DNA of 64,000 nucleotides from Sipunculus nudus. Taxonomy: Eukaryota; Annelida; Sipuncula; Golfingiida; Sipunculidae. Shown piece after piece: positions 1 to 64,000 of the stretch; position 1 is the stretch's first letter, and each line of letters opens with the position of its first letter. The stretch covers positions 57,832,300 to 57,896,299 of the forward strand of contig CM049314.1 in the NCBI GenBank assembly GCA_026874595.1. The letters run 5' to 3'. Below the pieces are notes generated by a model. The model saw only the letters and a list, made by a program, of their open reading frames with translations. It ran no database searches and had not been told where the DNA came from. Made by a program: the position numbers and the translations under genes.

Positions 1-1166
1 TGAATCATCTACAAGGTCTAAATGCAGAGCACAATATCCTTGAGAAGGTAAACTTTTCACATTTGCGTGATCTGCAAGCCCTGAGATATCTAATACTACG
101 GAACAACCGGATCAGTGAGTGCGTTACCTCAGGTGTTGCTGGTTGGATGGACCAGCTTCTATATTTAGACTTGAGTTATAACCACCTTGTCCTTCCTTTG
201 GATTTGGAGTTGTTTCCGAGACATCTTTCTCTTCTTCACAATCATCTATTCTGTGGGTGTAGAGTCCGATCTTTTGGGAAAACATTAGGTAGGCATGTAT
301 CAGCGGCTTGCCATAGTCCAGAAGTCATGACTAATATCAAATCGGATACGTGTTATTATGAGTATAACAATAAATTAAGAGCCCAAATACCACAAAGATG
401 TGATCCACCTGAAAAAGAAACGGTAGATAAATTACAAAACCGGTATAACTCTCTCCCAGATTGCACAATGCCATTCGTTTATTTAGACACAGTCAACAAC
501 AGGGAAAGTGTGGTATGTGTCGCTATCGGTGGACCGGGTATTGAGATAAACATGACGACACCGGATATGGAATCAATTATTCACCATCCACGTTTTCCAG
601 AAGAAATGTTTTCGATTGTCAATATACCAAGGTACCATGACGGCGAGTACATCTGTTCCGTGCGGAACCAGTTCAGCCGAGAAAGGGCGACCCGCACGTC
701 GACACTGGGCATCAATCGTTCGAGCTCATTTATCTCACAGTTCAAAGAAAAAGTTTGTGGAGGGATTGTGAACGGCACCAAAAGTCTGCAGGAGAACATA
801 ATTATCGTTATATTGTGCTTAAGTATCCTTGTGAATATTGTTCTTCTGGGGAAAGATTGTTATAAAATCCTGCAACAGAAAAGAAAGAGCAATGCGGATT
901 TAGTACGTCTGACCAATGTTTCACACATAAACACTCTACGAATCAACCCCATCCGACGATTCCGGACACAAGCGCCTAATGAGGATGGTCAATATCAAGA
1001 GTTCGAAGACGTAATGGATCCACGTGATCAGGTCATGGAAAACAACATATTGTACGAGCAAGAGGGTTCCCCGTGGGGAGCTGCCTCGTCACCCAAAAAT
1101 GTTGACACAGGCCATGCCCACTATTATTATGCTAGGCCACATCAGGTATTACTATGTGGAATGTAA
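1..1166 (+). CDS. LRR-Ig single-pass transmembrane receptor, 3' part (5' end outside window)
   Basis: The frame is already open at the window edge and runs to a TAA at 1164-1166, giving about 387 visible residues. It begins inside an LRR (NHLQGLNAEHN), continues through LRRs such as LRYLILRNNRIS and LLYLDLSYNHLV, then an LRR C-terminal cap (HLFCGCRVRSFGKTLG). An Ig-like region follows, with paired cysteines in VVCVAIGGPG and the typical DGEYICSVRNQF. A membrane span (IIIVILCLSILVNIVLLG) leads to a cytoplasmic tail of about 100 residues with several tyrosines (ILYEQ, HYYYARPH). The ectodomain is very close to the complete gene at 58578-59879, which shows what is missing: signal peptide and first LRRs. 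The tail is unrelated to that paralogue's short tail. The combination is that of surface recognition or adhesion receptors; ligand and signalling partner are unknown. No TIR domain is present. Confidence 0.88.
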   Translation, partial: NHLQGLNAEHNILEKVNFSHLRDLQALRYLILRNNRISECVTSGVAGWMDQLLYLDLSYNHLVLPLDLELFPRHLSLLHNHLFCGCRVRSFGKTLGRHVSAACHSPEVMTNIKSDTCYYEYNNKLRAQIPQRCDPPEKETVDKLQNRYNSLPDCTMPFVYLDTVNNRESVVCVAIGGPGIEINMTTPDMESIIHHPRFPEEMFSIVNIPRYHDGEYICSVRNQFSRERATRTSTLGINRSSSFISQFKEKVCGGIVNGTKSLQENIIIVILCLSILVNIVLLGKDCYKILQQKRKSNADLVRLTNVSHINTLRINPIRRFRTQAPNEDGQYQEFEDVMDPRDQVMENNILYEQEGSPWGAASSPKNVDTGHAHYYYARPHQVLLCGM

Positions 1167-3018
1167 ACGTGCGGACAGGGTCATGGACTTTAAATAAAAG
1201 GATCCAATGACATAATAATAACAGTACTGACAAAAGTTACGTTAGTGCAAATTAATTCTAAATTTAATACATGGGAAGGTTTGGAATCCGCAATTATGCT
1301 GTTTACACTTTAATTTTTATATTCATGTATGTAAAAAAGGCCCTTCATTTTTGTAGAAATAAAGTGGTTTTGCAAATGTATGTTTAGCAGTGGTAAGAGG
1401 AAACCCTTTCCTCTTCATCACACTTTTTCAAAATAACTCAGGTGTTGTTCCTGCTTGTGCATTCTTGTACGTTAAGGAATTTGATCTGGTAACAAACAAC
1501 GATGTAGGGGTAAGAAAGTACGAAAGTAAAACTGCTGACTCCTTATATCTCATGACAGTAGAATATGGTCATTTTTGCATAGGTTACCTGGCGGATATTG
1601 TATAGGCACAAATGTTTTTACATAAAATAGAAATCTTACTTTTTTTTCGGATTATCCCATCTGCTAAGATTATTCTGCAACCGTTATCATAATGTTTGAT
1701 CTGTAATATTGTTTTATTTGTGGCCTTATTTTGTTTAATGATACATCTTTCACTTGTGTATAGATAATTAGATATCATAACGTGTGAATGCATGCGTCTG
1801 ATATATTAATGTATGTAATAAAATATTCTGGAGTACATCTGCATCTTAGTATGATTTATTAATGTTGATCAAGCCTTATGGACACTAAATTCCAGGGTGC
1901 CCTCTTTTTTCTCTCTCTCTATCTCGATATATAAATAGATAGAAAGAGAGATAGACAGAAAGATATATTAAGATAATAAGTGAATAAAAAAGTAGTCTGT
2001 TTACATTAATGGTATTTCTATCATATTTTAGTTGTGTATGTTAGTCTAAAAGATGCAAATAAACATGAGACACAATCAAAATTTGAATTTTTAATCGCCG
2101 TTCCCCTGAATAAGTGCACCTTTTGTGTTTCCTTTATTCATGAGCTATGTCCGTGTTAAATTTATTTTCGTATTTGTAGCCCTCTTTACCTTTTATAGTG
2201 TTAGTTCTTTCTACGAGGCTTGTAGTTAATGATATGTTGGTTCAGTCAGCAAAGGTATAGCTCATGGCTGTAAAGGTGCCTTCTTTCAAATTTATAATCA
2301 TTTATCCCCAAAATATAAATCTATAGCAGTTGTGTTGGGCAGTTCTGTACAGAGCTACGAACAGTTAGATTATATCTCTTTGGTGAATGTTGCGAACATA
2401 ATAGAATATGTTCAATCCTTCATTTTGCAATGATAAGTTCAACACATTCCTCACGAAGTCCCTGAAGTCAACTTAAATCTTTCATCTTTAAAACAAGCCT
2501 GAACTAGGATCGTCTGCTGAGGAACATGATCTTACAGTCAATTGGTATACTTGCGGCTCGAAAGGCTTATGAAATAAGCTGTGACACGTCAATTAATGTT
2601 CCAAACAGGGTGATTAGGAGGACTGATTTTCTTTACAAGAGGCAGATTAAATATTTAGTGTATATTTGTCAACAAGAACTCCACCAATATTGACAAAGAA
2701 TGCCCCGTACACGCTGCAGCATAAGGGTGTAACTTGAAGGGAATTGCCTTATAATATTAAATTCATAGTACCAAAATTTATTTTTACCTGGACTCACATT
2801 AACTTTAAATGCCAATTGCATATCCCAAACACACGTGAAAATATAGATATTACATGAAATATTAACATGTACTCCTTATATACAACCAACGGACTCAAAG
2901 AAGGCTAGTTACAGAGGTAAAATTTTATATAATAAATCACGTATTGATCCTGGCCTTCGAATAAAACAAATTGGCAACAGGCGATTTATAATTTATGTCC
3001 ATATATACTCATTAATGT
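1167..3018. other. 3' UTR and non-coding DNA
   Basis: Downstream of the receptor stop there are two polyadenylation signals, AATAAA at about 1193 and 1358, so the transcript probably ends within the first 250 bases. The remainder is AT-rich with a short TC/GATA-like simple stretch near 1905-1970. I see no gene in it; the short open frames at 1390-1605 and 1584-1793 have no recognisable content. Confidence 0.5.
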
Positions 3019-3283
3019 TTATGCATGGTTTTGAAGTGACAATGAGGATTTGTTCCTGTTAAAACGCCAAAAAAAAAAAAAAATGATATAACCATGAATA
3101 TTGTAAATTGTTGGACAAACAAATGTAAATGTGAGGTTATAGGTTACCGAGCTTATGCATGGTTTTGAAGTGACAATGAGGATTTGTTCCTGTTAAAACC
3201 CCCAAAAAAATAAAATGATATAACCATGAATATTGTAAATTGTTGGACAAACAAATGTAAATGTGAGGTTATAGGTTACCGAG
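3019..3283. repeat. Two-copy tandem duplication, unit about 134 bp
   Basis: The block starting TTATGCATGGTTTTGAAGTG near 3019 is repeated almost exactly from 3153. The copies differ mainly in the length of an internal A tract (about 15 versus 7 bases). This is a recent local duplication in non-coding DNA. Confidence 0.9.
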
Positions 3284-4890
3284 GTTATAGCTACCTACTT
3301 AAGAATGATTATGTGATAATATGCAACTGACAGGTCAGAAACATAATTATTCAGTCACAGTGTGTGATCGATATGGAGAAAGTTGAAACTACATTTGTTA
3401 CATAAACATAACTACAAAACCTTTTGATAAGCACTTGCAGTTTGGTCACAAAAGTCTAAGTCAAACTGTGGAAAGATAAAAATTTATTCACGATTTAATT
3501 AAATATATCAAAAACGCTTGACTGAAGGCCATATCGCATTTGTATTTAAATGAATTGAAGGATATTTAGATATCTATTGGAAACTAACAATGCATGTAAA
3601 ATATTCATCTGCTTTGCCATCATACATCTTCAAAGAAGTGTACTACGTCCAAACTCTTCATTTCTAACACGAACCTTCCGCCTCCTGAACACATATTTCA
3701 TGTGATTTCATGATATGACATAATTGGGAACAACCTTACCCCGCCTTTGTTCTCACGTTTATTGATTCCAATTAGACATCACTCTCTATAGTTACAGGCG
3801 CAGTTTGCGAATATCTGTTCATTCCCATCTGGATGTAGAACCGGATACATTTTGGACTGTTTGTCTGGATCCAGATCCTGATGCCCGGTCATTTTAATAT
3901 ACATCAATAGATATGGATCTCCTCGGTACTAATTCAGAGTGAGCTGAGGCATTAATTTGGTCTCTGTATCCTCATCCAGAACTAGATGATGGATCATTCC
4001 GGTATGTGTGACAATTTGTCCATGGGTTCTTGTATTATACAAGACTGCGGAAATTTAAAGTAACGAATAATTTATTATGTTGGTTGTTCATTTGGATAAA
4101 ACCGGCCTTTCTCAGAAGCACGATTATCATGCCAAAGAGTAGCTGTTTTTCACTCTGCTTATTCTTTACAAATTCCCACTATTCATCCAAGTAAGCCTAC
4201 CCCAATATTTATCAACACCGTGAATTTCGGTAGCTCACAACGTATTGTCGGATTGCCGTATTAGCATGAGGTTTTTATGATGATTCACAGAAATCCGAAC
4301 ACACCAAAACTGGGGTCGTCTTTAGGTCGTCTTTTCGGGTAAAAATATAGGATTTAGGTTAAATTGGAATGACTCGGGTGCTATAAATTAATTGATTACA
4401 TATTTACATAGCCCTTTTTGACAATGCCATCATCTTTTTGACAATTTCCTGGTATTTATGGTATTATCCAATTATTATAATTATGAAAGTTAAAGAGGTA
4501 ATTACACATAATGATCATTTGGTTCTTGATACAACCATGTGTTGAGACTAATTATCTGTGATAATCTCACCATTATTAGCGTAGATAAAAGCTGAGAAAA
4601 AAACACATCTATAAAAACTGCCGTTATATTCACAGAACGATTTTGTTAACATGGCCGGATCATACTGTTTACAACCAGCAAGTATAAAGAAAATAAACAT
4701 ATGTGCCATATGCAAGTACAAGCATTCCCATCTGTATGTTTGTTCACAACATAACCCACGCAGATATGGACGAAATCATTTGAAATTTGTGATGAACCAA
4801 TAAACCAATGACCCCAATGGCATTTTGAAAGTAAGTGTAAAATCTAGGATTATTTTGAGTTAATTAATATGTCATAAGTTTGCAAATGTA
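3284..4890. other. Non-coding DNA, nothing recognised
   Basis: AT-rich sequence with no long open frame, no convincing exon and no repeat structure that I could identify. Confidence 0.4.
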
Positions 4891-4900
4891 AAAATATATA

Positions 4901-4945
<45 letters not shown>

Positions 4946-4962
4946 ATATATATATATATACA
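4891..4962. repeat. (TA)n microsatellite with a TG interruption
   Basis: Nearly pure TA dinucleotides with a short TGTGTG interruption. It is one of more than ten such tracts in the window. Confidence 0.95.
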
Positions 4963-5284
4963 TGTTTTGAATCTTAAGTATAAATATATACGGATATGGT
5001 CATAACATGTTCAAATCTATGAGATATATGATCAGGGCAAACGTACATTGGATATATGTGATTATACTTGCGCATGTCAAAATTACGAATTGATGTAAGT
5101 GAGACACGCTCGTATTTTGTTTAAATAATTGCCTGTTATGCCAATGATGAAAAGAACACCATAAAAAACAATTACCGATTAAACATTCTGAGGCAGAACA
5201 AAATAGGATGAAAAAATATAAAGAGACATGTCTGGGATTTTTTTTTCACGTGTGCTTTGTCTGTGAATCAAAAGCTATCACTAA

Positions 5285-5520
5285 GGTTAGTTATCTGGTC
5301 TCTCGCTAGAGGGCGCATCACTCATCTTTAAACAGCATAAAAATAAATTCGGAGATAAATCAAAGAACAGAAAAAAACCTTAACAGAACTAAAATCTGGA
5401 TATAAACCACTGATGTAGGAAGAGTGTTATATTGAATGATAAGTTTATTAACTCTCTGTGCTTGAGAAATAGCTGGAAGCGGAATCTATATGTTACACAA
5501 ATATCCTAGTGGATATTAAG
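5285..5520. repeat. Diverged repeat, copy 1 (partner at about 6505-7035)
   Basis: Several landmarks occur in the same order at 5285-5520 and 6505-7035: a TTAGTTATCTGGTCTCTCGC-like start, a TAGGAAGAG block, and a TTACACAAATATCC-like block. The similarity is patchy, so this is either an old duplication or two decayed copies of one element. Confidence 0.35.
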
Positions 5521-5528
5521 CCGGGGTT

Positions 5529-5593
5529 ACACTACACGACAATCGCTTGTCACTCACAATTTTCAGCATTTCTGTGAGACTGTCGCGTAGTGT
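5529..5593. repeat. Short inverted repeat (possible element terminus)
   Basis: ACACTACACGACA at 5529-5541 pairs with TGTCGCGTAGTGT at 5581-5593: 13 positions with one mismatch and a loop of about 39 bases. It may be the end of a small inverted-repeat transposon. Confidence 0.55.
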
Positions 5594-5865
5594 CAACAGC
5601 ATTTTTCAGCGATAATCGCGTGTCGCAACAAATTATCGGCCTACAAAAAAAGTCTGATGACATGTCAAACTTTTTTCCTTACGATTATCGTTGGCTCGTG
5701 GAGTGTAAACAGAATTACGGCATTCACAAGGGCGGGTCTTGTGGTTCATCCAATAGGACAAAGCTTCTCAGGTCATGTGGCACTTGTATAAATCAAATCA
5801 CTGGGAATGCTAAGTGAAAATCCTTTAATAGTCAATTTTAGATCCAAGGATCCCTTGAACTACTC

Positions 5866-5878
5866 TCTCTCTCTCTCT

Positions 5879-5916
<38 letters not shown>

Positions 5917-6034
5917 TAACATATATATATATCGATATATATATATGTGTGTGTGTGTGTGATAGTGTGTTGGAGTAGAAATAAAATTTGAAATAGACTA
6001 TATAATTAACATATATAAATAGATAAATATTCTT

Positions 6035-6083
<49 letters not shown>

Positions 6084-6084
6084 A
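5866..6084. repeat. Compound (TC)n/(TA)n/(TG)n microsatellite region
   Basis: A CT run passes into TA runs, a TG run near 5947-5960, then about 95 bases of unique AT-rich sequence and another TA run at 6036-6080. A minus-strand open frame of tyrosine-isoleucine repeats here is only this simple sequence translated. Confidence 0.93.
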
Positions 6085-7035
6085 CACATATATACATAAA
6101 CATAGTTTGTAAATATATATTATAAAATTAATAAATAGTAATTACATGTATTATTAAGTATATATACATATTAATTATATATAGTCTATATTTATATAGA
6201 AGTGCTATATTTTTTTACATAAGTAGATGCATTTGCTTGCTTTTGTATATATAATACATATATTTATATAAAATGTTTATATTGTATATTAATAAAGATA
6301 TATATATATATACACTAATATATAAAAAATACTGGTGATATAATAAAGAAATATATATATATATATTATTTTATTTTATATTTAATTATTTAAAATTTAT
6401 TCATATTTTATCAAATAATAATAAATGTACAAATTGGCAACGAGTGTAAACTGGATTTTGTTGCTGAACTTTGTCGCGGTATTTATAACCATATAATTCA
6501 AAGCTCTCTCTTAGACTAGTTACCTGATCTCCCGCTCGATGGCGGAAGAAATACAACGAATGAGGCCACACCAAAATAAGTATCGTTCTACAGACTCCGT
6601 GGAAAAAAATATTGTGCGAACTTGCGTATTGTATTTATGTTTTTTTTTTTTAATTTTCAGGGTCGAGACGCAGAGCATTGAATTTTGAATATTGTCAGTA
6701 AATACATAAAACTTTTATTTAAATTCTTAAAATAGTGCATACAATCAACACACAATGTAGTTCATTTTCAATACCTTTATAATTTTTTTTTAATAATTCA
6801 AGGCAAATTACCAGAGATCATCCGAAAAAAAGGTAAAATTAAATTTTGTAGCAGTGAATCCGTAGAAAACTCTTTGTGTGGCTTATAAAGATAAATAAAA
6901 AAGACTCTGAAATAAAATACATTTATAAACTGTGGTTATAGGAAGAGAACGTTATCAAATAACAAACCCCCATTTTTCTTATCGTGTGGATGCATCAGTG
7001 TTGACAGCTGAACGTATTTGTTTACACGGATATCC
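6085..7035. other. AT-rich non-coding DNA, includes diverged repeat copy 2
   Basis: Very AT-rich sequence to about 6430, then from about 6505 the partner of the repeat at 5285-5520. No coding content recognised. Confidence 0.4.
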
Positions 7036-7143
7036 TGTATGACCGAGTGCAGTGCCTTCCTCCGCAGCCGGCGCTCGGGACGTTACTCATCCCACTGTAA
7101 TCCTCGTCATTAGCATCGGACGCCTTTGTCAGCATCGAATACC
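7036..7143 (+). promoter_or_regulatory. Candidate non-coding first exon or promoter-proximal segment
   Basis: This stretch is GC-rich and CpG-bearing compared with the AT-rich DNA on both sides (for example CTCCGCAGCCGGCGCTCGGG). It ends at a splice-donor match, ACC followed by GTAAGT at 7144. It could be the 5' UTR exon of the gene whose coding start is at 12045, which has an acceptor-like TTGTTCCAG just upstream at about 12014-12022. Inferred from composition and splice consensus only. Confidence 0.25.
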
Positions 7144-7160
7144 GTAAGTGAAAGTATATG

Positions 7161-7211
<51 letters not shown>

Positions 7212-7273
7212 TGTATGAATAGCCATGCTGGTTCATTTTTTTATAGATGGAAAGGGTATACACAGAAAAGTGG

Positions 7274-7320
<47 letters not shown>
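7161..7320. repeat. Two (TA)n microsatellites
   Basis: TA runs at about 7161-7209 and 7274-7320, separated by about 65 bases of unique sequence. Confidence 0.95.
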
Positions 7321-7325
<5 letters not shown>

Positions 7326-8665
7326 GTGTAAAGTCGTAGAGTAAGTGGTATTTTTATTCATCAACACATTATATGGACACATTATTTGAAAGTATTAGTA
7401 TATGATAATGTATATAATCGCTTATGTGAGGCTTATGAAAGGGATTTATGTCGACTAATCTAGCTCTTCCTTTATCGTTTGGACCATGGGGTATGTAAAT
7501 TTCTTCCGAATCGTACAACCGCTATGCTATGCATTACATTAATAATAACGAGTAAAGAAGAAATCTTATACCCATGGTATGTTTATGTCGAGAAAATATA
7601 ATTTCACATCAACATAGAAATAATAAATGGTTGATTCATTTTCACTCTGCGCGGGGATGGTACTATGGGGCGATTGCCTATTTCATTTACAAGAGTGTCA
7701 CGCGTGTGGTTGTTATTATTACTGGCCACGGATCTGAGCCAAGGCCTGGTTTTAATCATGACGTCTGCCGTCAAAGGGGCCTTATCCGATAACTTCTATG
7801 CGAGATAACGCCAGTCTCACCACAGGCAGTTCGTTTGTCTGTATCTACGTGTTTATAACAAACGACCTTTGAACTGATACATACGCAACCAAACACCTAA
7901 AACTGCAAGTTTTTTTTTGCGTGTATTGTGTTTAGTAATAGATTGTAGATAGACACGACACACTCATTAATCCCTTACAGAAACTACCAAAAAAAAATGC
8001 CTGCATTTCATCAATATATAGACAGAGCAGGCCATAAATCATATGAGTTATGAATACTACAGAAAATGTCGGTGGATAGCCGGCTTTTATGCTGGACATG
8101 ATTAACCCACGTCTGTACAAAGAATCCGTGAGAAAATTCACAGAACAGCAATGATAACGTTATATATGGGTGGAAATGATTATTACCATGTGTCATGGTC
8201 TGTTCCCGGTGTGAATGGACGACCTGTTTATGGGCCAGTGAGCACAAATTCTACTTTGTGTACTAGTACATCCCTATACTCGTCTGCGGGGGTGGGTGTG
8301 TGTGGGCCGCTGTGTATGTCCATGCGTGTGAAGCATGACCCTGTGTGTGTGTCTCCTTAGCGGGGAAGGACCGGAGGGAGTAACTAATTTTGTGATGAGC
8401 TACATATTGGTAAGCCTTATGAATGATTTATTATGATTGTTTAAAACACGTACATTTTTATGTAATTAAAAACAAAAGTTAGGTAACCTTCTGCATTACT
8501 AAGAAAAAACATGACGACCCCCCCCCCCCCAACATACAGCACTCTCAAACGTATTCACTGCCGAAATATGCATGATCTTGACTACTTATATAGATTCTCA
8601 CAGTAATTTTATACTTTGTATTTATTTGCCATTATAATTATTATTATCATTATTACGCGCAACAT
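7321..8665. other. Non-coding DNA
   Basis: Several short open frames (7574-7792, 8151-8360 and overlapping minus frames) have no domain, no good splice context and no repeat partner. A C homopolymer lies at about 8518-8530. I see no gene. Confidence 0.4.
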
Positions 8666-8700
8666 TATAAATAAATAAATAAATAAATATATATATATAT

Positions 8701-8771
<71 letters not shown>
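8666..8771. repeat. (AAAT)n plus (TA)n microsatellite
   Basis: AAAT repeats run directly into about 85 bases of nearly pure TA. Confidence 0.95.
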
Positions 8772-8772
<1 letters not shown>

Positions 8773-8798
8773 TGTGGTTGCTTGTTTATTCGGGAGGG

Positions 8799-8829
8799 TT
8801 TCACATTCGCAATATTCGCGAATGTGAAA
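8799..8829. repeat. Perfect 12-bp inverted repeat (hairpin)
   Basis: TTTCACATTCGC at 8799-8810 is exactly complementary to GCGAATGTGAAA at 8818-8829, with a 7-base loop. The following bases carry further TCGCGAAAAT motifs, so it may be the end of a dispersed repeat rather than a regulatory site. Confidence 0.8.
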
Positions 8830-9087
8830 TTATCGCGAAAATAAAACCGTCATGAATAAGTTATCACATGGTGGAGGCCACATTATATTGATCTTTTAAA
8901 TTATCTGTCACTGATTGACAATAACTGCAATTCAGTCCATGTTCCTGTGGGTCCCAGTCCAGTTGTTACAATTTTCTAAGATATTATTTGATATTATTTA
9001 TTTTTATAAAATAATGATTTCCTTTGTGTAAACACTGGAAAACCTAGATATCACGGAATTTATCTCCGAGAATATGAAACCAACCAG

Positions 9088-9091
<4 letters not shown>

Positions 9092-9127
<36 letters not shown>

Positions 9128-9136
9128 TATATATAG
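9092..9136. repeat. (TA)n microsatellite
   Basis: A TA run with a few GATATA interruptions. Confidence 0.9.
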
Positions 9137-9319
9137 TATTTGATTTATAATTGGTGGCCTTTAAGTAAAGTTAAAAATTATATTAAAAGATTTAAATTAC
9201 GACAAAGGCTTAGCTGAATGTTTGACAAAAACATAATTGTAAATCAGACGTAGATCAATAAAATAAAGCTTGTTCATATTGTTTCGGCCTTTAACAAACC
9301 TGTCACCAATAACTCTACA

Positions 9320-9565
9320 TTTTTACCTGGCCTATGGATCAGAGTTGGCTGAATATGTTTCCTGATATATGGGACAGAGTAAGCTGACGAGTGGGGCGAT
9401 GTAAGCTGAATATCTACTTGACATGAGATGCAGGGTTAGCTGAATATGTTCCCTGACATGTTGGCCAGAGTAAGCTGACGTGTGGGGCGATGTAAGCTGA
9501 CGTGTGTGGCATTTTAAGCTGAATATGTTACTTGAAATGTGGGGCAGGGTTAGCTGAATATGTTT
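9320..9565. repeat. Degenerate 35-bp-type minisatellite, left block
   Basis: Repeated phrases of the type GCTGAATATGTTTCCTGA and GTGGGGCGATGTAAGCTGA recur with spacings of about 25-36 bases. This is the same family as the arrays at 10009-10077 and 10990-11830. Confidence 0.85.
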
Positions 9566-9639
9566 TTTTTAATAATACACTTTCCTGAACTTATGAGCAG
9601 CTGATTTTTTTAAAATATTTTTGGTGGAGGTAACCGCCT

Positions 9640-10008
9640 CCATTTTTAATGCTGACTTATTTATTTTTTAACCCATTTCGGTTTGGGACTACTTGACAGG
9701 GCGGTAGCACTCGCTTCCTATCATTTATATTTGTATCCTGGTGTCATCCAGGCACGGTGTAAACCGCACCTGCGGGTCCTGGTAGTGTAATCAACCCCAT
9801 TGCTGGCCCATAACACTGAGGAACCCCCCAAGCGCACTCGCATGTGAGTGATACACGGCTATTGGGCACAACCTTTCCATTAAGCCTGAAGAGCGCTCAC
9901 TCTGGATGGGGGCCGACCGTGAAAAACCTCACCGCCTTGGCTGAGATTCGAACCCACAGATCCCGGCTTTTAGTCATGCGCTCTGCCCCTGAACCACAGA
10001 AGCCGGTT
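9640..10008 (-). mobile_element. tRNA-derived SINE, minus strand
   Basis: Read on the minus strand, the element starts with a tRNA-like head: GGCTTCTGTGGTTCAGGGGC carries an A-box-like segment and GGTTCGAATCT matches a B box about 40 bases later, the two halves of an RNA polymerase III promoter. The body contains TTTTTCACGGTCGGCC, GCCGTGTATCACTCACATG and GACCCGCAGGTGCGGTTTAC. The same body is at 14040-14240 (head missing) and, diverged, at 38293-38560 (plus strand). Minisatellite sequence continues on both sides, so the SINE inserted into the array. Confidence 0.8.
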
Positions 10009-10077
10009 AGCTGAATATATTTCCTGACGTGTTGGACGGAGTAAGCTCTCGTGAGGGGCAATGTAAGCTGAAATATG
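10009..10077. repeat. Minisatellite continuation after the SINE
   Basis: The phrase TTAGCTGAATAT, last seen before the SINE near 9550, resumes directly after the SINE head. It is followed by two more degenerate units. Confidence 0.8.
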
Positions 10078-10367
10078 ACAATATTACTTTTTTTAACCAA
10101 GCACAAGAATAAATACATAAAATAAAATCTTCAATACAAAAATGCATCCCTACACAAAGACAATAGTTACATTACAAATACAAACATGGACATGTTAAGT
10201 TATTCAGGAACACAAAAAACATGACGCCTTAAAATAACATAACTCAAATACACAGTACATGACATAATTCTATTGAGTGACATTAATACTATTAAGTTTA
10301 CATTAGAAATTTGAAATAGAATCATTGATTGTTTTTTCCACATGTAGATTTAAGTTTTTTTACAGTA

Positions 10368-10370
<3 letters not shown>

Positions 10371-10412
<42 letters not shown>
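10371..10412. repeat. (GA)n microsatellite
   Basis: About 21 uninterrupted GA units. Confidence 0.97.
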
Positions 10413-10414
<2 letters not shown>

Positions 10415-10985
10415 ACACAATATTAATTTCCAATGTTCTTAGTAAAGTACTTACTTGCTGTTGATATTTTTTACGATCAAAGTAGGTTCTTCAGGTATTA
10501 CATGTATAAATAACCTCACAGAGAATTTCGGACTGTGACTTAGCATAGAACGGTATAGGTGCTGGTACCTGACATTTGATCTGAATGCAGTTATCATAAG
10601 ATGTGAGGAAAGAAAATTAATTAATGTTTAATTATTATGACCGTGTTCACTACTTCTTTCTTTTTGTTGTACGGGAATATTCTCCTATACAATTAAGTCA
10701 TCAGACAGACATGCATATTTCATTTGACGGACCTTTAATCTGTGGAATATCAGACCTAAACTTGAACATTTCCTACTAAACATCTAAAGACATGGTAGCG
10801 GCTTTCACTTTTAGCTTTTCATGAACCCCAACCCATTTAGATTTCTTAATGTGTAACATAAACATAATTTATCTACAGATAGAATCAGTTATGCACGTTT
10901 TACAAAATATCGAAAAAATATTGATATTTGGAAAATGAACGCAATATGCGATTCGCGTTATACCAAAATATCAGTAATAGCAAGC
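10413..10985. other. Non-coding DNA
   Basis: No open frame of note and no recognised repeat between the GA tract and the large minisatellite. Confidence 0.4.
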
Positions 10986-10989
10986 AGCC

Positions 10990-11830
10990 CTGCTCACATG
11001 TCGGGCAATATAAGCTGTGGATATTACTTGACATGTCGGACATGGTAAGCTGAGGATATAACATGACAGGTGGGGTAAAGTAAGCTGGATAGGCTTCCTA
11101 AAATGTGGGGGAATGTAAGCTATAGATGCTACCTGATATCAGGGGCAATGTAAGCTTAATATGTTTGTTGACGTGTGGGGTAATGTAAGTTGACATGTGG
11201 GACAATGTAATCTGAGATGTTACCTGGCATGTGGGGTTATGTAAGCTAAATATGTTTCCTGACATTTGGGGTAATGTAAGCTGACATGTTGGACAATCTA
11301 AACAGGGATACTACCTGGCATGTGAGGCAAATCAAGATGGATATGTTTCGTGAAATGTGGGGCAGTGAAAGCTGTAGATGTTAAATGAAGTGTGGGTCAT
11401 GGTAAGCTTAATATTTGACCTGGCATGTGGGATAATGTGAACTGAATATTTGGCCTGACATGTGGGGTAATGTGAACTGAATATTTGACCTGACGTGGGG
11501 TAATGTGAACTGAATATTTGACCTGACATGTGGGGTAACCTTAATATTTGACCTGGCATGTGGGGTAATGTGAACTGAATATTTTACCTGGCATGTGGGG
11601 TAATGTGAACTGAATATTTGACCTGACATGAGGGGTAATGTGAACTGAATATTTGACCTGACATGTGGGGTAATGTGAACTGAATATTTGACCTGGCATG
11701 TGGGGTAATGAAAGCTGAATATTTGACCTGACATGTGGAGTAAAGTAAGCTGAATATTTTCCTTACATGTTGAACAGAGTAAGCTTTATATGTTACCTGA
11801 CCTATGGGGCAGTTTAAGCATCATGTGTTG
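10990..11830. repeat. Minisatellite, unit about 35 bp, roughly 24 copies
   Basis: The unit reads approximately ACCTGACATGTGGGGTAATG followed by TGAACTGAATATTTG. Copies are most uniform at 11404-11740 and degenerate toward both ends. Because 35 is not a multiple of three, the minus strand is open in rotating frames and yields a 108-residue open frame with a 35-residue period; this is an artefact and not a gene. Confidence 0.93.
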
Positions 11831-12044
11831 TCTTGGACATCAAAACCTGGGGATAGATTGATATTTGATGGTTATCTGGAAGTGCGGGGCAATAAGGGCG
11901 TTAATCGAAACTATGAAAATGTACTCTAATTTTGGGATGTGGCCGTTTATTTTATTTGCACACGCAGTTTTTTTCTAAATCATATTTGACTCAGTCCGAC
12001 TTGTTATACATATATTGTTCCAGGTGTCTAAATGAGATGTTACC

Positions 12045-15000
12045 ATGGCGACTAGTTTCTTTACACTGTCTGATCAAGGCGTTACTACAAAAATGCAAGG
12101 CTGTCGATCGCTGACTTCTGTGTTTCCCGAAGCAATGGATTGTGGGAAGGATTTGATACAGACTCATGATGATGATTATGATGATGATGATGTTGTGATG
12201 ATTGACTTCCAGGACTGCGTCGACGGAGAAGTTAATTTAATCGATTCAATGTAAACATTAACTGTTTATTGCATCTTGATTCGTAAAATCTAAGTTGTAG
12301 GGATATTCCATTTTATTGTCTGATTTTGCAGCCTTTCTTTAATAGAAGTACGTATATTTGGAAATAACATGATTAATTATGCTATTTCGTTGAGCGCAAA
12401 ATGTACACTCATGCGCATTACAAAATGAATGTATAATATATATATATATATTTATATTTTTATATATTTATATTCACACCTGTGTATTTTACTTTGGATA
12501 TCCGAATCTTTCGCAGCAGAACTGAAGCTACCCATGGTTGTTTGGAGAGGTACACGGTGTATATCCAAGACAAAGACTGTGAGCTCTACTGGAAAGCGGA
12601 CGCCAACGGACAGATCACAATGACACCCATCGATCCAACTAACTATAAAAAATGTGAGTAACCTGTATAAACCTTTCTTTATCGTAACCTGAACAATGCA
12701 CTCAATACATCGGCATACCGGGCTTTTTTTGAGAAAATCATTTTCGACAAGGTCTGTGAAAGTCAGATATCAAGACGGTATGAAGAATGGGAATTGCGAA
12801 ATACCTTTGTTGGATTACATATTTATTTCAACAGGATAACAAGGTAGCCGACAAGGCTAATGCAAATGCTAAATATCAGCCTCATCTGTCAGACTCTAAG
12901 CAAATAGATTCGGCCCATGTCAACACATCTTAAATCCAAAAAATGTTTGATCCCACTCACTATTGTATCTCACCACCACGGCAAGCCAGAACGTGGCAAT
13001 GTCGGGAATAAATGTGATTGAAGACCACGTTCTAGTGGCGTTCGCGGCACGTTCTTCCCACGGCATTCTCGTTTAATTCTACGGCATACTGTTAAAATTC
13101 TGTTCTCATACGGTAAAACGTGGCTTTTACTAGAAGAACGTAGAAAGCCAAAGTTCCAATGAGGATTCGCCACATTCTCGCTGCGGTGCGCTACTTGTTT
13201 TTTACGTTTACCTATCACTATTTTTTAGCTGCAGGGTCACAGTTAACACGTTCAGACACTTTTTCATACGGTATCCTCGGAAAAGGGCCACGTACTTAGG
13301 TGACAAGAGGATCTTTCGTTATCAAGCTCCCAGGGTTTACAGCCTGGGTTTCATCCAGGGTGCCACAAGGAGCAAAATTCTGAGCTAGGGGCCACTTCCA
13401 GTCTCGTTCGTTTTGAATATTTCAAAGAGAAATGATCATGACCATCTACGTTCATTCACGGCCTACCAGTTCCTCTAACGAACCTGAAAAATGTGGCGAA
13501 CTTGGTGAGACCTAGGTTTACCCCAAAACCAGACTGGGGTCCCTAGGAACCTGCCCCAACACAAGAAAGGGAGATACCACTCAGCTAGTTTGGTGTAACT
13601 TTGTGACATTGAAGGTATTAGCTGCATTAAATTATGAGTTTCTATTTAGATAACTAACTGTGACAAAAATCTAAACACTACATTTTGCATTGGGAAGGAC
13701 AAAATGAGTCAAAATAAAGCAAACATCTATTCAGCTATTTTTTTCAAGGAATCTACAAACCTACTGAGTGCCCTTCAATAAAAAAATATATACTATTTCA
13801 GACCGTTTCCGGCTGTTCATCTACCGTTACTCCAAAGGTAAACACCCAACAGTGGTGGTCATATCTACAACTGATGGAAGCAATCAATATGTAGACATCC
13901 CCAACTCGCATCATAATCTTAAGTTAAAGGTAGGTATGCCAATTTATTCTCTGTGCATTAAATAAAACATATATGTCATGAAATAAGTCATGTAAGTTTA
14001 AATTCTTTGTGCCCGACGTGCACTTTGTGCATCTTCACTATTCCATTTCGAATTCGGACTACAAGACAGGGCGGTAGCATTCGCTTCCCCTTATTGTCCC
14101 CTGTTGTCAACCAGGCCAAGTGACCGCCGCACCTGCGGGTCTTGGGTTTGAAATCATCCTCATTGTTGGATCATACAACCGTAATCCCCTAAAAATGCAC
14201 TCGTCTGTGAGAGAATCACGGCTAGAGTCCTAAGAGAAAACCATTTGGCACAGATGATATCACATTGAAAATGTACACATGGCATAAAGGAAGGACTCGG
14301 TCGATTTTTGTGTCCTTTAAATTTGACATTTATAATGTTTTACGCAAACAAGGCTTTCCAACTATCTTAATTAAGAAATAAAATAATTTTCAGGGCGAAG
14401 CTGTTATTCGAAAATGCTTTTAAGTCTTTTTAAGTTTTGATTTTTTATTTCACCTAGTTTTGAATTACGAATTTTATTCGAAAGATTTACTGGCATTTTT
14501 CAAATCTAACAATGGTACTTTTTTCAAACAATCAGGTGATACCATTGATCTTATCGCAATTGAAAGGCTCCTGTGTCCCAGAGACACTGTGCATGTACCA
14601 TCGGAATCCGGAACAGTCTTCATATATCTGCTATGATGCTCTATGGCTTTTAATTGTATGTGGTCATTAAGCAAGAAACTTAAAAACTAAGAACTGCCTG
14701 GAACAGTTAAATTACCTGTGTACAAAAATTTAATATATACATAATTAGATATAATAATATATATAATATTAAATATATATTATATAAAACACAAAGAATT
14801 ATCTGATAGTTGGATATCAAATGTATTTTAGTTCATATTTTTAATGCATTATGTGTGAAGGCCGGTTACCAAGACTTACATAGAGTGTGGAGTGTACATC
14901 CCGAGTATCTACTCTACTTCTACAGAAGCAGTGGAAGTGACGTCAAACTGGAACTTGTCGCGCGACCTGGTGGGTATAAAAATAAATATAATATGTAAAA

Positions 15001-15066
15001 TAATTGTATGGAATGGTTGTTAAACTATACTCGATAGATACAATACGACCCATGATTATTAATGGG

Positions 15067-15114
<48 letters not shown>

Positions 15115-16532
15115 TGGTACCCAGCACAATTATGAGAATCTAATAAAACGGTTGCATATCATTCTGTGCGGGTCTACCAATTAATGGATGCAATGTAGTT
15201 GCAATACGTGTGTCCGGAGATACAGATTTTCCGTTACTTACGGTAAACTCTTTTAAAAACAAGGCGAAAAATGTCATTTACGATTATGACAGTGTGGGAC
15301 GAAAAAAGGGAAAATAGCTGGAGGGAGTACTCGCCTCTGTGTTATTATGGGAATCTTTTACAGGAATCAAGCCGTATGCACATTTAAAGTTCGCAAAATC
15401 ATTTCAAACGTGGTAGGTAGCAGGAACTGTAGTACAACAGTATTAAAGAATAATAATGTAATTAGTTTTCCTGCTGTCAATGAATTTTCATTTATTCTAT
15501 ATGAATTCGGTTACGGAAACAAGTTGGGTTTCTCCTTATTAGTGTGACCGTGTTTAGTGCATATTATAATGAGGGATGACCGGGTGTTAAGCGAACGCTA
15601 GGTTAAGGTATATGAGTGAGATTCGCATGGTTTTTTAAAAATTAATTTTCAAACCCCAATATGAAAACCGTTTCTTAGGGTAGTAGCTTTGTTTGGTCAC
15701 TGGTGGTGCGTTTTATCAGTCATGCTACCCGCGGTGTGTCAGGCGCTGTGTTTTAAAGCACTGGACACTGGTTGCATTGTTACGTCATGCCAGGGAAATT
15801 TGTAGATTTCAGTCACACTGTGGGAGATAGAATGCTGGACTTGCACATTTAAAACATGTATATTTCACTTTAAACAGTTGGAACAGGTGTCTTGATGTTC
15901 GCTGGCAGGTTCACCGCAAAATGCCTATGTCCCTGGCACTGTAACATATCTAGGCTGGGGAATGATTGTATATTAAGTAACGTAGCCTCCAATAACAGTA
16001 GACGTGCACAACGAGTAAACAAGCGCCAAATAAAGATGTTCATGTTAAACAAGAGTATACAGAAAATTAATTCCCCTTGACGTGCACAAGGCTTAACTGC
16101 TTGCCGCCATGTTGCTTGTTTGACCCCCAACTGGTCAAAAGTCCATGGCAAATCTAACCTCCTTTACTAAAGAGTAGGGATCTCCGGACACGGGTATTGA
16201 AGATGCCGGCCTTGTAAATTTTTATATAAACAAGTTACTGGCAAGCAATATTTAATGGTTTAGTGCCCGGAAAAGGGTAGGGGATTGTTTATATAGTTGA
16301 CTCTGATCGGTTTAAGCCAATATTTGTACCAACAGGCATGATCGGCTCTGAATGTACAGTAAACAGTAAACCCTTATGTAAGTGATGTAATGATATCCCG
16401 CATGTTAGCTCATAGATGACCATATGTTTGAACGATTCTTGAAAACGGGTATCATAAACTTCCTGTGAAGTGTGTAACTGTATTATCGTTTGTTATCCTT
16501 TTTTGAAAATAATGTAAACACAGTAGCCTTAA

Positions 16533-16573
<41 letters not shown>

Positions 16574-18412
16574 ATAAAATATGGGAGGTTTTATAGGATT
16601 CGTGTTCTCACAGACCTCTCATTTAAACAGAACAAAATTTTCTGTCATAGCCCCCAGAAGTGGTTTACTCATTATTTACATAACTCATTTACAGGAACGT
16701 TCATTACTCTTGACAGTTGTCATGGGATTTGCGTCGAAAATTACCCGCACTGGTTTAACGTGTGGCCGATGATAGGTGTTTCCGGCAGCGAGGTGGCGAC
16801 ACTGATCACGACAGGAAGAACCGGTCAGCCATTGGTTCTGAATGTCAGGGAGAACAAGCTTGTTGGTGAAGACAAAGAACCGAGCAATGAAGGCAGGTTA
16901 TGCTCTCTACACAGTTATAAATTTATATACATTAATGTTAATCCTTAATAATTTTCGGTATACCGTGTAATGAATATAAACCTTAAATGAATTGATATAA
17001 ATTGTTTATGATGCTACATCAATGATTGAGGTATTCAGTATATAGTGACAGATAGCGTATTTGATATGCATTAGTTTGCTTATATGAGGAACATATAGAG
17101 AATAATATAGTTTTAAACGCAAAAGCTCGTCTGTTTTTCTTTCAGATAATTTCAAGGTATATCATTATGATTACCGTGTTGGGGATCACACCTTTGATGC
17201 TGTAGTTCTGTATCATGTCGCTAGTGGGCGTGTCATCCGGGTCAGTATCTTGGAGGACCCGCTCAGGGTTACAGGTATTATAACAGAGGTAAGACTTTAT
17301 CTCTCTTGATTTTCTTTATCTCTCATTTATCTCAAATTTATTTGTCCGTATTTTATTTTGGGCTGATCGGGCAAATAATAGTGATAAGTTGTTCACTCAG
17401 AATTCTTGCATTTTGATTATAGATATTATATACATTAAAGTCCCTTATTTTCAAAACTTTAGAAGAATTTTGAACGATCGTTTGGAACAGCGTACTTTCG
17501 AAAAATTGGAACGCTCATAGAGACGGGCGTACAACGCAATCTTAGGTACTCCCAGTTGCAGTTTCTGGCTTACCTGTAGACTGGTTCCAACTCCAATATG
17601 CACGCTCATACTGGTTGTCATGGACGCTGTCGCGGTCCTGCTGGTTTATTCTTGCATAGTTCTTGAAAATAACTTTATTAAGTCACTTCTGGTTTTATCC
17701 AGTTTTAAAATATTGAAGAATGAGTCGTTGCACAAAAATTGAATGATGGATGTATAAATAATACAATATGCTGAATAAGTTTGATATTCCATTGTACGTG
17801 GCATTGATTTATCATTAATATCCATTATTCTTATCATTAATGTCACATGCAGTGTACAGCCAACTTCTGGCAACTTCACCGAGCATTATATATACATATT
17901 GGAGTTAGAACCAGACTACCGGGACTACTTAAGATGGCGCTGTACGCCCGTCTCTATGATTGGTAGAAAACAATGATAGAGAGGGGTTCCAGTCTATTCA
18001 GTTCCGGTAATTTCAAAATTATTATGTTTTTCCTTGCTTGGTATGTCTGTTAATTTTGAACATATACCGAGCTTAGCTTTTTTTTAGGATTAGGGCAATG
18101 CACAAGGAATAATCTGTTCAAATTGTTAGCAAAATTTATTACACCGTAACATGTTTTTGATTGAAAGGAATCTTTTCTCGGTGGGGGTTATCCCGACTGA
18201 GGGTCATGGCTATTTATTATGGACATAATTCATTCCTGAGCTGACGTAGCGGTCATCCAACAATGGACACTCATTTTATTTGTAGACAGTGGCGCCAATT
18301 TATCTTCCTGAGTAGGTGGTGTGTCGGGTGGGGGGGGGGGAGTAGACTCAACGGTCTTGGAAGGACAACTGTTTTATAGAAATATTTTAATCCTGTGCCA
18401 CATTTTATTCCG

Positions 18413-18462
<50 letters not shown>

Positions 18463-19542
18463 TTAAAAAAATAAATTCTAAACAAGGCTCAGCTATATTA
18501 TGTTTTATAGTAAATTCAGAAAAGGAGAAATCCAGCCAAAGTCTATCATTCGAACTTTTAATACATAATTAGAAATCTTATTATCTGAATGACTGGGGCC
18601 CGGGGATGATAATATTGATTAACACCTGTTGCTATAACAAGGGGTATATACCCCTTTACCCCCTGTACTGACGCCACTGTGTGTAGAACAATGACATGTT
18701 TGACAAGGATCCTGGCGGAGTTAAACATGTAGGACGGAACTACATTTTACATTTTTATTTCATGTAAAGACTTACATGTTTACTTAACAGGAAGAGAGGG
18801 ACCCAGACGCTTTTGCAAGGTTAGAGAAGGCAGATGGACGCGTGTTTTTGTTAAAGGCCACTGCAGAGGGAATCGTTCTTGCAAGTCATGAAGATCCAGG
18901 TAAGCTTTTTAAAAGCAGACAAACGTACACTCAAGAATTAAAATCGTGACATCTCGTGCCCCACTCTGCTACTTCTCATATATGGAAACAAGATGTGCCA
19001 GATATACACGTGGTAAAGACGGGGTACACGAACGTTGATGTAAACTAGGTTTGCTGTGTGACAGCACACAACCAAACTAAATTTGATTTAATGGATTCGG
19101 ATATCCACTAGCTGGTTTAACAAAATCTGTTTGAAATGTTTGATTTGAGCATTTACGTATGTGAGCTATGAAGCTTGTTGCGAAGTACCAACAATTAAAG
19201 AGAGAAAACAATATGAGAAAAACCTGATTGACACATAATCATTAAATACGATTAAATTTGGACATTTTATAAATTATTTCACAGGTGTGATGATATAAAA
19301 TGTATAAATTATGTTAATATACCTCCAGTTTGTTTTCAGATATGCATCTTGCCGTTCAGCTACAGTTAGAACCCGGAGTGCATCCGGTCATTTTGACAAC
19401 AAGGAGTTTACGAAATCTAAAATTTCACTTCAAGTTCACAAAGATTCAGATACCTGAACGTAAGAAACAACAAACTGTTTTATTCAGAAGACCTTCCGTC
19501 AGGAGATCTCAGTCCATGTCCAGTAGTATTAATTATAAGTGA
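12045..19542 (+). CDS. Unrecognised eight-exon gene: leaderless protein with two duplicated beta-rich halves
   Basis: Coding exons: 12045-12250, 12517-12653, 13802-13929, 14861-14969, 16695-16892, 17146-17288, 18791-18899 and 19340-19542. All phases join (2,1,0,1,1,0,1), giving 1233 nt and 410 residues. The start ATG has an in-frame stop just upstream. Residues 1-68 have no signal peptide and carry an acidic run at 42-49 (DDDYDDDD). The rest is beta-strand-like, without a membrane span, in two related halves: exons 2-4 and 5-7 share end phases 1,0,1. Exon 3 (RFRLFIYRYSKGK) resembles exon 6 (NFKVYHYDYRVGD), and exons 4 and 7 are both 109 nt. The tail is basic and serine-rich (RRPSVRRSQSMSSS). 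I do not recognise the family. A double beta-trefoil, leaderless cytokine-like protein is an inference, based on layout and on an ID-P-x-NY-x-K segment recalling the IL-1 family. One intron appears to be GC-AG. Exact ends rest on splice consensus and phase only. Confidence 0.75.
14040..14240 (-). mobile_element. SINE body fragment, minus strand (intronic)
   Basis: It matches the body of the 9640-10008 SINE: GACAGGGCGGTAGCATTCGC, CGCACCTGCGGGTCTTGG and CACTCGTCTGTGAGAGAATC occur in the same order. The tRNA-like head is missing or decayed. It lies in the intron between the third and fourth coding exons of the 12045-19542 gene. Confidence 0.75.
15068..15113. repeat. (TA)n microsatellite (intronic)
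   Basis: About 22 TA units in the intron between coding exons 4 and 5. Confidence 0.95.
16535..16571. repeat. (TA)n microsatellite just upstream of exon 5
   Basis: A TA run about 125 bases upstream of the acceptor at 16694. Confidence 0.93.
17516..17958. repeat. Imperfect inverted-repeat element (MITE-like) in an intron
   Basis: The left arm, 17516-17607, begins CATAGAGACGGGCGTAC and contains GACTGGTTCCAACTCCAATA. The right arm, 17881-17958, contains its reverse complement (GTACGCCCGTCTCTATG at the outer end). Arms are about 80-90 bp around a 270-bp centre, inside the intron between coding exons 6 and 7. There is no coding capacity, as expected for a non-autonomous element. Confidence 0.75.
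18416..18460. repeat. (TA)n microsatellite (intronic)
   Basis: About 22 TA units in the intron between coding exons 6 and 7. Confidence 0.95.
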
Positions 19543-20560
19543 CATCAGATGAGCTGTTCACTTTTTTAAACGACCCGGATGAGTCTGTGCAAAAACAAAA
19601 CTTCACACAAACAATGCCGCGAGCAGTTGGTTCATCACATCACAATTCAATGAATGATTACCTAGCAAAAATAGTATAGTCAATGATGTATCAAACGGTT
19701 CATTTTGCAAAATACCTTTACTTAAGGTAGATGTCTTATTGATAAACACGATCCAATATGGTAGAGGATTAGGTCTCAAAACCAATCAGATTTATGTATT
19801 GAGATTGAGAGAACATCGGCGTCCAATATTAGATGACTTGGCCAAATCAGATTGGTCGTACAAAAAAAACTTACACTGCCATAGGAAACAGAACCAGATC
19901 GATGGAACTGTTAAGGAACATATAATGCATAAAAGGGGTCAGTGGTTGCAACTACCATCCGATAGAGTGGGTATTTTTATCCTGGTTGAAGCCAAAAAAT
20001 ACAAGACAGGGGTACAATCAGCAAATACGAAAAGACGAAGACAAGTTACTCTTCTTATGTATATGTAAAAAAGTCTCAAACGACAAATAATGAAAGCTCA
20101 ATGTGGTCTAACGGGACAGCATCTTATGTATCACTCGGACAGCTAGTACCTGAAGCATATTCAGAGCAAACTTCACCATTAAATATCTGAAGCATGTCTG
20201 ATTCGACTTCTTCAAAGACATCTGTGCAAATTGGGAACCTATTTCGTCATCCAGATGACCCTTTTATTTCTTTTTTTTTTTCAAAATCGGAATTACAACA
20301 ACATACTGAGGAAAGAAGTATTAAAGCACCCAGGGAGATGTATAAAGTTATTTTCAGGAAAAAGGGAAGAAAGATTAGGCTATTCGCACTTTTACAGTGA
20401 CACTTCTTGAACCGTCAGAGATAACGCTTACTAAGGAACAACCTGCCGCTTATACTATAAGGAAAAAATTAAGTTGAGGACTAATTGATTGAACACGATC
20501 TAAAAGTTTCTCTGAAATGCATGGCATCCTGTCGACTACAAACTTATATAGAATCCTTGA
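19543..20560. other. 3' UTR and unclassified DNA with short open frames
   Basis: The first few hundred bases after the stop at 19540-19542 probably include the 3' UTR. Open frames at 19739-20068 (109 codons) and 20194-20400 have no recognised domain. They are lysine- and glutamine-rich and directly precede a LINE relic on the same strand, so they may be decayed parts of that LINE. Confidence 0.35.
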
Positions 20561-20599
20561 GACCACTAAGCTTAATAATTGTTTACTGTAAGGTGTTAT

Positions 20600-21060
20600 G
20601 TAAAATTCTTGTTTCACAATTGTAAAAGGTTTTGCAAAACTTGGTCCACTCAGTTCAGAATGCTTTTGTTCTAAATATGTTTATGATATATTGGTGGAAC
20701 AAAATTCAACTGCAACTTCTTTATTGGTCCAATTAAGAGATACAATACAGGATGATAATATCAACTGGGAGAGTTACTTTGGAGCCATCCAAATAATGTC
20801 ATTGGATATGTTCTCAGAGGATTTCTTATTTAAAATACTCTACAACTATTAACCAACCAACAGTTTCCTATACAATTGAATTTTAGTTGATAGTTGCCGA
20901 TGTTCTTATTGCTTCATAAAATTTGAGACCAAGGAACACATTTTTTATGAATGTTTTGTAACAAAAACTCTGTATTTAAGAATTGTGGATTGGATGAAAT
21001 CAAATGGAGTGATAATGTCACCATAAACCTTGTCCACAGTATTGTATAGAATGTTTTCAA
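20600..21060 (+). mobile_element. Decayed non-LTR retrotransposon (LINE) 3' end
   Basis: At about 20895-21010 the plus strand can be read as C-x-C-x-x-C followed by ETKEHIFYEC and an aromatic-rich segment ending VDWMKSNG. This resembles the C-terminal zinc-knuckle region (pattern C-C-H-C, with EHIF-type spacing) after many LINE reverse transcriptases. Upstream, WESYFGAIQIMSLDMFSEDF fits the preceding region. Frames are broken and no reverse transcriptase core remains. Confidence 0.5.
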
Positions 21061-23380
21061 TAAAGAATAACCTTTTAATTCAGGTGCTCTTTACATTTAA
21101 AATGTGTGTATATCAAAGTTAAAAGAAATATGATCAGAACACAAGCAATTTAATGCCAGAATTTTTAAGGAGGTTGAAATATATAGTTGAGTAAAACAGA
21201 AATATAAGATTACTGCACATTTGGAAAAATGGGAAAAAATAAGGAAGAAAATTATAAAATACAGCAGCATTGTAGTTTTAGTATTGCAAGAAAATTCAAG
21301 GGGAAAAGATCACTAGAATATATGTATATTGTGGTAGATTGTACTAAGGCGATGAGTTCCGGAATCGACCAGACTTACCTCCAGGTTTTGGTAGAGAAGA
21401 GGCCCGACCTTGACCTCAGAGGGAAAGACCAGGATGGTGCTAAGCACACGGAGCTGAGCAGCTGACCGAATATGCACATCTTCTCACGCTGGGGATCGAT
21501 ATTCTTCAGTCTCAGGAGTGAGTATCTTAGTAGAGTAAGATACGCTGTACTCAAACTGGCGGCTAGTCTATTTGGAGCAGGGTAACATTTCATAAACGAG
21601 GTCGATATTAACCGGGGATGTCAATTTCGTTCTGGCTTGTACCCAGCTTGCTACATCGTCTGTTACTCGGCCCATCCTAGATAGTCCGCTGTGACTGTTG
21701 CTAATTTTAGATGCAACAGCAGACACGGACGGTTTTGTGTTAATTTGCCCGCAACCTGTAAGTAGAACAGGAAGGTTGACTTTTTTTATAACTGCTGCAT
21801 TATTTCAGTCACGTCACGATTTGACGTCACTCGTGGGAAATTGTAGCATTAAAAACCTCAGATACTGTAAATTTCGTACACAACCAATTGTATAACAGTC
21901 CCCTTATTCTTATAGTCCAGATTTGGATTGTTTTATCAGTTTGGTTACAGTTTATTAATGTGATAATTCTTATCTACAGATTATTATACTTCTGCTTATT
22001 CATATTTTATCTGACTTTTGCTTGTGACTTGACATTCTGTTAGCTCTGCTAATTTACCTTTGCTTTTGGCCTCACTGTGCATTCCGCTTGGTTTCAACGA
22101 TCTCTCTTGTAATTGTTGCTAGCATAAGAGAATTTATTCACCCTGTTCATCATGGCATCATCTGTGCATACTCCAGGAGTTTGAAGCATAAAGTCAGAGA
22201 TCTCAGTCTTTCAAACCAATCTGTACCCTGGTAATGAATCTGAAACAAATGTTATGCGCTTCCATGCTGCTGTAATATGGGTCAGAGACAGAACTGTGGC
22301 GTCAAGTCAAGCTGCAAACTCCAACTCTGATAACAAAAATGACCAAATTATGTATGCTTTGCCAAGAAGCAATATTTACCATTAGCGGCCAGATAAGCCA
22401 CCACCAGTTAAGCAGGCTACAGGATATTCATATGGCATGCAATATAATTCTGAAATTGTCCTTGACAGAACATGGCCACCTGTTGGAAACAGAGATTATT
22501 GTCTATTCCAGTTTGCTGGTGGGGCCACTGATTCCGTAGAATTGTCAGTGAAAATTCTTGCGGATTAGTTGGCCCTTATTCTTAGGAATGTTGAGGTTAC
22601 ATCTTTTCTCATTTATCAACATTGCTGTGTTTTCAAACATGTTGTTGATAAACAAGTTCAGGGAACCTTCACTGAGGCCTTATAAGAACTTTCAATGACC
22701 AGGATTCCCCTTAGTTCATTTAAATATACACAGAGGAAGCCAGGAAGCACATGTATTCTTTCTTTTATTTAATCATATTTTGTACTACATGTGTAATTGT
22801 TATTGAGAAACCCATAATTTCAAAGTACTTCTTATTTTTTTTCTCAGATTGTTTACACCTTGGTTTGAAGCATGGATTGATCGGAAGACGGGTGAACATT
22901 ACTTTGATCGTCAAAGTTAGAAATTTTCAGAAATAAAGAAATGAATGATTTATAATTTTCTTTATTCTGTTTAAGTACTACATATTTTCTCTTAAAATTT
23001 GATATACAAATTTTTTAAGCAACGGTTTCGAAAAGAGTTTGAAAGAAATGTTGCCTTGACTTGGCAAAGGATTAATTTATGCTTCAGATGAAGGGGACCT
23101 TTTGTAAAAGGGGTTATGCCCAATGTCTAGGGATACAATGGGATATTGTGTGACAGAAATGTCTAGGTTTTAATTTATTTAATTTCGGATTCATGAAAAT
23201 GAAATTACCATTAAAATATTTCTAACAATATTTCTTATTCTCTTTCCATAACAAGATAAAAATTGAGAAGACTAATGAGATAAATATCTTTTCATATAAA
23301 AACAGTCATTATCTGACAATTAAATTCGTGTTTATGGTGTAGGCACAATTTTTTTTATTTTCTATGTTTTTAAAAGAGCG
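21061..23380. other. Intergenic DNA, nothing recognised
   Basis: Short open frames at 21229-21465, 21698-21895 and 22339-22539 have no domain and no repeat partner here. The last 30 bases before 23381 are pyrimidine-rich and end TTTTTAAAAG, which looks like a splice acceptor in front of the acyl-CoA synthetase start. Confidence 0.4.
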
Positions 23381-25030
23381 ATGAACCTGAAGAGCTACAT
23401 CAATTATCCATCATCAGTTCCTCTCCTGTATACAACATGGCCGGAACTGTTAGATGAACATGTCAAGAAAAACCCTAACAAGGTGGCGCTGAAGATTTAC
23501 ACACAAGATATGAATTTCGATTCGCTGACATACGCCGAACTCCAGCAGAAATCCCTGGAGGTTGCTACTGTTCTCCGACGCTTGGTGCCCGAACTGAAAT
23601 ATGGGGACATGGTAGGCATTATCGGTGCTAACACGTGCGAACTGCTGATAAACATACATGCAGTATTCGCTCTAGGCGCGGTGATTGTGTCTATTCCACA
23701 TTATGTTAAAACAGCTAAAGACCTACGTCCCTTCCTGCAAACAATACAGTGTAAAATATTGGTTTTCCAGCACGGTAGTTTGGATTCCTCCACATTGGGT
23801 CCAATAGAGGAGCAGGGTACCAGGCTAATTCGTTATGGAGATAATGGTGAGGAGGGCATCAATGGGATTAGATCCCTCCGCAAACTTCTGGAAGATGTGA
23901 CTTCATCATATGTGAATGATACTAAGAAGTTGAAAAATGAAATTTGCCCCGATTTGGCAGCCGCAGTATTTTTTACTTCGGGGAGTACTGGCGTGCCTAA
24001 AGCTGTCACTTACTCACATTTCCAGCTGATTAACAATGTCAATGTTTTCGGAAAACAACTGAAGCTTACGCAAAACGATATTTTCTTCATCGACAGGGCC
24101 ATTGTCCATATTGCGCCATTCCTATGCATACATTGGTTTCTGGTTCCAGGCCTGTGCTCTGTCTGTCTGGACACTCATCTCACAAAAACCGACATAAAGA
24201 CAATATCTAAAATCATTAAAAGAGAAAATTGCACCGTTTCTCTGGCGTTTGGTTATGTTCTCTTCGATATGCTAAACGCCGAAAAATTAACAAAGCAATA
24301 CCTTAGTTGCCTAAGGCTTCTCATCACATCGGGGCAGACGTTGAACGAAAGAATAGTATCAGAGTTACGACGGGTGCTACCAGACATTTTTCTGGTTAAT
24401 GGGTTTGGGTCGACAGAAATAGGATGGACCCTGATGAATCAGGAACGATTGGAGGAACAGGAAGACGGCTTCATAGGGCCGCCCCTGCCGTACTATGAAA
24501 TCAAAATTGTTGGAGATCATGGTGAGACATTACGACTTGGCGAAATTGGCGAGCTGTATATAAGAGGCCTTTTAATTGCGATGGGGTATATGCATGGAGA
24601 CAGCCTACAGGATCTGAAGTCACGGGAGGGGTGGTTTGCCACCGGTGATATGGCCGTGTTGAACGCTAGCGGTCATATAAGGATTGAAGGCAGATGCATC
24701 GAAATAATCAAACGTGCTGGGATTAAAATTTATCCAGCAGAAGTTGAAAATGTAATTTGTGAACATTCTGAAATCAGTGCTGTCCAAGTGTTTGGCGTCC
24801 CCGACGAGCGCCTAGGAGAAGAGATCTACGCATGTGTGATTCTGAAGCAGGGCAGCACGATGAAGGAAGCGGATTTGTTGGAATGGTTTGTTGAAAGATT
24901 CAAAGATTCCAAAATTGGAGATTACAGGGCCCCTAAGTATGTGGAACTATTTGAAGATTTTCCACGCCTTCCTTCTGGAAAGGTATTCCGAAAAGAACTT
25001 AAGGCAGAAATCCTTGGGCGTATGGGCTAG
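23381..25030 (+). CDS. Acyl-CoA synthetase, ACSF2-like (medium-chain fatty acid:CoA ligase type)
   Basis: A complete 549-residue member of the AMP-forming (ANL) superfamily, which activates a carboxylic acid with ATP to an acyl-adenylate and then transfers it to CoA. The nucleotide loop TSGSTGVPKA is at 199-208. NGFGSTEIG (340-348) is the adenine-binding motif. TGD at 421-423 holds the ribose-binding aspartate, the hinge GRCIEIIKRAG is near 437-447, and K534 in PSGKVFRKEL is the adenylation lysine. Length is slightly under vertebrate ACSF2, mainly at the N-terminus, and no clear mitochondrial leader is seen. The whole coding region is one exon. An acceptor-like TTTTTAAAAG ends four bases before the ATG, suggesting a 5' UTR intron. 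The hinge has E441 where many relatives have D. A broken paralogue lies at 42774-43863. Exact substrate cannot be read from sequence; other ACSF-type ligases are possible. Confidence 0.9.
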   Translation: MNLKSYINYPSSVPLLYTTWPELLDEHVKKNPNKVALKIYTQDMNFDSLTYAELQQKSLEVATVLRRLVPELKYGDMVGIIGANTCELLINIHAVFALGAVIVSIPHYVKTAKDLRPFLQTIQCKILVFQHGSLDSSTLGPIEEQGTRLIRYGDNGEEGINGIRSLRKLLEDVTSSYVNDTKKLKNEICPDLAAAVFFTSGSTGVPKAVTYSHFQLINNVNVFGKQLKLTQNDIFFIDRAIVHIAPFLCIHWFLVPGLCSVCLDTHLTKTDIKTISKIIKRENCTVSLAFGYVLFDMLNAEKLTKQYLSCLRLLITSGQTLNERIVSELRRVLPDIFLVNGFGSTEIGWTLMNQERLEEQEDGFIGPPLPYYEIKIVGDHGETLRLGEIGELYIRGLLIAMGYMHGDSLQDLKSREGWFATGDMAVLNASGHIRIEGRCIEIIKRAGIKIYPAEVENVICEHSEISAVQVFGVPDERLGEEIYACVILKQGSTMKEADLLEWFVERFKDSKIGDYRAPKYVELFEDFPRLPSGKVFRKELKAEILGRMG

Positions 25031-25842
25031 AACAAGTTCATATTACTTGTATATCTGACATTTGTATTACAGCTAAGAAAGGATATATATTTAAAATGCT
25101 AATATGATATATAAAACATGAATATCACTGTAGATAACTGCGAAACGCGCCTCTAATTCAGCTGTGAATATCAGTTTTTGCTATTATTTGTCAAATATAT
25201 TATTAATATTATATATTATAATGGGCAAAGGAAGCATTACTTGTTCTTTCAAATTCTAAACCAAATTCTTATTCAGCGAACGTGTTAGCTTATGTGATGG
25301 TGTGTGGCGTTATCCCTCGTCGGAATCTTAATTTCGAGTAATATTCCGGTTGTCTCAAAGATTTAATGAAAGCGGTCTGCGGTTTATTCCGTAAAGAATG
25401 TAAAAATTGAACATAATGACCTATAATATCTTTAAAAATACCTTACCCAATATAAATATATTAAATTCTAACTTGATTGTAAACATTAAAATGTGACAAT
25501 ATACCGATACATATACGATAAAAGTAGAGATATATGATATATATATATATAAATATATGCATTTTATGAGGATAAATATCAATAAAATTTATGCTGAATG
25601 ATAATGGTTTTCAGATTAGAGCGTTATTGCTGTTTATCAAGTTCAAGAAAGATTAATGATATACCCAATCAAGTGTCCGTGTGTGCGAAAAATGCAAAGT
25701 GTCACCAGAAATAATATCACTTTATAATCTCGTCAGGTTTGATTATGTGTGGACAACAAATTGCCGGGCTCCGCTTGTCATTTTGTCGAACTAATTCGAT
25801 GGTTATAACCGTTGTGCGTATCTAGGCGCAATGCATTTTTAG
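25031..25842. other. 3' flank, non-coding
   Basis: AT-rich sequence after the acyl-CoA synthetase stop with several AATAAA-like signals. No gene seen. Confidence 0.4.
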
Positions 25843-27105
25843 CTCAGCTGACCATAGATCATATTAGCTTTAAGGATCACCCTTCGTCCTTCGTACGTAA
25901 TGCCGTCTCTCCGGTCGTCCGTACATAAACAAAGCACATATTGTAACCGTCTGACCTAGAAACTTCTTACTTGATATCAAAGTAAGCCCTTGGTAAATCT
26001 CCTTGCAAACTAAATCTAGGTCCCTATGACCTATATTTTACGAGTAAAACGCGTTTTTCTGTGTTTTCCGCAGTTAAAAAATCAGATTTTTTAGTGTTCT
26101 TGGCTGCAAAACAAAAATTTTTCACTCAATCCTTAAACTAAATCATAATGGATCAACTGCACATATTAAGTTGTAACCATGCAAAAATTAAGAACATAGT
26201 CCTAGCCAGTTCTTCAGAACTGCTGTGGACACCTTGCAAACATTTCAACATTTTCAGCTTTTGATGTATGAAATTCATACTTAAGAAAAAATATCTCAGT
26301 AATGATTGTATGAATCTTTCTGAGACTCGGGAAAGTCCTTTCTACTCTGAAAGGTGATGTAGACTAGCTGTAGAATATTGGTGGCATGATCTACATTTTC
26401 TTTATTTTTGCCCATTTCTTTATTGTATTAATTGTACACAGAAATAATGCAAGCCAGTTAAGCGGTTAATAAGGCACAAATCGTTACCGACATAAACCTG
26501 TTCACCTAATATTTGGGTAGGTCCTTTGTAAGGCTCCTGTTATCCTGTATAAGGCTATTTATGTGTTTTAAGTACTTTTAGTTTTTAGTAAAATCAGTCT
26601 CATGTTAGTGTTGTGGGCTACATAACAAAACACTTACACTGAGCGATATACCTAAAACATTGTGCATCATCTGCCCATATAACATTGTTACCATGCACAA
26701 CATTAAGAAAATCCGCCCAGCCGGTTCACCAGAGGTGTTTCAGACACAGTTTCAAAATGTTTACATTTTCAGCTGTTTATGTATGAAGTTAATACTCATC
26801 GGTAACATCTCAGTAAAACTTTAAAAGACTGGCTGCGCCATCTTCATTTTCTATATTTTTACACAATTTTTAATGTAATTTTATTTAGAAATTACCGACG
26901 GCCAGATGTTAACGGAGCACAGCTTGTAACCGCTTGACCTATAAACATCTTACTTCAATTAGCTCCTTAGTAAATCTCGGAGCATACCAAAACTTAGGCC
27001 ATTGTGACTTAAATTTTGCAAGTTACACCAGTTTTTGTGTGATTTTCACACACAATAATTTACACACTGTTCAAGTCAGCTGAGCGTCAATACCAGTGGG
27101 TCACT
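25843..27105. repeat. Dispersed repeat with internal tandem core of about 540-bp units
   Basis: The left end contains GCTCAGCTGACCATAGATCA and CACCCTTCGTCCTTCGTACG; the right end contains CAGCTGAGCGTCAATACCAG and GGGTCACTTGTTG. Between them a degenerate unit repeats about twice, with a third partial copy. It is marked by AACCGT(C/T)TGACCTA-type starts, GTTGTAACCATGCAAAAATT versus ATTGTTACCATGCACAACAT, and CATTTTCAGCTTTTGATGTA versus CATTTTCAGCTGTTTATGTA. A left-end fragment recurs near 30116 and a right-end-like fragment near 50101. I recall similar ends in mollusc genomes. Confidence 0.7.
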
Positions 27106-28134
27106 TGTTGTCTGGTTTGTTGAATATCTTCTGCTATTAAATTCTGTGTTTTTGTTTGAGAAAAGAGAGATTCATGTACATTTATATTTGATTAATGTAA
27201 GAAATAAAAGTTGAAGGGCTCCATAAAATTTTGTTTTATTTTACCTTCCTATGTAATATCATACAAAGTTCAAGTGTAAAGAAATCTTTTTTTAGAATAT
27301 TCCTCCTCGTCAATGACAAACTTACGGCCTTGTAATCCGACATAAATATGAGGGTTTTTCACATAAAGGGTCCGGTTCTCGTCCAGTGGAGTTGCTTATT
27401 GCGGTCAATCCGAGTAGGTAGACCGGTCAAATTTATTTGACCCGATTCATTTATTGAAATATCATTGAAATAAATTTAAATCGTAGATTTATTTTGCTTT
27501 TATTGTACATAATTGATCTTTACATATATTTGTTCGAATATTTATTAAAAACCGAATATCATTTACATAGCGAACCGAGTAATAAGTGGATTATTATAAT
27601 CTATTCGTAATTCGGAAGATCTGGGTTTGAATTTTTAGTGAAAAATCAAAATTACAATCTTTGTAAAGAATGTGACACAACAGTGGAGTATTTTGTGATA
27701 CTGAGCGAGGCGTTATGGTTTTGATATTAACCAAATGGTGCATGGTGCGCAGGGGCGTCAATACAGCGGTGGGGATAAGTGGTCTGGTATTTTGTGTTAG
27801 CGGTCCTGGAACGGTCCAACCCAAAATTATGGACTGGACGTGTCCAAGCGGTTTAGTCTGCACCACTTCTTCCTTGTGTACGGAATGTCATCTCGTAAAC
27901 AAGAAAACTTTGCACAATGTGTGTGTATGTGTAAGAACAGTGTTTGTTATAATACAAGGATTCAGACCTAGAACCTTTACCTTTCAATTAGGACTTTTAT
28001 TTAATTACACATGGAATTAATGTTAACAAATATATATGTTATGTTCGACAATATGTTTCATTCCTTGTCTCAGCTTAACATGATGAATGAAAATGAACTA
28101 TTGTATAATATAGTGGTTATGAAAGGTGATTTCC
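27106..28134. other. Non-coding DNA
   Basis: Overlapping open frames at 27594-28020 on both strands have no recognised domain. I see no gene. Confidence 0.4.
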
Positions 28135-28425
28135 CGAGAAAGGGGAGATACCGTATAGCTTGGGATACAGGGCCAATGCCATTATATTTACAAACGAGAA
28201 CGCACTGCTGGGCACGTCCCACGAGGCGGACTTCCTGCACATTAACCTCATTACAACATATAATGTGACAATTAAACATGATAGTAAAAAAACAAACACA
28301 GACAGAAATCGTAGAAAAAAATCCTTTACCTTGAAAGTCGCATTGCTCTGGATTTTTTATTAACTTATATAGTGTTAGATTTTGACCTGATTGCCCAGTC
28401 ATGACTGCAAGTGTTCCGACTAAGC
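28135..28425 (+). repeat. Dispersed repeat B, copy 1
   Basis: About 280 bp is shared with 36780-37058, for example TTTACAAACGAGAACGCACT, GCACATTAACCTCATTACAA, TTTACCTTGAAAGTCGC and TTAGATTTTGACCTGATTGC in the same order and orientation. Both copies end at a GTGTTCCGA-type motif. The element type is unknown. Confidence 0.85.
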
Positions 28426-28671
28426 AAGCATTTAAGTGTGTTACTGTAATATGCCAGTGATAAAAATGTGGCTCATATCGAGTCATGCTACACTCACCCA
28501 ACGAGTCATGAACACTGTTTTTTTTTATTTTTATTTTTTTAGGGGGGGGGGGAGGTCATTATAATAATCACCAAACGACCCCTCTGCTAAACGGTGTTTT
28601 GTGCAACCTTGGCCTTCCTGTACTTTTCCGTTGCAGGGGCGGATCCAGGATTTTTCCATCTGTGGGGGTGG

Positions 28672-28719
28672 CGTCATATATATATTTATAGATATATATA
28701 CCCCAAGAATAATATATGT

Positions 28720-28768
<49 letters not shown>
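28672..28768. repeat. (TA)n microsatellite region
   Basis: A short TA/GATA stretch near 28674-28700 and a long TA run at about 28715-28768 that borders the long inverted repeat. Confidence 0.93.
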
Positions 28769-28769
<1 letters not shown>

Positions 28770-28826
28770 CTCTGGAGAAAAACAACACTTAATTCACAAC
28801 AGTCTGTTTCACGGGGTGCGACCCGA

Positions 28827-29789
28827 TCATCAGGTGAATGTGGTTAGAATGAAGCTAACGGCGTGGTTTGAGAAGCCGAGACTTTACGAGATTACGAGAT
28901 TATGCTTTGTGCGATTCGGGTCCGGGGGGGGGCATGTGAAAGACTGACACTGATCCTATTGTCCTCGGGTGCACAATAGGATTGGTCGGGGTACACGTGC
29001 GAAACACGAAAAAAACAGGGCAGGGCAAAGAGGTTATTTAAGTTGCAAATTTTATATATAATACAAAGATAATTACCAGGAAGCTCAATTAGCATATTGA
29101 TTTCTAATAGGGTCTTGGAAGCAGTGAACATATCAGTAGTATACATATGATAAAAATGTGATACGATAAAAATACACATATACTATGGAAATACACAATA
29201 TACAAGGCAAATATACAAGGCAAATATACAAATATAAAATATAAAAGGCAAATATACTATACTATACTCATACCAAATGCAATCCACTCGGTAAACTCAC
29301 CATGATGTAGTGGTAACGCCATGTCCCTCATCACTGCAGAGCAGTGAGAGAACAACTGCCTGAACAGGTAAGTCTGCCCAGCGGATCCTCGTTGGGGGGG
29401 GGGGGGGGGTTGGGTTTAAGGGGGCACGCTGAAAATTGGTACGAATGCTAGGTTTTAAAATATTTTATACTACTGATATGTTCACTGCTTCCAAGACCCT
29501 ATTAGAAATCAGCTCAATATGCTAATTGAGCTTTCTGGTAATTATCTTTGTATTATATATAAAATTCGCAACTTAAATAACCTCTTTGCCCTGCCCTGTT
29601 TTGTTCAAGTTTCGCACGTGTACCCCAACCAATCCTATTGTGCACCCGAGGACAATAGGATCAGTATCAGTCTTTCACATGCCCCCCCCCCCGGGCCCGA
29701 ATCGCACAAAGCATAATCTCGTAATCTCGTAAAGTCTCGGCTTCTCAAACCACGCGGTTAGCTTCATTCTAACCACATTCACCTGATGA
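28827..29789. repeat. Long inverted repeat, arms about 320 bp
   Basis: The left arm (28827-29143) is the near-exact reverse complement of the right arm (29466-29789). Paired landmarks include TCATCAGGTGAATGTGG with CCACATTCACCTGATGA, and GAACATATCAGTAGTATA with TATACTACTGATATGTTC. The 322-bp spacer is unrelated. Both arms contain G or C homopolymers at matching places and (TA)n tracts flank the structure. No transposase frame exists; open frames inside (28892-29179, 29519-29716) are mirror images of each other. It is either a foldback-type element or an inverted duplication. Confidence 0.93.
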
Positions 29790-29851
29790 ATATACCGCTC
29801 TGGCCTAGTCTGTAGGCCATAGAGCACTTTTCATCGGAGGGTAACACTACC

Positions 29852-29852
<1 letters not shown>

Positions 29853-29893
<41 letters not shown>
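29853..29893. repeat. (TA)n microsatellite
   Basis: A TA run on the right side of the long inverted repeat. Confidence 0.93.
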
Positions 29894-29896
<3 letters not shown>

Positions 29897-30107
29897 TATT
29901 TATATTTATTTATCAAACGTGAACGGCGAAATTCATGGAAGGGAAATCATTTAGCTATAGAAATGATATCTGGATCCATCATGGGTATATCCAAATTAAT
30001 TATTCTTCAGAGACAAATAGATATCAGCATGGCAAAGACACACGCTTATAGCCCGGTGTTTTTCTGTTTATATTTCAGCTTTAGTTTTCTAATTGATTTT
30101 GTGGTCT

Positions 30108-30200
30108 TAACGCTTAGCTGACTAAAGGTCATATGAGCTATAGGGATCACTCTTTGTCCGTCGTCCGTAGGGCCACCCGGCACTCCGGCCGAGTGAGACC
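30108..30200 (+). repeat. Fragment of the 25843-27105 repeat
   Basis: AGCTGACTAAAGGTCATATG and GGGATCACTCTTTGTCCGTC match the left end of the larger copy. The rest of the element is absent. Confidence 0.65.
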
Positions 30201-32658
30201 TGGAATCTTCTCACTTGACATCCGACACTCTCGACATCGACATACGTTTGATCGAATTGAGGAACATACTGAGTGAATAGCATCTGTCCTATAATTTGTG
30301 TTATCCATTTAATATCATACATGGAAAAAAGGCTTTCGATAAAGGAGCGATAACAAAAACCAAGCAAGATAAATTCTAACCTCTGTTATTATACCGGTGT
30401 TCCTGAGCGAATCCTTAGAGACACTTGCCCGTATAACACGCCGGCGTAATAAGGAACTACACTTTTGTACTTACGTTTTTGCCTGGAACCTGGACGCTGA
30501 TGCGCACCTTGCGATATCATGGCACAGATTTTGGGTCCACGAATGAGGAGAAACACACAATTTGCAGTTGTGCACAGCACCCTGCATTCTAACCTGATCT
30601 GTCCGATATCACTAGCGTAAGTGATGGCACCCTGTATATGGTGCATTACAATACCTAGAACAGAATAACTGATTTGATGTTTACTCACAAGTAACATAAA
30701 TTTACATAAACAATTGAAACAAAATTATCACGGCATAGTCACCAATGATGGAATTTACTTGGCACCCTATTCTACTTACATTTTTTTTTCTGGCTGGCAG
30801 ATCAAGGATTTTTTAGGTACCACAATACCTCTGACGCAGCTTTAGAAGTAAACAGCTGAACCTTCCCTGTAAACATTGCATGTCAGTTTTTTTTGTATTA
30901 GAATGGTGACTGATCATCTTATTCAGTGCATGACTACTTGTCCGCTTGAACACTTATTCGTTCGTATGCAAATACAATTATGCCCGAGATAACGCTAACT
31001 GGTTTTGTATAGAGAATTTGACACATTCAGTTTCAGCGAGGTGGTGATAATGCCACCCCTGTCCACTCACCTCGGAGCGTAAATACATATATATATATAC
31101 ATATATAAACTAATGTTATGGCCTCCTTTGCATGACCTAATAACCATATTCCGATATACTTGCACTCTCCTTTAACATATATCTGGCCTGATTATCACCC
31201 CTCCAATAAAACCCAAACAAACATTTGAAACCACAGGTCACAGATAAAACAAATATTGGCAAAGTAGTCCATTTTGTTTGAAACAATGCTGAACACCTAT
31301 AAAACCAAACAATTTTTTTTAAATCCAAAAAGAGCTGACCAAACTATTCAAGACTCTTTTCTCCCTCCCAAATACGGCTGAAATTCCACGGACGTGTCCC
31401 AACGCAAGCCGTGTGTATAATGAGTTCTACTGGTAATTTAACTGAAAAAAAACAAGACAGAATTTATTTTTTCAATACAAATATGATGAATGGAAAGCGA
31501 ATGGACAGAAAGGACGAAAAAATATATCATTTCATTGTCTATGTAATAATTGGTCTTGATAGCACTGAACCGCAATACCTCTTGCGCTACGTCTGGGAAA
31601 TGCACGTTTTGGACCTGACGTAATGAAAAAGACATCAAGTGTGTCCTAAGAATGCGTTTTCAATCTTGATGAATTCGGGATAATTTAGCGAAAGGGCTAT
31701 GGCAGTGCCATTAATGAGAAACTAGAGCAATTGTGTGTATGCAGAAGGTAAACTCGGCCCATGGCCATCCCATTCCCCAACGGGAAACTCTTACAGCACA
31801 AGAACTGGTAATATGCTCGTTACATTGAAGAAAAATGGACAAGAATTGGTTACCCTCATTTCAATTTATCCAGGTCTCCTGGATGCATTTTTTCCTCAAA
31901 CATACGGTGAAGAGTACCTCCAATGGATAATACTGTTATTTGTACAATTCAGCTGAGATAAATATGTTCAACCTAACTCTCAGGGTTATTGCATTAGGTT
32001 GAATGCATTTCAGACTTCCCATTAAAACATGACTCAAGGAATCTTTTTATAAATACCGACTGGCCCTTTGAATCATGATACCTGTCACAGTTGAAGAACT
32101 GCTCCAAAGGTCAGATCAAAATATTAGCTAAGCGGAAGTATTTCAAATAAAAATTAAAAAAAATCATGTTGTACTTGTACTGTGATTGAACATATACCTA
32201 AAAACTGGCTGGTGCAAAACACTTCCTCTCTTCTCTTCAGTACCAGCTTTTTCTTGAGAAAGCGTTACGTTCAACTGCCGCCATGAAGGTACCCGAGCGC
32301 TATTATGAACATAGAACTGGTTCTATGTCTACGGCAGTCTTGCTTACCGTTAATAAGGGGAATTTATTTACTGAAGTGATATATTTAGGCACATTTGTGA
32401 TGAAAAGGCCTTTGCTATCAATTATCACAGCATGTAAGTTTACAGAGACACAGCTAGTGTCCAGATGGGTGTTCTTAGCTAAGCACCATTTCACCTGTGG
32501 ACCCCTTGGTTTTAAGTGACTTGAATTATTGTTGGTCAGCTTTTATGAACATTCTGAACAGTTTGGTTCTCTTCAAGCGGATGCATTAGTGTTTAAAAAG
32601 CTGTACTACAGAGACCTATTTTGCTGCTACAAAAACCTGTCGATTTGGTCTGCTCATC
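30201..32658. other. Intergenic DNA with unclassified open frames
   Basis: Open frames at 30389-30697 (minus, 102 codons), 31411-31623, 31735-31956 and 32283-32519 show no recognised domain and no convincing splice structure. A GC-poor (TA)n patch lies near 31088. I cannot name a gene here. Confidence 0.35.
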
Positions 32659-32664
32659 TACCAA

Positions 32665-33269
32665 TGACTCAACTACCAGTGCTATACCAGAGAGGATCAG
32701 GGACACTTGAGTAGTATCTGGAGTTCCTGTTGGACCCTACCATATCACTCAGTCTATATGGTGAGCCCTCTATTATATGCAATACTATCCATGGGAAAAT
32801 TCTCCAGAACCATCTATTATGTCGCCCTATTAATGTTAGTCTTTTATGGTCCTTTCATATTAAATACAGTAAATATCCATAGATAGGACGCTGTTGTAAT
32901 TTACGTTGCGTCTATAACAAACAGAATAAAGTTGGATGTTATTCAGTTTTGTCAATGTCAAAACTAGTAACTTAAAACATCGAATATTTAATTGGGTTTT
33001 CTTTCATTCTTTCCAGTGTGGTATTCCTGGAATATTCCACCCACATTGTGGTCTTCCGTCAGTTGAGGTCACCTGTTTAGAGGGGAGGACACCCATAGCC
33101 AATTTCACTATTAAGCTGTAAATACAGTTAATAAAGTTCTTTTTTTTGTTATCCCGTCTTCATCTGGTTTGTATGAAACTGTGATACTGTGCTGTAACAT
33201 ATAATTAAGGCATGAAATAAGCTGGGGCAAGGAACTTTGGGTTGTGTGAATAACCTGGAGTTGAATCCT
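32665..33269 (+). repeat. 5' LTR
   Basis: Nearly identical to 36025-36628, beginning TGACTCAACTACCAGTGC and ending GGAGTTGAATCCT. It contains two AATAAA-type signals (in AACAGAATAAAGTTGG and GTTAATAAAGTTC). It does not end in the usual CA, so the exact 3' boundary is uncertain by a few bases. Confidence 0.8.
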
Positions 33270-33275
33270 TGACAT

Positions 33276-33293
33276 TGGTGCCGTGACCAGGAT
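33276..33293 (+). other. Candidate primer-binding site
   Basis: TGGTGCCGTGACCAGGAT starts a few bases after the 5' LTR. It begins with TGG, complementary to a tRNA CCA end, as expected for tRNA-primed reverse transcription. I have not assigned the tRNA. Confidence 0.6.
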
Positions 33294-33727
33294 TTTCTCT
33301 TTCTTTTCTTTTGGTAAAGAGACTATTAGAAAATAGATTAAAAGATAAAAGCACAGTTTCATACAACCCATAATCTTTGGTTTATCCACTCTCTGTGATA
33401 AATTTTTGAACCCCCTTGTTCGGTATTCCTTACATAGGTAGGATTGTTGATCCGTTGCGGGAAGAAGGGCCAGCTCCTCAGGGCTAAGTGAGTAATTTTA
33501 AGCTACGGCTGGGCTTTGGTTGATGTACGCTACGGCGGTTAATTGAACCTTTTAGATATGCCCTGTAGTAGACTTACATGTGTATTCACATGTGGATCTT
33601 GTCACTCTCTTAGGTACTACAGCAGATTTTTTTTGCTAGTCATTAGCTGATGCTACGGCATAGTTTTGAGCTGAGCAAAGTTGTAGTATAGTCTTGTGAA
33701 TTCATTAGTTGTGGATTCTCATCTCAG

Positions 33728-34498
33728 ATGGTTGGTCTGAGGGGTTTTATCGTCTTGTGGTTGGTTGCATATTATGGCTGCTTAGGCAGACATTGGAAAG
33801 CCAACATTGATGAACTTAAGGAACTTATAACTTTAGGGGAGAAGCGAGGTTTTAAGGGGGCTGATCTCCAAAGTTTTGTAGACAAAGAAGTTCATCGCAT
33901 AGAGGAAAAACGGGAGGGGGAGAGATCCCGTGAAGAAAGAGCTCTTCAACGTGAGCTTGAACGCGAAAAACTAGAGCGTGTTCATGAAATAGAAGTCTTG
34001 AGATTAAAGACTCAGTTAGCTGAGAAATCTCCTGGTACTCAGGGGGCAGCCTTTTTTAAGCATTGTATTTCTTCTCTAAAAATACCCTCTTTTGATGAAC
34101 ACGCAGATCAGCTAGACGCTTATTTGGAGCGATTTGAGCGATTTGCGCTAGGCTAACAATGGGACAGAACAGACTTGGCTGTGCATCTCAGTGCGATATT
34201 GAAAGGTAAGGCACTCAATGTTTATCCCAGTCTTTCTTCTGCTGAGGCCTTAGACTATGACAAACTTAAGTTAGCACTGCTCAGAGAATTTCAAATGACT
34301 GATGAAGGCTACAGAATTAAGTTCCGTACGTCCCACCCGGGAAAAAAAGAATCCCTAAGTCAGTTTGTTGCACGGATAGGTGGTTACTTGCACAATTGGA
34401 TAAAAATGGTAGGTATTGATCAAACGTATGAGAGCTTGATTGATCTTTTGTTACGAGAGCAGTTTCTGACTTCACGCTCAAAAGAACTGTCAAGGTAA
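33728..34498 (+). pseudogene. gag fragment of the LTR retrotransposon
   Basis: The reading frame from ATG 33728 runs to 34153, meets a single in-frame TAA (34154-34156), and continues in the same frame to 34498. The first part has a strongly charged coiled-coil stretch (about residues 55-115, rich in E, R and K). The second, starting near KIPSFDEHADQLDAYLERFE, has the helical pattern of Gypsy gag proteins (LSAILKGKALNVY, LLREFQM, SLSQFVARIGGYL). The zinc knuckle is missing because the frame ends at the junction with integrase sequence. Confidence 0.75.
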
Positions 34499-34503
34499 GT
34501 AGG

Positions 34504-35100
34504 TTGTTAGGGATCAAACAGCTCACCACCACTCCTCACAACCCTAAATGTAATGGTCTGGTGGAGAAGTTCAACGATACTTTGAAAAAGATGTTGAAAA
34601 GAATGTGTGCCGAAAAACCCCTAGATTGGGACAGGTATGTTGCTCTTCTGTTATTCGCTTATCGTGGGTCACCACATGAATCACTTGGAGGATTTTCCCC
34701 CTTTGACCTTTTGTATGGTAGACATGTCACAGGTCCACTGATGGTTTTGAAAGAACTGTTGACAAAAGAGGGTACCTCCCCTGATGTCAAGAGCACGTAC
34801 CAATATGTCCTTGATTTGAAACAGAAGCTTAGTGACACCTGTGAGTGAGTTCAACAGGCTCAGGTCCTTACGTCAGAGAGGTACAGGCATTATTACAACA
34901 CGAGTGCCAAGCCTCGACAGCTACAAGTAGGGGAAAAAGTTTTAGTGCTGCTTCCGACAGATCGTAACAAATTGATATTACAATGGAAAGGGCCTTTTGA
35001 AGTCATGCAACGCTTCAATGATTGTGACTACAAAATCAACATGAACGGTAAGTCCAAATCATTCCATATTAACCCCTTAAAGAAGTATGGTGTCAGAGTG
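34504..35100 (+). pseudogene. Integrase C-terminal fragment (end of core plus GPY/F module)
   Basis: It begins in the last part of the integrase core (TTPHNPKCNGLVEKFNDTLK, the usual T-x-x-H-P-x-x-N-G-x-x-E with N for the Y/H variant). It continues with LLFAYRGSPHESLGGFSPFD and ends in a GPY/F module (LQWKGPFEVMQRF, then FHINPLKKY). An in-frame TGA sits at 34846-34848. The zinc finger and first two catalytic aspartates are absent. The frame stays open into the segment leading to reverse transcriptase, so integrase and reverse transcriptase are physically joined in this order. Confidence 0.8.
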
Positions 35101-35289
35101 AAAACTCCTTTGGAATGTCTCGTCGATATGCAAACAGTAGGCTGTTTGTTTGATATGCCAGGTGCAGCATGTGAGGTCGGTGAAACTATTCCTGATCAAG
35201 ACACGGTTGGTATAGATGATTGGAAAAGCATTGTTCCTCTTCCTAGTGTTACCCGTAAACAAGGGCCTGCTGATGTCCAGGTAAGTGAC

Positions 35290-36021
35290 ACCCTTTCCGT
35301 CCAACAAACCACACAACTTAGAGCGTTACTTGATAAATTAGATGGTGTGTTTACGGACGTTCCAAAACAAACCAATGTCATTTAGTGTGATCTCCACCTT
35401 ACCACAGACCAGCCAGTCAGATCGAAGCCTTATGCCGTTCCTCATGCATTAGGAAATACTATGAGGGAAGAGGTAAGTGATATGTTATCTCTTGGAGTCA
35501 TAGAGAGAGATCAAATTCAGCTTTTGCTTCACCCGTTGTCATGGTCCGCAAAAAATACGGATCAGTGCGCTTCTGCGTTGACTTTCGTAAGTTGAATCGG
35601 CACATTGTTTTTTATCCTGAACCTATGCCAAATCCCAAAGATTTATTTGCAGAATTACAGAAAAGTAACTATTTTTCCAAACTGGACCTTACAAAAGGTT
35701 ATTGGCAAATTCCGATGTCGGAAAATTCGAGAAAACTTACGGCTTTTGTGTCACCAGAGGGCCAGTGCCAATTTAAATTCATGCCTTTTGGTCTGGTAGT
35801 GGTAGGTGCAACTTTTACTCGGATGATGCGAAAATTGTGTTCCCATGTATCAGGTGTGTGTTGCTTAATCGATGATGTGTTATGTCACTCTGCAACGTGG
35901 TCTGAGCATTTAGCTCTTCTAGACAAAGTTTTGTGTATTCTTCAGGAAGCTAATCTGGCTGCTAAGCCAGAAAAATGCTTCTTAGGATTTGCTGATTTAG
36001 GTTGTATGGGTCACATGGTAC
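35290..36021 (+). pseudogene. Reverse transcriptase fragment
   Basis: The N-terminal linker (TDQPVRSKPYAVP, then MLSLGVIERE) leads to RT blocks VRFCVDFRKLN, FSKLDLTKGYWQI, FKFMPFGLVVVGATF, the catalytic box as LIDDVL, and AKPEKCFLG...GHMV. A TAG at 35383-35385 and a one-base frameshift near 35507 interrupt it. It ends at the 3' LTR, so thumb, RNase H and anything after are lost. The box has L in place of the usual Y or F before I-D-D. Confidence 0.85.
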
Positions 36022-36024
36022 CAA

Positions 36025-36628
36025 TGCCTCAACTACCAGTGCTATACCAGAGAGGACCAGGGAGACTGGAGTCAGTATCTGGAGTTCCTGTTGGACCCTA
36101 CCATATCACTCAGTCTATATGGTGAGCCCTCTTTTATATGCAATACTATTCATGGGAAAATTCTCCAGAACCATCTATAATGTCGCCCTATTAATGTTAG
36201 TCTTTTATGGTCCTTTCATATTAAATACAGTAAATATCCATAGATAGGACGCTGTTGTAATTTACGTTGCGTCTATAACAAACAGAATAAAGTTGGATGT
36301 TATTCAGTTTTGTCAATGTCAAAACTAGTAACTTAAAACATCGAATATTTAATTGGGTTTTCTTTCATTCTTTCCAGTGTGGTAATCCTGGAATATTCCA
36401 CCCACATAGTGGTCTTCTGTCAGTTGAGGTCACCTTTTGAGAGGGGAGGACACCCATAGCCAATTTTACTATTAAGCTGTAAATAAAGTTAATAAAGTTC
36501 TTTTTTTTGTTATCCCGTCTTCATCTGGTTTGTATGAAACTGTGATACTGTGCTGTAACATATCATTAAGGCATGAAAGAACCTGGGCAAGGAAATTTGG
36601 GTTGTGGGAATACCTGGAGTTGAATCCT
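36025..36628 (+). repeat. 3' LTR
   Basis: Matches 32665-33269 with few substitutions and small indels. Sequence after GAATCCT diverges from that after the 5' LTR. No polypurine tract directly precedes it, in keeping with an internal deletion reaching the LTR. Confidence 0.8.
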
Positions 36629-36779
36629 ATAATAATACATTTTTGATAAGTTTTCCTTTGTTATGTAGTGTTTTTACCTGTGTAGAAAAAATGTGTTATC
36701 ATCATGCTTTTCTCTGATCATATGACATTTTTTTTCGAAATATACAGAAAAAAATAATAAAAAACGCCCGCCAGCACGG

Positions 36780-37058
36780 ATTTCTGAAAAAAAGTGCCAT
36801 AGCCTTTTGGGCCTTACAGCTTAGGATACAGGGGCCATGCCAGTATATTTACAAACGAGAACACACCGCTGAGCACGGACTTCGTGCACATTAACCTCAT
36901 TACAATGTATGTAGTGATATAATTAAACAAGATAATAAAACACAGACAGAATTCTCAGGAAAACGTCATTTACCTTGAAAGTCACCTTGCTCTGGTGGCC
37001 TATCATTTTATATATGTTAGATTTTGACCCGATTGCCCAGTGACTGTTAGTGTTCCGA
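36780..37058 (+). repeat. Dispersed repeat B, copy 2
   Basis: Same order of blocks as 28135-28425 with small deletions (for example, CACGGACTTCGTGCACATTA replaces a longer stretch). It starts about 150 bp after the 3' LTR. Confidence 0.85.
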
Positions 37059-37059
37059 G

Positions 37060-37155
37060 GCAACAGGACAACTACCCCCCAGACAACTACCCCCTGGACA
37101 ATTATCCCCCGGACAATTACCCCCAGGACAATTACCCCCTCGGACAACTTCCCCC
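37060..37155. repeat. Minisatellite, unit about 15 bp
   Basis: About six units of the type GGACAATTACCCCC with small changes. The unit length is a multiple of three, so the plus strand reads as repeating DNYPP/DNYPL; there is no start context or flanking coding sequence. Confidence 0.9.
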
Positions 37156-38290
37156 ATGGTATAATAACACTTTTAAACGGCAAACTCTCTTTAAAGATGC
37201 GTTTACCAAACGACAGTTCTAAATATTTGAGAACTTGTACAGTCAATTCGAGGGACTGAAAAAGATATTTTTTTTACACGAAAGATGCTCCAAGATGGCA
37301 CCTAGGAAGTCACAGGATGAAGACTGGATCTCCCAGGGTGACCCACTTTGGGAAATCTAGGCCCGGGTCCTTTACTTTGTGACAGGATCTGAAGAACTGT
37401 CAAAGCTACACAGGCATCATTGTCATAGAAACTGTGGCTAGCATTAAATGTAATGGGGATAAGCTGACAAGCTTACATATGATGTTATTACTGTAAAAGC
37501 TAATTAAAACTTAAGTCAAAAAGCGTTAAAAACATTTATCATTTCAAAATGTGGATTTTATAAGGATTTTGTGTGACTAGTCATAGTTAAAATGATTATA
37601 TTTTTAGGAAAATAATTAGAAAAAAAAAACACTTTTTAATAGAAGTCATTTTGTTTAATCTCTAACTTAAATATTACTTAAATTAAATATGTGTAAGTCT
37701 GACAAAGACACCTCCTGTATTTAAAAGCACTACATGGTACCGGTAGGCACCAATTAGTGTACCAAACGTTAACTGCATAGGGCCTTATCTGGGGCTTGTT
37801 GGGGGGGTTGAGGAGGGCGGAGGATTTTTTTTTTTTTTTGGGGGGGGGGGGGGGTTAGCGTATATTGTATTCGTCTCGCTTCTGAAGTGAATAAAACGCA
37901 TAATTATTTAAAGTGATTTCGATGTTCCTTCATTAAGTTGATAGCTTCTTCTTATTTTCCCTAAAGTCAGGAAATTTAAAATATGGTATGCGTCACTTGT
38001 TTCATTGAATCGTCATAAAGTTAGGCAAATGTGTGTTGCTTAATGTATGCAAACGGGGTTCATTCAATTCAAATTAATTATATAACCAACACACATATTT
38101 AAACTTTGAAATCTGCATTCTAAGGAATGCAGGATTGTGGGATGCTTCCCAAGAACCGTGTGTGAATTCACTTATTTAACCTATATTCCCAGGTTCAGTC
38201 GTGCACAAATGACTCATGGGGATAGTGAACACATATGTACTGGTTTTCCTCTCTTGTTCAGTCAATAACCTATAAACTGAGTCACTCTTC
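37156..38290. other. Non-coding DNA
   Basis: Contains G and T homopolymers near 37800-37855. No gene or recognisable repeat apart from these. Confidence 0.4.
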
Positions 38291-38292
38291 TT

Positions 38293-38560
38293 ATCAGCTT
38301 CTGTGGCCCAGGGGTAGAGCACAGGGCTCGAAGCCGGGAGGTCGCGGGGTAAGTAGATTTTCACGGTCGCCCCTACCCCTTAGGGTGAGCTCTTCCCACC
38401 AAACAGCCGTGTATCACACATAAACGATTGCGTCTTTGTGAAAGGGGGGGGGGGGGAGGGGGTTAGTATTAAGATACAGCAATAGGGATGATAGCATACC
38501 AAGGACCCACCAGACCTCGCTCAAACCAGGAGTCCTACTGACCTGTCACGTATTCCTTAA
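38293..38560 (+). mobile_element. tRNA-derived SINE, plus strand
   Basis: The head GCTTCTGTGGCCCAGGGGTA-GAGCAC matches the A-box region of the SINE at 9640-10008. The B-box region is decayed (GAGGTCGCGGGG). The body shares TTTCACGGTCG, CAGCCGTGTATCACAC and a terminal ACCTGTCACG-like segment, and contains a long G run near 38442-38455. Confidence 0.7.
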
Positions 38561-39207
38561 CCGAACGCTGCAGATGCATATATACATTTAAAAAATTATA
38601 TGGAAGAGCATATAAAAATGCAGGCGGTTATCTCACTCGCTCTTCTTTCTAGGCTACAATGAGGTTATAATGGTTTAACAATTAACATTGGTTTAGGTAC
38701 GTTTGACTATTAACGTGGTGAGACCACGTTTCACTTCTTTCCACCACATACTCAACAAAACGAATTTCGATTCTATACATCCTGAGTATTTGATTCATTT
38801 TTTCTGAAGGTCGGAAGTGCTGTCTGGAAACCGAGTGACATCATAAAATAATGATATAACCAATCAAGAGTAGCAAAGGCTAAGTATTTTGAGTAGTTGG
38901 CACTTGCGAATATCTTGTTTAAGAAATCGAATTTGCAGTCCAGATACTTTTTTTGCAATTGCCCTTCCTAGGAATAGGATACAGTTTCGTTTCTGCAAAA
39001 GCATTACCTTTCTAATACCTGTACAAAACATCCAGACACACTTTAATGAGGCTAATAGGATTTGTTCGTTCAAGATATCTTTTGAGGATGATTACAGGAC
39101 AGAATTTCCCATTTTTCTATTCGTTAATTGTATTGTGTAACTTACATAAATTCGATTTACAAAGTTTCCTATTAATCACAATAGGACAAGAAAAAGCTTT
39201 TTTTTTA
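38561..39207. other. Non-coding DNA
   Basis: Overlapping short open frames on both strands (38773-39228) have no recognised domain. Confidence 0.4.
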
Positions 39208-39440
39208 ATTTTTATAATTAATGCATAGTTGGATTTTTTCTAGACCATCTGTTACCTACTACCGCTATGATTTGGACCATAAAAATTCGGAACACGAATC
39301 CTATGTGGGCTCCTCTAGGAAAGTTTGTTTTCTTTTGCTTGATTATGCCATACTGAGCTGCATAATTAATGTTTTTAATATTTCCCTTTTAGGTACCCCT
39401 ATTCCTTTTGTGCTTCAAGCTCCTCCACGCAAAACTTTTT
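39208..39440 (+). repeat. Dispersed repeat C, copy 1
   Basis: Shares ordered blocks with 60880-61096: TTGGATTTTTTCTAGACC, AAAGTTTGTTTTCTTTTGC, CATAATTAATGTTTTTAATA, and TTTTGTGCTTCAAGCTCCTC. Similarity ends at CCTCCACGC in both. The element type is unknown. Confidence 0.75.
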
Positions 39441-42400
39441 GCTGTAATTTGCTCAGAGGAAAAGCAACAAACTAAGACTTTCCTTTCTATTTGAGGCCAT
39501 ATCTGGAACGAAATAAATACAGTACTATAAGTACAAATGCTTTTATTCATAAGCATACCATAAATATAATGCAGGATGCGATTAAATTTGTATAGCTTCA
39601 TTACTGTTTGATTCTGTCCTTGCGAAAGAGACGTAGACTGTCACAGTTTACTCGATCCAACATGAATTATAAACGTGGAACGTATCCTTTATGTCTACAA
39701 TGATTCATCCATGTAATGGATAAAGAATAAAAGGATTAGCAATACTGTTACCTTGTCACAGAGATATTTCAGGATGCTGTTTGGGGACCTTAGTTGTGAC
39801 CAAATGTTTTCATCTCTACAACAGAGCATGGCCGGTATCTTCGGATCTCAGTTAAATTTCAGCTCAGTAAAATTGGTATGTCAAAATACTGAGGATACAG
39901 GCTTCATATATCATTGAAGGTGTTTACTATTGAAGAAATATCATTGATTGACTTTTGAACTCTGAGGGTTCGGAACGCTTTCGCTTCGAAGCAAGCATAA
40001 GGAAAACAGATTGTGACTATTACTGGTAATAATCTGATATAACAATTAACCGGCTACGGTCATTACAATTGGGTTTCCGGAGAACGCTGAGGGGCAGCTG
40101 CTACGGGTAACCTCGGTGACTTGAAGGGCTGTTGCTGTTTCCATTTTAATAATGCTTATTGTTTCACTTTTCAGCTTTCGCAGCGACTACAGTTAGGATA
40201 ATGAGGTGACCCCCCACCTTATACCGCGACCGCCTTGCCTTATCACTTTCCAGCCTGGGCATCCGCCTCGCGTACAGACAAAATCGATCTCCCCCTCAAG
40301 CAAATTATATTACTCTTTTAGCTTGCATAACACCACCAGGGCTATTTGTAAGTTGCCTTTGCCTAACCTCGCAAGTAAATATTTCAATGATTTGTTTTAG
40401 ATAATAATAATAATAATATAAAATAACAATAAAATAGTATTTATAAGTAGTATTTATAATAATTCTCCGACAGTGGGACTCGCATATTCTTAAGAAAATC
40501 TTAATCTCTTACCGTCTTACTGCATTATAGATGTAAGCACAGAGAGTGTACTTACGTGTGACAAACTATTCTGTGTTTGGCGTTATGTTTGCGAGGTTAA
40601 ATGTTGGCGGTTTTTTTTTATTTTATAATTTTCGAAAAGGCTTCCAGGTTCTTACACGGGTCATCTCAATCCTAATAGGGTATATTTATATGCGAATTAT
40701 TTCATCGCTAGCAGGACAAGGATTGGACGTTCATTATTCACATATAGTATGAAACATTTGTTATATTAATAATATCAATCTATGATTTTCAGAGGAAACA
40801 TAACTTTCAAATTCCGATGCTTGTCCTTGGATAACGGATACATGAGACGCCAATGAGAGTACTGTATAAAGGCTATGCACCAGTGTTAAAGTGGCGTTTT
40901 CTTCACGATTCACAGAGTTTCCAATTCTGCCAGTAATTTTACTTTCACGAAAAATTATGAATTTAAACAAAGAAAAATAAATAAAAAATAGTATTGAAAT
41001 CATAAACTCACAAAAGACATAAATAGCCAATATTTCAAATGTATTCTAACTGTATTCATTATTACTGAGAGGAAGGTCACTGAGGGCATTCTATTATTGT
41101 TGTAACGATTTCTAATATTTAAAGTGAACTAATAATTGTGTAAGAGAAATATACACTTGAGCCTTTGCTCTTTGCTTAAAGCTGAGAAGCTAAAGAGATT
41201 AAATCATTACTATACCATTTTAAATAAACATAAGCAATAACCGGAGGGAGCCGACATATGGAAAACTGATTATGTATTAAGGTATTAATTTGGTTTAATA
41301 ATGTACCCTGCTACAATCATTAACTCGGCGCATAACGGAGAACGTCGAGGGTCACCTCGCACGGGTTATTTGTTGTACTTTAGCTGTGTTAATTTTCAGA
41401 ATGTTTACTGTGCGTTTTCACTTTCACTTTGCATGAGCTGCTCCGGCACTGAGTACAGGTTAGGACCACGCACCAACACAAAGAGATTAAAAATGAATAA
41501 AACTACTCACTACGAAATAGTTAACATATAGCTCGCATGTTAATGAATTAAATATTAGATAAACGTAATAATAAATATATAGTAAATAAAATAATCTTCT
41601 ATTTTTATTCAAACACCATAAGCTTGATATATAAGCTGATCAGCCTGTTAGGCCCCGCAAATACAACCTGCTCTGTGTAGAGCAGACATCATCTAATACA
41701 GATGAGAAACTAAATAGATGTCATGAGTATAGATATCTGTTTGGTTATTGATTAGACTGATCTAGGTATTAGCAAGTCTGACGAACACAGGGGTGATTGT
41801 AATTTATAAACCTTTTCTCTGTACCAATTTGTATCAAGAATATCTTGTTATCAAGAATATCTGTTATTGAGTTTATAAAAAAACAAGTTGTGATATATAT
41901 GCGCAAACAAAACCTTTTTAAAACATTTTTAAAAATCTAATCTTCTTACCTATAATACCTGTCCCTAACACATATGATATACACTTCGGACAGAGCAGCC
42001 AAGCTGACGCTGAACTACTTTGTACTTTTTTTTATTATTTATATTATTTTTTTGGTGGCTGCTGATTCAAATGTATTAATATATTGATCTTTATTTTTTT
42101 AATGTGCATTCTGGTAGCATTGTTATCTTTGTAAGTGCGTTACTTGACTAAAACTGTTGTAACTGGATAGCACATAAGGTTTATAATGGCAAACGAAAAT
42201 AAGCAAATATGTATTTTTTTTTATCTAATTATATGTAAGATATGAATTAATAATATGTAGAAAGCATCTAACGTGTCAGTTTCGGTTTTATATGCTGCTG
42301 TGAGGGGACTTTTTATTGTATTTGTTTTCTTTGTGAAACATGTTTTGCACATACATGAATTAACAAAAAATAATTTTAAATATGGAGGATGTGCTGAGAT

Positions 42401-42772
42401 TCCCATTTAGAAGTACGTTTGCAAATAAATTATTTATATTGTAAATATAATTAAATGACATTGGATAAACATGATAATATACACATTTAATACTGCGCAT
42501 GTAAATGGAAGTTTAGGTCTTATAATATCACCGATGAAAGTCTCATCCGACACCTATGTATATAGCTCTTAGTGTATTCCTTGGCATCTTTTGGAGGATA
42601 TAATAATACAAGCAAAGTAGGTTACTCATTCCCGTTTACTTATGGATTTAGGTCAAGCAAACGTATTCCAAATCTCATTATATTATCATATAACATAATT
42701 GCCTGTGAGTAAATATTTATCCAGATTTTACATAAAATGAGCCCAATTCCTCGAGGAAACATTTTTTTTCTC
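39441..42772. other. Non-coding DNA
   Basis: No gene recognised. A weak shared pattern (CTACxxTCATTA, CGGAGAACG, GAGGG, CGGGT) occurs at about 40052-40115 and 41310-41370, perhaps an old duplication. No N-terminal part of the acyl-CoA synthetase relative that starts at 42774 could be found here. Confidence 0.4.
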
Positions 42773-42773
42773 C

Positions 42774-43863
42774 ATCTAGAGTTCTTCCAGACTCGGCAGC
42801 TGCTGTTTTTTTTTCACATCAGGCAGCACTGAAATCACAAAGGCGGTTACTCATTCGCATTTCCAGCTGATTAACAACGTCAGTGTTTACGGCAAAAAGT
42901 TGTCATTGACCGAAAAAGACATCTTCACCACAGACAGGGCCACTATCCACGCGGCTCCATTATTTGCGTCAATGTGCTTCCTGGTGTCAGACTTATTATA
43001 CGTTTCATTGGATACACATGTTACCAAAACCGATATTGAACCAATCCTTGCCATTTTAAAGAAAGAAAGGTGTACAGCTGCAATGTTATTTGGTTATTTG
43101 CTTTTTGATATATTGAAAGAAGGAGAACGGGCAAAACCATACCTTACATCGTTACGGGTTCTCATCGCAAGCGGTCAAACCTTGAACGTTCAGACTGCAA
43201 TCAACATCCAAAGGATTTTGCCAGATATACATTTTGCGAATGGATATGGGGCAACAGAGATTGGAAATGCTGCCGTCAACATGCAACCACTGGAAGACCA
43301 GGAATTGGGTTTCATAGGACCACCGTTGCCAAACTATGAAATGAAAATTGTAGGAGATCATGGGGAGACTTTACCCTTAGGTGAGATCGGCGAACTTCAT
43401 TCAAGAAACCTTTTGATGGCTCTCGGGTACATGACTGGAGAGGGTAGTCAAAAGATGACGTCACCAGAAGGATGGTATGCCACCGGTGACATGGCTTCAA
43501 TCAACGACAGTGGTCATATCAAGATTGTTGGCAGAAAGGTTGATTTTATAAAACGTGCCGCGAATAAGATATTTCCTGCGGAGATTGAAAATATTATCTC
43601 TGAACATCCTGAAATCAGGGGTGGTTTGCATCCCCGACCAACGATTTGGAGAAGAGCTTTACGCATGCGTGATTCTAAAGCAGGGCAGCACAATGAAGGA
43701 GGCGGATCTGTTGGAATGGTTTGCTGAAAGATTCAGAGATTCCAAAGTTGGTGATAACAGAGCACCAAAGTTTGTAGAAATATTTGAAGACTTTCCACGT
43801 CTTCCCTCTGGAAAGATTTCGAGAAAAGAACTGAAAGCAAAAGTCAATGGACGTTTCAACTGA
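42774..43863 (+). pseudogene. Acyl-CoA synthetase (ACSF2-like) pseudogene, 5'-truncated
   Basis: It aligns along the last two thirds of the intact gene at 23381-25030 and ends with the same PSGK-type terminus. About 190 N-terminal residues are absent. Three defects: a frameshift in a run of nine T near 42805-42813, directly before the nucleotide loop; a damaged loop (TSGSTEITKA, losing the glycine and proline of G-x-P-K); and an 8-base loss near 43618 that shifts frame again. NGYGATEIG, the TGD motif near 43490 and the terminal lysine survive. The left edge falls at a good acceptor-like TTTTTTTCTCCATCTAG, so this could be the last exon of a gene with distant upstream exons, but the frameshifts argue for a relic. 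Confidence 0.85.
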
Positions 43864-46742
43864 TTTTTTTGGGCATTTTCCTTGATACCTGAATCAATGG
43901 TTTTATATTGATTTTTCTGTTGCATGTATATAACATATATAGAAATTTATAAGAAAAAAACTTGATGCTATTTAAATGAAACAGGTATAATCGTTTATGT
44001 TATATTGCATACACTTAAATGACAGAACTAAATCATCTGTTATTTTATATAATCTGACAAATGCGTAATTACTGTATTTGCCTTAAAAATGAATATAATT
44101 TTTGCTGAATAAGTGTAAAGAAGGCAAATTGTTTTTGCACAAGTTGATTAATATTTAATTCGCATTTCAAAAATGCATTTTATCAAGGATATGTTATCTA
44201 AACAGATTAGAGAGGTACTCGGTACTTTAAGCGTTTACTGAATTACCTTACCGGTTACTTAGCAAAAGGAGAAATTCTATACAAAAATATTATATATGTT
44301 CTGAAAATATAATTTGATTTATTTTATTTTATACCAAAAATAAATGAACACTGGATTTGTTCAGCTCTAGGATTTATAGACAGTTCTGATTATTTCCATA
44401 TGGACCAAAGTTGATGAAGTATCTCATAATACAACAAACTGGAAGGAATACAGTCGTGCAGGATACTCTGATATATAATATATGCTTTATGTATCATTAT
44501 CTGGAGTAAAACTTTAAAGCGGAAGCTTATGTTTCTCCTTATAATGTTCTACTAAACTATAAATATAGACCGGTTTTTAAGTATTGAGTTGGTATCCCAG
44601 AAGTATGCCAATTATTGTCTGGTATGTATCGCATGTGTTCCATTGTTCAGTATGAGAAACATTTTTTTGTGACGAGTGATCGATGGCGCTCTTTGAACGT
44701 TATATTCTGAGGAAGCTACATATCTACGATGAATATCTTGGATGAATGTAAATATACCAGACAACGCTAATCTGAATGTTAATTCATGTAAGGTACAGAT
44801 CATATTAAAAACATTTAATATTCAATATTCCTGGTAGGTCACCTCAAGAGCCATTTGAACTCTTCCAAAATATACAAGGTGATGAAAATGGACATTTACC
44901 CATGATGAACATAAAAAAACACTCTTTAAAAAGTCTGCCAATAGAATAAAGACCAACGCAATATTTTAATGTGCACGTTTAAATATTAAATATTTCCGTG
45001 ATATTCCACATGAAAGTGATAATATCTAACTGTAATGTCATATTACCTGTTAAACTAGGATATGGGTAGTCGACAAGCGACTTCGTGTATCCAACAAAGT
45101 CAGAGAGGGACGGGTGAAGTGAGGCAAGGACTGAGTGGCAAGGGGAAACAGAGTGAGATGTGTTGCATATTATGCATGGATGTCTGCCAGGCAGACATGG
45201 TTGTAGGTGGTGTAACTTGTTATTGAAAGGAGAAACTATCCATGATAACAAAATATCAGGTGGATAAGTCAAACCACTTCTCAGATATGAGTGATTTTAA
45301 CCCTAGGCATATGAACAGATGGACAACATGCAGGTTTGCAGGTGGCGCCTCCAGTATTTTTATGATATAAAGCTATCGAAGAGTTTCACTCGTGCAAACT
45401 TTAAGCTCAATTGGTCAAACGGGTCAGAAGATATGTGGGTTTATATGTGAAAACATACGCACAGATGGACGCACTGCAGAGATGAAAGATCAGAAGTCAA
45501 CGCAAAATAGTTAAGCACCAGTTCATATGTGACCAGAAAAAAGGGGTAAAGTTTCGAAAAAAAGTCAGTCCAGTGGTCTCAGAGGAGTTGTACGGAAACA
45601 AACTCGACGGCGGCGGAACCCGGTCAAAAATATAGTATGCGCAAAATTTTGTTTTTGCGGATACAATTACTCCTTTAACAATAAAATACCATGTTAAAAT
45701 AATGCATTCATTGAAACAAGTGTGCTTGTACGTAAAGCATTAGCCTAAAACCTTTTTGTAAACAGGCTAATGAATCCATTCTTTACATTTATTTTCAATT
45801 TATCTTACAACCTTTGACAATGAAGTATAAATACTTTAAATAAAAATAGAAATGGATATCCATCAACAGTTGGTCAGTCAGTGCTAAAGCTCATGCTCGA
45901 CACCTGGTCGCTAATTCGGAGACTGTTATGTGTAGTGGATGGCTTCTATTTCGCAATCTTCTCTCAACCAGTAATATATTGAACAGCACGGAACACGGTT
46001 TATGTGTAAAAGGTCTGTATATAGCGCTGTTTATTGAATAAACAGGAGCTCTGATGTCAGGTCATTAAGTATTGTTTTCTGTATATAAAGGAACGGCATG
46101 GCACTGCAACAACGGGTACTTACTGTTTAGCACATGACCATGTGACGCCAGTTTCATTTGGTTATTTATCAAACAAGTATTAAAAAGAAGGTTCATATTA
46201 CTGTTTCGCAATGAACACGGCAGAATTTTATGTAATCCTTACACTTATTGCAAATTGTGTGTTGTCAATAAAGTAGGGATAAAACCCTTCATTATCGTCG
46301 GTATCTTGTCATAACTGCTACATCAGCGTACTGTCCAGGCAAAACATTTAAGAGATAAGCGTCTATCAGTATTAGTTAAAGGCTTTACAACTGAAGGGCG
46401 CTTGTCTTGAGTCAGAAACTCATCTTTGATAGGCATACTTGTTGATTAACAATTTCTCTAAATGGGAAACTACTAAGAAACTATGTAACAATGTTGCAAC
46501 ATTTCCTGCATCCTTGTGCCATATCTAAAGATATTTAAGATATTTAATAGGAAATAACAATACAGCGATTGTGATATGTACATATACATCTACATATACA
46601 TCCTTTAGAAAATGTTGGTTTACTATTAGGTATTTTTCGTTTGATTGCTTTTCCTCACTCAAAGCATAAGAAATGAATAAGGCATTATGATATCTAAAAA
46701 GGTAAACGTGTCTCAAACAGAAAACTCATATCCTTGACTTAC
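43864..46742. other. Non-coding DNA
   Basis: No gene recognised. A minus-strand open frame at 44979-45272 (97 codons, cysteine- and histidine-bearing) has a donor-like GTAATA after its LTG codon but no recognised domain. Confidence 0.4.
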
Positions 46743-46892
46743 CTCCATTGGAGTGACTAAACTCCTCCAGTAGGTTACTTTGCTGTTGACTCTCAACCTT
46801 GTACAGGCGCGATACTTCTCCACAACACGCTTCTAATACTTGAAAGAACGGCTTTGTTTCCTTTCTCTCGGCTGAATAACCGAACCAGCAGG
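46743..46892 (-). CDS. C-type lectin-like domain exon (first half of the fold)
   Basis: On the minus strand an acceptor (TTTCCTGTAG) precedes an open 150-base exon that ends at a strong donor (GGAG followed by GTAAGT); it is phase 1 at both ends. The product reads CWFGYSAERKETKPFFQVLE, then ACCGEVSRLYKVESQQQSNL. This is the C-type lectin pattern of an aromatic-rich start, a helix with a mid cysteine, and a L-x-x-V-E-S strand. The calcium- and sugar-binding second half was not found nearby downstream on the minus strand, so either it lies beyond a long intron or the gene is broken. Confidence 0.65.
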
Positions 46893-47220
46893 CTACAGGA
46901 AATTACCAAATAACCAAATCATTAAAGAAATCTTCAGATTAGATAAAGAACCTTTCCTTAATTTTAAGAAGATGCAAGAAGAAAAGCATCATCATCATTA
47001 TTACATTAACAATCACACAGCAAGTTTAAATCTTAGGTCCAAATTTCCCCCTGTCTTCGCGCATAGTCTATGCCATTTCTTATTTCTTTATATTTGCGAG
47101 CGTTTCTTATAATAAGATAACATTTTAGGTTATGCATCGTATTGTAATTGTTAATTACAATTGAGTATACCTTACGTAAAGGATTGCGGAACAGATAAAA
47201 CAATCCATTCTTCTACTTAC

Positions 47221-47514
47221 AGGAATACATGAGAGAACAAACAAAGACGAGCATTATGTCCATCTCTTTAAGTCCGCATAGAATTATGATATGCAATGTA
47301 TGTAATATCAATGGGATCCTTAACTGCTCTTTGATGGAGAAAAGTGCTTTGCATGACATATCCTGCTTGACATGGACACAGGAAACAGCGTTGTTCCTCT
47401 TCATGAGATACTTTTAATTTGTTATTGACACACACGACCGCATTTTACGACCAGGTCCACAGGCATTGTCACAAGGGATGTACTTGGTGCAGTCCGTCCG
47501 TATAATCACGTTCG
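47221..47514 (-). pseudogene. Cysteine-rich (EGF- or TSP1-like) exon, apparently frameshifted
   Basis: After an acceptor (GTCTTACAG) the minus strand reads DCTKYIPCDNACGPGRKMRS, then meets a stop. A second frame, overlapping from near 47430, reads CVNNKLKVSHEEEQRCFLCP followed by CQAGYVM, which looks like the second half of an EGF-like module. The two would join with a one-base shift. A donor (TCCT followed by GTAAGT) is at 47220. Its position just upstream of the C-type lectin exon suggests one multi-domain gene. The domain call and the boundaries are tentative. Confidence 0.35.
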
Positions 47515-47698
47515 CTGTAAGACATAAGAATAAATATATTTTATTTGAGACAAATATGTTCAACACTAAAGAACAATAAAATTAAACATAGAAAATAATC
47601 TTGTTGTCGTTTGCCGTGAAACCACAACACTAAATGACAAAGTGCTGGATTTTTTTGCGCTTTACTTACCTTTTGCATGAAATATCATTCACAATGAA

Positions 47699-47921
47699 GG
47701 ATTATAATTGGCGATGCCATTCCATATCAGATACCTGCTAGATATCAAAGGTATTTGCGCATGGCGGCTAGCAAAATCGGGGTCTGGGCGTCCAATATAT
47801 GGTTTATAAGGATTATAATTGGCGATGCCATTCCATATCATATACCTGCTAGCTATCAAAGGTATTTGCGCATGGTGGCTAGTAAAATCAGGGTCTGGAC
47901 GTCCAATATATGGTTTCATCT
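47699..47921. repeat. Two-copy tandem duplication, unit 111 bp
   Basis: GGATTATAATTGGCGATGCC at 47699 recurs at 47810, and copies are over 90% alike to TCCAATATATGGTTT. The unit is a multiple of three, so the minus strand stays open across both copies, but nothing supports a gene. Confidence 0.9.
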
Positions 47922-48765
47922 CTCAGATTAATACTGTTTCACATATATTTTTTATAAACTTGAGTATTTAATCTATTTAAATCTGAAATTTGAAAATAAA
48001 AGCTTAAAAGTAAGGCATTCTTCTTGAAAAGTTTTAGGCTCCATTGTATTTACTTGCTTTTTTAAGTTGCAAGCAGTCCACCTCTGGTCAGCTGTGCCAG
48101 GGTTCCTGATTTGTTATAGGTCACTGGGGGACCCCCCCAACTCCTCTCAGCCGCTCCCTAGACAGTATTATGTAATAATTGTTTTTGTTTGTACTGTGTT
48201 TCCAAAATTGTAATGCAGTTTCAACTTCAATATACACATCTTTCTTGAACTAGAAAATATCCAGACGACTGGATCTCCCACCAAAAGGGAATGTAAAAAA
48301 TGTGTACACACACACCGCCACACACCCTCATAGTCACAGAATTCACCAAAGATAATAATGATCCACTTCATGCAAACTTTGCCAGAGAACCTTATCTGCT
48401 GCAAATACAGAATTGACCTATGTGAGAATCTTGTGTTTTGCCTTTTTATAGAATCTGAAACATGACAAAGATACCACATGTAGAAAAAAAATAAGAAAGC
48501 ACCTATCTCATCAAGTGATGAAAACAATAAAATATACTTGCCTTTATAATTAATAATGGGTTCTTGTAACACTTTGCATTGCAAATTAATGTTGGACAAT
48601 AAGTATAAAAATTCACGTATAAATCCCACGATCCATCAACCTGTGACCTAAACCTGTTCAGGCAAGCAGACCTTTAAGATATGCCTGCTAGCAAACGAGA
48701 CATGATTTTTAAGTGATTTTTTAAAAATCTTGCAATTGCATAAGAAATGTTTATGATTTCAAAAT
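47922..48765. other. Non-coding DNA
   Basis: The minus-strand open frame 48168-48629 (153 codons) starts near a plausible ATG but shows no domain or splice context. No gene can be supported. Confidence 0.35.
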
Positions 48766-49126
48766 TAAAAAAAAAGCAATAAAAATTAAGAATTCATAAA
48801 AAAAATCCAAATCGGAACCAAGTGGGAACAAAAGTCTATTCAGCTCTGGAGACCCGAAAGATGCACCTGCTATTATAAATATAAGTAGACCTCAGTGAAA
48901 CTTTTTGAGAAATAGTGTCGCATATGAAATGTAAAAATTGTGTATAAAAATTTCATAAAAAAAAAACAAAAATCATTCAATTGTAACCAAAACCTCATCA
49001 TCTCTGGAGACCTACAAGATGCACCTGCTACTACAAATATAAGTAGATCTGAGTAAAACTTTTCGAGATATCGCGTCGCATAACAACTTAGCTGATCTTT
49101 ATATCCCCCGCTCCGCTAAGGCGGGG
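48766..49126. repeat. Two-copy direct repeat (about 158 bp) ending in a GC hairpin
   Basis: The segment from CTCTGGAGACCCGAAAGATG to GTGTCGCATA (48844 onward) recurs from 49002 as CTCTGGAGACCTACAAGATG to GCGTCGCATA. The second copy is followed by CCCCGC at 49106-49111 and GCGGGG at 49121-49126, a six-base stem with a nine-base loop. Confidence 0.75.
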
Positions 49127-49159
49127 AATAAATGGCAATTCAAGGAGTAAAAGCATTGA

Positions 49160-50140
49160 TGTAATAATAAAAGAGGATCTAATGAACATTTTTTCATTAT
49201 TGTCCTGCCTCAGAATATGGGAAATAAAGCTTTGTTTGTGCGGTATGTATATGCAGAGGTTTGTTATTCTCACCATTCCCCCTTTCCTTGCATATTAAAT
49301 TAAAAAAAGTATTTATACAAAGATCTAATGAAACATATTCTTGCCTTAGGAGTATTGGACATAAAGTGATCAACCCTGTCTGTCCATCATCTCTGTTATC
49401 ATTAAATATATATTAATTATGAACTTTTTTCCTATACCCACTGTTGAAATAACTTTCATAGGCTGTTAAATGTGGATTTAAGTTATTGAAATGTGAAGTT
49501 TGAAAGCAACCTGTATATTCAGATGTTTAATATTGCAAATGTATACAATTTATAAATTTTACATCGAATTGATGTGATAAAAAAAAGTATAATTGAAACT
49601 TCAAATATTATCTTCCAGCCTCAGCATAATTGGAATAAAGTGATCAGCTTTGTTTGTCTACTAGTCTATCTCTACATTTTTAAATATTCAAATATTCAGT
49701 AATTGAGGATGATTTTTTTTATCCTGTAAGCACATTTAAATAATTTAAAAAAGTTAAAAAAAAATTAGAAAAGATTAAATATCCTGTATGTATAAATTTT
49801 GTACCTCCCATCATTGCACCCCCAACCCATTCCCATTATTGCAACTGTAAACATTTGATAAAATAATAAATAAATATATTATTTAAATATATTATTAACA
49901 TAAATCTAACTGAACAAAAGTGTAACCGGCTGAACTTTCAACATTAGGAAACAGATGGTCTGATAAAAATATTATTTTCAAGAATTTCTTACTCATCGAT
50001 TAAATCCAATCATATCAACCAACCATGGCCTATATAACCTCTTCCTCTCAGACTTTATTTCCATTTGATATTATTCTAAATTTCTACCTTCAAGATCAAC
50101 TTCAGCTGAGCACATCGACACATGGGTCCCTTGTTTAAGG
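49160..50140. repeat. Degenerate tandem repeat ending in a dispersed-repeat end
   Basis: Related phrases recur at about 49195 (CTGCCTCAGAATATGGGAAA), 49340 (TTGCCTTAGGAGTATTGGAC) and 49612 (TTCCAGCCTCAGCATAATTG), each followed by an ATAAAG(C/T) block and TTTGT(T/C)TGT(C/G). The stretch closes with CAGCTGAGCACATCGACACA and GGGTCCCTTGTTT at 50104-50137, like the right end of the 25843-27105 repeat. Confidence 0.55.
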
Positions 50141-52088
50141 ATGGCCTAAAGTGTTAGCCTGACTGTAAAAAAATAATAATTAGAAGAGACAAGGAAACCA
50201 AGCCGGTACCTAAGATTCAATCAAAGCATAAAAGGCAATATCGATCTATCGTAAGCTCCAGCAATCTTAAATCAAAAGAATAAAAGTACCGAATTTTCAG
50301 CAATTTTAAGGGGAAGCGGTAACTATAGGTATCTACAACTGATGATAAATTCATAAAACCGACACATTTGACAGGATTGTAGCTATCTATTGAGACCAAA
50401 TTTGTTATAATATCTTTTGTATTCATGAAGTTATTCACTTAATGATTTTGAAAAGTCGATTCAGCTTAAAGTGTTGATTTTCATTTAGGGTTACTACAGT
50501 CAGTAGCGGATAACTATGACTAAGCTACGACTTTTGACCAGTTATCATGCCAAAATATCATCTATAGACATAGACTTTGAAAAAATCTACTTAAGTTTCG
50601 CCACCGATATGTGGGAAATTAGCGCTGGGCCCGTGAACTGATTTACGTGTTTCGTACACGCAACGGTGAATGCGGCGAACAGGGTATAGACTTGTGATGT
50701 GGAAAAGTAAAAAAAGAAAAAAAAAAAAAAATTCAGAGGCCTAACCTGGACAAAGATAGTGTGTCAATGGTATTAACTTTTGAAAATATCTTCCTACTCA
50801 CGAATTTGCTGATTCTTTTGTAAACAGTCGTTGACTTATTAAATAATCAGTGCCAAAAGGTATTAGTTGACTATTCTAAATACTCTTTAAATATTTGCTA
50901 CAATTATACATCTGTTTTAATCCGATGATAAGTCCGTGTTGACAAATACAGCATCAGATAATCCACCTATCTTATTTCACGCCATGAAGACCATTTTTTT
51001 GTTTACGGATTTCTTTGGCATTATAAGGCATAAGCCTTAAACACAGAACTTCTGCGCCTGACAGTGGAAATGTGACGACTTTTAGATTGATTAACTTACA
51101 TGTTATTATACAAGCTATCTAAGCTTCCTCTTCAGGTGGAAGATCTATTAGTCCTATGGTTGTCTATTTCAAAGACGCTTTTAAGGGCGAATATTTGAAA
51201 CTCTCATATCAGAGGTTATTATGACCAACGGTTATAGCACGTGAACCCCTTTTAATATATTCTTGCTATTTTCAATATGACCATGACAGTTACCTTCAGG
51301 GTTTAGAATGAATGACAATTTCAATCAACATTATCCATTTTCTCCATATTTATCTTGATGTCAACGTATGTTGTAACTTTACATAAGACGTAATTCTTTT
51401 TTCTTCCTTCAGAAGAGAGAAGCAAATATGACTGCTTAACGAAATGATTATGACGTAGTGGCCGGTACCTGCCAGTAAAAAACTCGAGACAGGTTGACAC
51501 AAAACAGGTTAATTTCATCATGGCTACTCCAGCTTTTCACACACCTGCATACATGCCGCCCTCTGGAGGTAGCGTAAATATTCGGTAATACTGTAAATCA
51601 TATATTGTTATCAAACATATAAAGCTATAACAAAAATAATAGTTGAAAATATTCTGCTCGGTTCGACTATATTAATAAGGACATTTTTAAATCCTCTTAC
51701 AAAATGCTCCCTAAATGAGTCTTAATGTTGACTTCCACAATCCCTATGGTCACTCTAAAATGCCGTGTGCATTATATTTCTACTAGCTAGAGTAAAATAA
51801 AATATCTATATCATTTGTCAGGTCAATATGGCATGGCCTTATTTTGTTTATATATATTTGCTCACAATGAAAAGAATGAATTATTAAAGATAAAATATTC
51901 AGAATATTGTCTAATAATAAGTGGTTTTTAGAGATTGAAATGCAAAAATGTTAATTATTTCCGTATTTGTATAGATTTACATTCGTGTTTCAAGTTATAG
52001 CATATAAAGCGGACAATATGTAATATGCAACGGTGGACATCAACTGAAAATGACTTTAATATAGAATAAGCTTCATTTTTCCGACACT
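50141..52088. other. Non-coding DNA
   Basis: No open frame with recognisable content. An A run lies near 50718-50732. Confidence 0.4.
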
Positions 52089-52824
52089 TTACACGTCTGT
52101 CGTCTTCGCTGGCGTTTCGCAAATGGCTCCTGCATATTTTTCCTTGCATGGACGGTCATTCCAGGCCCATTAAAAATCCCCCAAGTGTTGCAGACAATCT
52201 CTTTTGAATTCGTAATTGTCTGTTTGCCCTGGATACCAGTTTACATGGGAAAATGTTACACCAAACGTTCTCCAGATCTAGTTTCCTTCCTTTTTTTGTG
52301 TCAGTCCCTCCGGTCCAATATCCCCAGTGTCTAATGTTGAATAATACTGTATATGGGTAAACTATAATATTGCTTTAAAGTATAATAGTCCATTCGTTTA
52401 TTTGAAGTAATTTAAATAGTAACGCCTGGTTAGCATTCAAAAGCTTTCATAAAGCTTAACTAAATATCATGTATGTATAACGTATGTACTTGAACACATT
52501 TCAATTTAAATAATGAATAAAATCGTGTTAATTAGACGTTTACAGTCCGTCATTTAAGAAAATGAATATTAATGGAAAAATCAAAACGGGATTCACCTGG
52601 CTTCTGAAGCTTTGGGTTGTGAATTATGGTCTCATAGAGAAGATCATTTTCACTCTTTGTTTCTATGTTGACTAAATATCCATTCCCTTTGTTACACAAT
52701 ATTTTGGCGGAGTCCCACGTTTTCCATAATCGGATGAATATGTAACAGGACGCCTTATTCAGATTTGACATTTTGCATGTTGTTCCTCGATGCAAGTAGG
52801 AATATCCAGCGGGACACTCATTAT
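52089..52824 (-). pseudogene. C-type lectin-like pseudogene, two exons
   Basis: Exon one, minus strand 52824-52597, sits between an AG acceptor and a GTGAAT donor and reads ECPAGYSYLHRG, then SCYIFIRLWKTWDSAKILC and GNGYLVNIETKSENDLLYE: a clear first half of a C-type lectin domain. Exon two, about 52345-52089, carries the second half (YWTGGTDTKK, VNWYPGQTDN, the final WNDRPC and AICETP) and a terminal stop. It has one extra base near 52295, a TAG in place of a conserved tryptophan, and a TAA before WAWND. The W-Y-P-G-Q-T-D-N stretch sits where many family members have the E-P-N or Q-P-D sugar-binding triplet. The two cysteine pairs are otherwise kept, so decay looks recent. Confidence 0.8.
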
Positions 52825-52873
52825 CTATTTAGGTGCAAACAACTAGAGTTGAAGTTATACCCTGTTATGCATT

Positions 52874-54730
52874 GTGCCTTTCATTACAATGCCATACAAA
52901 AATCGTTCAATGTTAATGGTTAATCTTGTCATTCAAGATATACTGTCTGAAGCCAACAAGTTAACCCAAGCAGGACAGCATGGCAACAGTTTCAAAGATG
53001 ATGCTATCATTAATTTACAAGTTAATATCAACAAAAGAGGGGTCAAGCAAGGAAATTTTAAGATACTATTTGACAGAAAAGGTAAAGCTGAGCCTGTGAA
53101 ACTCAATAAAGATGATGCATTTGTAATCATTTATCCATCACCAGGACCAAATTTTCCTCATGTTTTAAACAAAGTCTGTACAGATAGGAAAATAAAGTAC
53201 TCACTAGGGCATCATGTACAAAGTTAAATCTGCGAATGGAATATCCTGAAAAAGAGCTTGTTAGTTTGATTTGGTTGAATTACTTCAAGATGATTGAAAT
53301 TCTAAACAAGGACCCTGAGCCACAGCTGCTACCAGGGAAAATGGAAGGATCACTCAGAGCTGACGACTATCAATGGGGGTATACTCGGGATGACTGTCAA
53401 AATTACTTGCATCATGCTGAGCTTTTTTATCAACTATTCTGGTTGAAATATGGTAGTAAAAATTTGACACCTTACATGATTAATTAATTGACCATGCACC
53501 CACACTGATGAGATCTTTGCCATTTCCAATCAGTAGATTTCAGTCAGAAGGAGGGGAACATGCGAATTATGACCACAATAGGTTTTATTACCAACATACA
53601 ACTCGGCATGGTGGTCGATTCAAAGTGGACCCAATTTTGGCCGTTTTCAGAAACATGTGGAAACGTTTGTGCTATACCGTGTATGAACAAAAAGATGACT
53701 GTGAAACAGCCCTGGAGATTTTCAGGTCCGTTGCCTTATTCAAAGAAGAGCATGTTGCAGCTGCTGTGCTTCAAAAGAACAACAGAAGATTTCTGGTTCT
53801 GCAGAAGTTGAAGAAACTGGGATTCATTTGCCATTGATAACAGAAGCACAGGCAATTGTGAGCAAGTGTGCAGTTTCTGTCATGTGTGACTGGATTTCAA
53901 AATTAAGCATCACTTATTATGGACCCAAACTACCATTTGAAGGAGAAATATTTGTCCTTTTTGGACAAATTCCACAATTTGGTAAAAAGTATGTGAAGTC
54001 AGAATTTATCAGTCTCATTAAACAGTAAGGAGGAAGAGTTACTGACAAATTACCAGGCTCAGGCAAAGCTGAAACAAAAAAGAAGTTTATTGTTCTTGCA
54101 GACAAAATTACTGCTTTTAAAGGAAAAGTACCTAGTGTCATCAGGCAGGCAGCAAGGAAAAACTTCAAGGTGCTTATATTTTCATATGTGATGGACAAGA
54201 TTTAGAGTGGGACAAGTATTGATTCCAAACACTATGAAATAAACTTGCCAAGCCACCTTTGAGCTCTTCCAGGGATACAAGTCCGCAGACAGCACTTTAA
54301 CACAAGAAAATCATTGTTATCCACTGTTAAAGCAGCCAGAAGAAAAAAAAAACAAACATGATAATCTTGAGGCTCAGGTTACAAAGAAGCTTTGTAGGGG
54401 TGTCCCAAAACATGCAACACTTTATTATGTACACAAAAAAGAGGAGAACTGTGCAAGAAAAACAAAATGAGTTTCAAGAAGTCAACAAATTTGTTTGTTA
54501 ATTTGTTTGATGAATACAGACAGCTCACAAAGGAACAAAAAGTCCAGAATTACTTGGAATGGGAAGAAACTAAAGAAAGAATCCAAATGCAACGTGAACG
54601 TTTAAAAGCTAAACTTCAGGCGGTTAAGAATTACAATAGGACAGACAATTATGCAGAGCCAAGAAAAACAGGAATCTTTAATTTTACAGCAGTCCATCAT
54701 GAGAGTCAGTTAAAAATTAGAAATACCTAA
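52874..54730 (+). pseudogene. Decayed intronless cassette with a BRCT-like segment
   Basis: Five consecutive plus-strand open frames (52874-53227, 53236-53487, 53508-53837, 53828-54028, 54467-54730) look like one ancient protein broken by stops and shifts. The early part is uncharacterised. Frames two and three have motifs GYTRDDCQNYLHHAELF and GGEHANYDHNRFYYQHTTRH. After a stop at 54026-54028 the fourth frame continues as GGRVTDKLPGSGK, then KKFIVLADKITAFK and KVLIFSYVMD. Together with FVLFGQIPQFGKKYV this has the strand-GGR-helix order of a BRCT domain. The end is a lysine- and glutamate-rich coiled region. No introns are seen, which fits a retrocopy or a transposon-derived gene. I cannot name the parent. 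Confidence 0.55.
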
Positions 54731-56689
54731 AAATTAATAATTTACTATGTTCAAAAGCAGCAATCTTGTTATTTCAACTGCATACAAAAACAATACTGAC
54801 CAACATATGATTGCCTATTTTTAGCCTGTTTATTTCTTATTAAATATGAACAATCTGTAAATATCTGTTTCATGAAAATTGAAACACTTCTTAAAATAAG
54901 ATCATCTTCTACATTACATGGGCAAAATACAGGGATACCTGTATGCAGGCATTGTTGGCTGTTTTAAAGCCAATGCATCGAAAGGTTACATCAATCATTG
55001 TATACATATTTTAGTTCAAACTTTAGGCTTTAAAAGAACCTTCATCAGAGCAGTTTTGGCTGAAATAAATGTTTCTGTTAAAGACAGTTTGATGGTATGG
55101 TGTATGGTTGCTAATTAATTTGCAGATCCAGATTCTTGAGCAATATTGGTATAACTAAGTGCATTAATATTTTAAGTAGGATTAGCTATGTCAGTGGAAG
55201 CTAAATTACAAGACATAATGTAGCTTCATGTATATGATATAGACATTTTTGCTTGGATGGTAGCGGGGGGGGGGGGGGGTAATATTATCATCATAGAAAA
55301 AGGACTTAGACTGAACATGAATCATACCTGCAATATTGTGGTTTTTAACCAGACATAATATGCATGGGAATAGTACACGTGCTCCAAAACACGATCCATG
55401 CAGATACTGTTTGTATTGGATCCCCCCCCACATCCCCATTCTCAAACCAAGCATGATGTATGAGCTCTAATAATTTACTTATGTTGATACCAGTGATTTC
55501 TGTGTATTCAGCATGCAATTGTAGTAGCTAGTGGCATGTAGTAATGGTTGTTATCCCCAGTTATAACCTATTACTGTGTGTATAACAGTTGGTAAAACGT
55601 AATGATATTTGTAATTCACTGTGATAATGCACCAGAATATTGAATAATATGCAAAGAAATTGTTTGTGTGGTTTATGTGTGTACAAGCTTTCTGTACATG
55701 GTCATTTTTTGCAATGTTCCTCCTAAAATAAGGCCATTATTATCCTATTACAATTCTAGCATATTGGAAGCGTATATATTTAGACGCAGGCCATGTGGGG
55801 AAACATCAGAAAATTATGTTTGAATATAAGCTTGAAGTTGTGTGAGAAGGCAGCCATTTAAATATCAAAACTGCATAAATGTTAAATGTCTAGGCATGAT
55901 TTGTTAAAATGTGACCAAGAGTTGCCTTAATGCATGCAATGTCTTAAATTCATGCCTTTTTTTACACATATTTGTAACAGATGGTAGGAAAGGATTCTAT
56001 ATAGATTAATAATACACATACAGGAGAGGAATACAGATACTGTTTGGTACGGTAACTTTGACGTCACAGAACTATAAATTTACCCGCCGTGCAAAATTCA
56101 AAAGCAGGGTACCTGACGAAGCCCGATAAACGGTCATTTTCTAATTTATAAGCTTTGTTGCCAAAAATATTTTCATATGGATGTTGCACAATTGTAAAAA
56201 AGCCATCTCTCATCAATACGTGCGAATTAGCAGATATCTAAAAATATCGTTTCAGTTCACTTTTTAAGAGGCGTCCAAATGTAAATCGGACATCCCGGGT
56301 AAGAAGTAACCCGTTTATGCTCAGATGGGCGTTTTGGGTACCATGCAATTTATGTTGTACAAGGGAATGAATATTTAGGATTCCATACCTCATTTTAGTA
56401 TGGTACATTCATAATTTACGTGTAAGTTCTTAGTAAATGATAACTGGATAATGTCAGTATATTCGTATGCAGGGTTGGGTCTTAAAGAAAAAAATTGACC
56501 TTAGGTCTTGACCTTAGTTTATTTAATCATTGCCTATTTTATGTGCATTTTATTCGAACAGAAATTAAGGATTATTCTTTCGAAAAACAGGTCAGTAAAT
56601 TAATGATTCTCAGAGTTATGTACTTATCATGTGACTATTGGCCCGTTCACGCATAAACACAGAGTAACCAGTGATAGTATGACAATGGA
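54731..56689. other. Non-coding DNA
   Basis: Contains a G run at 55265-55279 and short open frames without content. No gene seen. Confidence 0.4.
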
Positions 56690-56935
56690 TGTCCTCGAGA
56701 GCACCTCATTATTTTCTGGCTTTAATCGAACCTGAAACCGCGGGACCGAATCGATGCAATAAGGGCAATCTATTTTGATTTATGTATCATTAACACGTTC
56801 AGAGAACAGTGCTTAAATGAGGAATCTATCCACCTTTTGTAGATTTATCTATGCTCTCTTGTTTAAGCAAAATCTACCGTCATATATAGTCAAAATTATC
56901 CCGACAATAAATACACAAGCACATTAGACACTATT
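56690..56935 (+). pseudogene. 3'-end relic of an LRR-Ig receptor copy
   Basis: ATTTTCTGGCTTTAAT followed by ACCTGAAACCGCGGGACC matches the last codons and start of the 3' UTR of the complete gene (from about 59857). Further down, TTTAAGCAAAATCTACCGTC and CAAAATTATCCCGACAATAA match 60159-60207. Nothing upstream of about 56690 matches the receptor, so the coding body has been lost. It lies about 1.9 kb upstream of the complete copy. Confidence 0.75.
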
Positions 56936-57599
56936 ATAATAATAGATACTGATGATCTGTTGCAGAAACCAAGTTGTACTATGGCGACCTGGCTTCCTGC
57001 CATATAAAAATATTTTAAAAAAATCTCATTAGTATTGTTTCTGTAAGACATTCCCTTTATGGCATTCAATTTGAAAGCAGATACGAAAGCAGCTGATCAT
57101 GCCACATTTGTATCCAAGATTAAAAAAAAATTCCAACAATCTTGTTAGTGTAGAAAATAAATCAGTACTTGTTTTGGTATAAAGCTATGTGTGCTTTTAC
57201 TAATTAAATGTATGGCACTTATATATACAAATATATAAGAATATGTAAAAGGGTAATGCCCGAATGTACAATATCGTGAACATATTTAGTCAAGTTACCG
57301 AAAAAACCGACATAGTAAGCTTGCACTTTAGAATGAGGCAATACACCTTCATTTTAATTACTCACGTAAAACCATCTTTAAATTCACAGTTTTCATAAAG
57401 TCTCTTTAAGAATGGCGATATCCCGGTAATTTGGTCACTGTTACAGACTAAAAAGGGAATCCTATGTTTTGATATGTTCGAAAAAGGACTGTATTTGATA
57501 GCATATGCTTGATGTAGGCCTGAGCACTTGTAAAAGTGATTTATTTCCAGGCATATTGCTATAGTCCTAGAGTCCTAGATGTTTGATATATAAACAAGG

Positions 57600-58050
57600 T
57601 GAATGTGCCGACCTAATGGGATTACAATGTCCTATGGAACAGTTTATACCCTGTTGGTGATCGCTACACTGAAGATCCATTTATACATGTATCTGCCTAT
57701 TTTACTTTTGTTACACCTAAACGAATTGTGTTCGTAACGTCACAGAACATGACTAGTCTAATATGTAACTGTTTTGAGGATATAAAATTAATGTATTTTT
57801 TTATAACGCAAGTGAAAGTTTGACTGATCCATATTGATAAAATATTGAAACACACAGAAATAAATGAATCAGGTCACGGACGAAGTAACTCGAATATACA
57901 AAAACTAGCCAACATTAAGCACTAAACAAGTCAAATTTAGACACAGCCTCATTGTATGAACATTCTAACACAACCTGAATTCAAAATTAGAGACCCATTA
58001 GAAATAAAGATGTTTTCTGACTTCAAGGTTAACATTCAATGTCAGACCGT
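57600..58050 (+). repeat. Duplicated upstream region of the LRR-Ig receptor, copy 1
   Basis: GTGCCGACCTAATGGGATTA to CTGCCTA (57606-57700) is repeated at 60769-60862. ACGTCACAGAACATGACTAG to the ACATTAAGCACTAA stretch (57739-57925) is repeated at 63076-63280. This segment precedes the complete gene at 58578, so the promoter was duplicated with the gene. Confidence 0.8.
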
Positions 58051-58215
58051 TTTGACATAATTCTTGTTTTTTTTTGCGGTCAATTGATCAAATCAGAAGA
58101 TAATCCAAGAAAACACTAATTCAAACAGTCTTGTGATATTCAACTGGATTTATAATGGATATACATGAATCGTTTGCAGAAACCCAGTGGTTTTTAAATT
58201 CGATGAAAAGGGCTC

Positions 58216-58222
58216 TATATAA
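58216..58222 (+). promoter_or_regulatory. Possible TATA box
   Basis: TATATAA in a non-microsatellite context (GGGCTCTATATAATCTGC), about 355 bases before the receptor ATG. It is a plausible core promoter if the 5' UTR is a few hundred bases, but it rests on a single weak motif. Confidence 0.2.
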
Positions 58223-58577
58223 TCTGCATCTGACTGATGTAAAAGTGATTATTCAAAGCCATTTTCTGCTGATGGTCTCGTTGTTTGTACAATAATATTA
58301 AACTTAGTGAAGGCGGTTATAATAAAGTATGGTTAACAATCAACATCTGTCACACCATGGTTTAGGTCATCCCACGGAAGACTTAATGTGCGACGATTTC
58401 ATGCAAATATACACGGTCTGAAAGACGTAAAACCAGTCAGTAAATACAGGATCATCAAATCTATTTACTTAACATATGACTATCATTACCATTGTTTGCG
58501 TGTCATTTAGCAATGGAAATATAGGCAGGAAAATCCTTGATTGTTGACGGAAACTTGGATTGATACTCACGCTTAGG

Positions 58578-59879
58578 ATGAAAATGATTTTTCTGAATTT
58601 AATCTTTGTACATGTGGCTTTGGCCTTAAAACCGAGGTCGCTGTGTCAAGGAAATGACATATCTCTTGACTCTTCTGAAAGCAGATCAAAAGCGATACCG
58701 ATTCGTACCGTAACGATAAACCAACGAGTAATGAACATTTCACATTACTACCTTTCCGCGCACGGCCTGTGCAAATGGAACTTTTCTTTGAAGCTTGAAC
58801 ATTTGGACCTGACCAACACCAACATCAGTGACGATGAAGCAAACTTTCAATGTTTGAAAGGCTTGAAGTGGCTCCTAATTGGTCACAACGATATTTCCGA
58901 AATCAAGGAGAATTCACTTCGTGGACTAAAACATTTACTCGGGCTGAATGCAGAGCACAATTGCTTGGAGACAATTAACTTTTTTCATTTTCGTGACCTG
59001 CACGCCCTGAGATATCTGATTCTGCGAAACAACCGAATCAGTGAGTGCGTTACCTCAGGTAATGCTGGGTGGATGGACCAGCTTCTATATTTAGATTTGA
59101 GTTATAACCGCCTTGTCCTACCTTTGGATTTGGAGTCGTTTCCGAGACATCTTTCTCTTCTTCATAATCCTCTATTCTGTGGGTGTAGAGTCCGATCTTT
59201 TGGGAAAACATTAGGTAGGCATGTATCAGCCGCCTGCCAAAGTCCACCAGTCATGACTTATATCAAAACAGATACGTGTTATTATGAGTATAAAAATACA
59301 TTAAGAGCCCAAATACCAGAAAGGTGTGATCCACCAGAAAATAAAACGTTAGAAGAATTACAAAACCGTTATAACTCTCTACCTGATTGCACAATGCCAC
59401 ACGTTTATTTAGAAAAGATAGACGACGGGAAACGTGTGACATGTATCGCTATCGGTGGACCGGGGATTGAGATAAACATGACGACACCAGAAAAGGAATC
59501 AATTCTTCATTATCCTTCCTCTTTAGAACAGATGTTTTCAATTATCAATATACCAGGGCACCATGAAGGTGAGTACATCTGTTCTGCGCGGAACCAGTTC
59601 AACAAAGAAAGGGTGATCAGAAGGTCAACACAAGGGATTGATCCTTTGAGCTCATTTGTCTCCCAGTTTAAAGAGAAAGTTTGTTCAAAGGAACCAAAAT
59701 GCACTTGTCTACTTTTTTGGCCTTGGCATCTTATTTTGCTCATTGCATCTTCAAGCATTATTTTGAATGTAATTATGTTAGGCCTTTGCTGTCCATCTCG
59801 TATAAAAAAGAAAACCACAAATCTTGTTGTCCTTGTCTATGTGCGCACCCCAGAATTTTCTGGCTTTAATGCTACCTGA
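58578..59879 (+). CDS. LRR-Ig single-pass transmembrane receptor, complete
   Basis: 433 residues from ATG 58578; the frame is open for six more codons upstream but only TTG precedes this ATG, and the ATG begins a good signal peptide (MKMIFLNLIFVHVALALK). About five LRRs follow (LEHLDLTNTNIS, LKWLLIGHNDIS, LLGLNAEHNCLE, LRYLILRNNRIS, LLYLDLSYNRLV), then a cysteine cap (PLFCGCRVRSFGKTLG). An Ig-like domain has its cysteines in VTCIAIGG and EGEYICSARNQF. A hydrophobic span follows (WHLILLIASSSIILNVIMLG). The cytoplasmic tail is only about 30 residues, starting CCPSRIKKK, unlike the roughly 100-residue tail of the 1-1166 paralogue. The coding region is a single exon. Several N-glycosylation sequons occur. 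Surface recognition or adhesion is the family role; the short tail suggests that signalling, if any, needs a partner. Confidence 0.9.
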   Translation: MKMIFLNLIFVHVALALKPRSLCQGNDISLDSSESRSKAIPIRTVTINQRVMNISHYYLSAHGLCKWNFSLKLEHLDLTNTNISDDEANFQCLKGLKWLLIGHNDISEIKENSLRGLKHLLGLNAEHNCLETINFFHFRDLHALRYLILRNNRISECVTSGNAGWMDQLLYLDLSYNRLVLPLDLESFPRHLSLLHNPLFCGCRVRSFGKTLGRHVSAACQSPPVMTYIKTDTCYYEYKNTLRAQIPERCDPPENKTLEELQNRYNSLPDCTMPHVYLEKIDDGKRVTCIAIGGPGIEINMTTPEKESILHYPSSLEQMFSIINIPGHHEGEYICSARNQFNKERVIRRSTQGIDPLSSFVSQFKEKVCSKEPKCTCLLFWPWHLILLIASSSIILNVIMLGLCCPSRIKKKTTNLVVLVYVRTPEFSGFNAT

Positions 59880-60760
59880 AACAACGGGACCTTCAATGCA
59901 ATGGATACAAAATATGTTGACTGGTATATTAAAAGCAGTGTTTTAAACAGACCCAAAGATCCGTTATGAAATGAGGTGACTATTTGCTGTAGTATATAAG
60001 CAAGACTCTCTGGTGTCAATGATGTGACTGATGTTTGTTGGGATTATTTCATCAATACTCACATATACACAGTTGATGATTTGATTAGACTAATGTTGTT
60101 TGGCTAACAGATAAATGCACGGAGTACTTAAAATTTGACGTACCTTTTGTAGAATCGTTTAAGCCAAATCAACGGTCATAAAAAGTCCAAATTATCCCAA
60201 CAATAAATTCATATAAATTACCATATTGCGGCTACTTCATATGCCCTGCCATGCTGTGGAGGAAATATGTAAGCGTTTAGTATGAAGAATAAAATGAAAG
60301 TAATGAATCTCTGAACCACTATCAGATAAGCTAAAGGGGTTGTTTTGTAAGAAAGATAGTCAAAATGGGTGTATTGTTCTGATTTGTCATGACACAAAAA
60401 AGATCCATATATCAAAAATATGAAGCAATGGTTGCTTTCATCCGCAAAGGGACATATAAATTCCAGGTACAAGTATTACACTATGTTTCTTCTGTTCGTT
60501 TCTGTCAGTTAAATGAAAACATAATATGTTAACATCTTTCGTGACACAAAATTAAAATGCAAAATTGAATTTCTGTCAGTTGTTATATATGTTGTCACAG
60601 GTTCTTGTTCATCATAGTGTCTATATGAAAATGTCACGGGATGGTCGTATTATGCTTTACTGATATTTTATATCTTTAGAAATTTGTTTCGAAGAATAAA
60701 ATGCTGCCACAGCGATAAGTGTTCTGATAGGAATTTGAATTTGTGTAATGGACTCTGATT
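59880..60760. other. 3' UTR and 3' flank of the receptor
   Basis: The first 330 bases match the relic at 56709-56935 in blocks, including an AATAAA at about 60203. Beyond that nothing was recognised. Confidence 0.5.
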
Positions 60761-60761
60761 C

Positions 60762-60862
60762 TGAAAAATATGCCGACCCATTGAAATGTCGTATTCAATG
60801 GAAAGAGTTTTTGCCATTTTGTTTAACGCTATACTGAGAATCCATTAAAACATGCGCCTGTC
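60762..60862 (+). repeat. Duplicated receptor upstream region, copy 2, part 1
   Basis: ATGCCGACCCATTGAAATGT to GCGCCTGTCTA matches 57604-57700 with substitutions. The matching sequence then stops and resumes at about 63045, so about 2.2 kb has been inserted or gained between. Confidence 0.75.
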
Positions 60863-60879
60863 TATATCAATATAATTAA

Positions 60880-61096
60880 TACGGAGTTGGGTTTTTTTAG
60901 ACCACGGTTTACCTGCTTCCGTTCTGATTTGACTCTCCAAATTCGGCAGACGTATTGGTGGAGCGCTCTTCTTGGACAAGTTTGTTTTATTTTGCGGTAT
61001 TAAGCCCTATTTAGCTGAATAATTAATAATATTAATATTTCCCCCTTAGGTGGCCCTATTTCTTTTGTGCTGCAAGGTCCTCCACGCCTGTGACGC
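60880..61096 (+). repeat. Dispersed repeat C, copy 2
   Basis: Same ordered blocks as 39208-39440 and same end point at CCTCCACGC. It lies at the left edge of the insertion in the duplicated upstream region. Confidence 0.75.
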
Positions 61097-61388
61097 TTTT
61101 TCAGGAAGCGCCTGGGGGATTTTCACTGGCCTGTTCAGACCGTGGCCAGAGCGCATGTCCAGCCCAAAGAGCATTTCCGTGCAATACGCTGTCACGCGGG
61201 TCTACTATAATCCCCATTGATCCCCCATATCTATTGTAACGCCTCTAAAGGAATTTTCTCTCTCAAAAGGAAGGAAAAGGTTTGTAATTCAATGACCACA
61301 TGACTTCGCTTCCAATGGGAGGGCTCTTCAGTTTGGTCAACACTGGGCACTGAGACCAGTGATGTGAACACCGTTTGACAATATTTTA

Positions 61389-62140
61389 TGGGTTACAGGT
61401 ATGTTGATTTTTATACATTCGAAAATATCTTTCCATGATAACCATGGTTTTAAAAGTTAGGCCAAGTTATGTGTTTTATGAATTTTTTTTTCAAATAAGC
61501 CCCACAACTTAATTATCATTAGAGTTGGGTGTGTGTGTGTGTGTGGGGGGGGGGTCATATATATTTGTTAAGATCCGTGGTATGTAGGGACGGTGAAGCA
61601 TAAAAAACACCAGTCCATCCTTAAATTGATAACAAACTATAATCTGTAGTCAGGGCGTACAGACCTCCACCCGAATCTCCTTTAATATCAGTCATTTGTT
61701 CACGTGTATGCGTTTCATGTGTGAACACTGTCATACTTCACTAACACAAGTACACCTTGCGTATGACACATGTCCACATGAATTGTTTAATAGGGAGCAC
61801 TTTTCCGTTGGGTGGACACAAAGAGCTGAGTCCTTTTACACGATCGCCGTTTTATAGGGGTTACAGGTTTGTTGATTAAATAAATTTCAGAAGTATTTTA
61901 CATAGTAACCATGGTTTTTGTAGTTCGGCCGATTTATGTGTTGTTTGAAAATATTTTTTAAAAGGAAGCCCAGGGGGGTGGAGATTGCACACACTTCAGA
62001 GGGTCCTCAATCTCTAGGGGACTTTGAAACCCCCGCCAGAATCTACTAATCAGTCGTTAGTTCATACGTGCACGTTTCATGTAAAACATTGTCATGGTTC
62101 AGGAACACGGGTTCACCTGGCGAGTGGCATAACAACTGCA
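61389..62140. repeat. Degenerate tandem duplication, unit about 466 bp
   Basis: GGGTTACAGGTATGTTGATT and ATAACCATGGTTTT near 61389-61455 recur as GGGTTACAGGTTTGTTGATT and AGTAACCATGGTTTT near 61859-61920. Later blocks (TCAGTCATTTGTTCA and TTTCATGTGTGAACACTGTC versus TCAGTCGTTAGTTCATACGT and TTTCATGTAAAACATTGTC) keep the same offset. It lies within the inserted segment. Confidence 0.75.
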
Positions 62141-63040
62141 TACGAATGGGCTGCTTCTACTTAGGGACAAAGGAATAGCCCCTTATAGTTATTCCTTTAT
62201 GGATTTGTGATTATAGCTCTTAAGAAAATATATATTATGGTGATCCCGATTACCTCTTTAAATGTTATCGATTACGGATGCAGTACCCCTCTACAAATTT
62301 CCAGCTAAATCTGTATATTACATTTTGCTTTAATTTGCTGAAAGACAATGCAACGAACCAAGGCTGAAGTGGTTTCTTTGCTAAACGCTTTCATCAAAAT
62401 ATATATCAACCTGCTTTCTTTTTTTATCTCGGACAGTTGTCAATTTTGCATCAGACCTGCTTATTCCATGACAATTTACAGTACTTAAACCAAAAATTTG
62501 TTGGAAGATATTTTTCTGGATCTATCTTTTTCACATTGGCAGCTATACGTTTCGCGTACAAGATAATTTAACGACATATGCATGTGTATAAAAATAACGC
62601 ATGTGTCTGTTAACATGCCTTAGACTATACCCTAAACTGATTACACTGAATAAACATCGTGTTTTACGATGTCGCCTGAGCTTCAACTAATACAAAGCAT
62701 TTTTAATTTAATTTCACGGTAGAGTGCTTCTTTATACAATCGTTATATCTATGATATTTCCCAAGCAAAAAAGCTGTCCGACCTATGTTGTTTATCAGGA
62801 AAACAATGTTTGTGTGATTTCTGGAATAGAATATATTTTCTTTCTATGTTGAAATTTTTTTTCGGGGAGCGTGTTCCTGGAGAAATCAGCGGAAGTAATC
62901 TTTATATCATATAGGTGAAACACATGACAGAAGTTCCTGCAAACCCTTAGGATTAAAATATGCGTCGTTTAGTTCCTATCAGCTCATTACAAAAATATAC
63001 ATCAGATAGAGCCGTGGATTTTCCACGGGAGCAGCTAGTA
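62141..63040. other. Non-coding DNA, right part of the insertion
   Basis: No gene or repeat partner recognised in this window. Confidence 0.35.
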
Positions 63041-63044
63041 ACTG

Positions 63045-63420
63045 TTTATTACATTGAATTAAATTATGTTACTTGCGTCACAGAACATGATTCGTCTAAT
63101 ATGTAATTATTTCGGAGATCCATATTGTGTATTTAAAGTCAGACCAATGACGTAAGTGGCCTTTTTACTGCTGAATCATAAAATGTAGACACAGACATAG
63201 AACTAAATGAAGCCAGTCATTGACGATGTTACTGTTTTACTTGAATATACATAGCAGTGGCCTACATTAAGCATTAACAAAGGCACATATTGACGCAAAA
63301 CACTTTTGTGAGAACATTTTAAGGTAGCAGAAGTGGAATTCCAGATAAACCTGACTTCGTTTAAGGTTTTCCTTTACATTGAACAATCTGCTGCTTTGGG
63401 ACCATTGATGTATACATTTT
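63045..63420 (+). repeat. Duplicated receptor upstream region, copy 2, part 2
   Basis: GCGTCACAGAACATGATTCG, CTACATTAAGCATTAACAAA and TCTGAAAGC-flanking blocks match 57703-58030. By the spacing in copy 1 a receptor start would be expected near or just after 63900, but no matching signal-peptide sequence is visible before the window ends. Confidence 0.7.
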
Positions 63421-64000
63421 CTGAAAGCTAAAGAGATTCCCTACATTCTGGTAAATAGAATTGGGTGAAACATATTGGAATTCATAACCGTTTTCATTTA
63501 ATTCTAGATAATAAAAGAACCCAGTTTAGTCAAGCACGTCTAATGCAGATACAGAATATATTTTTGAATGAATCGAAAATTAAGATAAAAATCCCAAAAC
63601 ATTTTGTTTGTAAGTTCAGTTACAAATCATGATTTTATCGCGTATTTAATCATTTCACTTTTTTACGTTTTCGTAAATAAAATCCTTTTAATTAAGTTTA
63701 GTCGTCAAAAAAGCTTTTATTTGATATGTTAACAACTATATATGGCAAAATTGTACGTTACGGACAATTATTGTTGAGAAAAACGCACTAAAGATAAGGT
63801 GGTCAGGTAGAAAGAAGTGCTGTGAAAATGGGCAACAACTAATTTCGAAGAGATTATTCGATCTGCATAATTTTCTATGCACAAATACATTCTGACAAAC
63901 AGACTGTTAAAAATAATTTCACTTAATGCCAGACCATTGAAATCGTGTCGTGGTTGACATAAAGGTAGGTACATTACTGACCCTGTTGTATGTTTTTAAC
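63421..64000. other. Non-coding DNA to window end
   Basis: AT-rich, with no open frame of note on the plus strand. It may be the 5' flank of a further receptor copy outside the window. Confidence 0.35.

Follow-up and report, generated by a model that had tools for sequence, protein, structure and literature searches.

The origin of interleukin-1 (IL-1), an inflammation signal, is placed at the vertebrates, and invertebrates are said, in passages of two papers (PMC9020223 and PMC9382457), to possess IL-1 receptors without IL-1 ligands. The introduction of PMC8226699 has IL1 appearing first in mollusks, its results and Figure 2 legend have IL1B appearing first in lampreys, and its relevant text names no mollusc IL1 gene. 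A section of PMC9020223 cites early reports of invertebrate activity resembling that of IL-1, and part of PMC5861070 proposes independent origins for IL-18 and IL-33. Among the open-licence PMC matches listed, none describes an invertebrate IL-1 ligand gene in its title or the start of its abstract, although unlisted, subscription or later papers may do so. The IL-1 core motif reads F-F / FES-PG-WF in the relevant passage of PMC12108812, and the intron phases of the IL-1 beta gene are II,0,I,I,0 (PMC4880838).

The window analysed here, a stretch of 64,000 nucleotides from Sipunculus nudus, probably carries one gene of a tandem interleukin-1-like cluster in a protostome genome. By sequence comparison, its product would combine a leaderless acidic N-terminus, two linked IL-1-type beta-trefoils and a basic tail.

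Gene structure and protein features

The gene consists of eight exons, listed below with the strands of a beta-trefoil fold that alignment predicts for each of two domains.

12045..12250, plus strand: exon 1, encoding residues 1-68, an acidic region (DDDYDDDDVV) at the N-terminus with no signal peptide indicated
12517..12653, plus strand: exon 2, from phase 2 to phase 1, opening putative trefoil 1 (predicted strands b1-b3)
13802..13929, plus strand: exon 3 of 128 nt, from phase 1 to phase 0, encoding predicted strands b4-b7
14861..14969, plus strand: exon 4 of 109 nt, from phase 0 to phase 1, encoding predicted strands b8-b9
16695..16892, plus strand: exon 5, from phase 1 to phase 1 with a GC donor, completing putative trefoil 1 and encoding the predicted strands b1-b3 of trefoil 2
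17146..17288, plus strand: exon 6, from phase 1 to phase 0 as in exon 3, encoding the predicted strands b4-b7 of trefoil 2
18791..18899, plus strand: exon 7 of 109 nt, from phase 0 to phase 1, equal to exon 4 in phases and length and encoding the predicted strands b8-b9 of trefoil 2
19340..19542, plus strand: exon 8, end of putative trefoil 2, basic C-terminal tail, TGA
30338..30442, minus strand: relic comprising the final part of exon 6 and the beginning of the intron that follows it, 105 nt at 77% identity

Spliced together, the eight exons read as a single frame of 410 codons closed by TGA, and a TAA lies in frame immediately upstream of the ATG. Uncorrected for the choice of exons, the probability of eight random segments of such lengths all staying open is ~4e-13. 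The sequence-only reading had proposed this open frame, bounded by an upstream stop and the TGA, as well as eight exons with consensus splice sites. The frame and all coordinates and phases are confirmed, the one correction being that the intron after exon 5 is GC-AG (exon end ATGAAG, intron start GCAGGT) and not GT-AG.

The acidic N-terminal region that had been read from the sequence is borne out by a pI of 4.1 for residues 1-69, while the C-terminal tail (residues 383-410) has a pI of 11.8. Neither a signal peptide nor a membrane span is indicated by hydropathy, the only measure applied, in agreement with the earlier reading: the maxima are 0.54 near the N-terminus (over 12 residues) and 1.17 anywhere in the 410-residue protein (over 19 residues). 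By the same measure the protein shares the lack of a signal peptide found in most members of the IL-1 superfamily; a secreted form of IL-1Ra with a leader exists.

A tandem family under purifying selection

Exon searches of the genome give 61 matches, all on C9, in ~10 tandem copies at 57.419-57.931 Mb, a cluster spanning 0.51 Mb. Exons 2-8 are open, with phases and boundaries kept, in seven of them (B, D, F, G, H, I and J), apart from an exon 2 acceptor lying 3 nt further on in B, D and F and a 24-nt in-frame deletion in exon 6 of H. The rare GC donor after exon 5 is retained in 7/7 copies examined. Conservation across the copies establishes the splicing pattern and is a stronger test of the gene than the open frame. 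The exon 1 donor position is common to G, H, I and J; in B and F exon 1 is shorter and has a phase-2 donor of its own, and the start of D lies outside the stretch examined. An alternative exon at 14536-14640 was rejected, being absent from copies A-F and altered by an indel in H.

For copies A, C and E the stretches examined show exons 4-7 only, of which exons 5 and 7 are interrupted by in-frame stops, and the genome-wide exon search likewise yields nothing for their exons 1-3 or 8. The relic at 30338..30442 is debris of another copy. Over exons 2-8, dN/dS between the window copy and copy B is 0.30 (dN 0.185, dS 0.619): compared with this diverged lineage, purifying selection acts on the gene.

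Relation of domain 1 to IL-1 alpha

When domain 1 of copy B is searched with phmmer against the whole PDB (177,635 distinct sequences), the top match is human IL-1 alpha (E 0.007). Six sequences appear up to E 10, the first three of which are IL-1 alpha constructs (E 0.007-0.008), followed by phage gp7 (E 0.017); residues 39-142 of the domain align to IL-1 alpha 40-142. A profile of domain 1 from three copies retrieves 18 sequences, again headed by three of IL-1 alpha (E 0.095-0.12) and including IL-36 alpha (E 0.32), both proteins being in register. Pairwise scores against IL-1 alpha are 96 for the window and 113 for copy B, values reached by 0/5000 shuffles in either case (highest 76 and 74), and the reversed sequences score 47 and 39, respectively. 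As yardsticks, IL-1 alpha and IL-1 beta score 117 with each other, about the value for copy B, and IL-18 and IL-1 beta score 69. Compared pairwise with IL-1 beta and with IL-18, domain 1 gives no signal (z 1.5 or less). Homology to a known IL-1 member is thus detectable in domain 1 both by database search and by shuffling, and these alignments demonstrate a relation in sequence to IL-1 alpha.

Domain 1 also aligns in register with a profile of six human IL-1s, with 0/300 column permutations scoring as high. Single domain 1 sequences reach 27.0 and 24.9 on this profile. The highest score among 20 further open frames, drawn from the window and the loci and in some cases containing exon 5 of the family, is 16.2. 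FGF2 alone scores 32.1, higher than domain 1, and the profile therefore fails to separate IL-1 from FGF. The core of exon 4, LLYFYRSSGSDVKLELVARP, aligns with the core motif region, where window domain 1 reads LEL...PGTF and retains E, P, G and F (4/7); the human IL-18 and IL-33 sequences likewise depart from the motif.

Domain 2 and full-length searches

Domain 2 is in register with the profile of six human IL-1s (1/300 permutations as high), scoring 16.3 alone for the window (decoy maximum 16.2) and 21.0 for copy B. Its best pairwise partner is FGF2 for the window (z 4.7; 1/300 shuffles) and IL-36 gamma for copy B (z 5.2). A domain 2 profile finds no IL-1 in the PDB, only two sequences of eL13 (E 0.002-0.003, lower than the E of IL-1 alpha for domain 1). 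This ribosomal protein was rejected as a relative: just ~30 residues are matched twice, and each stretch taken singly has an E of 5-10. On these comparisons the IL-1 relation of domain 2 is much weaker than that of domain 1, and its IL-1 type is putative.

The full-length window protein matches only viral 3C proteases in the PDB (E 0.55-0.78), and the full-length family profile places IL-1 alpha 12th-14th of 14 (E 1.0-1.3), below eL13, a MAP protein and 3C proteases. A viral 3C protease-like fold was discarded, with an E of 0.18-0.78 over 85-100 residues of part of domain 1 only. In Pfam, the full-length protein matches 0 families up to E 10, and four domain sequences give three matches (E 0.042-0.15), all far below the curated cut-offs. 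The Pfam IL1 model, a working criterion and not a definition, is unmatched up to E 10 by the full protein and by the domain sequences. As a yardstick, phmmer with human IL-18 or IL-33 reaches no other PDB IL-1 member up to E 10. A scan of viral contigs for relatives produced 43 pattern matches, 0 of which were confirmed. The model of mollusc haemocyanin likewise gave 0 matches, its controls being silent.

The gene had been called an orphan without an assignable motif. Both terms fail: the gene has paralogues, in a cluster of ~10 tandem copies, and its relation to IL-1 can be detected, IL-1 alpha being the best match of copy B domain 1 across the whole PDB. Its description as conserved stands on the seven open copies, their splice sites and the dN/dS of 0.30; the reading of a leaderless protein with an acidic N-terminus also holds, the protein being in no Pfam family, and is revised in that the gene is neither alone nor unassignable.

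Intron positions and internal duplication

The exact intron positions of IL1B are taken here from assumed exon sizes, which reproduce the printed phases. Three alignments were made for the comparison, one of them less tidy. In the joint alignment, built from sequence only, the introns of both domains lie at or within 2 columns of those of IL1B, with equal phases: the phase-1 intron occupies one column shared by domain 1, domain 2 and IL1B, and the phase-0 intron occupies the IL1B column in domain 2 and lies two columns off in domain 1. When domain 2 is aligned with IL-1s only, its phase-1 intron lies 8 columns from that of IL1B. The chance of the coincidence is ~1.4e-4 to 7e-4 under a simple model with partly assumed IL1B positions. 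Alignment shows intron phases shared with IL1B, the IL-1-type phases 1 and 0 surrounding the b4-b7 exon (IL1B exon sizes being assumed).

We take FGF introns to be of phase 1 before b4 and phase 0 after b7, at the same strands as those of IL1B, and FGFs may have this pair in common with IL-1. The assumed FGF2 introns lie 31 and 8 columns from those of IL1B in the joint alignment, in which the FGFs are poorly aligned. Within the gene, intron phases are repeated: since exons 3-4 and 6-7 share them, an internal duplication is suggested, by which the two domains would have arisen from one exon set.

Alternative explanations

Membership of the FGF family itself was rejected, as the profile match is out of register, with 6/300 (domain 1) and 20/300 (domain 2) permutations as high, and no FGF appears in five PDB searches; the z of 4.7 between window domain 2 and FGF2 is the contrary sign. 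Searches of the animal's own genome for FGFs (family, FGF9) gave 0 matches, with controls silent or lacking. A broader proposal is that the genes form a separate branch of the IL-1/FGF beta-trefoil clan, homologous to both and keeping an ancestral intron pair, neither IL-1 nor FGF and perhaps no receptor ligand (e.g. intracellular, like FGF11-14). The ambiguity of domain 2 between IL-36 gamma and FGF2, the match of FGF2 itself to the IL-1 profile and the assumed FGF introns at the strands of IL1B's all suit such a branch. It is nevertheless unlikely, given that the FGF signal of domain 1 has a z of at most 2.2 (5 FGFs, two copies), that its FGF profile match is out of register, that the five PDB searches return no FGF and that the assumed FGF2 introns are displaced from those of IL1B in the poorly aligned FGF part.

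In a beta-rich family unrelated to IL-1, chance could also account for both the match to IL-1 alpha and the agreement of introns. Each line of evidence taken singly is statistically modest (E 0.007; introns ~1e-4, with positions partly assumed), and chance-like matches (eL13, gp7, MAP protein, 3C protease) reach E 0.002-0.8. Agreement of register, introns and both domains by separate methods makes such a coincidence very improbable. Hardly credible at all is an open relic, non-functional and without a product: against the in-frame stops of 3/10 copies and the exon debris in the window stand the 7/10 copies with exons 2-8 open, their conserved splice sites and the dN/dS of 0.30 relative to the diverged lineage.

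Proposed function and significance

In the interleukin-1-like reading, the family would have a common ancestor with vertebrate IL-1 and the product would act as a cytokine. In the most likely mechanism, an intracellular precursor would be produced in barrier or blood cells, where the basic tail may keep it nuclear, and damage or infection would release it by a route bypassing the ER, perhaps after proteolysis in the acidic region. The trefoils could then dock to Ig-TIR receptors of IL-1R type, reported in protostomes in part of a review, and two linked trefoils could bridge two receptors. We give about even chances to the wider proposal that IL-1 ligands are older than the protostome-deuterostome split, that a leaderless, tandemly amplified IL-1 with two trefoils persisted in invertebrates and engages Ig-TIR receptors through its linked domains, and that the receptor-first history of IL-1 signalling is wrong.

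If true, a protostome IL-1-like gene with the intron phases of IL1B would move the ligand back to the bilaterian ancestor and suggest a possible ligand for invertebrate Ig-TIR receptors. It would also bear on the independent origins proposed for IL-18 and IL-33 in part of PMC5861070, and would place a concrete gene behind the early invertebrate reports that PMC9020223 cites. With its predicted pair of trefoils in tandem, the protein is unlike the vertebrate members, which have a single one.

Comparison with known systems

Mytilectins and R-type beta-trefoil lectins of mussels, as partial descriptions have them, are mollusc beta-trefoil proteins and are likened here by description only; no lectin is among the matches of the five PDB searches. 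FGFs are beta-trefoil proteins with some leaderless members and assumed intron phases of 1 and 0; FGF2 is matched by window domain 2 (z 4.7), and domain 1 is without FGF signal. IL-36 gamma has an in-register core match (FYR...G....LE.VA.P..FI) and IL-36 alpha is among the matches of the three-copy domain 1 profile, the likeness to either being limited to ~30 residues of a single-trefoil protein.

In IL1B, as in the window gene, phases 1 and 0 flank the b4-b7 exon, and the intron columns of the joint alignment coincide or nearly do so. This exon 6 of IL1B (phase 1 to 0) is the counterpart of window exon 3, with an assumed 131 nt versus 128 nt, and the exon before it runs from phase 1 to 1, as does window exon 5. 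The third intron of each domain in the window gene (phase 1, after ARP / EDP) is without counterpart in IL1B. The pairwise score of IL-1 beta with domain 1 is no better than that of shuffles (z 1.0-1.5). Like the window protein, IL-1 beta is leaderless and begins with an acidic region, its pro-region.

IL-1 alpha (human; PDB 2ila, 2kki, 5uc6), leaderless like the window protein, is the best PDB match of domain 1 in the family and aligns with it over ~132 residues, predicted strands b1 to b11. It is a vertebrate protein with one trefoil, whereas the window protein has a predicted two, and its basic NLS cluster lies in the N-terminal pro-region, according to part of PMC5861070, whereas the basic stretch of the window protein forms the C-terminal tail.

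A constrained tandem family

The eight-exon gene (12045..19542, plus strand) is not alone. An exon search across the assembly that contains the window (153 contigs totalling 1.427 Gb; E 0.001 or better; 65 candidates scored, counts being lower bounds) returned at least 61 exon matches, all on the contig carrying the window (C9, 57.419-57.931 Mb) and surrounding the latter (57.832 Mb). They group into ten copies, A to J, of which I is the window gene; the sequence-only reading had called it an orphan, a description overturned by these tandem copies and by the match of domain 1 to IL-1 alpha. The eight exons which that reading proposed are present and splice into 410 codons, downstream of the in-frame stop it had seen. 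It had also claimed consensus splice sites with fitting phases; the phases fit, but the intron after exon 5 has a GC donor.

Exons 2-8 are open with identical phases in seven of the ten copies (B, D, F, G, H, I and J), and all seven keep the GC donor of exon 5. Over exons 2-8, the window copy and copy B differ with dN 0.185 and dS 0.619, a ratio of 0.30 (Nei-Gojobori, own script), in agreement with the earlier view that conservation keeps the frames open. The family is a real, constrained, tandem multigene family. Exon 1 is common to G, H, I and J; in B and F it is shorter, with its own phase-2 donor, and joins in frame, while its start in D falls outside the fetched stretch. The exon 2 acceptor lies 3 nt further on in B, D and F, and exon 6 of H carries a 24-nt in-frame deletion. 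Copies A, C and E yielded no more than exons 4-7, of which exons 5 and 7 contain stops. At 57.419-57.543 Mb of C9 (loci L009-L014), the pairs A/B, C/D and E/F each consist of a minus-strand stop-bearing copy and a plus-strand open copy; the pairs are spaced about 53-54 kb, the plus copies are near-identical, and the unit looks recently triplicated. One relic lies within the window:

30442-30338, minus strand: exon 6 and its intron, 105 nt

The seven intron phases of the window gene are, in order, 2, 1, 0, 1, 1, 0 and 1. The 1-0-1 pattern thus occurs twice, at exons 3-4 and 6-7, and exons 4 and 7 have the same length (109 nt), which suggests tandem duplication of one domain. BLAST of one half against the other gave nothing better than E 0.25 outside the stretch given to both, so such a duplication must be of great age or have diverged strongly, if it took place. 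Domain 2 (exons 5-8) is probably a diverged duplicate of domain 1 (exons 2-5).

Probable kinship with interleukin-1

The sequence-only reading found no assignable motif. This holds for Pfam, where neither the window protein nor the domain sequences match a family, but not for the PDB, where domain 1 finds IL-1 alpha. Five forms of the protein were searched against 177,635 distinct PDB sequences. The full window protein gave 8 matches, every one a 3C protease (E 0.55-0.78); a four-copy full-length profile gave 14, in which IL-1 alpha took ranks 12-14 (E 1.0-1.3); a three-copy domain 1 profile gave 18, headed by IL-1 alpha (E 0.095) and including IL-36 alpha (E 0.32). Used by itself, domain 1 of copy B gave 6, led by IL-1 alpha (E 0.007; 103 aligned residues, coordinates matching) and followed by phage gp7 (E 0.017). 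The domain 2 profile gave two, both eL13 (E 0.002-0.003). The IL-1 signal is located in domain 1 and grows once that domain is taken by itself. For scale, human IL-18 and IL-33 as queries in the same kind of search retrieved none of the other members of the IL-1 family up to E 10.

Pairwise scores of domain 1 with IL-1 alpha are 96 (window copy) and 113 (copy B), against 117 for IL-1 alpha with IL-1 beta; reversed sequences score 47 and 39, and none of 5000 shuffles reaches the score of either copy. In a panel of six human IL-1s and five FGFs, domain 1 exceeds z 3 with IL-1 alpha, IL-33 and IL-36 gamma, gives no signal with IL-1 beta or IL-18 (z 1.5 or less), and reaches at most 2.2 with the FGFs. 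In pairwise comparison, domain 2 is ambiguous: that of copy B pairs with IL-36 gamma at z 5.2, that of the window copy with FGF2 at z 4.7. Against a profile of the six IL-1s, both domains align in register (columns 50-131 on 48-132 for domain 1, 90-163 on 86-158 for domain 2), and 0 and 1 of 300 column permutations, respectively, equal the score; the FGF profile comparison is out of register, with 6 and 20 of 300 permutations as high. Known IL-1s, each alone against the other five, score from 17.7 (IL-33) to 81.9 (IL-1Ra), IL-18 scoring 31.8. Domain 1 scores 27.9 (two-copy profile) or 27.0 and 24.9 (single sequences), domain 2 scores 16.3 and 21.0 (single sequences), and 20 other open frames, some containing exon 5 of the IL-1-like family, score at most 16.2. 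FGF2 itself scores 32.1, so the profile score measures clan kinship and not IL-1 alone. The reading of domain 1 as an IL-1 homologue is well supported.

The coding exons of human IL1B are 47, 52, 202, 165, 131 and 213 nt. These sizes total 810 nt and yield the phases of turtle IL-1 beta (II, 0, I, I, 0), described in PMC4880838 as similar to known family members, with 12 strands encoded by the last three exons. MAFFT was run three times on the sequences alone, giving a joint alignment (both domains, six IL-1s, five FGFs) and one of each domain with the IL-1s. With IL1B sites placed from these exon sizes, the joint alignment puts phase-1 introns at column 70 in domain 1, domain 2 and IL1B, and phase-0 introns at 125, 127 and 127, respectively; a third, phase-1 intron (column 172) is common to both domains and has no IL1B counterpart. 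In the separate alignments, the phase-1 intron of domain 1 shares the IL1B column and the phase-0 intron is two off; for domain 2, the phase-0 intron shares it and the phase-1 intron is eight off. If sites are assumed, for simplicity, to be uniformly distributed, the domain 1 coincidence has a probability between 1.4e-4 (one intron exact, the other within 2) and 7e-4 (each within 2). FGF2 introns interrupt equivalent strands in the same phases, though they lie 31 and 8 columns away in the joint alignment, so the introns may mark an IL-1/FGF clan.

Genomic surroundings

Window CpG observed/expected is 0.73. An 18S gene of the assembly (L039 on contig C18; Rfam RF01960) contains CTTAGATCGTACACTCCTACTTGG and GCGCTTTTATTAGATCAAAACCAATCGGG. 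These forms are typical of molluscs and other protostomes, unlike vertebrate 18S, and we therefore treat the genome as that of a probable mollusc-like protostome. The neighbouring features are:

3-302, plus: 89% identical to part of the leucine-rich-repeat (LRR) frame at 58578-59876
9673-9861 (upstream) and 14043-14224 (intron 3): dispersed repeat, about 190 bp, 72% identical, resembling a tRNA on visual inspection and possibly a SINE
10991-11829: minisatellite immediately upstream of the gene, unit length about 35 bp
23384-25027, plus: acyl-CoA synthetase-like frame, uninterrupted, 548 residues, AMP-binding and C-terminal domains
32713-36373: two 300-bp repeats, 99% identical, 3361 bases apart, flanking reverse transcriptase and integrase-like fragments; a probable LTR-type retroelement of recent origin
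42783-43724, plus: second, shorter relative, downstream of 23384-25027, AMP-binding only
58578-59876, plus: LRR protein frame, C-terminal hydrophobic stretch by eye

The acyl-CoA synthetase-like frame and its shorter relative both lie near the interleukin-1-like gene. The identity at 3-302 indicates that an LRR gene family is also present in the region. The minus strand of the minisatellite is open for 125 codons, probably through repetition only.

Comparison with known cytokines

According to PMC9020223 and PMC9382457, IL-1 ligands are absent from invertebrates, and the former, a review, reports Ig-TIR proteins in protostomes. PMC8226699 contradicts itself, placing the origin of IL-1 in mollusks or in lampreys; the view that IL-18 and IL-33 arose independently, and an IL-1 core motif, are presented in PMC5861070 and PMC12108812. 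No invertebrate IL-1 ligand gene appears among the matches listed from open-licence PMC literature. For the present family, we infer a beta-trefoil fold and cytokine function; its receptor partners would be Ig-TIR proteins. The acidic leaderless N-terminus recognized earlier is borne out (residues 1-69, pI 4.1), and the window protein ends in a basic tail (residues 383-410, pI 11.8). In copies B, D and F (L010, L012 and L014), exon 8 extends into a longer, strongly basic tail (KSKKKRRFLQRRHCVRRS...), possibly a nuclear signal. With its acidic leaderless N-terminus, two putative trefoils and basic tail, the protein would be similar to an alarmin precursor of the type of IL-1 alpha and IL-33, located in the cytosol or nucleus.
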